Source: Rugalucina vietnamica
Taxonomy: Eukaryota; Mollusca; Bivalvia; Lucinida; Lucinidae
Assembly: GCA_964017185.1 (NCBI GenBank)
Contig: OZ024878.1
Span: 1,890,501 to 1,954,500, forward strand
Reading direction: 5' to 3'
DNA length: 64,000 bases
A program made the position numbers and the translations under genes. Under the pieces are notes generated by a model. The model was not told where the DNA came from, searched no databases, and saw only the letters and a program-made list of their open reading frames with translations. Below, one piece after another: positions 1-64,000 of the stretch (within the stretch, counting starts at the first letter, position 1; every line of letters starts with the position of its first letter).

Positions 1-199
1 GAGTAGTCTAGACAGGGCTGTTGTCCTTTACGGCTCCGTAGCTTTGTTCTTGGCAGACACGCTGACGATAACCCGACCATGGTTTCGTCTATATGAAGAC
101 TCTTCAGGGGATTTCTCTGATGGGTTGACTCTAGGAGAGTCGAAAGTCGAATGATGCTGGTACAGCAGTAACGCGCCTTATATAGTGGTGAAAAGCGGC

Positions 200-540
200 T
201 CCAAAATGGCTTCCCGGCTCCCAAAAGCGGCTCTAAAAGCGGCTTCTGGAGCCGCCGGCTGAAAAACGGCTTCTTGAGCCGTCATAGAGGCTCCCGGTTC
301 GTGGAGCCGCCGATTTCGAAGCAAACAGTCTATCAAAACCGGCTCCAAACGAGTATGTGTCTCACAGGACTCTCAGAGCCGCTTAAGTGGGCGACTAGCG
401 CCGCGTGAGAAATACAGTAGGATCGCTCTCTGTAATGGCTCAAAAACGGGACTGCAGCTCCAAAAAGGCTTTGGGATATGCATAGTGGGGCTTTAGGTGC
501 CGCCTGTAATTGTCGTTTTACGTCATTCTGGAGCTATCGG
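200..540. repeat. GGCTCC/GGAGCC-rich block
   Basis: More than a dozen GGCTCC, GGCTTC or GAGCCG words on both strands, many separated by A runs (cggctccaaaa, agcggctctaaaagcgg). It is GC-rich against AT-rich surroundings. No reading frame or known family was recognised. Confidence 0.6.
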
Positions 541-1788
541 AGCTACGGTATGTTTTGGTTAGATCTGTTTAAATTGGAGTGGTGTTTCCGATATGGACAG
601 TCTTTGCTTGCCGTCCGTGTATCGGTTCCCACGACTATAAATGCCTAGTCTGGCCTCGATTGTGACCGAATTTAGACATAAACAGCGTAACAGTAAACAA
701 TGGCACCAGATTGTTACGCTATGTTTATGAAGAACAACAACACTGGACCAATCAGGTGAAGGAAAGCAACTGGTAAGTGCTTGTTTTCCCCTATTGTTAC
801 ATCGATGTACGATTGCATCGTAAGATTGGTACTGTGGAGCGTGACATGTGTTGCCGTGTAATGTATCTGGTTGGAGGTCCGCAAAAATAAGATAAAATAC
901 GATATAATGACTGCGGGGGTGGTATTTTTCATGATAAACTCATCTGAGCATGAAGTTAGTCTTATTGTTAAAATTATAGCATTTTAAAGTTAAAACAAAT
1001 TATTGCATAAATACCTGTGCCACACAATATTAAAAGCCATATATTAATGAAAAGAAAGCCTTGTATTAATATAGCAATTCTCGTGAGCGCATGATGTTAA
1101 TATATGGCTTTAATTTATGCTCATTACTGGGTGCCACGCAAATACGCAATAATAATGAGTAACTGATGTCTGCTCGGAACAAGCATAATGATGAAAACTT
1201 TTATGCGTATTAAAATGTGATTAGGCTGTAAAATATAGTGCACCATTATTTCTTTCATTTGTGCAGAATTTATGCAATAATAGCGATCAAAATGATTTTG
1301 TCGTTCATTAACATTCGCTACCACCCTCGGGGAGTGTTTTCAACAGACCTAGCGAATATTAATGAATGGAAAATCATATTTGCTCGCTATATAAAGTTAG
1401 CTAACTGACTTGAATTTTACTGATTATGACTATTTTTGGCATTTAAATGCCATTTAAATTTCATGCTTGGTGGAGTTTATCATGCAAGAAAACAAAATGG
1501 TCAGGTTTTGTCATATTACTAACAGAACCCATACATTTAGACATAAAAATAGTACCCCCCTGCACTTATAGTATAATTGCATGCAATCAATTTTATTTTG
1601 ATTTTTCTCTGTGGAAAAATGGACAATTTCAGAAATTTGGTGAAGGATTTTTATCTTAAAGTTATTACATTTTAAATTTGTCATAAATATATGTTGGTGA
1701 TTTGGCAAAATTTTTATGACATATATTTTATTGTGTAAAATATTTGTTGTAAATTTAGCATACCATGACTGTACTATGATTAATAAAC
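541..1788. other. No gene recognised
   Basis: A TATA-like word (637-644), an ATG in good context at 700 and a GTAAGT at 770 occur, but the ORF is only 19 codons. The rest is AT-rich, including a short inverted repeat (1030-1047 with 1097-1113, TTAATATATGGCTTTAA). Nothing could be tied to DNAI7. Confidence 0.4.
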
Positions 1789-1791
1789 CTG

Positions 1792-2033
1792 GGCCCAGTT
1801 GTTCAAAACTAACGAAGTCGTTAGTTAACGTTTGGTTAAAATTTCAAACATTAATATTACAAATACACTGTTATTTTTTGTTGAAAAAATGTGAGAATCC
1901 TTTGCACTGCAAAGGATTCTCACATTTTTTCAACAAAAAATAACAGTGTATTTGTTACTTTAGCTGATATTTGCTTAACAAATTTATGTCTTAACGATAT
2001 CGTTAAGCTAACGATGCTTTGAACAACTGGGCC
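1792..2033. mobile_element. MITE family B copy 1, CTG target duplication
   Basis: 242-bp element with ends GGCCCAGTTGTTCAAA and its inverse, flanked by CTG (1789-1791, 2034-2036). Its core, 1860-1954, is a perfect 95-nt palindrome with 47-bp arms around one base. No transposase, so it is non-autonomous. Confidence 0.85.
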
Positions 2034-2053
2034 CTGGTTGTCTTCTCTTTCAA

Positions 2054-2262
2054 TATGAGCCGCGTCATGAGAAAACAGGATTTTTGCCTTTGCAAAAACA
2101 AAGGTGCAAATCAGCTGTGTAGTAAATGCACAGCTGATCAGCACCTTTGTTTTCACTACTCAGATAGTACAATTTTTCTCTTCTACGTAAATCCAAAATT
2201 TTCAAGGGGCTAGCTTTGTTCTGAGTTTGTGTTGGACCCAAAGACCGTTTTTCTGTGGCGCA
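2054..2262. mobile_element. MITE family C copy 1
   Basis: Starts tatgagccgcgtcatgag and holds the family's central palindrome around CAGCTGTG..CACAGCTG with flanking CAAAGGTGC/GCACCTTTG. The 3' end is decayed. Confidence 0.7.
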
Positions 2263-2599
2263 GCTGAGTTGTTTTCAAGACAGATAACCTATAAGACTCA
2301 CTTATTTGTAATGCATATAGCCAAAATTTATCTGTCTTGATGTATGAATTTGAATGAACTTTGAACTTTGAATTTAATTCCCTTTAGTTCCAGAAATCAT
2401 AAAATTTAAAAAAATTGATCCTTTCGAAGCAGTTGAAATATTCAAAGGGAGATAGTATGAACCATATTTCGCAATTTTTGGTACCTCATCAGTGACCATT
2501 AAAACAGGCAACGAAAGCCTGACAGTTGTGCTGCAATTTTGAGACTTATACAAGGGTGGTGTAGCTTTGTCCCAAAATGACTGAAAAATTGTTGATCAG

Positions 2600-2809
2600 G
2601 ACCCTCACTTTGTTAACTATTTATCGACTTCAAAAGCAAATACACTGTTATTTTTTGTTGAAAAAATGTAAAAATCCTTTGCATTGCAAAGGAATGCAAA
2701 GGATTCTCACATTTTTTCAACAAAAAATAACAGTGTATTTGTAATATTGCCATTTGAAAGTTTAACAAATCGTTAATTAACAAAATCGTTAATTTTGAAC
2801 AACTGGCCC
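2600..2809. mobile_element. MITE family B copy 2
   Basis: Same 95-nt hairpin core as copy 1, with a short internal duplication of gcaaaggaat. The right end AACTGGCCC|CTG is intact and lies 33 bp before a DNAI7 acceptor; the left end is decayed. Confidence 0.75.
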
Positions 2810-2842
2810 CTGGATGTTAAACATTAATCAAACTTCTTCCAG

Positions 2843-4788
2843 AGCCAGCCGAGTGGGAGGATCTGCAGGAAGATGAGGACGTCGTCGATCTCCGTGGCAA
2901 CCATCTGACGGGCGACGTCTTCCACTTCAACTTACTACACCTGCCACCACAGCCCAAGACTGTCAATAACTGGATTATCACTATGCGTAAGTATGAATGA
3001 ATAACAAAAAAGGCTGTTTTCTTGTAAAATTCAATCAAAACACTTATGAAAAGAAACAAAAAATGAAAGTATGACAAGAGTTGTAACCGTGTCACGGGTG
3101 ACATAACAAAAACATGCCCATGCAATAAACAGAGATTTTTCGAGCTTAAAAAATTGAAAATTTTCAGCTGAAAAATTTTGATATTTTTCTTATTTTGCTC
3201 AAAACATAGATTGTGGGTACACGTTAGAACCGCCTCGGCGAGGCGGTTCTAACGAGTAACCACAATCTATGTTTTGGAGCAAAAATAAGAAAATTAGGAA
3301 TACCCCTGCAAACCCCAGTTTTTCAATATAAAAGTGGGGTTCAAGGGGGTATACATTACATGGACATGTATAGTGATGGAGGTATTTCCTCTTCAGCTTC
3401 TTACATGTACCCCTACTGCCAAAATGTTTGGCATAGTATGTCATACTTGGTAAGTTTCAAATTTGTTTCCATTTCCAGTCACTCTACAGAATTAGAATAC
3501 ATAACCTACATTGCGGTTAGCGTGAAATCCAGCTGTTCTGTATAAAGAAGGTGCATTGCCAAGCCAGAAGATGAAAAATGTTAGACATAAAGTTATAATT
3601 AGTCAAAGAAATACAATTTTGTTTCCATTCCAGTGGTAGACCCTCCAGAATTGAAGTACATGACCTACTATGCTGACAGTGTAAACCAAACTCTACTGAA
3701 GAAGCATTGCCAATCCAAGAGAAAGAAAAATAACAAACATAATATGTCATACATGGTCATACAAATTTGTTTTCATTTCCAGAGTTCGACCCTCAAGAAT
3801 TAGAATGGCCTACATCTCTGACAGTGTGAATCCAGCTCTGCTGAATAAAGAAGGTGCATCACAGATGAAAGACAAATATCTGGCATATTATGTCATACTT
3901 GTTCAATAAGTTGCAATTTTGTTTCCAATTCCAGTGGTTGATCCTCCAGAATATTAGAATACATGACCTACTTGCAGATAGTGTGAAAACCAGCTCTTCT
4001 GTATAAAGAAGTTGCATTGCCAAGCCAGAAGAAAAAAAAATGTTGGACATAATGTCATATGAATTACAATTTTGTTTCCAGTGGCAGTGGTTGACCCTCC
4101 GGCATTGGAGATCATGACCTACTATGCTGACAGTGTAAACCAAACTCTACTGAATAAAGAAGAAGCATTGCCAATCCAAGAGAAAGAAAAATAACTAACA
4201 TATTATATCATACATGGTCCAAAAAAAAAATACAATTTTGTTTTCATTCCAGTGGTTGACCCTCCTGAGCTAGAATACATGACCTACATTGCTGATAGTG
4301 TAAACCCAGCTCTGCTGAATAAAGAAGGTGCCTCGCCAAGTCAAGAAAAGGACAAAGAAAAATCACAAGAGGCGAAACGAGACGAAAAACCACCGATTGC
4401 AGTCACAATGAGGTTAGATACTGTTAATTCTGAACTGTTTGCGAGACCTTAAATTTCACTAATAATCATGCTTTAAAAATGCACATGCTCGCTTGCCCGG
4501 GTCTCTTGCATGAATTCGAGAACTGGCTAATAATTTGAAAATACAGAAATGACAAAAATGTCTCTGGAAAATTTCTGAATGTACTGTATAAATTTCAAGA
4601 AATACATGTACTTAATTTTAACACCCTACTAAGTCAGTATAAACATTAAGTGACCAACCTGACAGGCCTGTGCTGGACAGGGATCAACCTGCAAAGTCTG
4701 GATTTCAATTAGACTGAATTGCTGATAGAGGTTGGTTTCATAAATGAGTAGATGATAACTGGAGAATGGACAGCTCCAAAGAATTAGT

Positions 4789-4867
<79 letters not shown>

Positions 4868-5009
4868 ACTGTTTTCATCAATTTTCAGATTACCAAATGA
4901 TTTTTTATTTGTTGATGATGATGAAGATGATGCCATCAATATTTATAGATTACCAGATGTTTTGTTTGTTGATGAACCACAAATTGCTCTTTGGGACTAC
5001 AACAACAAC

Positions 5010-5066
<57 letters not shown>

Positions 5067-8000
5067 ATTACTCTATTTTAACCATTTCTAGATTACCAGA
5101 TGATGTTTTATTTGTTGATGAACCACAGATTGCTCGTTGGGACTACGACAGCAATAACTGGAGAATGGATGGCTTCACTGACTTCAACTTTGATGAAGGT
5201 AATTGATACCATGGGCTCTTTAGATATTCTGGCACCCTTAAAAATTTATTATAAAACATAAAAAAATGCGGAAACAAATGTTGAAAACATAGAAAATTGG
5301 ATGCAATTACATGTACTTAAAGTCAGTTAAGTGATTTTTCCACCATAGAATATAACATAAAGGTTTCAACAAAAAGGTACAAGTTGGCAAAGATCAGGAA
5401 AAGGCGCAATCAGAAAAAGATTCCCACTCCAAAAACGGAGGTGGGAAAAAAACAAACTAACAATCAGGTACTTATACCATGAAACATATCGTAAGCCGAA
5501 TGAGCAGCTATTTTCCCAATAGGTGGCCACACAGTTACCTTAACTAAAACTATGAAAACACACATAAGGTGCCAACAGCACAAAAAAATTAAAATACCAA
5601 GACATAAAACAAAAAGAACCACCACAGAAGTATCGCCTTGGAACGATCAGTAACACAAAGTTACTGGCGGGCTTAAACCGGTTTTACAGGCGCCTAACCT
5701 CGCCTTCAGCTTCTGCAGTGGTTCATAACATTTAGTTCTTCGGTCCTCGTGGTGAATCTCTAACTAGTCAATGAATCATCAAGAACAAACCAATAAATTA
5801 TGATAAACATCCTGATGAATCAAAAACCAGGACTCACAGATTCAGTAAACTGCCCGACAATGGAGATCCCTGGGCGCCGAATAACCTACTAACTCCGGAG
5901 CAAAAGAAAAACACCAGTTGGACCCCGGTGGGCCAAGCAACAGACAAGAAGCTCCGGCCCCAACCAACTAAAATGAATAGCTTTAAGTCGTGGGCCATCA
6001 TAGAGTCTGACGCCCGACCCACCGGCGTGCGATTAAAGAAGGCAGCATAGTTATCAACCATGATTGGGTTAAAAACTAAGCATGCAGACTGTCGCATAAC
6101 ATTCAAGTTATAACCTGTATGTCTGTAACGTGTTATGATTTTTCTGAATTGAAAAGAAAAATCATTAATTCCTATAAGTTTCTTAAATTTGTAAACCAAG
6201 TCACCATAAAATTCAGGTTCCGAAAGGCCCTCACTTAAAAGCGTCTTTAACCCAACATTATAAGCAACTTGTCTTGTAAACCAAGGGTAGTGATTTGGAT
6301 TCTAGGTTTCTACAGTGTATCGGACTAGACTTAAAACTGAGGTCCCGCTAAAATATGACTCTCAAAACAACTAAAAATGTGATCATTTTTCTTTCAGAAA
6401 CAGAACTTACCAGTTTAAGACGGCCTATTTTGGTACTATGGCGTTATTCCAAGATGCCCACATCAATATGCCGTTCCAGTCTCGGGGGGAAATAAGACCT
6501 CACAAAACCAATGCCACCTTGTTGACCATAATAATATTCTTAGAATTAATATTGTGGATATCTATTTTTTTTTTTTTTTTTCAGAAAACAGAACTTTCCA
6601 ATTCAAGACAGCCTATTTTGGTACTATGGCGTTATTCCAAGATGCTCACATTAATATGCCGTTCCAGTCCTGGGAAATTAGACCTCACAAAACCAATGCC
6701 GCCTTGTTAACTATCATTGCTGCCATTAGTGAGATAGAGATTGAAATTAAGGTAAATATTATTTTTGTCCGAAAGTATATACATGAGCCGCCTCATGTGG
6801 AAACCAACAATCTGCATATGCGAAAACAAAGGCGCAGATCAGCTTCGCAGTAACTGCGAAGCTGATCAGCGCCTTTGTTTTAGCTACACGGATAGTTCAA
6901 TTCCTCTATGTTCTAAACCCAAAATTTCCAGCCTCTAACTGTCTTCTGTGACTGTACAGCCCGGTTTGTGTCAGACCTGGTCCGAACCCAAATTGTTGGT
7001 TTTCTCACGCACAGTTTCATATAGTAAGTATTGGCCAGGAACTACACTGAAAAAAAGTTATAAGAGGCCACTTTTCAAACTTATTTTTTGTTTCTAAGCC
7101 ATGTTCAAAATTGCACGATTTTTTGCCAAAAGACGTGTCTTTCAAGTAAGTAAAGTTCCAAAGTGTTAAGAAATAATTTTCTTTTACTAAAGGCGTTTTT
7201 GGAGTAAAAATGCAAAAATCAATGTTTTTAAATAAAAAAAATGGATACAGCACACCATTTATTGAAATTAGGAACGGGTGTCATCAAAGGGGTCGTTGCA
7301 GCTCGGAAAAACATCAAACATTCGAATTTTCTCTACTGGTAGAATTTTTATGCATTTTTAAAAATCGCCAATTTTGAGATTTTTTGGAAAATTCATAAAT
7401 GTGCCTCTTAAACATGTTGGCCCCTATTAAATTCACTTGATGAGGCCTGGAAATGAGAGATATAACTCGACTGAACTGTTTTAGACCATTTTCGAGGACC
7501 AACAGGTCAAGGCTGCCGCACACTTCCGGTTTCAATGCCAATTTTTAACGAACAAAATAACACAATTTGTGGACGATTTTTTTAATTTTCAAAGTTTATC
7601 AGAGTCTAGTATTTGACCTAAATAATCGCTGAAAATTTCAATGCCGTGCTGCTGATAATAACGCAACTGGAGAAGAACAAAGTTGGTATGCAAATTGCAT
7701 ACAAAAGCTGAATTCCTGTTATTCAGGTTTTGTTGTCTTCTTGCATGTACAAAACAGAAACGAAGATTCTTACTGCAGCAACACTTTTGACTTAATTTTA
7801 TCTTGCATCATGGCAGTCAGTAGCACTTTCAAATAAATTAAAATGTAAAAACACAACGTCATAATATGACATTTAATTTGATGTTAATAAAGTGTGACTT
7901 TTTGAAATAGGGTACCTTTACACATGCTTCGTCTGTGTGAGAAGTATCACGCATTTTGGAATGCAGAAACTCACAGAGCCACTGTTAGACATTGGTTTAT

Positions 8001-11000
8001 TTATTTGATCATGAATTTTAATTGATCGTATTTTACTTTCTGAACTAGAAGAAAAAATATGAGGTGGCCTCTTATAACTTTTTTTCAGTGTATAACATGT
8101 AACAAAGTAAGCGCCTACTGTCCTTGAAATCAAAATGGAGAATAACTAACACAATAGAAACAGAAAAATTTGGTAGACCATGGGAGCAGCTATTACCCAA
8201 AAGGTATCCTTTCAGCTACCTAAAATGAACCAAACACAGTTTTCACCTAAATAAAACTGATTTAAATGAGAATTAGTTTGTTTAAATTGATGCTTTACGT
8301 CCCAGTCAACAGCAATGGTCATGTCGTTTTATGGGACTTTTACCCAACATTAGGATGTCATGACACTCAAAATGAGCTTCATTGATATAACCACCCAAGC
8401 AAACCAATACGGTTAATATGTATGGATGGTTTGACTAAACCACTTTGCCCGGGCAGGCTCAGACTTGAGCTATTTACATAAGAATTAGGATAAGTCAAAA
8501 CAGAATAACTGCCTTTTAATAGTTAAATTGTTAAGGGTCTTATACTATTTTTACAGTGTAACAACCTCACCCTCAGATTCTGCAGTATCACAAATTGTTT
8601 AAAACCTTATCATATGAATTGCATCATGAGAAAACCAACAGGTCTGACACAGACCAAGCTGTACAAGCACAGAAGATGACTAGAAGCTTGAAATTTCGGA
8701 TTTAACAAGAAGAGGGATTGTACTGTCCATGTAGCAAAAAACAAAGGTGCTGATCTGCTCCTTTGTTTTTGCATGTGCAAAGTTTGGTTATCTCACGACA
8801 CGGCTGTTTAGCTCACCGGAGCTGTTAGGCTCACAAGGTTAGCTTATAGGATGGCCATGATCCGGCGTCCGTCTGTGATCCTTCCGTCGTTCGTCCGTAA
8901 TTTCAACGATCTTCTCCTATAAAACCGCTTGGCCAATCAAAGCCAAATTTTATATGAAGCATCTACAGGAAAGGGGGAACCAATGTATATAAAAATAATC
9001 CAGGTCACATGACCAAGATGGCCGCCATGCTCATATATGGTAAAAACCTTTAAAAATCTTCTCCAGAACTGGTCAACGGATTTCAACGAAATTTGGCATG
9101 AAGCATCAGGGACTAAAGTACTACAATGTATGTATAAATCATGACCCTTTGATGACCTTGACCTATTTTATAGCAAGGTCATTATATGTCGCCAATGCAT
9201 TTGAATGGGGAAAACTTTTAAAATGTCATTTAAAGTGAAAGTCTTGCAAAAAGAACCCCAGGGGCTCATATGCCTTCATCCCGGGGCAATAAACATGTAT
9301 ACTTGAAGCCAGTAAAAATGCAACTTTCAGCATATAACCTATCCAACGATTCTTGGATATTTTCACAATGTTATTATATAAAATCATGAAATTGTCGTCC
9401 CCATATGAAGGCCATATTCGTCTTGTGCTAAATTAGCAAGTGAAGTAAAGCGATCTGCGTTTGTTGATTAAGGGACACAACTCAAACATGGACAAAACAA
9501 AAGCAAATGCACCTTATCAATCCAGCTATACGTTAACCTTTATGACTAGCTATTTTGTGTTCAAACTTTCGGTCAATGCCAATATTGCTCTATAGTCTAT
9601 GTAAACCATTCCGTAGATTGTTGTTTTTTTTTTTTTTATAGCCCCGCTTTGAAAAAGTGGGGGCTATACTGGATTCACCCTGTCCTTCCGTAGTTCCGTT
9701 ATTCTGTTATTCCGTTATTCTGTCCTTCCATCCTTCCGACATTTTGTTTCCGTTCATTATCTTGAGAATGCCTTGACAGAATCTGACCAAATTTTTCATA
9801 CACATTAACATTGACAAGACCTAGCTTGGGATTGTAACCCGTCATTTTTTGCAAAATTGTGATGGAGTTACGGCCCTTGATTTACGTCAGAATTTGGTTT
9901 CCGCTCAATATCTTGAGAATGGCAGGACAGAATCTGACCAAATTTTATATGCACATCAACGTTGACAAGATCTAGCTTGGGATTGTTGCCTGTCATTTTT
10001 TGCAAAATTTTGACGGAGTTATGGCCCTTGATTAACGTCAGAATTTCGTTTCCGCTCAATATCTTGAGAACGAATGGACAGAATCTGACCAAATTTTGAA
10101 TGCACATCAACATTGACAAGATCTAGCTTGGGATTGTTGCCCGTCATTTTTCGCAAAATTTTGACGGAGTTACGGCCCTTGATTGACATCAGAATTTCGT
10201 TTCCACTCAGTATCTTGAGAATGGCTGGACAGAATCTGACCAAATTTTATATGCACATCAACGTTGACAAGATCTAGCTTGGGATTGTTGCCCGTCATTT
10301 TTCGCAAAATTTTGACGGAGTTACGGCCCTTGATTGACATCAGAATTTCGTTTCCACTCAGTATCTTGAGAATGGCTGGACAGAATCTGACCAAATTTTA
10401 TATGCACATCAACGTTGACAAGATCTAGCTTGGGATTGTTGCCCGTCATTTTTCGCAAAATTTTGACGGAGTTATGGCCCTTGATTAACGTCAGAATTTC
10501 GTTTCCGCTCAATATCTTGAGAACGAATAGACAGAATCTGACCAAATTTTGTATGCACATCAACATTGACAAGATCTAGCTTGGGAATGTTGCCCGTCAC
10601 TTTTCGCAAAATTTTCACGGAATTATGGCCCTTGATTGAGGTCAGAATTTCGTTTCCGCTCAATATCTTTAGAATAGCTGAACAGATTCTGACCAAATTT
10701 TGTATGCACATCAACAGCGACAAGATCTAGCTTGGGATAGTTGCCGGTCATATTTTGCAAAAAATTGACTGAGTTATGGCCCTTGACTGACGTCAGAATT
10801 TCTTTTCCGCTCAATATCTTGAGAACGAATTGACAGAATCAGACCAAATTTTGTATGCACATCAACATTGACAATATGTAGCTTGGTATTGTTGCATGTC
10901 ATTTTTCGCAAAATTTTCACGGAGTTTTGGCCCTTGATTGACGTCAGAATTTTGTTTCCGCTCAATATCTTGAGAACGTATTGACAGAATCTGACCAAAT

Positions 11001-14000
11001 TTTGTATGCACATCAACATTGACAAGATCTAGCTTGGGATTGTTGCCTGTCATTTTTCGCAAAATTTACGGAGTTACGGCTCTTGATTGACGTCAGAATT
11101 TTGATTCTGCTCAATATCTGGAGAATGAATTGACAAAATCTGACCAAATTTTGTATACACATCAACATTGACATGATCTAGCTTGGGACTGTTGCCCGTC
11201 ATTTTTCGCAAAATTTTGATGGAGTTACAGCCCTTGATTGACGTCAGAACTTCGTTTCCGCTCATTATCTTGTGAACGAATTTACAAAATCTGACCAAAT
11301 TTTGTATGCACATCAACATTGACAATGTCTAGCTTGGGATTGTTGCCCGTTATTTTTCGATAAATTTTGAGGGCGTGACGGCCCTTGATTGATGTCAGAA
11401 TTTCATTTCCGCTTAATATTTTGAGAATGAATTAACAGAATCTTATTATTCTTTTTTTACGTGCATCAACATTAACAAGATCTAGCTTGGGATTGTTACC
11501 TGTCATTGTTTTTTTTCACACTGGAAAAAAGCTCAGAAGCGGGGCTATAGTCAGATCCTCTGACAATTCTAGTTATAGCCCCGCTTTGAAAAAGTGGGGC
11601 TATACTGGATTCACCCTGTTCTTCCGTCGTTCTGTCCTTCCGTTATTCCGTCATTCCGTTATTCCGTCCATAATTCTGTTACCACTCATAACTTGAGAAC
11701 CAGTTGTAAGACTTTAACCAAATTTGGCATATGCATCAATATTGACAATATTAACTTATGTATAAATGCATGTCAGTTTCCCCAAATTTGCATAAGAGGT
11801 ATTGCCCTTGGATGGCCCTATATTGACATCAGAATTTCGTTTCCGCTCAATATCTTGAGAACGAATTGACAGAATCTGACCAAATTTTGTGTGCACTTCA
11901 ACATTGACAAGATCTAGCTTGGGATTGTTACCCGTCTTTTTTCGCAAAATTTTGACGGAGTTACGGCCCTTAATTGGCGTCAGAATTTCGTTTCCGCTCA
12001 ATATCTTAAGAACGAATTGACAGAATCTGACCAAATTTTGTATGCACGTCATCATTGACAAGATCTAGCTTGGGATTGTTACCGTCATTTTTTGCAAAAT
12101 TTTGACGGAGTTACGGCCCTTGATTGACGTGAGAATTTTGTTTCCACTCAATATCTTGAGAACAAATCGACAGAATCGGACCAAATTTTGTGTGCACATC
12201 AACATTGACAAGATCTAGCTTGGGATTGTTACCTGTCATTTTTCGCAGAATTTCATTTCCGCTTAGCTTAATATCTTGAGAACGAATTGACAGAATCCGA
12301 CCAAATTTTGTATGCACGTCATCATTGACAAGATCTAGCTTGGGACTTTTACCCGTCTTTTTTTGCAAAATTTTGATTGAGTTAAGGCCCTTGATTGACA
12401 TCAGAATTTCGTTTCCGCTCAATATCTTGAGAACGAATTGACAGAATCCGATTAAATTTTGTATGCACATCATCATTGACAAGATCTAGCTTGGGATTGT
12501 TACCCATCATTTTTCGCAAAATTTTGACGGAGTTACGGCCCTTGATTGACGTCAGAATTTCGTTTCCGCTAAATATCTTGAGAACGAATTGACAGAATCC
12601 GACCAAATTTTGTATGCACGTCATCATTGACAAGATCTAGCTTGGGATTGTTACCCATCATTTTTCGCAAAATTTTGACGGAGTTACGGCCCTTGATTGA
12701 CTTCAGAATTTCGTTTCCGCTCAATATCTTGAGAATGAATTGACAGAATCCGACCAAATTTTGTATGCACATCATCATTGACAAGATCTAGCTTGGGATT
12801 GTTACCCGTCATTTTTCGCAAAATTTTGACGGAGTTATGGCCATTTATTGAGGTCAGAATTTCGTTTCCGCTCAATATCTTGAGAACGAATTGACATAAT
12901 CAGACCAAATTTTGTATGCGCATCAATATTGATGAGATCTAGCTTGTGATAGTTACCTGTCATTGTTTTTTCACCCTGCAAAAAAGCTGAGAAGCGGGGC
13001 TATAGTCAGATTCTCTGACAATTCTAGTTGTTTTTTTGGCTCAAGTACAGTATTGGGGACCCAAGACAATATGACAACATACAGATATAATGGATATAAG
13101 CATACTAGCCTAGAGGCTATACCTATCTATCTACTATATATATAACATATCTACTATATGTGCTATATATATGTAGGCCATACCTACTACCTATTTTCTA
13201 CTATATAATACACACACATACAATGCGGAAACACTCAGACTATATAACAATGTACATCTACTAAATGCAATATTACTCCAATATACTACGGTATACTCCA
13301 TATACATACAAAAATATAAAAAGAGACTGAGTACTCAGAAGATCTACTAAATAAATGACTAAGAATAGTGAAAGAACATACATCAAGCTAAAAATAGACA
13401 ACGCATATGTGACTTACAGATCGACACTGGCTAATAAAATGTACAAAGACCAAGAGCAATATAGTAGGGGGATCAGCAGGTCGACAGGTCGGCAGGTAGG
13501 CACTAATATGGGCCTACATATACATTACAAAGTATGAATAGGGGGTGGGTCGGCAGGTCGGCACCAATTTAAGTAATGACTATGCTTATAAATATATATA
13601 TACCGACCTAAGAGCTGATAGACACACTAATATGGACCTAAATATATATTACAAAGTCTTGGAATTGGGGATTTGCCTGTAGGTCGGCAGGTCGGCAGGT
13701 CGGCACCAATTTAAGTATGTGGCTATGTAAGGGTATAAAATATTCGGTGATGTCAACAAGATTAACTGTCGTCAAACCAAGTAGATGTAGTCGGCAGGTC
13801 GGCAGGTCGGCACTAATATGGGCCTACATAGACATTATAAAGTATAATTATGGGGTGTGTCGGCAGGTCGGCAGATCGACAGGTCAGCACCAGTATGTTG
13901 GCCGGGGTGCGACGCCGTCTTCGGGTAGTGGCCCTGTCATAACACGACGCCTGGGGGGGGGCAAGCCCCCCAACCCCTTGCAACAGAATAGATACTCCAT

Positions 14001-17000
14001 ATCGGGCATTGATAATAACCATGCTGGATAGACACATGCCTACCTGTCAACCTCCCTAATATACCATATTGAAACGTACTGGCGTGGAGATGTGCCGGTA
14101 GGAGGGCAGGTCGGCAGGTCGGCAGGTCGGCACCTATTTAAGTATATGACTATGCATATAAATATATATTTATATTTAGATCTGTCTTAGTGCCGACCTG
14201 CCGACCTACCGGCACTGGTCAGAAGTCAACGCCATCTTTTGGTAGTGGCCCTGTCATTAGACGACGGCTGGGGGGCAAGCCCCCCAGACCCCCCGCAACA
14301 GAATAGATACTCCATATCGGGCATTGATAATGACCCTGCTGGATATACACATGCCTGCCTACCTGTCGACCTCCCGAATATATTATATTGCAATGTATTG
14401 GCATGGGGACGTGCCGGTAGGAGGGCAGGTCGGAAGGTCGGCAGGTCGGCAGGTCGGCACCAATTAGACCGTCGTCTAATGACAGGGCCACTACCAAAAG
14501 ATGGCGTTGACTTCCGACCAGTGCCGGTATGCCGGTAGGTCAGCAGGTCGGCAGGTCGGCACCTATTTAAGTATATGGCTATGCATATAAATATATATTT
14601 ATATTTAGATCTGTCTTAGTGCCGACCTGCCGACCTACCGGCACTGGTCGGAAGTCAACGCCATCTTTTGGTAGTGGCCCTGTCATTAGACGACGCCTGG
14701 GGGGCAAGACCCCCAGACCCCCCGCAACAGAATAGATACTCCATATCGGGCATTGATAATAACCCTGCTGGATATACACATGCCTGCCTACCTGTCGACC
14801 TCCCGAATATATTATATTGCAATGTATTGGCATGGGGACGTGCCGGTAGGAGGGCAGGTCGGAAGGTCGGCGGGTCGGCAGGTCGGCACCAATTTAAGTA
14901 TATGGCTATGCATATAAATATATATCTATATTTAGATCTGTCTTATTAGTGCCGACCTGCCGACCTGCCGGCACCTTGGGGGGGGGGGGGGGGCAAGACG
15001 GCAGTTCGGAACAAATATGGGCCTACATATACATTACAAAGTAATGTGGTGTGGTGTCGGTGTTTTTGTGGGGAGGGTCCCCAATACTGTACTTGAGCCG
15101 TTTTTTTTTTTTTTCAAGTTTTGATCTTATAAAAGGAAGTGAATTCAAGAATGCCATTTTTGAAAATTAAAACTGTCATAAAATGAACCCATATGCTAGA
15201 ACGTAACATCTCCTGTGTCCAAACTATGGAATGATTCTGTTTTATTGAAGTTTCGGTAGATTCTCAAAATCTGTGGTATTTTTTCCAAAAAATTGAACAT
15301 TTGGAAATCAGTCTTGGTCGTTCCATCAGGTGGAATTGTCGGTATTACACCGTTTTTTTGTTGCTGGTATTCGGCCGCATACTTCCGCATTGAAATTGGG
15401 TTGCTATGCAAGGTTGAATGGGTTTAAAATCAAATTTTAATGATTTTGTTATTTTTCACCCAAAAATCAACCAGAAATGCTAAATTGAGTTCAGTTTTCG
15501 CTGAACGATTCTCGGGCGAGGGGCAAGCTGACTTCGCTATAAACAAAGCGCACAAGGTGTCCCTGAAAGGTAGAAATAACCTGTATATCAGTTGCGTTTT
15601 TAATGGTTTTAAGTATATATCTCCATAATATTCAAACATCTTCTCCTCCGAAACCACTTGGCCAATCAAAGCCAAATTTTATGTGAAGCATCTATAGGAA
15701 GGGGTTACAAGGTCAGTATAGGTTGCCAATGCATTTGAATGGGGAAAACTTTTAAAATGTCATTTAAAGTGAAAGCCTTGCAGGAAATGCGCAGTAGGAC
15801 TGAATATTAATGATTCTGAAAAAAAAATGGTCCCCAGGAGCTCATATGTCCCCCACCCCGGGGCGGTATACATGTATATTTCCATAATATTCAAACATCT
15901 TCTCCTCTGAAACCACTTGGCCAATCAAAGCCAAATTTTATGTGAATCATCTATAGGATTGGTTAACCAATGTGTATTTAAATAATCCAGGTCATATGAC
16001 CAAGATGGCCACCTAAAAACCCTTCAACAATCTTGTTCTGCGGAACCTGTGGATCGAGTTCAAAGAAACTTGGCATGAAGCATTGATCGCTAAAGTACTA
16101 CAATGTATATATAGATCATGATCCTGTGGTGACCTTGACAAATTTTAAGGCAAGGTCAACATAGGTCACATATTGCAGAAAGCTGATAAAATGTCATTGA
16201 AGGGAAAAACTTCAGGAAATGGGCAAATGGACAGAATATCTATGATTTTGAAAAAGAAATTGACCCCAGGGGTTATTCTGACCCTGCCCTGGGGCTAAAT
16301 ACATGTAATTCATGACAATTATAGTCAAACAAATTTATTGGTATATATCTCAGATCTCGGGTGAGTGTTTACAGGACCATTGGTCCTCTGGTATTAATAT
16401 ATATCATACTATTAATCTTCAGGATGGTATGTGTTGTCTCAGTAAGCCAGATGACAGATCAGAACTTGAGAAAATACGAAACAAATGGATGACACCTAAA
16501 GAACTCATTAAGGTATGACAATTTGTTTCTTTCTGAAACACTTTTAACAAATAAGTAAGAAGGATTGTAGACCTAGGCCAAGTTGTTCAAAATTAACAAC
16601 ATTGTTTGTTAACGATTCGTTAAAATTTCAAACATGAATATTTGTGATTCAAAGGATTCTCACATTTTATCAACAAAAATTTGCCTATGTAGTAGGCATT
16701 TACTTAACAAGTTGAGGTCTTAAGGATGATGTTAAGCTAATGAAAGATTGAACTACATTAATCATTATAAAAGTCAGATAAGACATGAGAAATATCGTAG
16801 AATCTGCTAGAGTTCGATGCTGTCATGGTTGTCATAGTTCTTCCCTAAACATTCTGAAAAGTTTCATAATTTAATGGCTTGTATAAGATTTCAAGAATGG
16901 GCCAGATTGTAAACCAAAAATTGCGGCCCCTGTGGCCGAGTGCTTAAGAGCGCTGATCTTTCATTACAGCACTTAACCATTCGATCATCTCACTGCTATG

Positions 17001-20000
17001 CCTGGTGTGGATTCGAGCCCCACAGGGGGCACATTTGAGACAAACTAAGTTTTGCCAGCGGATGTGCTAGGTGGTTTTTCTCGGGGTTCTCTCGTTTTCG
17101 CCCCACCTACTGATTGGTTCGTCTGATATGAGCTGAAATAATCTTGAAAAAGACACTAAGATGAAATTAAAAAATGAAAATAAAAAATGACTGTATCTAC
17201 TCTACATGATGGATATCCAATATTTTTTCAGACCCTCAGAAGATCAGGGCTGAATATATTCCCTGCTGAGGACTCACAGAAATATGTCAGTGTTCAAAAT
17301 AAGGTAGGAAAAAAACATTTTGTATAATTTTGTTAGGAATCAAAATGTTCATTGAATTTTATGAGTTTGTCGCTTGAAAGCAAAGTGATAATTTATTAAG
17401 AAGATTGGCCACACTAATATTCTTTCATGGCCTTATAATTACATTTAGTTGCACCAACCCAGAGTGATTTATACTGGTGATTTATTTTGTAACCTGGAAT
17501 GTCAATTTTATGTCTATATTCAGCATCCATGTGTTGTTAGGAGCTGATGGATATGGTTTCGTGACTTGTAACATTTTAATACTCCAAGTAGAATGCCGAC
17601 ACTCAAGACAGAGAAAGTTCTGTTCCTTGGTGTAATATTTACTGTCAGCTTGTAAAACTTATATTTTCTGTCTATATTCAGCATCCAGTGATTGAAACAT
17701 GGTGTTACGAGCAGATGGCTATGGTTTCCTCAGCTGTAGCATTCTCATACTCAAAGTGGAACGCTGACACTCAAGACAGAGAGAAAGTTTTGTTCCAGTC
17801 TTGTGAAACATTAGAAGATGAGCCACTGCCCGAGGTATGACTTCTATTTGTTCATTTCTTTGCATCAGTTTTCGGGACAGAACTGCCGGTGATGTTACAT
17901 GCATTTCTTTGTTTCTTTCTTGTAATTGAGCATGAAATTATTTTACCATGCATGTTTATGCTAAAATCCTATTTTGTTTTGTTATCTTGACATTTATTAG
18001 CAGGTTAAATAAGTTGGTTGACTCAAACATGAAATACGCAGATTGAGCAGCAAGCATAAAATCCTGACATCACGAAAACATGTCTGTGTAATCGATACCC
18101 CCTTGAATCCCACTTTCATATAGCAAAACTGGGGTATGCAGGGATATCCCTATTTTTCTTTTTTTTTGTTCCAAAACATTGATTGCGAGTTCTCGTTAGA
18201 ACCACCTCGGCGAGGTTGTTCTAACGTGTACCCACAATCTATGTTGTGAGCAAAAATAAGAAAAATATTTAAATTTTTCAGCTGAAAATTTTCATTTTTT
18301 AAATCACAAAAAATCTCTGTTTATTGCATGGGCAAGTTTTCGTAATGTCAGGAATTACTTATCTTGGATTTCAATGTATACCTAAACTTAGATGTCAAAA
18401 ACACTAAACTTAGATGTCAAAAACACTAAACTTAGATGTCAAAAACACTAAACTTAGATGTCAAAAACACTAAACTTAGATGTCAAAAACACTAAACTTA
18501 GATGTCAAAAACACTAAACTTAGATGTCAAAAACACTAAACTTAGATGTCAAAAAACTAAACTTAGATGTCAAAAAACTAAACTTAGATGTCAAAAACAC
18601 TAAACTTAGATGTCAAAAAACTAAACTTAGATGTCAAAAAACTAAACTTAGATGTCAAAAAACTAAACTTAGATGTCAAAAACACTAAACTTAGATGTCA
18701 AAAACACTAAACTTAGATGTCAAAAACACTAAACTTAGATGTCAAAAAACTAAACTTAGATGTCAAAAAACTAAACTTAGATGTCAAAAACACTAAACTT
18801 AGATGTCAAAAACACTAAACTTAGATGTCAAAAAACTAAACTTAGATGTCAAAAAACTAAACTTAGATGTCAAAAACACTAAACTTAGATGTCAAAAAAC
18901 TAAACTTAGATGTCAAAAACACTAAACTTAGATGTCAAAAAACTAAACTTAGATGTCAAAAACACTAAACTTAGATGTCAAAAACACTAAACTTAGATGT
19001 CAAAAACACTAAACTTAGATGTCAAAAACACTAAACTTAGGTGTCAAAAAACTAAACTTAGATGTCAAAAACACTAAACTTAGATGTCAAAAACACTAAA
19101 CTTAGATGTCAAAAACACTAAACTTAGATGTCAAAAACACTAAACTTAGATGTCAAAAACACTAAACTTAGATGTCAAAAACACTAAACTTAGATGTCAA
19201 AAACACTAAACTTAGATGTCAAAAACACTAAACTTAGATGTCAAAAACACTAAACTTAGATGTCAAAAACACTAAACTTAGATGTCAAAAACACTAAACT
19301 TAGATGTCAAAAAACTAAACTTAGATGTCAAAAACACTAAACTTAGATGTCAAAAACACTAAACTTAGATGTCAAAAACACTAAACTTAGATGTCAAAAA
19401 CACTAAACTTAGATGTCAAAAACACTAAACTTAGATGTCAAAAAAACTAAACTTAGATGTCAAAAAACTAAACTTAGATGTCAAAAACACTAAACTTAGA
19501 TGTCAAAAACACTAAACTTAGATGTCAAAAACACTAAACTTAGATGTCAAAAAACTAAACTTAGATGTCAAAACACTAAACTTAGATGTCAAAAACACTA
19601 AACTTAGATGTCAAAAACACTAAACTTAGATGTCAAAAACACTAAACTTAGATGTCAAAAAACTAAACTTAGATGTCAAAAACACTAAACTTAGATGTCA
19701 AAAACACTAAACTTAGATGTCAAAAAACTAAACTTAGATGTCAAAAAACTAAACTTAGATGTCAAAAACACTAAACTTAGATGTCAAAAACACTAAACTT
19801 AGATGTCAAAAACACTAAACTTAGATGTCAAAAACACTAAACTTAGATGTCAAAAACACTAAACTTAGATGTCAAAAACACTAAACTTAGATGTCAAAAA
19901 CACTAAACTTAGATGTCAAAAACACTAAACTTAGATGTCAAAAAAACTAAACTTAGATGTCAAAAACACTAAACTTAGATGTCAAAAACACTAAACTTAG

Positions 20001-21154
20001 ATGTCAAAAACACTAAACTTAGATGTCAAAAAACTAAACTTAGATGTCAAAAAACTAAACTTAGATGTCAAAAACACTTAACTTAGATGTCAAAAACACT
20101 AAACTTAGATGTCAAAAACACTAAACTTAGATGTCAAAAACACTAAACTTAGATGTCAAAAACACTAAACTTAGATGTCAAAAAAACTAAACTTAGATGT
20201 CAAAAAACTAAACTTAGATGTCAAAAACACTAAACTTAGATGTCAAAAACACTAAACTTAGATGTCAAAAACACTAAACTTAGATGTCAAAAACACTAAA
20301 CTTAGATGTCAAAAACACTAAACTTAGATGTCAAAAACACTAAACTTAGATGTCAAAAACACTAAACTTAGATGTCAAAAACACTAAACTTAGATGTCAA
20401 AAACACTAAACTTAGATGTCAAAAACACTAAACTTAGATGTCAAAAACACTAAACTTAGATGTCAAAAACACTAAACTTAGATGTCAAAAACACTAAACT
20501 TAGATGTCAAAAACACTAATACAGTGATATTTTGTAGGAGGATTGGTCCCTGTTCCTGATGACCAAGAGACGCTGTATGAAGCTCAAGATGACTGAATTT
20601 GATGAGATATACAGTGAAGAATATGCTGAAGGAACACATGTATGTATACATCTACCTCATAATAGATAAACCTCATTATAGCACACTTCATTAGAAATTC
20701 TTTAGAATGGAGTTTTCAATATAATATGGGTAGGTGTCAACTGGGACTTAAAACAACAAATCAAACTAAATTCTGATTGGTGTATATTTTCCAAGTTCTA
20801 AGAAATTGTCCATAAACTGACATTAAGACCAAGTGCCAAAATGTTGATGTCAGGGAAATTTGAAATTCTGCTAAGGAATTGTCAGGGAGTTTGTTTCTGC
20901 TTGAGTGTGGCAACCCTGCAGCAAAAGAAAGAATTACAATTTATTGTTCATTTTATATATATTTCAATCCATTTATATTTTAATTGATTTATATTTCATT
21001 TTATTTATATTTGCAGTTCAAGTCCAACATGAACCATCTTATCAAGGACATTGTATCAGACGAGGCTAGAGAAAGAATCAACAACACTAGTAACCAATAT
21101 ATAGACTGTGTAACACAGCTACTCTCAGCTACTAAAGTCCTGTCTTATGCATAA
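2843..21154 (+). CDS. DNAI7: DNAI7 (CASC1/CFAP94) axonemal dynein-associated protein, 3' half, nine exons
   Basis: Exons: 2843-2986, 4253-4412, 5092-5198, 6585-6751, 16423-16512, 17232-17303, 17682-17834, 20538-20639, 21017-21154 (TAA). All have AG/GT borders and every junction keeps phase (2 nt carried into the first, then 1, 2, 1, then 0 throughout), giving about 376 residues. Recognisable CASC1 blocks are VVDLRGNHLTGDVFHFNLL with LPPQPKTV, LFVDEPQIARWD, ALFQDAHINMPFQSWEIRP, KWMTPKELI, SGLNIFP, MVSSAVAFSYSKWN and the C-terminal LLSATKVLSYA. The family is about 700 residues long and acts in motile cilia, in axonemal dynein assembly or function. The N-terminal coiled-coil half was not found in bases 1-2842. 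The 9.7-kb intron 6752-16422 is almost wholly transposon-derived. Exons two, three, four and seven have decayed neighbours in the adjoining introns. Identity is from recalled family sequence, not a search. Confidence 0.9.
3098..3370. mobile_element. MITE family D copy 1
   Basis: Ends resemble AAAACATGCCCATG and its inverse. The centre is the palindrome AGAACCGCCTCGGCGAGGCG followed by GTTCT, flanked by inverted copies of CAAAACATAGATTGTGG. Confidence 0.8.
3461..4235 (+). pseudogene. Five decayed tandem copies of DNAI7 exon 4253-4412
   Basis: Upstream of the working exon lie five copies of its acceptor plus about the first 100 coding bases, beginning near 3478, 3633, 3782, 3934 and 4088, a spacing of about 150-165 bp. 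Each keeps a 'tttgttt..cag' acceptor and a recognisable DPPELEYMTY..DSV..LLNK coding core. Copies 1, 3 and 4 carry frame changes or early stops. Copy 5 stays open until a TAA near 4190. Copy 2 is open through its exon-like part. None has the working donor after VTM, so they look like relics of internal tandem duplication and would act as decoy acceptors if used. Confidence 0.85.
4788..4867. repeat. (GAT)n microsatellite 1
   Basis: About 26 uninterrupted ATG/GAT triplets between relic exon fragments in a DNAI7 intron. It is open in several frames only because of the triplet repeat. Confidence 0.97.
5009..5062. repeat. (GAT)n microsatellite 2
   Basis: About 18 GAT triplets directly after a relic exon reading ..WDYNNN, 30 bp before the working acceptor at 5091. 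Confidence 0.97.
5440..6240. repeat. Old interspersed repeat shared with 8150-8600
   Basis: Words such as gagcagctatt, cccaa..aggt and cctcagattctgcag / ccttcagcttctgcag recur in the same order near 5500-5720 and 8185-8580. A 121-codon frame on the - strand (6199-5834) has no recognisable domain, and the + strand is also open for about 90 codons, so I do not call it a gene. Confidence 0.4.
6407..6560 (+). pseudogene. Duplicate of DNAI7 exon 6585-6751 (5' part)
   Basis: This segment repeats the acceptor and about 125 bp of the exon just downstream (YFGTMALFQDAHINMPFQS..EIRPHKTNA). It has one A fewer at the exon start, which shifts the frame relative to the previous exon, an extra codon in QSRGE, and diverges after LLTI with no matching donor. 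It looks like a recent tandem duplication that is not usable as it stands. Confidence 0.85.
6784..7018. mobile_element. MITE family C copy 2
   Basis: Near-complete: TGAGCCGCCTCATG start, perfect centre GCTTCGCAGTAACTGCGAAG, and a decayed inverse end at cacgcacagtttcata. Confidence 0.85.
7045..8090. mobile_element. Tc1/mariner-like non-autonomous element
   Basis: A perfect 27-bp terminal inverted repeat (7045-7071 and 8064-8090), starting CACTGAAAAAAAGTTATAAG, is flanked by TA on both sides (7043-7044, 8091-8092). The 1.05-kb interior has only short frames and no recognisable transposase. TA duplication and size fit a mariner-type MITE. Confidence 0.8.
8612..8806. mobile_element. MITE family C copy 3, end cut by HINE-E
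   Basis: Family C from gcatcatgagaaaacc to cacgacacggct. The closing part of its TIR is replaced by the start of the HINE-E element at 8810. Confidence 0.75.
8810..9310 (+). mobile_element. HINE-E copy 1, 3' truncated
   Basis: 5' end AGCTCACCGGAGC, then the family core (gccaaattttatatgaagca, gatggccgccatgc). It lacks the 3' subterminal box, the hairpin and CTGG. Confidence 0.75.
9311..9637. other. Intron sequence, nothing recognised
   Basis: AT-rich DNA ending in an oligo-T run that is the insertion site of the next element. Confidence 0.4.
9638..11572 (+). mobile_element. HINE-F copy 1 (151-bp tandem core)
   Basis: 5' box ATAGCCCCGCTT (9638-9649), a core of about twelve 151-bp units, inverse box AAGCGGGGCTAT (11537-11548), a six-pair hairpin GTCAGATCCTCTGAC (11550-11564), then AATTCTAG and a host TT. 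The box-core-box-hairpin-CTRR order fits a non-autonomous Helentron (HINE). Frames along the core on the - strand are repeat artefacts. Confidence 0.8.
11575..13027 (+). mobile_element. HINE-F copy 2, directly abutting copy 1
   Basis: The same 5' box starts two bases after copy 1 ends. The core has about nine 151-bp units, one with an internal deletion near 12245-12275. It closes with the inverse box, a near-identical hairpin and CTAG (13024-13027). Confidence 0.8.
13038..15099. mobile_element. 2.06-kb fold-back element rich in GGTCGGCA repeats
   Basis: Ends are inverted copies of GGCTCAAGTACAGTATTGGG continuing into GACCC. Both sides carry GTTTTTTT (13030-13037, 15100-15107), a candidate 8-bp target duplication. 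The interior has runs of GGTCGGCA octamers, two near-identical roughly 430-bp direct repeats (about 14095-14540 and 14540-14900), and internal inverted blocks around gtcaacgccatcttttggta. No coding frame looks real. Confidence 0.75.
15120..15600. other. Intron sequence, nothing recognised
   Basis: Between the fold-back element and a truncated HINE-E. Short frames on both strands have no recognisable domain. Confidence 0.4.
15605..16391 (+). mobile_element. HINE-E copy 2, 5' truncated, beside a splice acceptor
   Basis: One and a half core units, then the decayed 3' box CTCGGGTGAG, hairpin AGGACCATTGGTCCT and CTGG at 16388-16391. It ends 31 bp before the DNAI7 exon at 16423, so the branch-point and acceptor region directly abuts the element. 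Confidence 0.85.
16573..16755. mobile_element. MITE family B copy 3, decayed
   Basis: Retains ggccaagttgttcaaaatta and caaaggattctcacatttt; the second hairpin arm is largely lost. Confidence 0.6.
16926..17190 (+). mobile_element. tRNA-derived SINE
   Basis: The head, 16926-17030, pairs GCCCCTGTGG with CCACAGGGGGC, with an A-box-like TGGCCGAGTGCTTAAGAGC and a B-box-like GGATTCGAGCC, as in Leu/Ser tRNAs with a long variable part. A body of about 160 bp and an A-rich tail follow. It lies in a DNAI7 intron. The tRNA-like fold is interrupted, so a working tRNA is unlikely. Confidence 0.75.
17510..17645 (+). pseudogene. Decayed copy of DNAI7 exon 17682-17834
   Basis: The stretch starting 'tctatattcagcatcca' matches the acceptor and body of the working exon 160-170 bp downstream, including gctgatggatatggttt and acactcaagacagagaaagt. 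Small indels and an early stop break the frame. Confidence 0.85.
18072..18350. mobile_element. MITE family D copy 2
   Basis: Starts cgaaaacatgtctgtgtaat and ends gcatgggcaagttttcgt, with the CTCGGCGAG centre and inverted acccacaatctatgtt arms. Confidence 0.8.
18382..20519. repeat. 2.1-kb minisatellite, 21/22-bp unit
   Basis: About 100 head-to-tail copies of CTAAACTTAGATGTCAAAAA ending in CA (22 bp) or A (21 bp), with very few point changes. The array ends 18 bp before the DNAI7 exon at 20538. The array is stop-rich in every frame. Confidence 0.98.
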
Positions 21155-21207
21155 AAACTTGTACCAAGTGCTTTGAACATGAAAAATACTGTATGTTAGG
21201 ATGCAAA

Positions 21208-21375
21208 ATACGAGCCCCCTCGTGAAAAAACAGTGGCTTTGCATTTGTGAAAACAAAGCTGTAGATCAGCTGTGCAGTAAGGGGCTACATGGATAGATCA
21301 ATCACTCTTATTTTTAAATCCAAAATATCTTATTCTGTGACTGCACAGATCAATTTGTGTCAGAACAGGTCAAAA
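21208..21375. mobile_element. MITE family C copy 4, decayed
   Basis: Starts gagccccctcgtgaaaa; one central arm (gatcagctgtgcag) is followed by loss of most of the other. Confidence 0.6.
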
Positions 21376-21539
21376 ACCCTGAAGAGCAGTTTTCTGATGA
21401 TGGGGCTGATATATTTGCTGTTAACACTGAAATTCATGCTGAAAGTTCCTGTCACTGGGTGTTGTCTTCAAATACTACAAAAACATGTATAAATTATTTC
21501 ATTTGTGTACAATCCAAGATTGTCACCATCATACCCATG

Positions 21540-21783
21540 AGATGAGAAAGGTCAAGGAAAAACCGGAACTTAGCATATGCAAAAACAAAGGTGCAGATCA
21601 GCTGTGCTGTAACTGCACAGCTGATCGCTGCCTGTGTTTTCACTACTCAAATAGTACAGTCTGATTTCTTCTTCAATCCATAATTTCTTCTGGCCATTTT
21701 GTGTGAGTTTACAAGCCATTTTATGTCAGACCTGGTCTGAAAGAGAAGACTAATTTGGACTTTTTTCTCATGTTGTGGTTCAT
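21540..21783. mobile_element. MITE family C copy 5
   Basis: Central palindrome GCTGTGCTGTAACTGCACAGC with aaacaaaggtgcagatca arms; the left end is decayed. Confidence 0.75.
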
Positions 21784-21797
21784 AATATTATTATGAT

Positions 21798-22037
21798 ATG
21801 AGCCTGTGCTTGAGAAAACCAACAATTTGGGTTCCGACCAGGACAGAAACAAACCAACCTGTACAGTCATAGAAGCAAGCTAGAAGCTTGAAATTTTTGA
21901 TTCAGAAAGTAGAGGAATTGTACTATCCGTGTAGCGAAAACAAAGGCGCTGATCAGCTTCGAGGTTACCGCGAAGCTGATCTGCGCCTTTATTTGCGCCT
22001 ATGCAGATTGTTGGTTTTCCCATGCACAGGCTCATAT
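21798..22037. mobile_element. MITE family C copy 6
   Basis: Complete copy in reverse orientation: tatgagcctgtgcttgag to gcacaggctcatat, centre GCTTCGAGGTTACCGCGAAG. Confidence 0.85.
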
Positions 22038-22087
22038 GTCTGTACTGAATGGGCAGACATGTCTGCATGAAATGACTAGAATTCTAG

Positions 22088-22247
22088 AAAAACTGTTGTC
22101 CGTTACATAAAACACTGGGTTTTACAATATGTAAAGGTTATTGCTGAAATGTGACAGAAGATTCAATTAAAACTGTAGTCCGTTACATAAAAATCTGGAT
22201 TTTACAATATACAAAGGATATTGCTGAAATGTGACAGAAGATTCAAT
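22088..22247. repeat. Two 80-bp tandem copies
   Basis: aaaactgttgtccgttacat..gacagaagattcaatt is followed directly by a copy with few changes. Function unknown. Confidence 0.85.
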
Positions 22248-22747
22248 TGGTGGACAAATGTTGCCTTTGCAGTTTGCCCAGCATGAGAACAATCATGTCT
22301 TAGACAGACATACTTTAAATATTATACCATAATATTTTTTTTTATTTTTTCTTCATTCCGTCCTGCAAAATATCCTGTGATACAACAGTATGTGAGCAAG
22401 ATCATGAGAAAACCTTGTTTCCAGGTTTCGACCCTGATCTGAAGCAAACTTGTCCTATGCCAGTAGGAAGTGGTCGAAGATTTAATACTTAGATTTCAAA
22501 AGAGATAGAAAAAAACTGTTTTGTTTGCCACTATACAAAATGTGGTTTGCTCATGAAATAGCCCATTTATTGTTTTGCTATTTACTTTTCACAAGTTAAA
22601 ATGCATTTATTGTCCAAAGAAATGCATGTAATAATATTATATGTTACTGTGTTGATATAAAAGAGATTTGATGTTTAAGATGTTGATGAAATGCATCATC
22701 ATAGTGTTGTGTTTATTTCCTATCCTTTTATTCATTTCACATAAAGA

Positions 22748-23022
22748 AAACATTACCATGTAATAAACAGATATTTCGTAAGTTGTAAAAATTGAAAATT
22801 TATGTCAGTAGAAAATTTTTGACACTTTTTTCTTATTTTTGCTCAAAACATAGATTGTGGATACACCTTAGAACCGCCTTGTCAAGGTGGTTCTAACGAG
22901 CACCCCCCAATCTATGTTTTGGAACAAAAATAAGAAAAATAGGTATGCCCCTGCATACCCCAGTTTTACTATGTAAAAGGGGGGAGGGGGGGTTTAATGA
23001 GGTATTCATTGTACAGACATGT
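22748..23022. mobile_element. MITE family D copy 3
   Basis: Inverted CAAAACATAGATTGTGG arms around AGAACCGCCTTGTCAAGGTG; ends decayed. Confidence 0.75.
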
Positions 23023-23339
23023 TTTCCTGATGTAATGTCCAGTTTTCAGTATGATACAAATAACACTCACAGTGGGTATATTCTAGCTCTACAAGTTGTT
23101 GATATCTTACATCATCAGGATAACATGTCCATGAAATAGATACCCCCTCATACCCTACTTATATGTTGTGAAACTTTGGTATCCTACATGTTCAGATAAC
23201 ATAATGAATAGAAAAGGGTCATTAAGGTTTGGATTATGCAGCATTTTAGCTGAATTGACCTGGGTACAAACAGCTGAGCTTGGATAAGCAAAGGTCTATC
23301 ATCCATCAGCCCACCATTTTAGATCAAAACCAAATTTGA

Positions 23340-23552
23340 ATGGAGTAAACAGTAAAAATATCATTTAAAGAGAGCATCATCACATGAAACGACTGAATGG
23401 ACAGTATATTTATGATTTTGAAAAATAAAATGACGCTGGGATTCATCTGCCCAAGCCCTGGGACTGTTCATGTATATGACCCATAATATCTACATGTTCA
23501 TTGGTTTATATATATCAGATTTCAGGTGAGCATTTACATACCCATTAGTCCT
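23340..23552 (+). mobile_element. HINE-E copy 3, decayed 3' fragment
   Basis: Has tttcaggtgagcatttaca and a damaged hairpin (cccattagtcctctg) after the family's gactgaatgg..tatttatgattttg block. Confidence 0.6.
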
Positions 23553-23627
23553 CTGATTTTTTCTGCATGGGAAATTTTTGGTCGCTGGTAATTCAGCTTC
23601 TATAACACACACACATGCACAAAAAAA

Positions 23628-23655
<28 letters not shown>

Positions 23656-23661
<6 letters not shown>

Positions 23662-23790
23662 AAATGCACAGTAACTGCACAGTTGATCAATGCCTTTGCT
23701 TTCCCTACTCGGTACAGTCTTTTTGTTAAATCCGAAATATCAAGCTTCTAGCCATTAATAATTTATACTGGACATTTTGTGGCCAACTTT
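23656..23790. mobile_element. MITE family C copy 7, partial
   Basis: Follows a 30-base A run; keeps atgcacagtaactgcacagt and gatcaatgcctttgc. Confidence 0.55.
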
Positions 23791-24888
23791 GAACAAACTT
23801 AAGCACATTTGTATGCTTAATATGTAGAAAACTATACAGCAATACTTTTTTCACATACAGTTCTGTAACCCATGGTTAGGAGAGTCTCATGGTACAATTA
23901 TTCCAACTGTTTCTATTCTAGCAAATAGGAATCAGAACAGAATCAGAAATGTTTACTGGTGAAATGTCAGATTGACAATGCCACACCAGGGGGTTGGGGC
24001 TTGACCGGAGGGTATTAGTCCCAAGCTCTCACAAGAGAAGTTAACTTAGACACACAACTATCTGACATTTCAGCAGAGGAGATCAGATAGGTTAATAGTC
24101 TGGGGGAAGGATTCTTAGATAAGTAACTTAGATAAGTTAGAGGGGGTTCAGGTGGTTCGCTTGAACCTCCCTCTGGGACCAAATTATTTCAATTTCATGA
24201 GGAAAATTTATGAAAATGTAGTTAAAATGCTGAAAATGAACCGCTCTTGATGGATTTGAACCTCCCCTTAATTCTTCGCCCCTACAGCTCTATGTAATCT
24301 GAGTGTCAGGAAGGTCATTCCAGTCCCTCAAGGTGTGAATATAATAAAAGGTTGAGGCTTTGTAGGCCTACTAGCTGAGGGTATGTGAGGAGTATTAGTT
24401 TCTGCAGTGTGTACTACTCTGGCTTACTGTGCTGTGCCGGTAGCTTGGTACTGTACCGTCAAATAGCCCAAAATTTAGCGTAAGCCAGATAAAACAGACG
24501 GCTTGCACATAATTCTATCAATAAATACGACCCTTATGTCAGCTGAAAAAAAAAATCCAGATTTTGAAACAGAAATTGAACGACAGAATCTATCGTTTGT
24601 AGGTAATAGAAAGCACTGGAAGTCTCTCATTTGTAAGCGGATCTATAATCTTGATTCAAACACATTTTTGAACTCTTTTTGTTACAGAAATTTGTCGTAT
24701 TGATCTGTCGAAACCCGCGCAAAAACATGCATTGAATTTCAATTTTGATTTTTGGAAATTCGCAATCAAAATTAGCAGATTAGTGTGCATTACGGCTGGG
24801 AGGGGTATGTGGATCTGGGATAGCTGTAGAAATGTTCGCGAGGGCAGTATACAGAAATAGATAGGGTTTTAAAAAAGATCACTAGAAA
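23791..24888. other. Intergenic, nothing recognised
   Basis: No gene, RNA or repeat family seen. A 66-codon frame at 24503-24703 has no recognisable domain. Confidence 0.4.
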
Positions 24889-24895
24889 CTCTGAT

Positions 24896-26316
24896 CACAG
24901 GTGTTCGAAGTTATATCCATAAACATGATAATTTACTAAAAGATCGAATTTCTAAAGGAGAACCGTTAGGTTCGACAAGGAACGAAAGCTTTTTGAATGG
25001 AAGCCACCGGTTCAGTTTTTTTTAAAATGCTTTTTATGTTGTTATCACGATAGCCACAAACAAACCAACACCCGTCTGTGATAAATGGATTCGGGCTCTT
25101 TCAACTTACACAATAAATGCGCTAATTTATCCAGTATTCCGCTTGATATTGCACTTTTATCCGACGATGCCTAAAATGTCTCATAAACACGACTTCCATT
25201 GACGGATGTGACGTAACATGCAATCTCGACTCGGTATCACGAATTGCCGGAATCACCGAAATCACCGGAACCACCATCGGAATCACCGAAATCACCATTA
25301 GAATCACCATAAATAAACAAAGAGTTTGACTTAAAATTATTTACTAATAATACTCGTGAATATTATTAAATCAATAAAGAAGAATGCCTGATGTTTATTC
25401 AATCCTCCTAAACTTTATGACGCGCCTGCAATTATTGTTCATTAATGCAAATGTGCGAAAAACTCGATTTTGTTTATATACATGTAATCATATTAACAGC
25501 ATATGAGCCTCCGAGCATCCGCATTAGAAAAAAAAAAAAGAAAAAAAAAAAAAAGAAAGAAAAAGAACAATTCGGATTTCTGAACTGGTCTGACACATAA
25601 GGCCAAAGAAGGAGGCTAGAAGTTTTAAATTTGGAAATAAGAAGAAGAGAAATTGTGCTTTCTGTGTAGCAAAACCAACTGCACTGATCAGCTGTACAGT
25701 TACTGCACTGATCGTAATATATCATCTATTTAGAGTGATTTTGGTGATATCACTGGTGATTCCAGTACTTGGTTTCGCTGGGGATAATGATACCATTATA
25801 AATCTATGTACAATCTGAAAATTATATATCCTAGACATTCGATGCAGCTTATATATGCAAATCTAACAATTAAAGCCAACAAACTTATAAAATTGTGGTG
25901 ATTTTGGTAATTTCAGTGGTGATTTCGGTGATTCCGATGGTGGTTCCGGTGATTTCGGTGATTCCGGCAATTCGTGATACCGAGTCGAGATTGCATGTTA
26001 CGTCACATCCGTCAATGGAAACCGTGTTTATGAGACATTTTAGGCATCGTCGGATAAAAGTGCAATATCAAGCGGAATACTGGATAAATTAGCGCATTTA
26101 TTGTGTAAGTTGAAAGAGCCCGAATCCATTTATCGCAGACGGGTGTTGGTTTGTTTGTGGCTATCGTGATAACAACATAAAACGCATTTTAAAAAACTGA
26201 ACCGGTGGCTTCCATTCAAAAAGCTTTCGTTCCTTGTCGAACCTAACGGTTCTCCTTTAGAAATTCGATCTTTTAGTAAATTATCATGTTTATGGATATA
26301 ACTTCGAACACCTGTG
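24896..26316. mobile_element. 1.4-kb element with about 410-bp terminal inverted repeats
   Basis: Outer ends CACAGGTGTTCGAAG and its inverse are flanked by CTCTGAT on both sides (24889-24895, 26317-26323), a 7-bp target duplication. The arms (24896-25307 and 25905-26316) are nearly identical, with CCGGAATCACCGAAATCACC repeats at their inner ends. The spacer holds a family C MITE. No transposase seen. Superfamily unresolved. Confidence 0.8.
25499..25712. mobile_element. MITE family C copy 8
   Basis: Lies in the spacer of the inverted-repeat element; starts atgagcctccgagcat, holds an A-rich run and ends in cactgatcgtaata. Confidence 0.65.
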
Positions 26317-26336
26317 CTCTGATCGTTATGAAAAGG

Positions 26337-27016
26337 AAGTGTCTCCCCGTCCGGTATCGGAAGAATTAGGCTAAAGTCTCGGTGTCTGGCAATGCCGGAC
26401 GCCGAGTCTATCCTCACTGGAATGGCTTCGTGTCCGGCAATACAATTTTCTTACCTGTTTCTTGGTTGTTAATGATAACAAAAGAAACGTAAATTTATCA
26501 GAGTAATCTGGTCGCCGGAAAATCAAATAAAACATTTTTTTTATGATAACAACGTTATTTAAACATTATGTACATGTACATGGGTGAGACATAGATCGTA
26601 CGTTCTTATTACGTAGGTCATATAACCGGCAAAAGGAATGTTTATATTTTGCCTATGCATGCTAGCCGGTTTGTGTCTGATCTGGTCGCCGGAAAATCAA
26701 ATAAAACTTTTTATGATAACTAAATTATTTAAACGTTATATGCATAATTAAGACATAGATCGTCGTATCACGTTACGTGAGTCATATAACCAGTTAACGG
26801 AATGCTCTATGTTGCCTATGCATACTAGCACATGATAAAACAAGGTTAGTTATATACATGTGCGGAAAATAGATTGTACGTTCTTATAACGAATATCATA
26901 TAAATTGCATCTGCACGATCACCGGGTTGTGTCTGATCTGGATGCCGCAGGTAAAATCATTTTTACATGACAAGCTTATGTTTACTTTTTTTTACTCAAT
27001 CAATCAATCAATAAAA

Positions 27017-27063
<47 letters not shown>

Positions 27064-27944
27064 TTCCTAGTTTCCTTCTTGCTGGTCCCAGTTGGCTTAT
27101 GTTTCTTTCCGACGCGAACGCAGTGATATGTTGCTTCGTAGAACTTGATAGCTAAGTTCAAAATTTTCTTCGGGCATCTAGCTGCCGATGCCTCTACCGT
27201 TCGCGAATCTCTTCAGTAGAACTGAACGTACTCAGTGTTCTGGTAGCGTTCTTTGAAACTTTCAAAAGCCTAGAAACTATCAAATTGTTGTCCAATGTGG
27301 ACTTTGTGAGCCATGATTGCAATACGACAGAGACACCATAATTTATTTTAGCATTGCACATCTTAATGGATGGATTGTTTTTCTTATTTACGTAATTATA
27401 TTGTTTGTTTGTTATATTTGAAAATGGTCTTTTGTTGTCGGAGATCAATTAGCAGACATCAAAAGGAACAAAAGAGGCGCACAATTCGCGGTTTGCTGGC
27501 TGCCTTAAAGATGAGAACAGGCTAATTGGCATCATTTAATGCAAGGTTAAATACATGGGCTTAAAGAACTTATTCCATAGTAATTATATTCATATTTCAT
27601 AGAACAGAAAATACAAGATATAACAATATTTTTATTCAACAACCAAAATGCAACATGATATTGAATTCGCTACAGTTTCATCTATACACAAGACATAAAC
27701 AAAGTAAGAGTTACATCCCCTTTTCAAAATGGCGGAACATGGATGAAAAAAAAAATATTCTCCAAACTTTTATTGATAATGTAATCAATTTATTTGTACC
27801 TTTTACTACTTACAACCAAGAAACTTGTAACAAAATTGTAGTGCCGAACACGGAGCCATTCCAGTGAGGATAGGCTCGGCGTCCGGCATTGCCGGACACG
27901 GAGACTTTAGCCTAATTCTTCCGGTACCGGACGGGGAGACACTT
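26337..27944. mobile_element. 1.6-kb TIR element with 12-bp flanking repeat
   Basis: Inverted ends begin AAGTGTCTCCCCGTCCGG and stay alike for about 130 bp. GTTATGAAAAGG lies directly left (26325-26336) and, after one extra G, right (27946-27957). The interior has three degenerate roughly 180-bp direct repeats (from 26508) and a GATA microsatellite, but no clear coding frame. Confidence 0.7.
27019..27062. repeat. (GATA)n microsatellite
   Basis: About eleven AGAT units inside the TIR element. Confidence 0.95.
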
Positions 27945-27957
27945 GGTTATGAAAAGG

Positions 27958-29400
27958 TAGATAGATTATACCTAAATAAGAAATATCACAGGAAAATTTA
28001 CACTAACACTATCTTGCGACTTGATGACTTGTTCCTTACATTCAACATTAAAATTTTTAATGGTCTTTAACTTTTTACGGGGACCAAAGAGTACACACAG
28101 TCACTCAGTTTTCCCTTTAATGTAGAGACAATTTATTGTCTACTAACCATTCCATTACTTCAGACAATTTTCGTGAAATTAACTCTGGGTTTTTATATGA
28201 GAATAATATTGCACTATCATCTGCATATAGAATTAGTTTACAGTCAGCACTGACACTGGTGAACATGTCATTGAATCATTCACATAGCAATGGAACAACA
28301 AAGGCCCTAATATGCTCCCTTGAGGGACTCCACAGTTTACATAGCATGGGCTTGATGTGGTGCCATCAATGGTAACAACTTGTTGTCTATCAGCCAGGTA
28401 AGCTTTAAACCAATCTGTAGAGATTACCCCCAAACCCTCTAACTTTTTACAAAGAATGCCATGATCAACAGTGTCAAATGCTTTTTGTAAGTCAAGCATT
28501 ACCATTCCTGTATAGAAACCTTTTGCATTGTTGCCTTTGATATGATCAATAAAATGGATTAGGTAAGTGTCTGTTGAATAACTGCCCCTAAAGCTTGATT
28601 GGTACTCATATAAAAGATTATTATCTTTGAGAAAGTCATTCAATTGTACTTAAATAGACCTTTCAAGAATTTTTGAAACTATGCTGAGGATACTGACAGG
28701 CCTGTAATTGCTGACATCTAAAGGACTATTTTTCTTAAAAATAGCTCTTACTCTAGCAAATTTCATTACCTCTGGAACAATACCTGTGTTTATTGACTTG
28801 TTTATAATAATTGAAATTGGATGTTTTAAAAATTCTGCTCCATCTTTAATAAACCTAGCAGGTAGACCATCTAGACCTGTGCTTTTACTTATACTTAGCC
28901 TGTTAAGCTCCTTGTAGACAAACTCTTCACTTATCTCTCTAATTTGAAATGTATGATTTTCAGGATTTCTTGAAGTGTAATTTTTTTTTTTAAAACTTCT
29001 GACCCTACGGAAAATATGTTACTAGCACTTGGCAGTTTTGCTGACTTAAGGCTGATGCAGTGTTTGTGAAAAATGAGTTAAAATGGTTAGAATTGTTTTT
29101 TAATCATCACATGTTTCACTGTCAATTTTTAAAACAATTTTAGAACTTTCATTTGGCGTATTTTTATATCCTAAAGATTTAAGTTGTTGCCAAAGTTTTT
29201 TGGGGTCATTTTTATTTTCTTCTACCTTGTTTGAAAAATACTCTGCTTTGCCCTTACTTGTCTCTCTTTGAACCTTATTTCTTAATTTACAATAACTTTT
29301 AAAATCCTCTTGTTTATTATGTTTCTTAAATTTATACAAAAATTTATCCCTACTTTTGATCAAGTCTAAAATTTCAGCTGACATCCATGGTTCTGTTCTA
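27958..29400 (-). mobile_element. Decayed LINE, reverse-transcriptase region
   Basis: Reading on the - strand: a linker frame (29384-29100: WQQLKSLGYKN, NKVQRETSKGKAEYFSNKV), then SNYRPVSILSIVSKILERS with one in-frame TAA, then a 136-codon RT frame (28643-28233: MVMLDLQKAFDTVDH, GVPQGSILGPLLF). A frameshift follows and the YADD box continues in another frame near 28222. The motifs fit a CR1/L2/Jockey-like non-LTR element. It is 5' cut by a HINE-E insertion and bordered at its 3' side by the TIR element. Inactive. Confidence 0.85.
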
Positions 29401-29405
29401 TTTTT

Positions 29406-29755
29406 AGCTCACCTGAGCCGTCAGGCTCACAAGGTGAGCTTATAGTATACCCATGCTCCGTCGTCCGTCCGTCCGTCGTCCGTCCGTCCGTCGTCCACCA
29501 TTTTCAAAGATCTTCTTCTCTGAAACAGCTTGGCCAAACAAAGCCAAATTTTACATGAAGCATCTATGGGAAGGGGGAACCAATGTGTATATAAATAATC
29601 CAGGTCACATGATCAAGATGGCCGCCATGCCCATATATGGTAAAAACCCTTCAAAAATCTTCTTCTCCAGAACCACTGGACCGATTTCAACCAAACTGGG
29701 CATGAAGCATCGATGACTCAAGTACTACAATGTGTATATAAATCATGACCTTGCA
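29406..29755 (+). mobile_element. HINE-E copy 4, 3' truncated
   Basis: Intact 5' box AGCTCACCTGAGCC after an oligo-T, followed by CGTCCGTCCGTC runs and half a core unit; no 3' box. Confidence 0.85.
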
Positions 29756-29756
29756 A

Positions 29757-30115
29757 TTTCACTATTCATAAAGTGAAAACAAAGGTGCTGTATGTTTGTT
29801 TTCGCATAAGCAAATTGTTGGTTTTCTCATGCAGCAGCTCAAATAAGTCATTTCATTGGATTATGGTAGATGACAGGAGCTGCATTGGCCATCAACATGT
29901 AAAAGCCTGACTTCCAGGTTTTTAGACCAGGTATAATACAAACCGTGCTGTACAACCACAGATGATGGTTGAAGTTGTTTGAATTTCATATTTAGGAAAA
30001 GAGATTGTACATTGTATTGTATACATTGTCATTGTGCTGTATTTGTAGCGAAAGCATGGGAGATGGTCTACCAACCAAATTGTACCTTTGATTTTGCATG
30101 TTTGCAAAGCCCATG
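29757..30115. mobile_element. MITE family C fragments (two)
   Basis: 29757-29850 (aaaacaaaggtgctg to ctcatgcagcagctca) and 29905-30115 (ccaggtataatacaaacc onward) match family C outer and inner parts; both are decayed. Confidence 0.55.
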
Positions 30116-30119
30116 ATGT

Positions 30120-31658
30120 ATCTAATGCAAATGGACATTGCAGTGATTTTGAATGTTAGTAGACTATTGAGTATTGATGAATAGTGGTTATTGTCTGCTA
30201 TCTCTGCTATGCTACTCTGTTAATCCTATGATCTGACTCAATTCAGTTGTGAATAGACTTGTAAATTATCATGTATGTAAGATATACAATTGAAGTTCAT
30301 TTTCATGTTCATTAAGACAGCTTTAAGAAAGCATATCAACAGATTAGATGGGGTTCGTGTAAAAATGACTAAGTATGGGAAAACAACAACAAGAAAATGA
30401 TCATCTGGCTACACAAATTAAAAAAAGCAACTTGCTGCAAGATACTCTGGATTAAGAATTCTAAAATAATTGTATTCTATAATACGTGTATATTAAGACT
30501 GAAAGAATCATGGTGGAACAGTGGTTCAGACTCAGTCTATGAATCATGCTGCTTCTATATTATGGCCATCTAAACACTGTTTATGGATATAGTCTTGTGT
30601 CATTGAGCAAGACACATTTACTTCTGTTAGTACTGATTTGTACATGGAAAGCACTGAGTCTGTCAGAACATGACTTAAAAATTGTTTACCAAGCTGTTAA
30701 ACCTTAATACAAACAAACAAACAAACAAACAGCATATGCACTGTTTATCATATGGAACAATGGCTGAAGAGAATGAAATTGATTTTGTATCTGTGAAGAC
30801 ATTTGCTGTGTTTTAAACATGTTTTGTTACTGTGATATAGAAAACTTTAATTACATACATTATCAACATGGTAGAAAATGTGTTGTTCTGTATTCACTGG
30901 GCAACAAATGGTGTCACAAGTAAAGATGTTTCATGCTCAAAGCAGATGCCATTTTTTTCTACAGGATAGATACACATAGGCAATTTGAAATTCTCAGCTA
31001 CTCATCCTGGTTTATGTCCTTGTTGGAAAATCATGAAACAAGTTATTGGCAGTCTGAGACCAAGCAAGACTCGGACTTCACTTTGTAGCTATATTTGGTA
31101 ACACAAGAGAAGGTTTAAGGACACTGTATCATATGAAATGATTGTAATCGAAAAATCTCCTTAACACTTAGATGCTAAAGTGTGTCTCATCAAACGTGGA
31201 CTCCCAAAGATTTAGAAAGAGTAAGTACTATAATGCTAAAGTGTTTAAGAGCACAAAAATGAAGCTAGATTCACAGGAACAAAGTTTCTTTGTAAAAGAT
31301 CACAGGCAATGCAATCTGTTTCTTCAATTCAATATGAGATTATAACTGCAAATCTTTATTCATTAATGCATTTCAATCTTCAGTTTCAACAAAAACATCA
31401 CTTCTCTAACACTTTTGTTTGTATGCCCTGTGATCTTTAAGTAAGAAACATTGCTTGTCTGTGAGCGCCTTTATAGCAAAGATATTTACTGCTGAGACAA
31501 TAAACCACATTAGTGCTGATTTTACTGTGCTGGCTGATGTTTTTGTTTTTCTCAAAATCAAGTGATCTTGTTTCATGTATCATTGATAAAGTGTTATATA
31601 TTATGTCATTGAAAAAAATTTAAATGATCTTTTAAACAAATTGTTTTCCTTAGAGTTA
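30120..31658. other. Intergenic, nothing recognised
   Basis: AT-rich, with a short (AAAC)n run near 30709-30732; no gene or repeat family seen. Confidence 0.4.
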
Positions 31659-32011
31659 TATTATTCGGCAAATAGGTTACTGTATGGGCGGCACCTTATG
31701 AATACTTTATTAGACCTATACAACTTTTAATACAGTTAAAATCTAAAGGTATACAGATAAAAGATTCAACCTACAAGTTTTTTGTTAATAGAAATTAAGA
31801 ATGAAATAGGAATTTGCCTAATTCACTAGATTGTACAATATATAAGGTAGCTGATTTCTAATGGAAGATATGTGACAGCTGTCTAAGCTAACTGAGTTCA
31901 CCTTTTCTGAAAACTCCCCACTTGAACAGATGGACTAGCGCTAACCATGCCTAGATATCATTATGTATATTAAAATTGCTGTATATACAGTAACCTATTT
32001 GCCAAATAATA
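31659..32011. mobile_element. Short TIR element (MITE)
   Basis: Inverted ends TATTATTCGGCAAATAGGTT and its inverse (one mismatch), continuing into ACTGTAT; 353 bp, non-coding. Confidence 0.65.
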
Positions 32012-32308
32012 CCTGTTATATTGGTCCTTACTTCCAACAGAAAACAAATTCAGGGTTTATATGCTATTACCTGTCCAGCAAAAACACAACAAAAACAAAA
32101 GACCATTGCAAAATTATGTATTGTAACAAAATACTATTCTAAGGTCCAAAGGTGAGCATGAAAGCCCTTGTCGAGCTTAAATGCAGAGCTACATGTAGAT
32201 GTTTTACATTTCTGCTTGAACCAGTGGTTATACTGAACAAAAAAGGTACTTTACACTATTCCATTCATAGTATACTTAGAAAAACAATTGAGGGATATGG
32301 TTTTTGTT

Positions 32309-34133
32309 AGCTCACCTGAGCCGTTAGGCTCACAAGGTGAGCTTATAGGATGGCCATGATCCGGTGTCCGTCCGTCGTCCGTCCACAATTTCAAAGATCT
32401 TCTTCTCTGAAACCGCTTGGCCAACCAAAGCCAAATTTTATGTGAAGCATCTATATAGATAGGAAGGGGGAACCAATGTGTATATAAGAAATCTAGGTCA
32501 CATGACCAAGATGGCTGCCATGCCCATATATGTTAAAAACCCTTCAAAAATCTTCTTCTCCAGAACCGATGGACTGATTTCAATGAAACTTGGCATGAAG
32601 CTTTGATGGCTCAAGCACTACAATGTATATATAAATCATGACCCTGTGATGCCCTTGACCTATTTTATGGCAAGGTCAACATAGGTCGCCAATGCATTTG
32701 AATGGGGAAAACTTTTAAAATGTCATTTAAAGTCATTTTTAAAGTGAAAGTCTTGCAGGAAAATGGCAGTAGGACTGAATATTAATGATTCTGAAAAAAA
32801 ACTGGACCCCATGAGCTCATATGCCCCCACCCCGGGGCAATATACATGTATATTACCATAATATTCAAACATCATCTCCTCTGAAACCAGTTTGCCAATC
32901 AAAGTCAAATTTTATGTGAAGCATCAATAGGAAGGGCTAATCAATGTGTATATAAATAATCCAGGTCACATGACCTAGATGGCCGCAATGCCCATATATG
33001 GTAAAAACCCTTCAAAAATCTTCTTCTCCAGAACCAGTTGATCGATTTCAAAGAAACTTGGCATGAAGCATCGATGGCTGAAGTACTACAATGTATATAT
33101 AAATCATGACCCTGTGATGACTTTGACCTTTTTTTTTACGGCAAGGTCAACATAGGTTGCCATTGCATTTGAATAGGGAAAACTTTTAAAATGTCATTTA
33201 AAGTGAAAGTCTTGCAGGAAATGGGCAGTAGGACTGAATATTAATGATTCTGAAAAAAAAAATGGACCCCAGGGGCTCATCTGCCCCCACCCTGGGGCAA
33301 TATACATGTATATTACCATAATATTCAAACATCTTCTCCTCTGAAACTGCTTGGCCAATCAAAGCCAAATTTTATGTGAAGCATCTATGGAATGGGGGAA
33401 TAAGTGTATATATAAATTATCTACTTCACATGACCAAGATGGCTGCCATGCCCATATATGGTAAAAACCCTTCAAAAATCTTCTTCTCCGAATCTGGTGG
33501 ATTGATTTCAAAGAAACTTGGCATGAAGCACCAATGGCTGAAGTACTACAATGTATATATAAATCATGACCCTGTGGTGACCTTGACCTATTTTATGACA
33601 AGGTCAACATAGGTCGGCAATGCATTGGAATGGGGAAAACTTTTAAAAAGTCATTTTAGGTGAAAATCTTGCAGGAACTGGGTAGTAGGACTAAATATTA
33701 ATGATTCTGAAAAAAAATGGACCTAAGGGCTCATATGCCCACACCCCGGGGCAATATACGTGTATATTACCATAATATTGAAACATCTTCTCCTCTAAAA
33801 CCACTTGGCCAATTGAAGCCAAATTTTATGTGAAGCATCTATAGGATGGGGGAACCAATGTATATATTAATAATCTAGGTCACATGACCAATATGGCCGC
33901 CATGCCCATATATGGTAAAAAAACCCTTCAAATATCTTCTTCTCTGAAACCAAAAGATTGATTTCAATGAAACTTGGCGTGAAGCATCAATGGCTATAGT
34001 ACTACAATGTATGTATAAATCATGACTCTGTGATGACCTTGACCAAGTTTATGGCAAGGTCAACATGGGCTGCCCATGCATTGTAATGGGAAAAAGACTC
34101 AGGTGAGCGTTTACAGGACCATTGGTCCTCTGG
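32309..34133 (+). mobile_element. HINE-E copy 5, full length
   Basis: 5' box GCTCACCTGAG (32310-32320), four core units of about 459 bp, inverse box CTCAGGTGAGC (34098-34108), hairpin AGGACCATTGGTCCT, terminal CTGG (34130-34133) then TTT. Each unit repeats cttctcctctgaaac, gatggc(c/t)gccatgc and gcaaggtcaacataggt. Confidence 0.85.
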
Positions 34134-34141
34134 TTTAATCT

Positions 34142-34990
34142 TACTTCCTTAATGGGGGCAACTGTGTCTAACACATTCATGACATCCATGTCATCATGAC
34201 ATCAGTCCCAATAAAGGCTTTGAAAAAATTCATCTATAGAGCTTCTGTTGATTGTTGAAATATAAAGCTTTTGAACTCTTTTTGTAACAGCGATTTTAAA
34301 CAAAGATTATTATTATTGTAACATTGGCATACCGCCCATTACATACACACAGTATGCACATGTGTGATGTAAAAGATCACAAATAGCATGTACATAGTTA
34401 TTTATTTCTTTGTCATTTTGAGGACATTGAGGTAACAATTTTGCCATTTTCTCTGTGAATCATTTGTGCATATATTAGTTAAATAAGTCTTAGTCTACAC
34501 CTGTGTGTAAAACAGTATTATTTCAAATTCATAGCTTGCAATCCAATGAAGACCCCTCTTCATGAAGAGCTAAAAAATGCAGGATAGAAGCGCTACTGAA
34601 ATAAATAAATTCAAATACATATTTTTAAGGTAATGTTGTGTACTTTAAGATTTGCTCCAGATACTTTTTGGGTTGTGATAACCTCAAGGTGATTGACCAA
34701 TGATCCCCTTATGCTACCATTTGAGCACTCCCATTACATTACTTTGGGAAGCTCCCTCTCAGAGAAGTTTTGTTTTGATATTTGGCCTCAAAAATGCATG
34801 TTATTAAAGTCTGTCTTTGCAGCTGTCATTATCCCACTGCTGCCACCAAATGTGTCACGTAAAATGCATGTCGAACCAAGCACCAGCAAAGCATGCTTAT
34901 CCACTTAAGATGGAAAACTGGGCTATATATGCATTCATTAAAAATTATATCTGTATATCTAAAAATCTTATGCAAACAATTGCTATTTTT
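34142..34990. other. Intergenic, nothing recognised
   Basis: Between two HINE-E copies; AT-rich, no feature supported. Confidence 0.4.
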
Positions 34991-36941
34991 AGCTCACCTG
35001 AGCCGTAGGCTCACAGGTGAGCTTATAGGATGGCCATGATCCGGCGTTCGTCCGTCGTCGTCCACCATTTTCAAAGATCTTCTCCTCTGAAACCGCTTGG
35101 CCAATCAAAGCCAAATTTTATGTGAAGCATCTATAGGAAGGGGGAACCAATGTGTATATAAATAATCCAGGTCACATGACCAAGATGGCTGCCATGCCCA
35201 TATATGGTAAAATCCTTTAAAAATCTTCTTCTCCAGAACCCAAAGGCCTAGGATCTTGAAACTTGGCATGGAGCATGCGTGACTCAAGGTCAACAATGTG
35301 TATATAAATAATGACCTTAGGATGACCTTGACCTATTTTACGGCAAGGTCAACATAGGTCGCCAATGCATTTGAATGGGGAAAACTTTTAAAATGTCATT
35401 TAAAGTGAATGTCTTGCAGGAAATGGACAGTAGGACTGAATATTTATGATTCTGAAAAAAATTGGACCCCAGGGGCTCATATGCCCCCACCCCGGGGCAA
35501 TATACATGTATATTTCCAAAATATTTAAACATCTTCTCCTCTGAAACCGCTTGGCCAATCAAAGCCAAATTTTATGTGAAGCATCTATAGGAAGGGGGAA
35601 CCAATGTGTATATAAATAATCCAGGTCACATGACCAAGATGGCCGCCATGCCCATATATGGTTAAATCCTTTAAAAATCTTCTTCTCCAGAACCCAAAGG
35701 TCTAGGATCTTGAAACTTGGCATGGAGCATAAGGGACTCAAGGTCCACAATGTGTATATAAATAATGACCTTAGGATGACCTTGACCTATTTTACGGCAA
35801 GGTCAACATAGGTCGCCAATGCATTTGAATGGGGAAAACTTTTAAAATGTCTTTTAAAGTGAATGTCTTGCAGGAAATGGACAGTAGGACTGAATATTTA
35901 TGATTCTGAAAAAAAATGGACCCCAGGGGCTCATATGCCCCCACCCTGGGGCAGTATGCATGTATATTTCCAAAATATTCAAACATCCTCTCCTCTGAAA
36001 CCACTCGGGCAATCAAAGCCAAATTTTATATGAAGCATCTATAGGAAGGGGGAACCAATGTGTATATAAATAATCCAGATCACATGACCAAGATGGCCGC
36101 CATGCCCATATATGGTAAAAACCTTATAAAAATCTTCTGCTTCAGAACCCAAAGGCCTAGGATCTTGAAACTTGGCATGTAGCACTAGTGACTCAAGGTC
36201 CACAATGTGTATATAAATAATGACCTTAAGATGACCTTGACCTTTTTTACGGCAAGGTCAACTTAGGTCGCCAATGCATTTGAATGGGGAAAACTTTTGA
36301 AATGTCATTTAAAGTGAAAGGCTTGCAGGAAATGCACAGTAGGACTGAATATTAATGAATCTGAAAAAGATTGGTCCCCAGGAGCTCATATGCCCCCACC
36401 CTGGGGCAGTTTGCGTGTATATTTCCAAAATATTCAAACATCTTCTCCTCTGAAACCACTTGGCCAATCAAAGCTAAATTTTATGTGAAGCATCTATAGG
36501 ATGGGGTTACCAATGTATATGTAAATAATCAAGGTCACATGACCAAGATGGCCGCCATGCACATATATGGTAAAAACCCTTCAAAAATCTTCTCCGGAAC
36601 CGGTGGACCGATTTCAAAGAAACTTGGCATGAAGCATGGATGGCTAAAGTACTACAATGTGTATATAAATCATGACCCTGTGGAGACCTTGACCTATTTG
36701 ACGACAAGGTCAACATAGGTTGCCAATGCATTAGAATGGGCAAAACTGTTAACATGTCATTTGAAGGGAATAAATAAAATAGAGATTGGCAAATGGACAG
36801 AATATTGATTATTCTGAAAACAAATGGCCCAAAGGCTTCATCTGCCCCTGCACTGGGGCTAAATACCATAATATTCAAACATGTTTATTTGCATATGTAG
36901 CAGATCTCAGGTGAGCGTTTACAGGACCATTGGTCCTCTGG
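34991..36941 (+). mobile_element. HINE-E copy 6, full length
   Basis: Same plan as copy 5: 5' box 34992-35002, four units of about 454 bp, inverse box 36906-36916, hairpin 36923-36937, CTGG 36938-36941. - strand frames in it are repeat artefacts. Confidence 0.87.
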
Positions 36942-37099
36942 TTTATTCAGGTTTTTCAGCGTGCTTGCATTACCACTGATTCTGACTTAAATAATGGTAC
37001 ATGTATTTGATTGGCAGATGGTCATACCATACACACCTTTAAGGATCATCATAGTGTTTGTTTTTTTGCCCCATTGCTCAGGACATAGTTGGGTAACCA

Positions 37100-37430
37100 T
37101 GGTTAGTGCAAGCCCGGGGATGGGGGGGGGGTATTCACATATAAAATGGGTATGTATGTGCCACCCTATGTTAAAAAGAAGGGGGCTTACGAAGCTGATC
37201 AAATTGAAAAAGTGAGTGCTTTCAGAGCTGAAAGAACGGTGAAAGTTGTACCTTTAGAGCTGATCAAACTGGGAAAAATGGGTGCATTCACAAAAAATGG
37301 GTGTTTTTATAGCTAATCGAACTGAAAAAGTAGTTGCATTCAGAGCTAATAAAACTCAAAAAAGGGTGGCTTTACTGCGGCACATACCCTTACTGCTTTA
37401 ATATGGGAGTACACCCTCCAGGAGTGCAAG
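37100..37430. repeat. Degenerate repeat with agctgatcaaactgaaaaag units
   Basis: Four or five loosely spaced copies of gctgatc/gctaatc..aactgaaaaa..tg(c/t)attca between a G run and gggagtacaccctcc. It may be a decayed MITE; family unknown. Confidence 0.45.
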
Positions 37431-37434
37431 TATG

Positions 37435-37863
37435 CAGGGTTTTACACTAAAGGGAGTCCGGGAGTCCAAGACTCCCAAATTATTATGCCGGACTCCTTGT
37501 TTTTACTTGTAGGCAGTCCAACAGACTCCTTGAATCTGGGAGAAATATTACACAAAATTTCTTGTCTTGTCATTTTCTGTAGATTCTAAACGTCTAAACT
37601 AAAATTAATATAGCTTTCAAAATACTCCAAGATTTGTTTGGATATTTTTCTACCACACAGTTTGCTGCATTTACAAAGACAGAAATGTAGTGGCTTTAAG
37701 AGAAAACCAAAGATTGGATTTCACATTTGATATAATCGAATATAAGATACATAACTTTTTAATTTATTTGAAAGTACTATTTAGAAGTGAATACTACTTA
37801 TCCCTGACGCTTAAGGTATCAACAGAAAAAAAAATCAAATATTCTTATTTATTTCATTAAAGG

Positions 37864-37901
<38 letters not shown>

Positions 37902-38219
37902 TTATTTATTGATTGATTGATCTTTATTTTTTTTATTTTTGTTTTTTTTTTTTAAGCTTTCTGATTTTTTTTTGTGCATTAGTAGAGACATCAACATCCT
38001 GTTAACATTTTGGCTAAAATAGATGATTTTGGATTTTGAACATGTATACAAATTTAAGCTTGTCTTTACATTGTTAAATCCTGACGAATTGTGGAAATAA
38101 GCTGTTAATGTTTTCTCGTGATTCAAGTTTGGACTCCTAAATTTGTGTTCTGACTCCTTGATTTCTGAAGTTAGGAGTCCGATGGACTCCTTAATCTAAA
38201 CAGTTAGTGTCTAACCCTG
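37435..38219. mobile_element. hAT-like MITE with 5-bp flanks
   Basis: Ends CAGGGTTTTACACTAA and inverse TTAGTGTCTAACCCTG, flanked by GTATG on both sides (37430-37434, 38220-38224). The sub-ends carry many ggagtcc/ggactcc words. A 30-base T run lies inside. CAGGG ends recall hAT, whose usual duplication is 8 bp. Confidence 0.65.
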
Positions 38220-38386
38220 GTATGTTGATTAGTTCGTACATTGCTTTGGCAAGGTTTTATGCTTTGACACATCTCTAAAAAATCTTTTGTTATTAGTAGT
38301 CTGTCATTTGTAATTCTTTCCTTCATGTTTTGTTCTTGACATTGCCTTTTGTCTTTTATGCCCCATATGTTGGCTGAAAATTTGAA

Positions 38387-38624
38387 ATGAGCTGCCACAT
38401 CAGAAAACCAACAATCTGCATATGTGAAAAAAAGGAGCAGATCAGCCATGAGGCAACTTCACAGCTAATCAGCGCCTTTGTTTTTGCTCTACACATAGTG
38501 CTGTCCCTCTACTTTTCAAATACGAAAGTTCAAGCTAGCTTGCTTCTGTGGCTGTACAGGCTGGTTTGTGTAAACACCTGGTTGGAAACCGAAATTGTTG
38601 GTTTTTACATGTGAAGGCTCAAAT
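38387..38624. mobile_element. MITE family C copy 10
   Basis: atgagctgccacatcagaaa to acatgtgaaggctca, with a damaged central palindrome. Confidence 0.75.
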
Positions 38625-38810
38625 AAAGATCTTGTATATCACAAACTATGGAGTCTGAAAATAGGGCTACTTCACAATACAAGGATCATCATGTGCCTTT
38701 GTTTTGGCAAATGCTCCCCCCTCCTCCCCCACCCCAAATAAAAAAGGAGAGTGGTTCATATAGATTTGTTCTGTAATTTTTTTTCACAGGTTTTGAACAT
38801 TCAACAACAG

Positions 38811-40014
38811 TTTTGGAAACATACATAGATATATTACCAGATTATAACCATGGCTGAGGGATTCAACAGTCACAGTTTTGATGATGATTGTATGATCATT
38901 CCTAATACCCCAAGGTTGGTATACATAGATATATTACCAGATTATAACCATGGCTGAGGGATTCAACAGTCACAGTTTTGATGATGATTGTATGATCATT
39001 CCTGATACACCAAGGTTGGTATACATAGATATATTACCAGATTATAGCCATGGCTGAGGGATTGAACAGTCAGCGTTTTGATGATGACTGTATGATCATT
39101 CCTGATACACCAAGGTTGGTATACATAGATATATTACCAGATTATAGCCATGGCTGAGGGATTCAACAGTCACAGTTTTGATGATGACTGTATGATCATT
39201 CCTGATACACCAAGGTTGGTATACATAGATATATTACCAAATTATAGCCATGACTGAGGGATTCAACAGTGACAGCTTTGATGATGACTGTATGATCATT
39301 CCTGATGCACCAAGGTTGGTATACATAGATATATTACCAGATTATAGCCATGACTGAGGGATTAAACAGTCACAGTTTTGATGATGACTGTATGATCATT
39401 CCTGATACACCAAGGTTGGTATACATAGATATATTACCAGATTATAGCCATGGCTGAGGGATTGAACAGTCACAGTTTTGATGATGACTGTATGATCATT
39501 CCTGATACACCAAGGTTGGTATACATAGATATATTACCAGATTATAGCCATGGCTGAGGGATTCAACAGTCACAGTTTTGATGATGATTGTATGATCATT
39601 CCTGATACACCAAGGTTGGTATACATAGATATATAACCAGATTATAGCCATGGCTGAGGGATTCAACAGTCACAGTTTTGATGATGACTGTATGATCATT
39701 CCTGATACCCCAAGGTTGGTATACATAGATATATTACCAGATTATAGCCATGGCTGAGGGATTCAACAGTCACAGTTTTGATTATGACTGTTTGATCATT
39801 CCTGATACCCCAAGGTTGGTATACATAGATATATTACCAGATTATAGCCATGGCTGAGGGATTGAACAGTCACAGTTTTGATGATGACTGTATGATCATT
39901 CCTGATACACCAAGGTTGGTATTTATAGATATATTACCAGATTATAGCCATGGCTGAGGGATTGAACAGTCACAGTTTTGATGATGACTGTATGATCATT
40001 CCTGATACACCAAG
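38811..40014 (+). repeat. Twelve 100-bp tandem copies of the start exon
   Basis: ATG codons fall at 38850, 38950 and every 100 bp to 39950 with no length change. Each unit holds a short 5' untranslated part, the start codon, 21 codons (MAEGFNSHSFDDDCMIIPDTP and variants) and the donor AG|GTTGGT; the last copy has AG|GTTTGT. Only the first copy is preceded by a strong polypyrimidine acceptor (38781-38789). Read-through from one unit to the next ends at a TGA that overlaps the next ATG. Copies differ by scattered substitutions, some changing residues (P-N-T-P, GLNSQRF, DSF..DAP, DYDCL). Confidence 0.97.
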
Positions 40015-43000
40015 GTTTGTATATTATCTTTGACATGATCTGAACCATATGAGCCACATCATGAGAAAACCGGATGTTTTGCCTATGCGAAAACAAATCC
40101 ACAGATCAGCTTTGCAGTAACTGCAAAGCTGATCAGCGCCTTTGTTTAAGCTACATGGGTAGTACAATTCCTCTACTTTCTAAGTCCAAAATCTCCAGCC
40201 TCAAGCCATTTTCTGTGACTGTATAGGCTGGTTTGTGTCGGACCTGGTTGGAAATTCCAAAGACTGGTTTTCACGCATCACGGCTCATATGGTAGATTAG
40301 TTGATGTGTGTCCTTTCATAAGCAGTGGACCCAAGATGGTGGACATGAATCATAAATACCCCGTGACCAAAAATATACCAATTAATCATGCGAGGATTAG
40401 TAAGCAGATGAATTGGCTTCAGCGAGCGGCTTCAGCGAACCCTTTCATCTGCTTACAATCTGATCGTGATAAATCAGTTTATTTTTGGTCACAGGGTAGA
40501 TATTCACTTTGTAATGCAACGAAAGCAGACAAATTTCGCGAAAAAACTAACCCGATATGAGGAGATTTGCTTTTCCGCCGTTTTTATTTAGTCAACAGCT
40601 CAGCAATTACTCTGCAGAATGACTCCTCAAAATTCGCCACCATAGCAGTAAATTTTGTTGATAATTTATGTTTTTCTTGTCCATTGTTTCTTCTACATAA
40701 CTTTGCATAACAATGGCGGAGATTGACATCACAAAACGTGACTAAATTTGATGTCACAGGAGCGCTTCTTTTTGGTGCGTTAAACAAAATTGCAACTCGG
40801 TCTTTATTTAGTCAGTAGCGATGGCCTTTATTAGGTCAGTAGCTAAATAAAGCTACTATTTATGAACCACACTTTATTAGGCTGATATGTAGGGTTATTG
40901 CATTATAAAAATACGTAATCATCTAGATTTGGTTTGCATGTAATTGTTCAATATGTGTAGCCATAATGATAACGGGTATCATAAAATATTAATCAAAGCC
41001 GTAACATTTCTGATATACTTAAAATTTACAATTAAATGTTGTTTTTCAGCCCAGTCTTCAAGAGGAAAGCACAACTCCCTATCAACAACATATCTCCCAT
41101 CAAGAAGTGTAACTCTGGCTCAACCGTCAGTATGTCTCCCCCAGCGGGGGGCCTCAGTCTGCCGGGATCACCCAGCTTTGCCAGTGAGAGAGCTGAAGCT
41201 GTAAGACGCAAAAAGATGAAAGATAAAATATCAAATAGACTTGTGAATAATGGTCTTTCCCCTGTGAAGAGATTATCACCTGACAAAGCTGGATTTGTGA
41301 AAAGTTCAACACTGGTGAATAATTTGTTAGGCTCTAGTGTTACAAAATCTCCAAGTAAAAATAGTGGTGCCTGTGCTTTGGATAGTTTGAAGCGTGACTT
41401 ATCACCCAATATGTTATCGCCAAATCTTTACGAGCGGATAAAAGGAAGGCAGAGAAATAAAATCCAGAACAAAGCAGTTTCAAATGCTTCTGCCAGTTAC
41501 GGATGGCCTTCAGATTCAGATTCTTCGGACGATGAAATTTTAGCCAGTGCTGTTGACTCACTTCAAAGGCAGCATCAAAGTAGAACAAAAATTACAAATG
41601 ATAAAGAATCAGTACCATCCAGATTTTCTCAGGTGAAAAAACATACCAATAAAGATGTGGTACAGATGTTTCTAGATAGTGACGATGATGAGGTAGAATT
41701 TGTCCCACCATTACCGTCAAGAATCAAAAACAAAACAAAATCAGCTACTCAGACTTCAGCAAGAAGTCCAGGGAAGTCAGAGACTATATTAAACCACTCG
41801 CCTATTAAAATAGCAAGCAAATCTCTTAGTCCTACTAAACTGAACAGAGTTATTGATAAACATGAACCAAAGAATAGATGTAAGCACCCTGAATGGTGCG
41901 GTAGTAAAGTTTCTAACACATCCAAACAGAAATGTGATAGACATTGTGATAAACAAATAAGCCCTCATCTTGAAAATCTAACATCCATGTGTTCAAATCT
42001 ATGCAGGTTAAAAAGTGCCTCCAAAGAAAGTTCAAGTAATATAGAAAGTTCTAATGATAGTAACTTGACTGATTCACAAACTACACATGTTGATAGAAAG
42101 AGAAAACATGAGACTGTTTCCACATTTTCTCATGTAGACTTGACCGGTACAAGAAATTCTCTGTATTCTCCTGATGGTTACAATAAATTTGTGACTGGTT
42201 TACAAACTTCTAATAATAGCAATGAGATAGCTCCACGCAGTAGACTGGAAAGAAAGAAAACACGAGAGACACAGTCTGGAATGAGCTCTCAAGACTCCCT
42301 TGTGACTGGTTCTCATAGTCCACCCAGCAGACTTGAGAGAAAGAAAATGCGAGCGGCACAGTCTGGTGTAAATTTCCAAGATTCCAACCTGACTGGTTCT
42401 CATAGTCCTCCTAGCAGACTGGAAAGAAAGAGAAAGCTAGGTGCCCAGTCTGAAGGCTGGATGTCAAAAGTTCCCAGGCCTACTACCAGTACCAGAACCA
42501 AGACACCTACAAAGGATAGAGTAACAGGTTTGAATATAGATCCATATAAGCTGTGAGTAAATTGACTTGCCTTTGGAATGAGCATAGTCCATCAAAATCT
42601 GAGCCTCTGGTTAAAATTTTGCTTAAAAATGGACATGTTATCAAAGGAGTTTCTTTAAACGACATTCAGCATGAAATTATTTTCAATTTTGGTGTAAAAG
42701 TACTGTACATGTATTACTGTTGACCCAAATATCAAAAGTACAGGAACTTATACAGCTGAAAACACCATCAACTATAACAGCCTTTAAATAAATTTTCTGA
42801 ATACCAGTTTGATATATGTGAAAATGATGAGAAATGCCTATAACTTAAATAGAATAGAATAATTCTATGGTAAGTCCTTGCATATGGTACTTGTTTATGA
42901 CAATTTTAGAGATAAAAAGTTTTAGTTTTTAGGATGTTTCTAAATAAAATATGCACCAAAAATGGCCTGGAAACTCATGCCAGCTAATTATGTTTTGAAA

Positions 43001-43609
43001 ACTCTGCTTTAAAGGCTTTCATGTCATCATGACGTCACAATATAGCATTAACCAAAATCTACGGTATGCAATGACATCAACGTTTGGGTGGTGCCTTGTA
43101 ACAAGCATAAATAAAATCTGTATATTAGTAGCCCACACTCGCACCAGTTGCCTGATTAATACACAGCTTACATCTCCATTTATGCATGCCTGTTAATTCA
43201 CTGTGACATTGATATTTATGCAATAATATATACTTCAGTATTATCTGGAGATGATGCTACTCCAGAAACCAGAAATATCATCAATGTTGTCAGCCAGCTC
43301 GAGAAAGATGAAGAAGTTGCTAGGCAACTACAGGTGAGCTTCCAGTTGCTAAGCAACCACTGGTGAACGATTTGTTGCTAAGCAACTAAAGATGGGCTTC
43401 AAGATGCTTAGCAATCAGTATGGGAACTCCTTGTTGTCAGGCAACTACTAATAAGCTTCTATTAACTTTACAACTTTGTTAATTACGTTGAGCTCACTCC
43501 TTACCTGACTGAGAAATTGTCAACTTAGGTGTTAAAATTCAACTTTCAAACAAACATTTGCTTCATTAATCATTAATGCAAACAAATAATACAAAAATTG
43601 TTGACTCAG

Positions 43610-43649
<40 letters not shown>

Positions 43650-46600
43650 TAGTTAAACAAACATTTGCTATATTGATGCAAACAAATAACAGTGATAAGA
43701 AAATGCCCATGTTAGCTGTTAAATTTCCTTTCTATGTGTTAAGGAAGAACTAGACCGCGAGTTTGCCCTTCACCTTCAAGACCAGAGTCATGACAGCGAG
43801 AGTGGAAGATCAGGGTCACGTGATCCATTCTCCGAGGTGTCAAGGTCGTCAGAACATTTTTCTGAGGAAGAAGATTATCGTTACCATTCCCCTTTTGGAG
43901 ATATAGGAGGTCATGGTGTTGCTGGTGGTCGTAGGGGGAATACTAGGCCACGACCAGACTGGCACATGTTCGACCCAGTTACCATGGGGAGAAATAGGAG
44001 AAGAAGAGGTATGATATTAATGTGTTCATTCTGTTAAGCAGGTGAAGTGCTTAGCTTTAAAAAGATAATTCAAATTTGAATCAAATTTCACAATTCATAC
44101 TTAAAATGAAATCAATGCTTAAAGTGCAAATGTCAATGTTCCAAAACCAAATTGATATGATGCTTATTAATGGTTTCCCATTCTTGGAAATTATTCCTCC
44201 AAAATGCAAAATAAAAAACTTCAAGCCTCCAGATGTCCTCCTTGTTTGTGGTTAACTTATAGACCACAGTTTGTCTCAGACCATGTTGGAAACCCATAAC
44301 ATGATATGATCTGTGTAATGAAAAAAAAAAGAAGAAACTGCACGGTTGATCAGCGCCTTTAATTTGTTTTCACTAAACTGAAAGTACTATTACTCTTCCT
44401 AGAATTATTACTCTTCCTGGAATTTCAAACATCTCCTGTGACTGTATGGACCGGTTGTGTCAGACCTGGTTGGACACCTGAAAACAGTGTGTGTTTTTTT
44501 TTTTTTTTGTGTCACGGCTCATGACTGAATTTAAATGTTTAACATATCTCTTTCAGATGATACAGCAGCGATGGAGGTGAGTTGTATTTTATGTCTACAC
44601 TTCTGCAATTCTTGCTCCTATGCGAGGCCCTACCAGTGGGTTTAGCACAGTAAAGAGTAAAGTCTAAGTAAGAATGTGGAGAAAATTTTGTAGTAAATAT
44701 TTTATTGTTTTGCAGTGCATTTCTGTCATTTTGCTTTCCATACTTGTACTTGACCAGTGTATTTTATCATAAATCTGACTTTAGGGTTTCATGTAAATAG
44801 TAACACATTTTAGTTTAGCTGCAAAATTGAAACTTTTTCATCACTCAGTTTACAATAATACCGTATACAAGTCATGATGTGAGAGAACCAGTCTGGGATT
44901 TCCGACCAGGTCCCAGTTGTTCAAAACTAATGACGTTGTTAGTTAAGGTTTCGATGAAATTTCAAACATGAACTGCAAAGGATTCTCACATTTTTTCAAC
45001 AAAAAATAAGTGTTTTACTTTTAATTTGTTACTTTAGCTAATATTTGCTTAAAAAAATTTATGTCTTAACGATATCGTTAGGCTAACGATGCTTTGAACA
45101 ACTGGGTCCAGGTCCGACACAAACCAGCAAGAAAGCTAGAATCTCAAAATTTTGGGTAAATGTAGAAGTAAGGGGTGTTTGTATTATGTATAATGAAAAC
45201 ATAGGCGCTGATCAGCTGTGTTAATGCACAGCTGATATGCGCTTTTGTTTTCGCATAGGCAAAAATCCAGTTTTCTCACGACGGGGCTTGTACATCTTAA
45301 AACTTTTTGTGCAATTTCAGTTAGAACAACTAATGGCAGAGACTGCAAACAGCCTACGAGTTGGTTTTGGTAGGTAGTTAAAAAATTATAAAACTGGCTT
45401 TTAAGAAGACTAAAAATTTACAAATGGACATGTGATCTCTGTCTTTCGAATTTCCTTTTTACAGCAGTTTCAGTCCTTTCTGGTACTTGATTTTTGTAAG
45501 CAAGACATTTTAAACTAAATACAGGTGACTCTCATTCAAGTTATCAGTATTACGACTTTACCAAATCATGACATCATAGCTACCAAAATCATAAGAAGCT
45601 ACAGTGAACTCGACAATAGAGAATCATCGACAATGGCGAACCACTCGTGAAGATATTGCAGAATTTCTTGAAACTTAGACAAAATATAATTTATTATATT
45701 ATTCAGTCATTTACTTTCATCTATGCCTTGGGGTTTGGTAAAAGAATGGAGTCAAAATTCCACCGGACAATAAAATCAGGGTTGCTGAAACGCTTGACCC
45801 CTTAACTAAGATGCCTAGTTTATTGTTCCACAAAAAGTAACGTTCAGATTAAATGTGTTTCATACCTCGTTTCTAAGCATTTGATGATGACCACTTTTGC
45901 ATTACTTTAATGCCTAATATCCCTAGTTATGCGATATGCCTGTTTTTGATAAAAGGTTTGACACTGAAGGTAGATGTAAGCGGGGAAACATGTACATGTA
46001 AATTCGACAATAGCGAATCATACTTTGTGTGGTGAAAAGAATGTGCACAAAATACTGATAATCTACCTTTAGAAGGCTTGCCCTGGAACCATTTGGTTTG
46101 GTTAATGGAGTAACTAATATTGGTGCAAGTCGTGGTTTAACCATCTTGCTTTTAGGCTTAAATTGATTCGTTAAAGCAATAAGACATGCTAAATCGGTAA
46201 AATTGACCTTTCCGATATGGCATTTGCTGTTGACAGTTAACGTAAAGCACAAAAGCAAATTAACACAATATTGTCGAACACCATTTAGTTTCGAATGATG
46301 ATGGCACCATTTGTGTGCAAAAATACTCTTCTAAAATGGTTTCTTATGGGCTATAGACTATCTGATTCGCCATTGTCGAGTTTGGTTCGCCATTGTCTAA
46401 TGCAGGAGGTATCATATCAACAGAGTTATCTCCCATTAAGAAAATGAATGAATTAAAATTATTTTTTCCTATAAAGCTGAGATATGTTAGATGTTCTTAG
46501 TATCAAATAGAATAACATTCCCATGGTCGTGTTTAAAATAATAGCGTTAGATTTCTTAGTGATTCGCCATTGTCGAGTAAACTGTATAATGTAACTGTAT

Positions 46601-49600
46601 TTGTAACTTTGCAAATACAATGCATGCACAAGTTTTATAATGACACTATATAAAAGAAGACAAAATCAATTAAGGACAACTGAAATCACTTAAAGGTGCT
46701 CAGCACCGACTTGTTCAACAAGAGATCAACCGAGACCTGCTCAAACAGTAAATGTAAATCCGACAGATAATTATGTCACGCATGTGTGGTTGTAAAATCA
46801 GCTGATTGCAAAACACGTCTGTTTTTGTAGCTAGGTTAATTGGGGAAATTAAAAATAATTTAAAGGATTTGAATAGCTGAATCAGGTAAGATTTGTTTGT
46901 TCTTTTATCTTTTGTTGAAAATTGTTTACAATTGTTGTTTTCCTGAATTAAAAATAATTCATTTGGAGTCAGAGGATATGCAAAAATACATAAAAAACTG
47001 TACATATGAGAGTATGTACACAGACCTCATTTTTATTGAGATGTGGCGGTCGAGTTAAGAGTTGTAAAATGAACAAAACTTTCATGACTGATGCACAAAA
47101 CTTGTGTCGGGTTACCCGTTTTGTTGATTTAAGCATAGTTTGAGTTATGCCTTGTTGAAATACAAAGAACATTTTGGGCAAGCGATCTGGACCAGTGTTA
47201 AGATTGGACATAAACGTAGTATCGAGGTAAGCGTTGTCGAGCCACCTGTATAAGTGCACAATATGTTTTTTCAATTTCCTGGTTTTTGTTTTGTTTCCTT
47301 GCAGGAGAACATTTTGAGATGCCTTTGGTGAGTGGGATTTCCTTTATTTTCGCCAACCATATGTTTAGTCCGAACGCGCTCTCTGTTGTTTGACATATAC
47401 ACAAATGATAGCAAGCACATACTTTATTTCCCACACTGATTAAATAAGGAGGAAATCGTAAAAAAGAACTTACAAAATGATGATCTGGTCAATATGTTGA
47501 TTAATCATTTTATGTTCCTTTCAACTAAATACCACAATACAATGCCATATTTGCTTTATCATAAGAAGTCGCTGTTTTCCAGTGGATAACATCATATTAT
47601 AAAAATTATATGACCACACATGTAATAAGACTTTTGCGGGAATATGTAATGTCATTGACGATGTCCGTAACAACAATGTAAATTTTTATTGAAAATATGT
47701 CCACTTAGATGGCAATAAAATCCTATTTTAAAAGTCATATGATAAAATGAATCTTACACTCGTAGTCATTTCATATGAAATTTATTAAACTCGCTGAAGG
47801 CTCGTTTAATAAATTTCATATGAAATGTCCACTCATGTAAGATCTTCTATATAATTTTACAATTTATTATTTGGTTTAAGCCCAGTGGTGCCAGAAGTCG
47901 TCGCCGAAGAGGTCGTGTTGGGAGAGCGGGTGTGTTCTCTAATATAATGATTACCAGCCCGAATACTTCAGGAAATGATTACGAGGTTTGTTAATCTACA
48001 GAAGTGAGAACAGCATTCCTTTTTGTTTAGTTTTTAAATCATTAATACATACTTTTAAATCATTAAAATATACTTTTAAGTCATTAAAACATACTTTTAA
48101 ATCATTAAAGCATACATGTACCTTTAAATCATTAAAACATACTTTTAAATCAATAAAACATACTTTTAAATCATTTAAACATACTTTTAAATCATTACAA
48201 CATACTTTTAAGTCATTAAAACATACTTTTAAACATTAAAACATACTTTTAAACATTAAAACATACTTTTAAACATTAAAACATACTTTTAAATCATAAC
48301 ATACTTTTAAATCATTAAAACATACTTTTAAATCATTAAAACATACTGTCATCAATCATCACTCATGTTCAGAAAAAAGAGAAGTTTTACCTCAGAAATT
48401 TGGTTCTGTACATGTTGGTCTATAATGAATAAACAGTAAAGACTGATAAGACTAAATCCCTTTGGGTTGTCTGATTTTACGTCTGAAGACTCAAGGACGG
48501 ATCCAGGATTTCTGGAAGAGGGGTTCAAAGTCACCAAGGGGGGTTCATTTTCTACATTTTGTCTTATCTTTCCCCATGAAATTGAAATAGTTTGGTTGAG
48601 CGAAGCCCCTCTAACTCCACCAGTGCGACTTATTAAAATAGCAGAGTATAAATTTTTGTCGCAAATAAGTATAGTTTTCACTGAATGATCAGTGGTTTGG
48701 AACAACTATGGCTTGAATGGGCTTGTTGCTAAAATAGATTTAGGTGGGTGGTTTTTATATCAATAAAGCTTTAGATATAGGCATGAAAAAATCTAGCATG
48801 AGCGTAACTATCTTCAGGCCTTGATGCAACTAGGAGAAATGCTTGGTGATGCCAAGAATAAAGGCCTGTCAAAGACCGATCTTCAGCGACTGCCGACAAC
48901 AATCTTCAAGGCCGACGAAAATAATCCTAACACGGAGTGCCATATCTGTATGGACGACTACGAGGCGGGGGACAGTCTAAAAATACTGCCGTGTTTCCAT
49001 AGTTACCATGGAAAATGTATTGACAACTGGATAAAGGTGAGTTGACGACATTTTTCATGGGAGAGTGCTGACTTAACGGTAGAGCTTCAGCCTCAGACTT
49101 GAGAAGGGGCAGGAGGGGGGGGAAGGGGCGGGGTTTTGGGGGTTTAATCATACTGTCATCAACAAGGGAAGTCTAAAGCAAAGACATTCCTAAATGGAAT
49201 CAAATTACATTGTATTTAGAATATGTTTCTAAACGTTTATGCTTTGAATACTTTGAATATTCTCACTGGTCTCAAAGGACTGAAAGAAAATACATATATG
49301 AGGAAACTTTTTAGGGCCATCATACAGGTATGGCTAGGAAGTCAAACCACAAATCTTATGGAATCTTTATGGTTTGCGGCAGGTAATAAACACATCAGCA
49401 TGATCGGCTACTGTAAGTCTGAAAACCGTAGCTCGACTTTAGTCATCAGCGCTCTTTATGAAATATTACAGCAGTTTTCAGGCTTTGTACAACTATTTAA
49501 TAATAATGGCATAAAAGACAGAATGTTTCCAGTTGTTTTTCAGTTGTAAAGGAGGGCAGTTTCTTTTCTTGAATGTGTGCATATACCTGTATTTGTTTAC

Positions 49601-49883
49601 GAGCCTTCGCATGAAGAAACCAACTATTTGGATGTTTAACCAAGTCTGACACAAACCAACGTGTACAGTCACAGAAGCAAGTTAGAAAGTTGAAATTTTA
49701 GAGTTAAGGAGAAGAGGAATTGTACTATCAGTGTAGCGAAAACAAAAGTGCTAATCAGCTGTGCAGCCTTTGTTTATGCATATGCAAATTGTTTGTTTTC
49801 TTATGTGGTGGCTCATATTTATTTTTTTTTTTCAGCAAAATGCCACCTGTCCTGTGTGCCGTGTTGAGATTAGACTAAGCTGA
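38850..49883 (+). CDS. RING-H2 E3 ubiquitin ligase with N-terminal SIM-like motif (788 aa)
   Basis: Exons: 38850-38914 (or any of eleven further 100-bp copies, the last 39950-40014), 41050-42527, 43239-43333, 43744-44008, 44557-44576, 45321-45369, 47305-47327, 47881-47985, 48818-49036, 49836-49883 (TGA). Phases agree at all junctions and the total, 2367 nt, is divisible by three. The N-terminus has FDDDCMIIPDTPS, an acidic-flanked hydrophobic core like a SUMO-interacting motif. The middle is Ser/Lys-rich and probably disordered. KDEEVARQLQ then EELDREFALHLQ (about 537-558) resembles a ubiquitin-binding MIU-type helix. The C-terminal RING-H2 has C741, C744, C759, H761, H764, C767, C778, C781. 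AATAAA at 49964-49969 is a possible poly(A) signal. E3 activity follows from the RING; the SUMO link is inference. I could not assign a named orthologue. Confidence 0.87.
40048..40290. mobile_element. MITE family C copy 11
   Basis: Complete: TA|TGAGCCACATCATGAG to CATCACGGCTCA|TA, centre GCTTTGCAGTAACTGCAAAG. Starts 33 bp after the last start-exon copy. Confidence 0.85.
40357..40498. mobile_element. 142-bp TIR element
   Basis: Ends TACCCCGTGACCAAAAATA and inverse TATTTTTGGTCACAGGGTA, with an inner inverted aagcagatgaa. Confidence 0.75.
42239..42430 (+). repeat. Coding tandem repeat in the RING-H2 gene
   Basis: Two and a half copies of a roughly 27-residue unit, SRLERKK.R..QSG...QDS then TGSHSPP, from about residue 419. 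The phase is kept, so this is a genuine peptide repeat; it is basic and Ser-rich. Confidence 0.85.
43316..43460 (+). repeat. 29-bp tandem repeat across the exon 3 donor, with palindromic boxes
   Basis: Palindromes at 43316 (GTTGCTAGGCAAC), 43345 and 43374 (GTTGCTAAGCAAC), 43403 (GATGCTTAGCAAT) and 43433 (GTTGTCAGGCAAC) are spaced 29, 29, 29 and 30 bp. The first lies in the last codons of exon 3 and its unit includes the donor CAG|GTGAGC. The second unit carries a donor-like CTG|GTGAAC. The boxes resemble RFX X-boxes. Confidence 0.85.
44225..44523. mobile_element. MITE family C copy 12, decayed
   Basis: In a RING-H2 gene intron; keeps actgcacggttgatcagcgc and the end gtgtcacggctcat. Confidence 0.6.
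44875..45290. mobile_element. MITE family C copy 13, split by family B
   Basis: Left part 44875-44909 (tgatgtgagagaaccagt to ccgaccag) and right part 45109-45290 (caggtccgacacaaacc to ctcacgacggggct) join in family order once the family B element is removed. Confidence 0.8.
44910..45108. mobile_element. MITE family B copy 4, nested in C
   Basis: Ends GTCCCAGTTGTTCAAA and TTTGAACAACTGGGTC, flanked by CAG (44907-44909, 45109-45111). One hairpin arm is mostly lost. Confidence 0.8.
45602..46584. mobile_element. Tc1/mariner (pogo-like) non-autonomous element
   Basis: Ends CAGTGAACTCGACAATAGAG and CAGTTTACTCGACAATGGCG (as inverses), flanked by TA on both sides. Further GATTCGCCATTGTCGAG copies lie inside near 46000 and 46368. 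A 111-codon - strand frame (46258-45923) shows no transposase motif I recognise. Confidence 0.7.
46600..47300. other. Intron sequence, nothing recognised
   Basis: Between RING-H2 gene exons. Short frames at 46715-47274 (-) have no recognisable domain. Confidence 0.4.
47767..47827. repeat. Perfect 24-bp-arm hairpin
   Basis: CATTTCATATGAAATTTATT continuing to AAAC pairs with its exact inverse after a 13-nt loop; probably a MITE core. Confidence 0.85.
48027..48347. repeat. 20-21-bp AT-rich minisatellite
   Basis: About fifteen copies of acatacttttaaatcattaa in the intron before the RING-coding exon. Confidence 0.95.
49598..49822. mobile_element. MITE family C copy 14, in the intron splitting the RING
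   Basis: gagccttcgcatgaagaaac to cttatgtggtggctcat. It ends 14 bp before the last exon's acceptor; the central palindrome is reduced. Confidence 0.75.
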
Positions 49884-49975
49884 TGCTCTCTCGCTACCCT
49901 TTTGTCTATCCATTAGAGGACTGGCAGAACAACATAATATTTCATAGAAAGTTATCACTCTGCAATAAACCTCAC

Positions 49976-50218
49976 GGCCCATTTGTTCAAAACTAACGAC
50001 GTAGTTAGTTAACGTTTTGTTAAAATTTCAAACATGAATATTACAAATACACTGTTATTTTTTGTTGAAAAAATGTGAAAATCCTTTGCACTGCAAAGGA
50101 TTCTCACATTTTTTCAACAAAAAAAAAACAGTGTATTCGTTTCTTTAGCTGATATTTGCTTCACAAATTTATGTCTTAACAATATCGTTAAGCTAATGAT
50201 GCTTTGAACAACTGGGTC
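49976..50218. mobile_element. MITE family B copy 5
   Basis: 243 bp, ends GGCCCATTTGTTCAAA and TTTGAACAACTGGGTC, near-perfect 95-nt hairpin core; right flank CAG, left flank CAC. Lies just past the RING-H2 gene's possible poly(A) signal. Confidence 0.85.
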
Positions 50219-50431
50219 CAGAGTTTTTGAACATTTTTCCTATCTTAGGTCAAATTTTTCATATCAAATTGACAAGTTGTGGGATGCAACTTAACTGAAT
50301 AGACAAAGCATTAAGGTAACAGTATAAAATGTTCCAGTGTATTATAGAGCTTTGATACTTGGAAATCAGTTACAGCCATGGCTACAGTGACCTTATTGCT
50401 GAATCTTGCAGCAAAATGAGCATGTATGTCA

Positions 50432-50745
50432 TCAGGAAAACAAGTCCATGTGTATACCCCCTTGAACCCCAATTTTATATTGCAAAACTAGGGTATGAAG
50501 GGGTATACCTATCTTTCTTATTTTTGCTTCAAAACATAGATTGTGGGTACTCATTAGAACCGCCTCGGCGAGGCAGTTCTAACGTGTTAGAAACGCCTCG
50601 GCGAGGCCGTTCTAACGTGTACCCACAATCTATGTTTTGAGCAACAATAAGGAAAATATCCAAAATTTACCACTGAAAATTTTCAATTTTTACAACTTTA
50701 AGAATCTCTGTATATTGCATGGGCGTGTTTTCGTAATGACATCTT
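50432..50745. mobile_element. MITE family D copy 4 with doubled centre
   Basis: Complete; ends gtcatcaggaaaacaagtcc and gcgtgttttcgtaatgac. The AGAAC..CCTCGGCGAGG..GTTCT centre occurs twice in tandem. Confidence 0.85.
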
Positions 50746-50879
50746 TTGAGCCTTTTATTTTGTTCTACATCTACACACGAGCCATATCTTGTAAAAACTC
50801 ATATACATGGATTTACAGCCAGATCAGACATTAACGAACTTTAAACAGCTACAGGTTTTTTGAAATGTTTGATCTCATC

Positions 50880-51066
50880 ATGAAAACATGTCCTTGTAAT
50901 AAATACCCCTTTATACCTCACTTTTATAAAGCAAAACTGGGGTATGCTGGGGTATACCTGTTTTTCTTATTTTTGCCCCAAAACATAGATTGTAGGTACT
51001 CATTAGAACCGCCTTGGCAAGGTGGTTCTTAATCTAACGTGTACCCACAATCTGTGTTTTGAAATA
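50880..51066. mobile_element. MITE family D copy 5, one end missing
   Basis: From atgaaaacatgtccttgtaa to acccacaatctgtgttttga. Confidence 0.75.
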
Positions 51067-51559
51067 AAGTCTTGAACTCTTGATTGTAATCAATTTCAAT
51101 CCTTTTGTCAACTCATTTCTGTAATTTTTTATTCTTTGCTTGACCTAAGAAAATGCACAGATTTTGAACAAAATCCTAGTTTTTTATCCTACGCCATATA
51201 CACATACAAGTCTGATCTCAGATTGGATGAGTCAGTTCAGATTGAAGTAACATTATAAAGAGACTGAATAAACATTGCGTTTGATTCTGTCTGTCAAAAT
51301 TTCATGATGTACATATGTAATTAATAGAAAATTCTTGTAAAGGTTTATAAACTTACAAATGTATAAAAGCATACATTCAATCCAAAATTAACCATTGTAA
51401 ATTAAATGGCATTGCAGGTGCTTTCGACCAAGTCAGTCACATACTATACATGTAATAATTTGTGGTTGACAGAGTGTATTGAGTCATATTATTGAATGAA
51501 ACTAAGTGTTTAGTGATTTAACTGCCCACAGAGTATTATGTACAGCTGTCCATAACGTG

Positions 51560-51812
51560 AACGTGACCATGCAACATACACATTTTCTTTAAGCTGTAAA
51601 AATTGAAAAGTTTTAGTTGAAAATGTTTGTTATATCAAAACATAGCTGTATACCATATTTCTTTTATTTTTGCACAAAGCATACTTGCATACCCACAATC
51701 AATGTTTTGAGCATTAAATTGAAATTATCAAAATTTTTCCAATGGAATTTTGGATTTTTACTGCAGAAAAATTCTCTGTATATTGCACGGGCAAGTTTAT
51801 GTAATGTTAGAC
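51560..51812. mobile_element. MITE family D copy 6, decayed
   Basis: Retains the outer parts (gtaaaaattgaaaagttt; gcacgggcaagtttatgt) but lost the central palindrome. Confidence 0.6.
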
Positions 51813-51857
51813 AATTGACTTGGTCTGACATCAGGACAGGCACTTGTAGAATTTAGA

Positions 51858-52083
51858 TGAACCGTGACAGGAAGAAACAGGTCTTTGGGTTTCTGACCAG
51901 TCAGACTTAAACTGGCTTGTGATCTCACAGAAGAAAGCTAGAAGCTTGAAATTTGGATGTAAGTCAAAGATAAATTAAACTGTTTGTTTAGTGAAAATAA
52001 AGGCGCTGATGAGCTGTGCAGTTACTGCACAGCTGATCTGCTCCTTTGTTTTCGCATAGGCAAAAACCTGGACGCGGTTCAGA
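51858..52083. mobile_element. MITE family C copy 15
   Basis: Centre gagctgtgcagttactgcac with aaaataaaggcgctgat and atctgctcctttgttttcgc arms. Confidence 0.75.
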
Positions 52084-52184
52084 TATCTTATTATCTGAAA
52101 TTATGAATAATTATGATAAACCTCAAAATTATATAAAATCTTAAGTCCATGTTTATGCTGTTTTTGTTTGTTAATACCGTATCT

Positions 52185-52348
52185 TACTCCAGAAACCTGT
52201 GGTTAAGTGTGGCTAAGTGGATAAGCCCTTTGCATTTTTGCGAGTTTGCAGGTTTCATTTACCTTTTTGATGATACTTTAAACCCTGATCTGATCTCATA
52301 TGACCTAAGCCGCTGAGTGGGACATTAAACACAAATACCAACACATCC
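52185..52348 (+). mobile_element. tRNA-like SINE, copy 1
   Basis: A-box-like GTGGCTAAGTGGATAAGCC, B-box-like TTGCAGGTTTCATT, and the tail gagtgggacattaaacac shared in form with the next SINE. Confidence 0.55.
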
Positions 52349-52403
52349 ATATAATTCCATTAGAAGACAATAGCGGGACTGAAAAGAAAAGACACAGCTA
52401 ATA

Positions 52404-52612
52404 GCCGAGGGCGGTGGCGTAGTGGTCGAGCAAAATCGGAATTGAGAGGTCCTAGTTTCGATTCCCATTAGGGGTACTTTGTTGTGTCCTTGAGAAAGAG
52501 GCATTAACTTACCATAGTACTGGTTAAAACCCAGGATGCGGTGGCTCTATACCGACATGACTGAACAATTGTTGACTGGGATGTTAAACCTCTACAATTA
52601 ATACAACTAATA
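52404..52612 (+). mobile_element. tRNA-like SINE, copy 2
   Basis: A-box-like GTGGCGTAGTGGTCGAGC, B-box-like AGTTTCGATTCCC, then a body ending gactgggatgttaaacctct. Confidence 0.65.
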
Positions 52613-52616
52613 GCCG

Positions 52617-53028
52617 GAATTTATTGATACATTGGCCATATTCAATCTAAAGAATCGGTTGATACATTGGCCATATTCAATCTAAAGAATCGGTTGATAC
52701 ATCGGCCTTATTCAATCCAAAGAATTGGTTGATACATTGGCCTTATTCAATCTAAAGAATCGGTTGATACATTGGCCTTATTCAATCTAAAGAATCGGTT
52801 GATAAATTGGCCTTATTCGATCTAAAGAATCGATTGATACATTGGCCTTATTCAATCTAAAGAATCGGTTGATACATTGGCCTTATTCAATCTAAAGAAT
52901 TGTTTGATACATTGGCCTTATTCAATCTAAAGAATCGGTTGATACATTGGCCCTATTCAATCTAAAGAATCGGTAGATACATTGGCCTTATTCAGTCTAA
53001 AGAATCGGTTGATACATTAGCCTTATTC
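52617..53028. repeat. 35-bp minisatellite, about 12 copies
   Basis: Unit starts ttgatacattggccttattc and ends aatctaaagaatcgg; starts directly after a SINE. Confidence 0.97.
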
Positions 53029-53278
53029 AAACATTATTACCATCAAGAGTCAACATTTACACAATCTTTATAGGCCTTGCGCTTTTGATGTTTTGTGCTA
53101 AGCTTTCTGATTCTGGAGAAAAGTTTTCCTGATTTTGACCTCATTACGAGATTTGAAATTGCTTTGTCAAGGAATTTCAGAGGTTTCATTACTGCATAAA
53201 ATGCCCGTAATTATTTGTGCACATCCATAGGTTTTATAGTGATTATCCATGCATAAAAGCCATAGCTATTTTCTGAGT

Positions 53279-53508
53279 TGACATCAGGATAACATGTCCC
53301 TGAAATATTTACCTCCTTAAATACCACATTTATACACTGAAAATGGGGTTTACAGGGGTATACCTATTTTCTTATTTTTGCTCTAAAATATAGATTGTGG
53401 GTGCTCATTAGAACCGCCTCTTCTGCTTCAGCGAGGCGGTTCTATATTGTACCCACAATCTATGTTTTGAGCAAAAATATGAAAAAAAAACATTTTCAAC
53501 TGAATTTT
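53279..53508. mobile_element. MITE family D copy 7, left part
   Basis: catcaggataacatgtccct through the central palindrome to tttcaactgaatttt, where HINE-G interrupts it; the remainder resumes at 54220-54278 (caatttttacag to cgtgttttggtaatgt). Confidence 0.85.
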
Positions 53509-54219
53509 TATCGCACCTGCTTATAGCAGGGTGCAATATAGGAGTCCAAATTTCTGTCTGTCCGTACGTTCGTTCGTCCGTTTGTTCGTTCGTCCGTCAA
53601 CATTAACGTCGAAGTTTGGTTTTCTCGACATCAATGATAGCTGTGAGTCTCAAACCTTGCATAGTAATTGTCCTTGACATACCCTTCAAGCACGCACCTT
53701 GACCCGCTGACCTTGACCCATATTTCATGGTCCACTGACTTTGACAAATTTTAAGTCGAAGTTTAGTTTTCTCGACATCAATGATAGCTGCGAGTCTCAA
53801 ACCTTGCATAGTAATTGTCCTTGACATACCCTTCAAGCACACACCTTGAACTGCTGACCTTGACCTATATTTCATGGTCCATTAACTTTGTTAATTTTCA
53901 TGTAGAAGTTTGTTTTTTCTGCATCCTTTATAGCTGCGAGTGTGAAAGCTTGCATAGTAATTGTCCTTGACATGCCCTTCAAGCATGCACCTTGACCCGG
54001 TGCCCTAGATCTATATTTCATTATCCATTGACTTTGTTAATCTTTACGTGAAAGTATGGTTTTCTCTGCACCTGTGATAGCTGCAAGTGTGCAACCTAGT
54101 ATAGTAATTGTCCTTGACCCTTTCAGAGCACACCTTGAAGTAGTGCCCGTGACCTATATTACACGTTTTTAGTTATTTTGCCCAATGCAGGTGCGATATC
54201 GACCTCCGCGGCGTTCTTG
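53509..54219 (+). mobile_element. HINE-G, nested in MITE D
   Basis: 5' box TATCGCACCTGC (53509-53520), four tandem units of about 147 bp (gatagctg(t/c)gagtctcaaac, tagtaattgtccttgacat), inverse box GCAGGTGCGATA (54187-54198), then a GC-rich tail ending CTTG before TTT. Same plan as HINE-E and HINE-F, but no clear 3' hairpin. Confidence 0.8.
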
Positions 54220-54965
54220 TTTCAATTTTTACAGCTAAGGAAAATTCTGTTCATTACATGGGCGTGTTTTGGTAATGTTTCAGGTCAATTGTATGCCATT
54301 AATGAACGCAATGTATGGAAGAAGTGCAACAAAACCGGTGGTAACACTATAAACATGTCCATGGCCGTGTACTGAAACGCTTTTCAAAGCAAGATAAAAA
54401 GTCTGATACTGCTGAAAATGGCATGTACGTGTAATTAGATCAGCTGGCTAGCCTTCACTCTGCTCCACTTCGGTACCTCGTTCCTGGCACTTTCAAAACG
54501 AAACACTGATGGGAATTTACCGTCCAGCATGTAATATGTGATTGGGCTCAGAAATGGCCATAGGTTAAGTATGATTCGGCTCATATGTGTCATTTGGCAT
54601 GATTGGCTCATGCTGGTGGCTCAATATAATTTCAACAATAGAATTAATCAGGTAGAAAAATGATTCTTAATTGCATGTAATGCAACACACTAGCACTGGA
54701 CCTGGTCCCGAGGTTATAAAATTTTTTTCAAGCTCAGCTCAGCTGAGCATGAAATTTCAACTTAAATAGTCAAAATTAGTGGAAATTTAGGTTCAAAATC
54801 TGGTAATTTATCCTGCTCATAAATGTTAAAATGTTAACAATTGTTGGCATTTTAATATTATTAGCAGGATAAATTTTAGTCTCAGCTGAGTTGAGCATGA
54901 AAAAAATTATATAACCTCGGGGCTTGTTAGAGAAGAGATAACCAAGCTTGAGATCTATATCCATT

Positions 54966-55372
54966 ACAGAAACATGCTCACATAATGTACAGATTTTGTA
55001 AAAATTGAAATTTTCAGTAGAATATTTTTGATTTTATATTTGCTCAAAACAATCTATATTTTGGAGCAAAAATAGGTACACTCCCGTACACCCCAGGGCC
55101 CAGGATTACAATACTTCCTTAATGTTAAGGCCCACCTTAGTTAATTAAGGTGGCAAATTTTGAATTAATATTTTACTGTCAAATTAATACTTGATTTTAC
55201 AAAAATATACAGGTGTGTAAAATAAAATGTCCTTTACATAATAAAACAGAAACATACAATTTAATATGTTTAAATGCATGTTTTTGGATGCTGAATTTTG
55301 CCACCTTAACTTTAAGGGAGCATTGTAATTCTGGGCCCAGATTTGCTATAAGTGGGGCATATATTACATGGA
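54966..55372. mobile_element. MITE family D copy 8, split by another MITE
   Basis: Left part 54966-55096 ends in acaccccag; right part from 55338 continues cagatttgctataagtgggg, as in uninterrupted copies. Confidence 0.75.
55097..55337. mobile_element. 241-bp MITE with CAG target duplication
   Basis: Ends GGCCCAGGATTACAATACTT and GGCCCAGAATTACAATGCTC (as inverses), flanked by CAG (55094-55096, 55338-55340). Shares the GGCCCAG tip, length and CWG target type with family B. Confidence 0.85.
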
Positions 55373-55434
55373 AATTTTGACCATATGTCAGATAAGTGCT
55401 CGCACTAAATATGTTATTTTCTTTAAATAAAGAC

Positions 55435-55435
<1 letters not shown>

Positions 55436-55502
<67 letters not shown>
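55436..55502. repeat. (ATT)n microsatellite
   Basis: About 22 ATT units, 330 bp past the stop of the RBR gene on its 3' side. Confidence 0.97.
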
Positions 55503-55831
55503 CCTCATGTCTAGTCTGAATAGAGCATTTGTAGCCCGCGTATGGCTTGAACAGTGATGGCTGCTTGTTTTGAGTGTGTTTGAATGAAAAGCATATACAT
55601 TCAAAAAAAAGCAAAAAGTACATTTATTTGTCATGAAAAATGCTATTAAAGTTTTGCATATACCAGTTTTTTCACTAAACAAAGCAGTAAAAGACAATGA
55701 CACGAGCACATTGCACGTGCACATGTAAGAACCATGTTGCTATGCCTTCGCGCCATTTTAAAGCGTTACATGCCATCTTTGCTCTACAGTTTGATAGTAT
55801 ACATCACAAAACTAGTAGGCCTAAATCAATG

Positions 55832-58800
55832 TCAGCATACTCGTGATGATTTATCAGGACTAATGAATTTCAGGAGTCCAGTGATACAGTTTCTAGCATG
55901 ATTTCGAATTTCTTTCAAGTTCTCAAGAACATCTTTTGGATTATCATTAGCACCATACTGTAGTGTGTTACAAATGGACACGGTCAACGCCGTCATCCGG
56001 CTCGTGATCTTGTCTACCGCGGGTACCTCCTTATCGGGGTATACCATTTCGAGGTAAATCGGCACGTGCTCCGCGATACGATGTAGTTCCGAGTATAAGT
56101 CTAGCATGTTCTCCAGGAAGTCACGTGTTTTACTGGCTTCGTCAACGTATACAGTTCCTGGAAGCTCGAAGTCAAATGATACAGGTTCATTCCGTTTTTC
56201 AGCGCACTGAACATAGCGTTGAAGGCTGAAAGCCAAGTTTTTCATAGGGCCTTTCATGTTTCTTATTTTTACGTTGTGGCGTTGGATCCTGTGTTCTAGT
56301 GCAGTCTTATACCAGTCTGCACGGTCGTCGCTGCTCCTGATCTTTGAAATAAGATAGTCCTCTGGTTGAATGCTCTTTGTGACCGTCCCGTGCAAGTTAT
56401 TGTAACCGTGTTTGTAGCAATAGTCCCCGTGACTTATCCCGTTCCATTTCTTCCCGCACCCCCAGCAGAACACTTCACCACATGGACAAGACATGCAAGG
56501 ACAGCCTCCATCCTTTTCAAAGAACCGTTTACATGACGGACAGCTTTTTCCCCTTGAGACAAACAGTGGTATGCGTTTCGCTGGCATCATGTTATCGTCG
56601 CCATATCCAGTAATTCTACGATGGTACCCTGCAATGGCGCGGCATGGAGCAGGCCAGTGAGCGTCTCCGAGGCATTCAAAACAGACCTTCATTCCGCACT
56701 GGCAGCTCGCCGTCTTAACCTGCGGAGAAGATACGGTAAGGACTGCGCCACAGTTTGAATTTGGGCACCATTTTGTTTTTGACTGTCGCTCAATGTCTAA
56801 ATCGTGGGTAAACCGTAAATATTTCAAGACATGGTTGACGTCAGTCAGGGAAAGCAGTGTTCCGTTATCAACTATCGTCTTACAATCATATTCGGGGCAA
56901 ACCAAACGAGTTTTCCCATCACCGATTCTTGTAAGAAGGTGCACCTTCCAACACGGATCACAGAACCAATGGCTGCAGGCCATCAGGGCTGTTCCAGTCA
57001 AAGACTCTCCAACTGCCTCGAAACATATGGAACAGAATTTATCTTTCGGTGATGAAATGTCTTTTGGCTCTCCTGCAAAGACGTCCATCTTAGATAGATG
57101 CTCGAATCCTGACCGTTCTCCGTCGCTTTCCCCGTGGCCCTCCTTTGTATGGAAACACATTTTGATGAGGACTTTGTTGTCCAGTCGGTAGGATTGTGAC
57201 TTCCAATCAGCACACTCTTCAAGATTAGAAGAAGAAGCTGATCTCGTAGGCACAGGGGGAGCTTTCTGCTTCTTAAATGCTTCATACGGCAGCATGTCTA
57301 CAAAGAATATGGTTTGCTTGATGATTTCATCAATGTTTGTGAGTGTGTAATCAAAAATGGTCTGTATCTTCACCTTGTCCATTTTCACAGTGAACGGCAT
57401 GTTTAAATAAACCTTGTAAACCTCCTCCTTCGGGTTGTTAATTTCATTCTCTACGTCTTGTACAAACACAAGACAGGCAAATGTGAGATCGGCCCTTGTC
57501 CATCTGATGGACTTAAGATTTGCCAGCTTTGACACATCATTGGTAATGTTAATGACAAATTTTCGCGGGAAACATTCACATTCTAATAGCCCATTTCCGA
57601 ATTTCTGTTTCAATGTCCATTCATCAGCGTCTTCTGATGAAAGAATAACCGTCACCGGCTCTAGGGTCGTGGAATAGTTCAGGCCTTTCACAAATTTCAG
57701 GCTAGGAATCCGTTTCTCCTCTGAATCTACGGCATCATCAAAGTCAGCCTCGGACTTCGGCCTCGGCAAGTTTTTCTTCTCATTGTTTCCGTTCGACCTA
57801 CGTTGTTTACCACTGGACATGACGAGCATCTGAGCTTTGTTGGCGTGGAACATGATTTCCTGGAGCGTTACTTCGTCATTCTCCGCCGGGAGTTCTTCGT
57901 CGGAGTAGTAGAAATCGTCGTCGGGTTCAGTGTCACTCTCTTCAAACATTTCTAGCGATTCGTCGATATAGTCGGCGAATTTTGATCTTGTCTTCATCAG
58001 TTTGGCTCGACGTTTGACCCTTGCATTCTCACTGTAGCTCGGGTCAATGTATTTCGGATTGTGGGTGATCGAACTAGTGACTGGACTTGGGTACGTTATC
58101 TCGTACCGGACTTCGGGGAGGCTAAACTCCTCTGAATTTTGCTCCAAGGTTTCATTAACGTCGTTAATTTTAAGTTTGTTTGTACTTTTGTCTGAATTCT
58201 TTCGTCGTCTTTTACCCTTGTTAGCTGGTTTGGCGTTCAAGATACTGGCAATCTGGAAATAGCCCCTATGCCTTCTCCCGCGCCTAGTCCGTTTACGGCT
58301 ATTTTCCTTACTGGTATGCCTAACGTTGCCAAAGTTTGACGTAAAACTGACACAGTTCGCCTTTTTCAAGAGCCTATGCTCCTCTACGAGCTGAACGCCG
58401 TAGTTTTTGTCTTGGAAATGACCGTGTATGATGTTATCTCGGAGTAGATCAGGCAGGCTCCATCGTCCTTTCTTATTCAAGGAAAACTCGATATTTTCGA
58501 ATTTGTTGATTGTTTCTGGAAGACTGTCGGTTAGTGCGTCGACAACGTCGTTTTCTTTCCCGACCAGTCTTCGGCGAATACTTGAATGCAGACTGGAAAA
58601 GAAAGCATTAATAACAGCATATATGTTTAGCTACATGTGCTCTTGCTTATTCGTGAATAAGTAAGGCTAGCATGCATCTAATGCATTTGGTTGTAATGTC
58701 ACAAATTTTTCATATTGGTTATGCACTAGTCATTTGTAATCACGGGCCCCATCCCCGGGGGATGGCGGGGATAGCCGTGGAAATGAGCGGAGCTTTGACC

Positions 58801-59204
58801 AAAGTTTTGCGGAAATACCCGAGATTTGCTTTATATAGGCAAAAAGGGCCGTGAATGAAAAAGATAGCAGGCTGGCGGGGGTAGGGGAACAGCAGTGGTT
58901 TTACCAAGGAGCAGTCTACGCAGGATGGGGCTTTAAGCGGGGATTTGCTGGACCAACAGTCAATGTCCCCGCTGTCCCCGGGGGGGGGGGGCATGATTTA
59001 AAACGTATGGCGTATTTACAAGGAACAAAATCGTTAACATGAAAAATATAATATTTGTATATGCAATGAAAAGATACAAAAGAAATCAGTTTTAAAACGT
59101 TTTCATATATAGCAAACATACCGGTATTTTCTTAGAAATCCAGAGTTTGATGCCTTCAGAGTATTCCCTGATCGGACTCCGCGTTTAGAAACTTTCAGCA
59201 CCAT
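55832..59204 (-). CDS. Ariadne-like RBR E3 ubiquitin ligase (947 aa, two exons)
   Basis: Exon 1 is 59204-59122: ATG in a good context, 27 codons plus 2 nt, donor CCG|GTATGT. Exon 2 is 58592-55832 with acceptor ttttccag; the joined codon CG|T gives Arg and the frame then runs open for 919 codons to TGA. The N-terminus is basic (KRTRRGRRHRG). An acidic stretch lies near 245-272 (SDTEPDDDFYYSDEELP). RING1 is at about 548-598, IBR at 637-678 and RING2 at 712-740 (SCPSCKRFFEKDGGC then FCWGC), followed by a helical Ariadne-type C-terminal domain. RBR enzymes pass ubiquitin through a RING2 cysteine, here probably C725. The usual GGC-N-H-M is GGC-P-C-M, so the catalytic-triad His is replaced. The roughly 480-residue leader is far longer than in ARIH1. 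A possible AATAAA lies at 55628-55623. Confidence 0.93.
58742..58993. repeat. GC-rich insertion in the RBR intron
   Basis: Bounded by CCCCGGGGGATGGCGGGGAT and an inverse-like CCGCTGTCCCCGGGGG; possibly a short MITE. It makes up about half of the gene's only intron. Confidence 0.45.
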
Positions 59205-59304
59205 TTTCGACAGTCAAGGTAAACGTTCCCGGAGAAGTTTGGGTGCTTAGACCCAAGAGGTGGTGTCGGAATGATTACGATTAATATGCGTTTTGATATT
59301 TATT

Positions 59305-59326
59305 GTCTACGCGCCAGCGCGTAGAC
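59305..59326. repeat. 22-bp perfect hairpin
   Basis: GTCTACGCGC-CA-GCGCGTAGAC, 100 bp upstream of the RBR start codon. No role can be assigned. Confidence 0.8.
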
Positions 59327-59559
59327 TACTCTAAAGTTTGAGATTGACCTAGTACTTTTAATTAAATTACAAGACAACTCGCACACCTCCCTACAACTGC
59401 AACTGCACGTTTGAGTCTAGTGGCTTGACGTTTCGCCAAGGACCGTGTAAATACCCAAAAAACTCAGGCAAACCTCCCTTTGGTTGGTAACATTTGTACC
59501 AATGGTGCAGTAGGTATCAGAAATGGGGCAAATTGTTAAATTCGTGGAACTGGTACACG

Positions 59560-59770
59560 ACTGCATTCTATCTAAGCAACAACGGAATGACATGAACCGA
59601 CGGTATTGTGACGCTATATGGTCAGGCCTGAAAGCTTTGACCGCACCCCACATGCCGTGTAGCCAATTACATTCTATCCAAGCCACAACGGAATGAAATG
59701 AACCGTCAGTACTGTGACGGTCGATTGTCAGGTATGAATGCTTTGACCGTGCAGCGTTTTATTTCTGTTC
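59560..59770. repeat. Degenerate tandem duplication upstream of the RBR gene
   Basis: cattctat(c)..caacggaatga..atgaaccg..tgtgacg..gtcagg..tgctttgaccg appears at 59562-59645 and 59668-59752, with a shorter trace to 59815. Confidence 0.7.
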
Positions 59771-60334
59771 AGTCACATGAACCACAATGAAATGGGAGTA
59801 CGGTCAGATTCTTTGACATTCAAGTTTATATATGCGAAGCGTAGACCAAGCTTTTTGTAAAAGCTTATACTTGTACGAAAGAATTGTCAGTTGGTTGTGC
59901 AATGTTGTCGCTATCAAGCTATTTGTGCATAACGACGTATTTTCTATTTATAGAAATGGTGGCTATCAATCTATTTTCAGCAAACTGGTTCTCGGTTTAC
60001 AAACAAGTCGCTGCGAAATTACGGAGCCAACATTTTCCACGTTTCTATTTTTGTCTGTATGGTTCTCGACTGTGCTATGCAATAAATATATAGAGGGGGA
60101 GATCCATTCCAACAATTGGAAAAATCGATTGAATAAGTGTAGAACAAAAGTATCGTTAAATGCATGTACAATTGCATTTTGGTGTTTCAATAGGAACTTA
60201 AAATTGATTCAAACGAAATCGAAGTTATCAATATAGGTAGCCTACGTTTCCCATTTTCCTTACTGACTGTTTACTATCTGAATCCTGAAAACTAAAAACA
60301 GCCCTAAAATCTGTGAAGTACCGGATTTCATATT

Positions 60335-60500
60335 GGTGCGACCATTTATGGAGCACCGAAGGTGCGAATGCGAGCGCCGAAGGCGCGAAGCTTCGCTAGG
60401 GGGGTCCGGGGGCATGCCCCCCCGGAAAATTTTTGAAAAAATGGTGCAATTTGGTGGCATCTGGTGCATTTTCCGGGTGGTTTTTGCTCGGCTGAAATAG
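60335..60500. repeat. GC-rich repeat block around GGGGGCATGCCCCCC
   Basis: gcaccgaaggtgcgaatgcg and agcgccgaaggcgcgaag precede GGGGGTCCGGGGGCATGCCC, then ggaaaatttttgaaaaa. It looks like a fragment of an interspersed repeat; family not identified. Confidence 0.55.
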
Positions 60501-60645
60501 GCCATTTTATAAGAGTCAATATATATTTTTGCAACCATTTCAAGGAGTTAGTTGTTAAAAATTCAAACATCTCAAATAGGAAAGTGACATTAATAAACAA
60601 GTTTATGGATCTCTCCCCCGTGTAGAACACTTTTCGGTGACCCTT

Positions 60646-63300
60646 AAAAGATATCTAATTTGCATATTCATGAATTTTAATGAAAACAGTAAAAATGACA
60701 GAAAATCGTTAAAAAAATAAATAAACTAAATTTGAGGTCGAAACTATCATTGTGACACTTTGTTATTGAACCAATAATACCATATGACAAATCTATTGAT
60801 GTCATGGGCCAAAATGACAATTATCTTATTTGCATATTCATGAATATTAATAGAAAATGTCGAAAATCGAGGAAAAACGAGGGATAAACTCTAGCAATTT
60901 CAAGGTTTTGGATGGGTTTCAAGATCTACCTTGCATCCCTGACACCAATGTTCATGGCTGCCAGTGTGTTCAGAAGGACCATCTAAATGCCATAAAATAG
61001 TGTCCTCAACGATGGACACATTTGCATGATGTAAAATTATATAGTTTCCGCATCCACCCCTACTGTGATTCTAAAGAATAGGGTGTACTCACAAAAATAT
61101 TCATATACGAACAAAAGCGTGCCCTAAAATACTATAATGGGTTTGGTTGTGATGCATGGACTGATCAATTTAACCGTAATACCTATTTTTCAAATCATTG
61201 ATATTGTTTATTCATGAAAATGAATGAAACACACAAGAAATCAGAGAAAAATGGGGGTATACATACAAAGTCACTTAAACCATAGCTGTTCACAAACCTA
61301 GGATGCTGAAAGAAGTATAAAATGAATGCTATGGCAGTGTTCTATGACCCTGAAGTCTCATATAAGAATGATCTTATTTTTTCAGTTTCATGAATTTTCA
61401 TGAAAACTTCATAAATTTGAATGAAAAAATGGAAAAAATTTAACCGGCAAACCTAAGAAAATGGTGTGTATCTCGGCAACCAAAAGCCCTTACACGTTGA
61501 AAATGGCATGAATTGATTGCCAGGACATTAGTTTACCATCCTGTACTACAATATATAAGTCAATTGATTTTTTGTATTATGAATATTAACAAAACCTTTC
61601 GAATTTAGATGGAAATTACGGAAAAAATAAGGTGGTATACATAGAAAATCACATGTATCTTGGCTACTGACTGACCTAGAGAGCTATACTTGGTATCAAA
61701 TAATTGCTAGGACAATGTTCTATAACTATATAATCCGATATTTAAATCACCAGCTTCTTCTATTAGAATGATATTAATGAGATTTATATAAATAAGGGAA
61801 ACATCAACGAAAAATGAAGGGGTACACCAACAAAATTGAATATATTTCGACTACCAATGGCTGTAGAGATTTCAAAACGACATCAAAAATAATAATGTAT
61901 TCAGATAAACAAGGGTACACTTGCAGGCAACCAAGATTCAATTAAATTTATTAGAGCACAAGCTTCAATTTTCTGTTAATATTACACTTTTCATACATTT
62001 TATTCAGTACTCTCAAAAATTAAAAAAAAAAGTGTGATCAGACTGCATGACATAATTGCATCATCCTAGCATTCTATTGGTACCATTGCAGCACATATGG
62101 CAATTGGCAGCTGAGATATATGCAATTGTGTTGGTATACCTCTTCATTTTTCGTTATTTTTTCTCTTATTCTTAGTGATCTTATTAATACCCATACAACA
62201 AAAGTCACTATTTATTTATATAACAGGTAATATGGTTATAGAATATTGTCCTATAGCACTCTAGGTCTATCAGCAGCCAAAATTCATGTGATTTTCTATG
62301 TAAACTGCCTTAATATTTCCGTAACTTTCCTCTAAATTCAAAAGGTTTTGTTAATATTCATGAAGTAAAAAATTGAATGACTAACATATTGTAGTACAGG
62401 ATGGTATAATATTGCCCTAGCAACCATTTAATGCCATTTTTAGCATGTTAGGGCTTTTGCTTGCTGAGAAAAGCATCATTTTTATGTTTGCCGGTTAAAT
62501 TTTTCATTTTTTCATTCCTATTTATGAAGTTTCCATTAAAATTCATGAACTTGAATATAAGATCATGCTTGAGACATAAGAGTCAGAGTACATAGCCATA
62601 GCATTTATTTGATAGTTCATTTAGCATCCTGGGTTTGTAACAGCTCTGTTTTTAGTGATTGATTTTGTACGTATACCCCTATTTCATCTAAGATTTTTCT
62701 CCGATTTCTTGTGTGTTTTATTTTTTTCATGAATAAGTGAAATTAATGATTTGAATAATAGGTATTAAGGTTAAATTGCTAAGTCCATGCATCATTATCA
62801 GACCAATTATAATATTCTAGAGCATGCTATTGTTTGTATAGAATACTTTTACGAGTACACCCTGTTCTTTAGGATCACACAAGGGGTAGATGTGGAAACT
62901 ATATAATTTTTTTTACATCATGCAAATGTGTTCATTGTTGAGGACAATATTTTATGGCATTAAGATGGTCCCACTGACCACACTGGCAGCCATGAAAATT
63001 GGTTTCATGGATACAAGATAGATCTTATAACCCATTCAAAACTTGCAATGGCTTTAGTTAATCTCCGTTTTTCTTTAATTTTCTATATTTTATTAACATT
63101 CATGAATATGCAAATGAGATAATTTTAATTTAGGCACATGAAATCAATACATTTGTCCTATGCTATTACTCTTTAAATTACAAAGTGCCACAATTATAGT
63201 TTCGACCTCAAATTAGTTTATTTATTGACGTTTCATGATTTTTCTGTCATTTTTTAATATTTTCATTAAAATTCATGAATATGCAAATTAAATATCTTGT
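60646..63300. repeat. 2.65-kb imperfect palindrome built of repeated units
   Basis: Left arm about 60646-61880 and right arm about 62065-63300 are diverged inverse copies that stay collinear: for example gaggtcgaaactat (60733) pairs with atagtttcgacctc (63200), and tctaaagaatagggtgtact with agtacaccctgttctttagg. Each arm repeats a (t)gcatattcatgaa(t)a/tttaat motif roughly every 170-190 bp. No coding frame is supported. Confidence 0.85.
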
Positions 63301-64000
63301 ATTCCTTACCATATGATGAAATGGCAATGTCTAGGCTTTAAAATGTGACCAAGTTCAGTGGTAATGAATTTTGTATGCACACATCCATGCTCCATTTTTT
63401 TAAATGAGCTAAATTAATTTTCAAATGTTCAAATGCGAAAGAATACCGCTGATTTTGAGAATCTTCCGAAACCCAAATAAAACTGAATCATTCCGTATTT
63501 TGGACAAAGGAAGTGCGGTTTGTTGGATACAAAGACAATGTTGAAATTTGCAGACAGTTTGAACCGAAAAGACAAAGGCATAAATGTACAGGTTATTATG
63601 CTGAAAGTTTCTTTTTTACTGGCTTAACGTATACCTCGTACTTCGTTCTCTTGTTTTTTACTAGAAAAATCAGCTTTTTGATGAATGTTCAATTATTTCC
63701 TTAATGTAATAACAGGGTAATTTGGGGTAATATGGACAATTGGGGAATATGGGCCACCCTGTGTTTTCTTCAAATATTTAAGTCAAGACTCATGTTTGAC
63801 AAAAAGTAATAACATTTTGTTATTCCCTGGCTATCCATCCTAAATTATCGAAATCATTTTTACATTCATACCCAAGCTGGTGTTAAATTAATGAACCCCA
63901 ATTAAACAGCCTGTGAAAATCGTGCCCTTAAAATGTTTTAGTTTACACTTAAGAACCAATAAAAAGATTAATGATATTTATATAGAACCAAGTTTCACGT
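63301..64000. other. Window end, nothing recognised
   Basis: AT-rich; a 63-codon frame (63513-63704) has no recognisable domain. Confidence 0.4.

Follow-up and report, generated by a model that had tools for sequence, protein, structure and literature searches.

The putative start exon of a RING-H2 ligase gene of the lucinid bivalve Rugalucina vietnamica stands twelve times in a row, each time with its own ATG and its own splice donor. This arrangement raises two questions. First, does the repeated unit really serve as a protein-coding start exon? Second, if it does, can a choice among the copies change what the gene makes, or are most of the copies passengers? Both questions were addressed in a window of 64,000 nucleotides (GCA_964017185.1, contig OZ024878.1, positions 1,890,501 to 1,954,500 of the forward strand), and all positions given here are counted from its first letter. 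All twelve units were located between 38821 and 40020, and the eleven spacings between them are each exactly 100 bp. Tandem Repeats Finder places the array at 38821-40023 with a period of 100, 12.0 copies, a match of 96%, 0% indels and a score of 2210. A sequence-only reading of this DNA had counted twelve copies of exact length, none with a base gained or lost, and this count holds. The array and its leader are composed as follows (a slash marks the exon boundary):

38790..38820 (+): 5' leader segment that follows the strong acceptor tctgtaattttttttcacag/GTTT
38821..40020 (+): tandem array, 12 x 100 bp, the unit consisting of 29 nt of leader, 65 nt of coding sequence (21 codons + 2 nt) and 6 nt of intron start
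38850..38914 (+): copy 1, the proposed working start exon, MAEGFNSHSFDDDCMIIPNTP + AG, with the donor AAG/GTTGGT
38950..40014 (+): copies 2-12, of putative use, with ATGs at 38950, 39050 ... 39950 and donors after 39014, 39114 ... 40014

Every one of the twelve units has an ATG, 21 open codons and AAG/GT in phase 2, as the acceptor at 41050 requires, so that the earlier description of 21 codons and a GT donor in phase for the next exon is true of the whole set. The donor reads GTTGGT in eleven units and GTTTGT in copy 12. There is no ATG from 38790 to 38849, and an in-frame TAG is found 24 nt 5' of the ATG of copy 1, which excludes an N-terminal extension in the frame of copy 1 from the acceptor at 38790. 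Eleven distinct sequences occur among the twelve units (copies 7 and 11 are identical), with a mean pairwise identity of 95.8% (range 91-100), and the 21-residue peptides of the twelve copies are of seven different kinds. The similarity of copies is only weakly related to their distance apart (Spearman 0.17, P 0.12). Tandem arrays are error-prone in assembly, and the animal might have fewer copies than the contig does. We find this hardly credible, because repeated assembly of one stretch would not yield eleven distinct units; in addition, an array of 1.2 kb is small compared with long reads, should these have been used.

The exact unit length of the array is ordinary. Among 22 arrays with a period of at least 50 and at least 3 copies, taken from the window and 20 sampled stretches (overlapping rows and the start-exon array are included), 10 have 0% indels as rounded, and all five arrays with a match of at least 88%, again with the start-exon array among them, have 0% indels. 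A coding repeat read through the array was rejected, as no stop-to-stop ORF of at least 70 aa overlaps the array on either strand. A structured RNA unit was not convincing either, the z-scores being -0.63, -1.22 and -1.43 for the three of the twelve units that were folded, and no known RNA family matched at gathering score anywhere in the window. In these three folded units, the CCAUGG at the ATG pairs with the unit's own donor region (CCAAGGUUGGU or CCAAGGUUUGU), with energies not clearly better than those of shuffles.

When copy 1 is joined to eight further exons, 787 open codons and a stop codon result. The remaining exons of this predicted nine-exon model, which was built from phase and splice signals, are:

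41050..42527 (+): exon 2, entered in phase 2, with the sole strict SIM match, DDEVEFV (aa 234)
43239..43333 (+): exon 3 (predicted)
43744..44008 (+): exon 4 (predicted)
44557..44576 (+): exon 5 (predicted), 20 nt
45321..45373 (+): exon 6 (predicted)
47886..47985 (+): exon 7 (predicted)
48797..49036 (+): exon 8, bulk of the RING-H2 domain, with a poor acceptor score of -9.4
49836..49883 (+): exon 9 of the gene model, end of the RING-H2 domain and stop codon

In exon 8, an in-phase AG (read from the sequence and unscored) lies 21 nt downstream of the modelled acceptor. The predicted protein matches zf-RING_2 above the cut-off (aa 739-781, E 2.8e-14), and a C3H2C3 pattern was read in it by eye; by this domain the gene product would be a RING-H2 E3 ubiquitin ligase. 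Compared with solved structures, the RING is closest to RNF38 (3.9e-17), then to RNF13 and RLIM, with Arkadia at 2.5e-11 and RNF4 at 8.6e-5. In the 1.09-Gb genome (47 contigs), the array unit has at least six matches, all inside the array, and no paralogue of exons 1-2 was found elsewhere at E of 0.001 or below; among 21 protein matches, the nine outside the locus cover the RING region only. No relatives were found in viral contigs, and none of the four pattern matches in bacterial and archaeal genome contigs was confirmed. The COX1 of the genome has an open frame under the invertebrate mitochondrial code, the one code applied. Exon 2 itself contains 87-bp (29-codon) repeats at 42227-42452 (+), in 2.6 copies. 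A single open frame of 932 aa at 55835-58630 (-), with IBR above the Pfam cut-off and a RING match below it, is probably an RBR-type ligase that is intronless in that stretch.

As for the first question, the array unit is likely, though not proven, to be a protein-coding start exon, as had been claimed from the sequence. The phase fit, the start context and the in-frame upstream stop point this way, and so does codon use: home-made codon scores, for which exons 2-9 of the RING gene and the window's RBR-type ORF served as training set, give 4.9 bits for the 20 codons that follow the ATG of copy 1, a value matched by 2.7% of 11,326 stop-free non-coding stretches and attained by 35% of stretches from the same gene, itself part of the training set. 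Start contexts and splice sites were likewise given home-made scores, based on general frequencies and not fitted to this species. By these scores, ten of the twelve units fall in the top 4.1% of the 1604 plus-strand ATGs of the window, and copies 5 and 6, which are without G at +4, fall in the top 9.2%; the good context ascribed to every ATG is thus right for ten units and too generous for two.

The identity of the start exon is not proven because, of the eight ATG-donor pairs in the right phase that lie outside the array from 36 to 41 kb, three have higher scores than the array pairs. The protein might begin in or just before exon 2, where an in-frame ATG is present at 41036, just 5' of the exon, or it might begin at an upstream exon; in either case the array would be an intronic or upstream minisatellite, and its open stretch would be incidental. 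Set against the phase fit and good start context of the array unit, its seldom matched codon score and the strong acceptor 60 nt 5' of its start codon, such a start elsewhere appears rather unlikely to us.

The acceptor at 38790 scores 8.2, the best value between 36.5 and 41.06 kb and within the top 0.12% of the 3346 plus-strand AG sites of the window. Only weak AGs precede the other copies, which agrees with the earlier observation that the first copy sits behind the sole strong acceptor. Eleven of the 12 copies (all but copy 5) have an in-unit acceptor at -9, which scores between -5.1 and -1.8, mostly -3.1. Since the modelled exon 3 acceptor has a comparable score of -3.4, splicing to single units may occur. 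If these in-unit acceptors were used, or if transcription began in several units, slightly different N-termini could be made, and seven peptides would be at hand among the twelve copies. Such alternative starts have a parallel in Drosophila hydra, which has nine homologous initial exons; seven have DINE-1 beside them, and four or more can serve as start sites (PMC9013439). The array is like hydra in its repeated initial exon, its nearby dispersed elements and its common downstream exons (PMC9013439). It is unlike hydra in that its units are head-to-tail at 100 bp, that it has one strong acceptor, and that the elements stand on either side of the complete array and not beside single units:

38387..38643 (+): dispersed element of ~200-250 bp, left of the array, in the same orientation as the right copy
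40047..40290 (+): second copy of the dispersed element (~200-250 bp), right of the array

Further copies of this element occur across the window. Alternative starts are very improbable here, as units of 100 bp would leave little room for one promoter each, copy 5 is without the AG at -9 of the eleven others, and the divergence among copies is neutral.

Turning to the second question, what would happen if different donors were used? The unit donors score 2.3 (top 3.8% of 3409 GT sites) and that of copy 12 scores 1.4 (top 5.7%). Because all twelve score alike, score strength does not choose among them. Duplicated 5' splice sites reportedly can favour the site closest to the downstream acceptor, which here is that of copy 12. 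Short exons are generally preferred, and a copy 1 exon of 125 nt suits a gene whose eight modelled introns measure 410-2512 nt. Counted from 38790, the exon would be 125 nt long with donor 1 and 225-1225 nt long with the later donors. The earlier expectation that upstream ATGs are kept when a later donor is used is borne out by the sequence: donor k would retain k-1 of them (1-11 for the later donors), mostly in strong context, and copy 1 has none after 38790.

The upstream frames run for 35 codons to a TGA in ten of the twelve copies. The frame of copy 8 is 28 codons long and closed by a TAA, which leaves 13 nt to the next ATG and no overlap, and that of copy 12, which no further copy follows, ends after 27 codons; the frame of about 35 codons proposed for each upstream ATG is therefore found in all copies except these two. 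The proposal that the TGA overlaps the next ATG needs correction, as the two share no bases; the TGA lies 2 nt beyond the ATG, and it is the frames that overlap, by 8 nt. Frames of 35 codons that end just past the next start are expected to be unfit for reinitiation. The 28-codon frame of copy 8 is below the 30-codon mark of a review on reinitiation, and a frame of 29 codons that overlaps the main start by 1 nt is described for SLAMF1 in the same review, where factors are said to be able to relax the distance rule. Poor translation is expected from the later donors because most of the retained upstream ATGs open frames that overlap the next start; little protein would come from the resulting RNAs, which, given the further downstream junctions, could also fall to nonsense-mediated decay. 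A donor switch is predicted to lower output and not to swap peptides, since the peptide of a later copy would stand behind the upstream frames; its efficient production would need leaky scanning, unusual reinitiation, array-internal starts or in-unit acceptors.

It is conceivable that this loss of output is put to use, with a regulated fraction of transcripts using later donors, the upstream frames repressing translation and triggering decay, and the copy number setting the strength of the brake. The eleven identical donors and the near-identical twelfth would suit such a brake, as would the 1-11 retained ATGs with their mostly strong contexts and the ten of twelve 35-codon frames that end just past the next start, where reinitiation is not expected. 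It seems unlikely, however, given that the later-donor exons of 225-1225 nt go against the general preference for short exons and that selection preserving these features was not detected (P = 0.27 under neutrality). If the brake were real, alleles with different copy numbers would differ in ligase output. A copy-number rheostat, in which donor choice sets the number of upstream frames, and repeat length together with splicing tunes ligase output, is in our judgement quite unlikely.

The evidence on selection comes from the differences among the copies. Counted per site and base against the consensus and not on a tree, the copies show 19 distinct changes, of which 10 are nonsynonymous, 3 synonymous, 5 in the leader and 1 in the intron part. 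Under neutrality, simulated in 20,000 trials with a transition weight of 2, the expectations are 8.9, 2.4, 5.5 and 1.2, respectively. The nonsynonymous share is as under neutrality (P of the observed value or less = 0.42), and the ATGs, frames and donors are all unharmed in 27% of the neutral trials. Because both the classes of change and the rate of intact features match the simulation, the copies taken together give no sign of strong constraint or of diversification, though with 19 events weak constraint would be hard to detect. Neither diversifying nor purifying selection among the copies was seen, the mix of nonsynonymous and synonymous changes being neutral.

The sequence-only reading had also suggested that each unit encodes a core like a SUMO-binding motif (SIM) and that residue differences between copies could change it. 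Three strict SIM patterns were applied with shuffles as control and gave one match in 787 aa (shuffle P 0.09), the DDEVEFV of exon 2. The core of exon 1, DDDCMII, fails all three strict patterns and fits a relaxed pattern only (shuffle P 0.23); a loose hydrophobic-core pattern has 4 matches against 5.2 in shuffles. Core residues are altered in one of the twelve copies (copy 10, D12Y and M15L), the other changes lying before the core (A2T, F5L, H8D/Q, S9R) or after it (D19N, T20A). As the core fails the strict consensus and varies in a single copy, a SUMO-binding switch by copy choice is unsupported, and with a neutral mix of changes the idea that the copies diversify the motif is unsupported too. 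RNF111/Arkadia and RNF4 are SUMO-targeted ubiquitin ligases (PMC8161396). The predicted ligase may resemble them in having putative SIM-like stretches N-terminal and a RING C-terminal; it differs from them in that its RING is nearest RNF38 and that the one strict SIM match lies outside exon 1.

How, then, should the array be classified? With adjacent homologous copies in one gene, it may be called a tandem exon duplication, the exon status being predicted. Judged by splice sites on both sides, all twelve units have donors, and a strong acceptor stands before copy 1 only; the array is a duplication of the 3' part of the exon plus its donor. A minisatellite is a head-to-tail array of units of ~10-100 bp with high identity. 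Twelve units of 100 bp with a match of 96%, in one assembly, agree with this definition, and the array appears to belong with the exonic minisatellites, here over a start codon and a splice donor. TYMS has a 28-bp VNTR in the 5'-UTR, and the array is similar to it in being a minisatellite towards the 5' end of a gene, with a possible effect on expression; to our knowledge the TYMS units do not contain a start codon plus donor. Human UGT1A has variable homologous first exons, each with a promoter, that encode the substrate-binding site (PMC9013439). The array is like UGT1A, with several homologous first exons joined to shared exons, and unlike it, with units 95.8% identical, own promoters and a role in the substrate site being known for UGT1A only. 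Among the titles and abstracts of open papers that were listed, tandem exon duplication is described and no minisatellite of a start codon plus donor was found, which is no proof of absence.

The surroundings of the array are rich in repeats. Tandem arrays (period at least 16, score at least 78) make up 21.1% of the window against 6.2% of 189,395 unmasked bases sampled elsewhere. Three other exon edges in the window have tandem repeats, with matches of 68-78% against 96% for the start-exon array. A DNAI7-like gene at 3479-4412 (+), named via solved chains (best E 4.7e-07; the joined piece matched no Pfam family), has an acceptor-plus-exon module six times, the first at 3479 and the last at 4253. 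Four of the six copies have a stop in the homologous frame, that at 3634 is open and loses the likeness, and the last is open. In its next exon, at 4889-5200 (+), partial copies at 4889 and 4949 come before the full one at 5092, with long GAT/TGA runs intermixed. At the end of exon 3 of the ligase gene another repeat begins:

43316..43447 (+): 29-bp tandem repeat across the donor of exon 3, starting at the end of that exon, CAG/GTGAGC being kept in one of the five copies read, the first

The process behind the DNAI7 and exon 3 repeats may be the one that also produced the start-exon array, which would then be a young example of it. The window also contains a 22-bp unit repeated 98 times at 18382-20519 with a 98% match, and a reverse transcriptase fragment at 28236-28649 (-) (RVT_1, E 1.5e-16).

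We propose that a 100-bp segment of a single-copy RING-H2 ligase gene, from the leader to 6 bases into intron 1, was tandemly duplicated to give twelve copies, the duplication of an exon edge being the source of a young exonic minisatellite. Transcripts would enter at the acceptor 38790 and be spliced from the donor of copy 1 (38914); the resulting exon of 125 nt would have no upstream ATG, and copies 2-12 would then fall in intron 1. One or more exons 5' of 38790, outside the model, could add further ATGs. What the sequence itself shows is the array with its regular phase, a gene model that stays open and divergence that looks neutral. That copy 1 works and copies 2-12 are passengers in a young, neutrally evolving minisatellite is, on balance, the probable explanation. 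Because RNAs from later donors should translate poorly and risk nonsense-mediated decay, the array would be mainly a passive burden or a weak brake on output, and not a source of protein variants.

The locus appears to offer a natural snapshot of a young exon-edge duplication at a start exon, with twelve donors and twelve starts of near-equal quality. It would directly test which of many duplicated 5' splice sites is selected and whether a gene tolerates upstream starts in series. More diverged stages of the process may also be present in the window, in the pseudo-exons of the DNAI7-like gene and in the decayed donors of exon 3.
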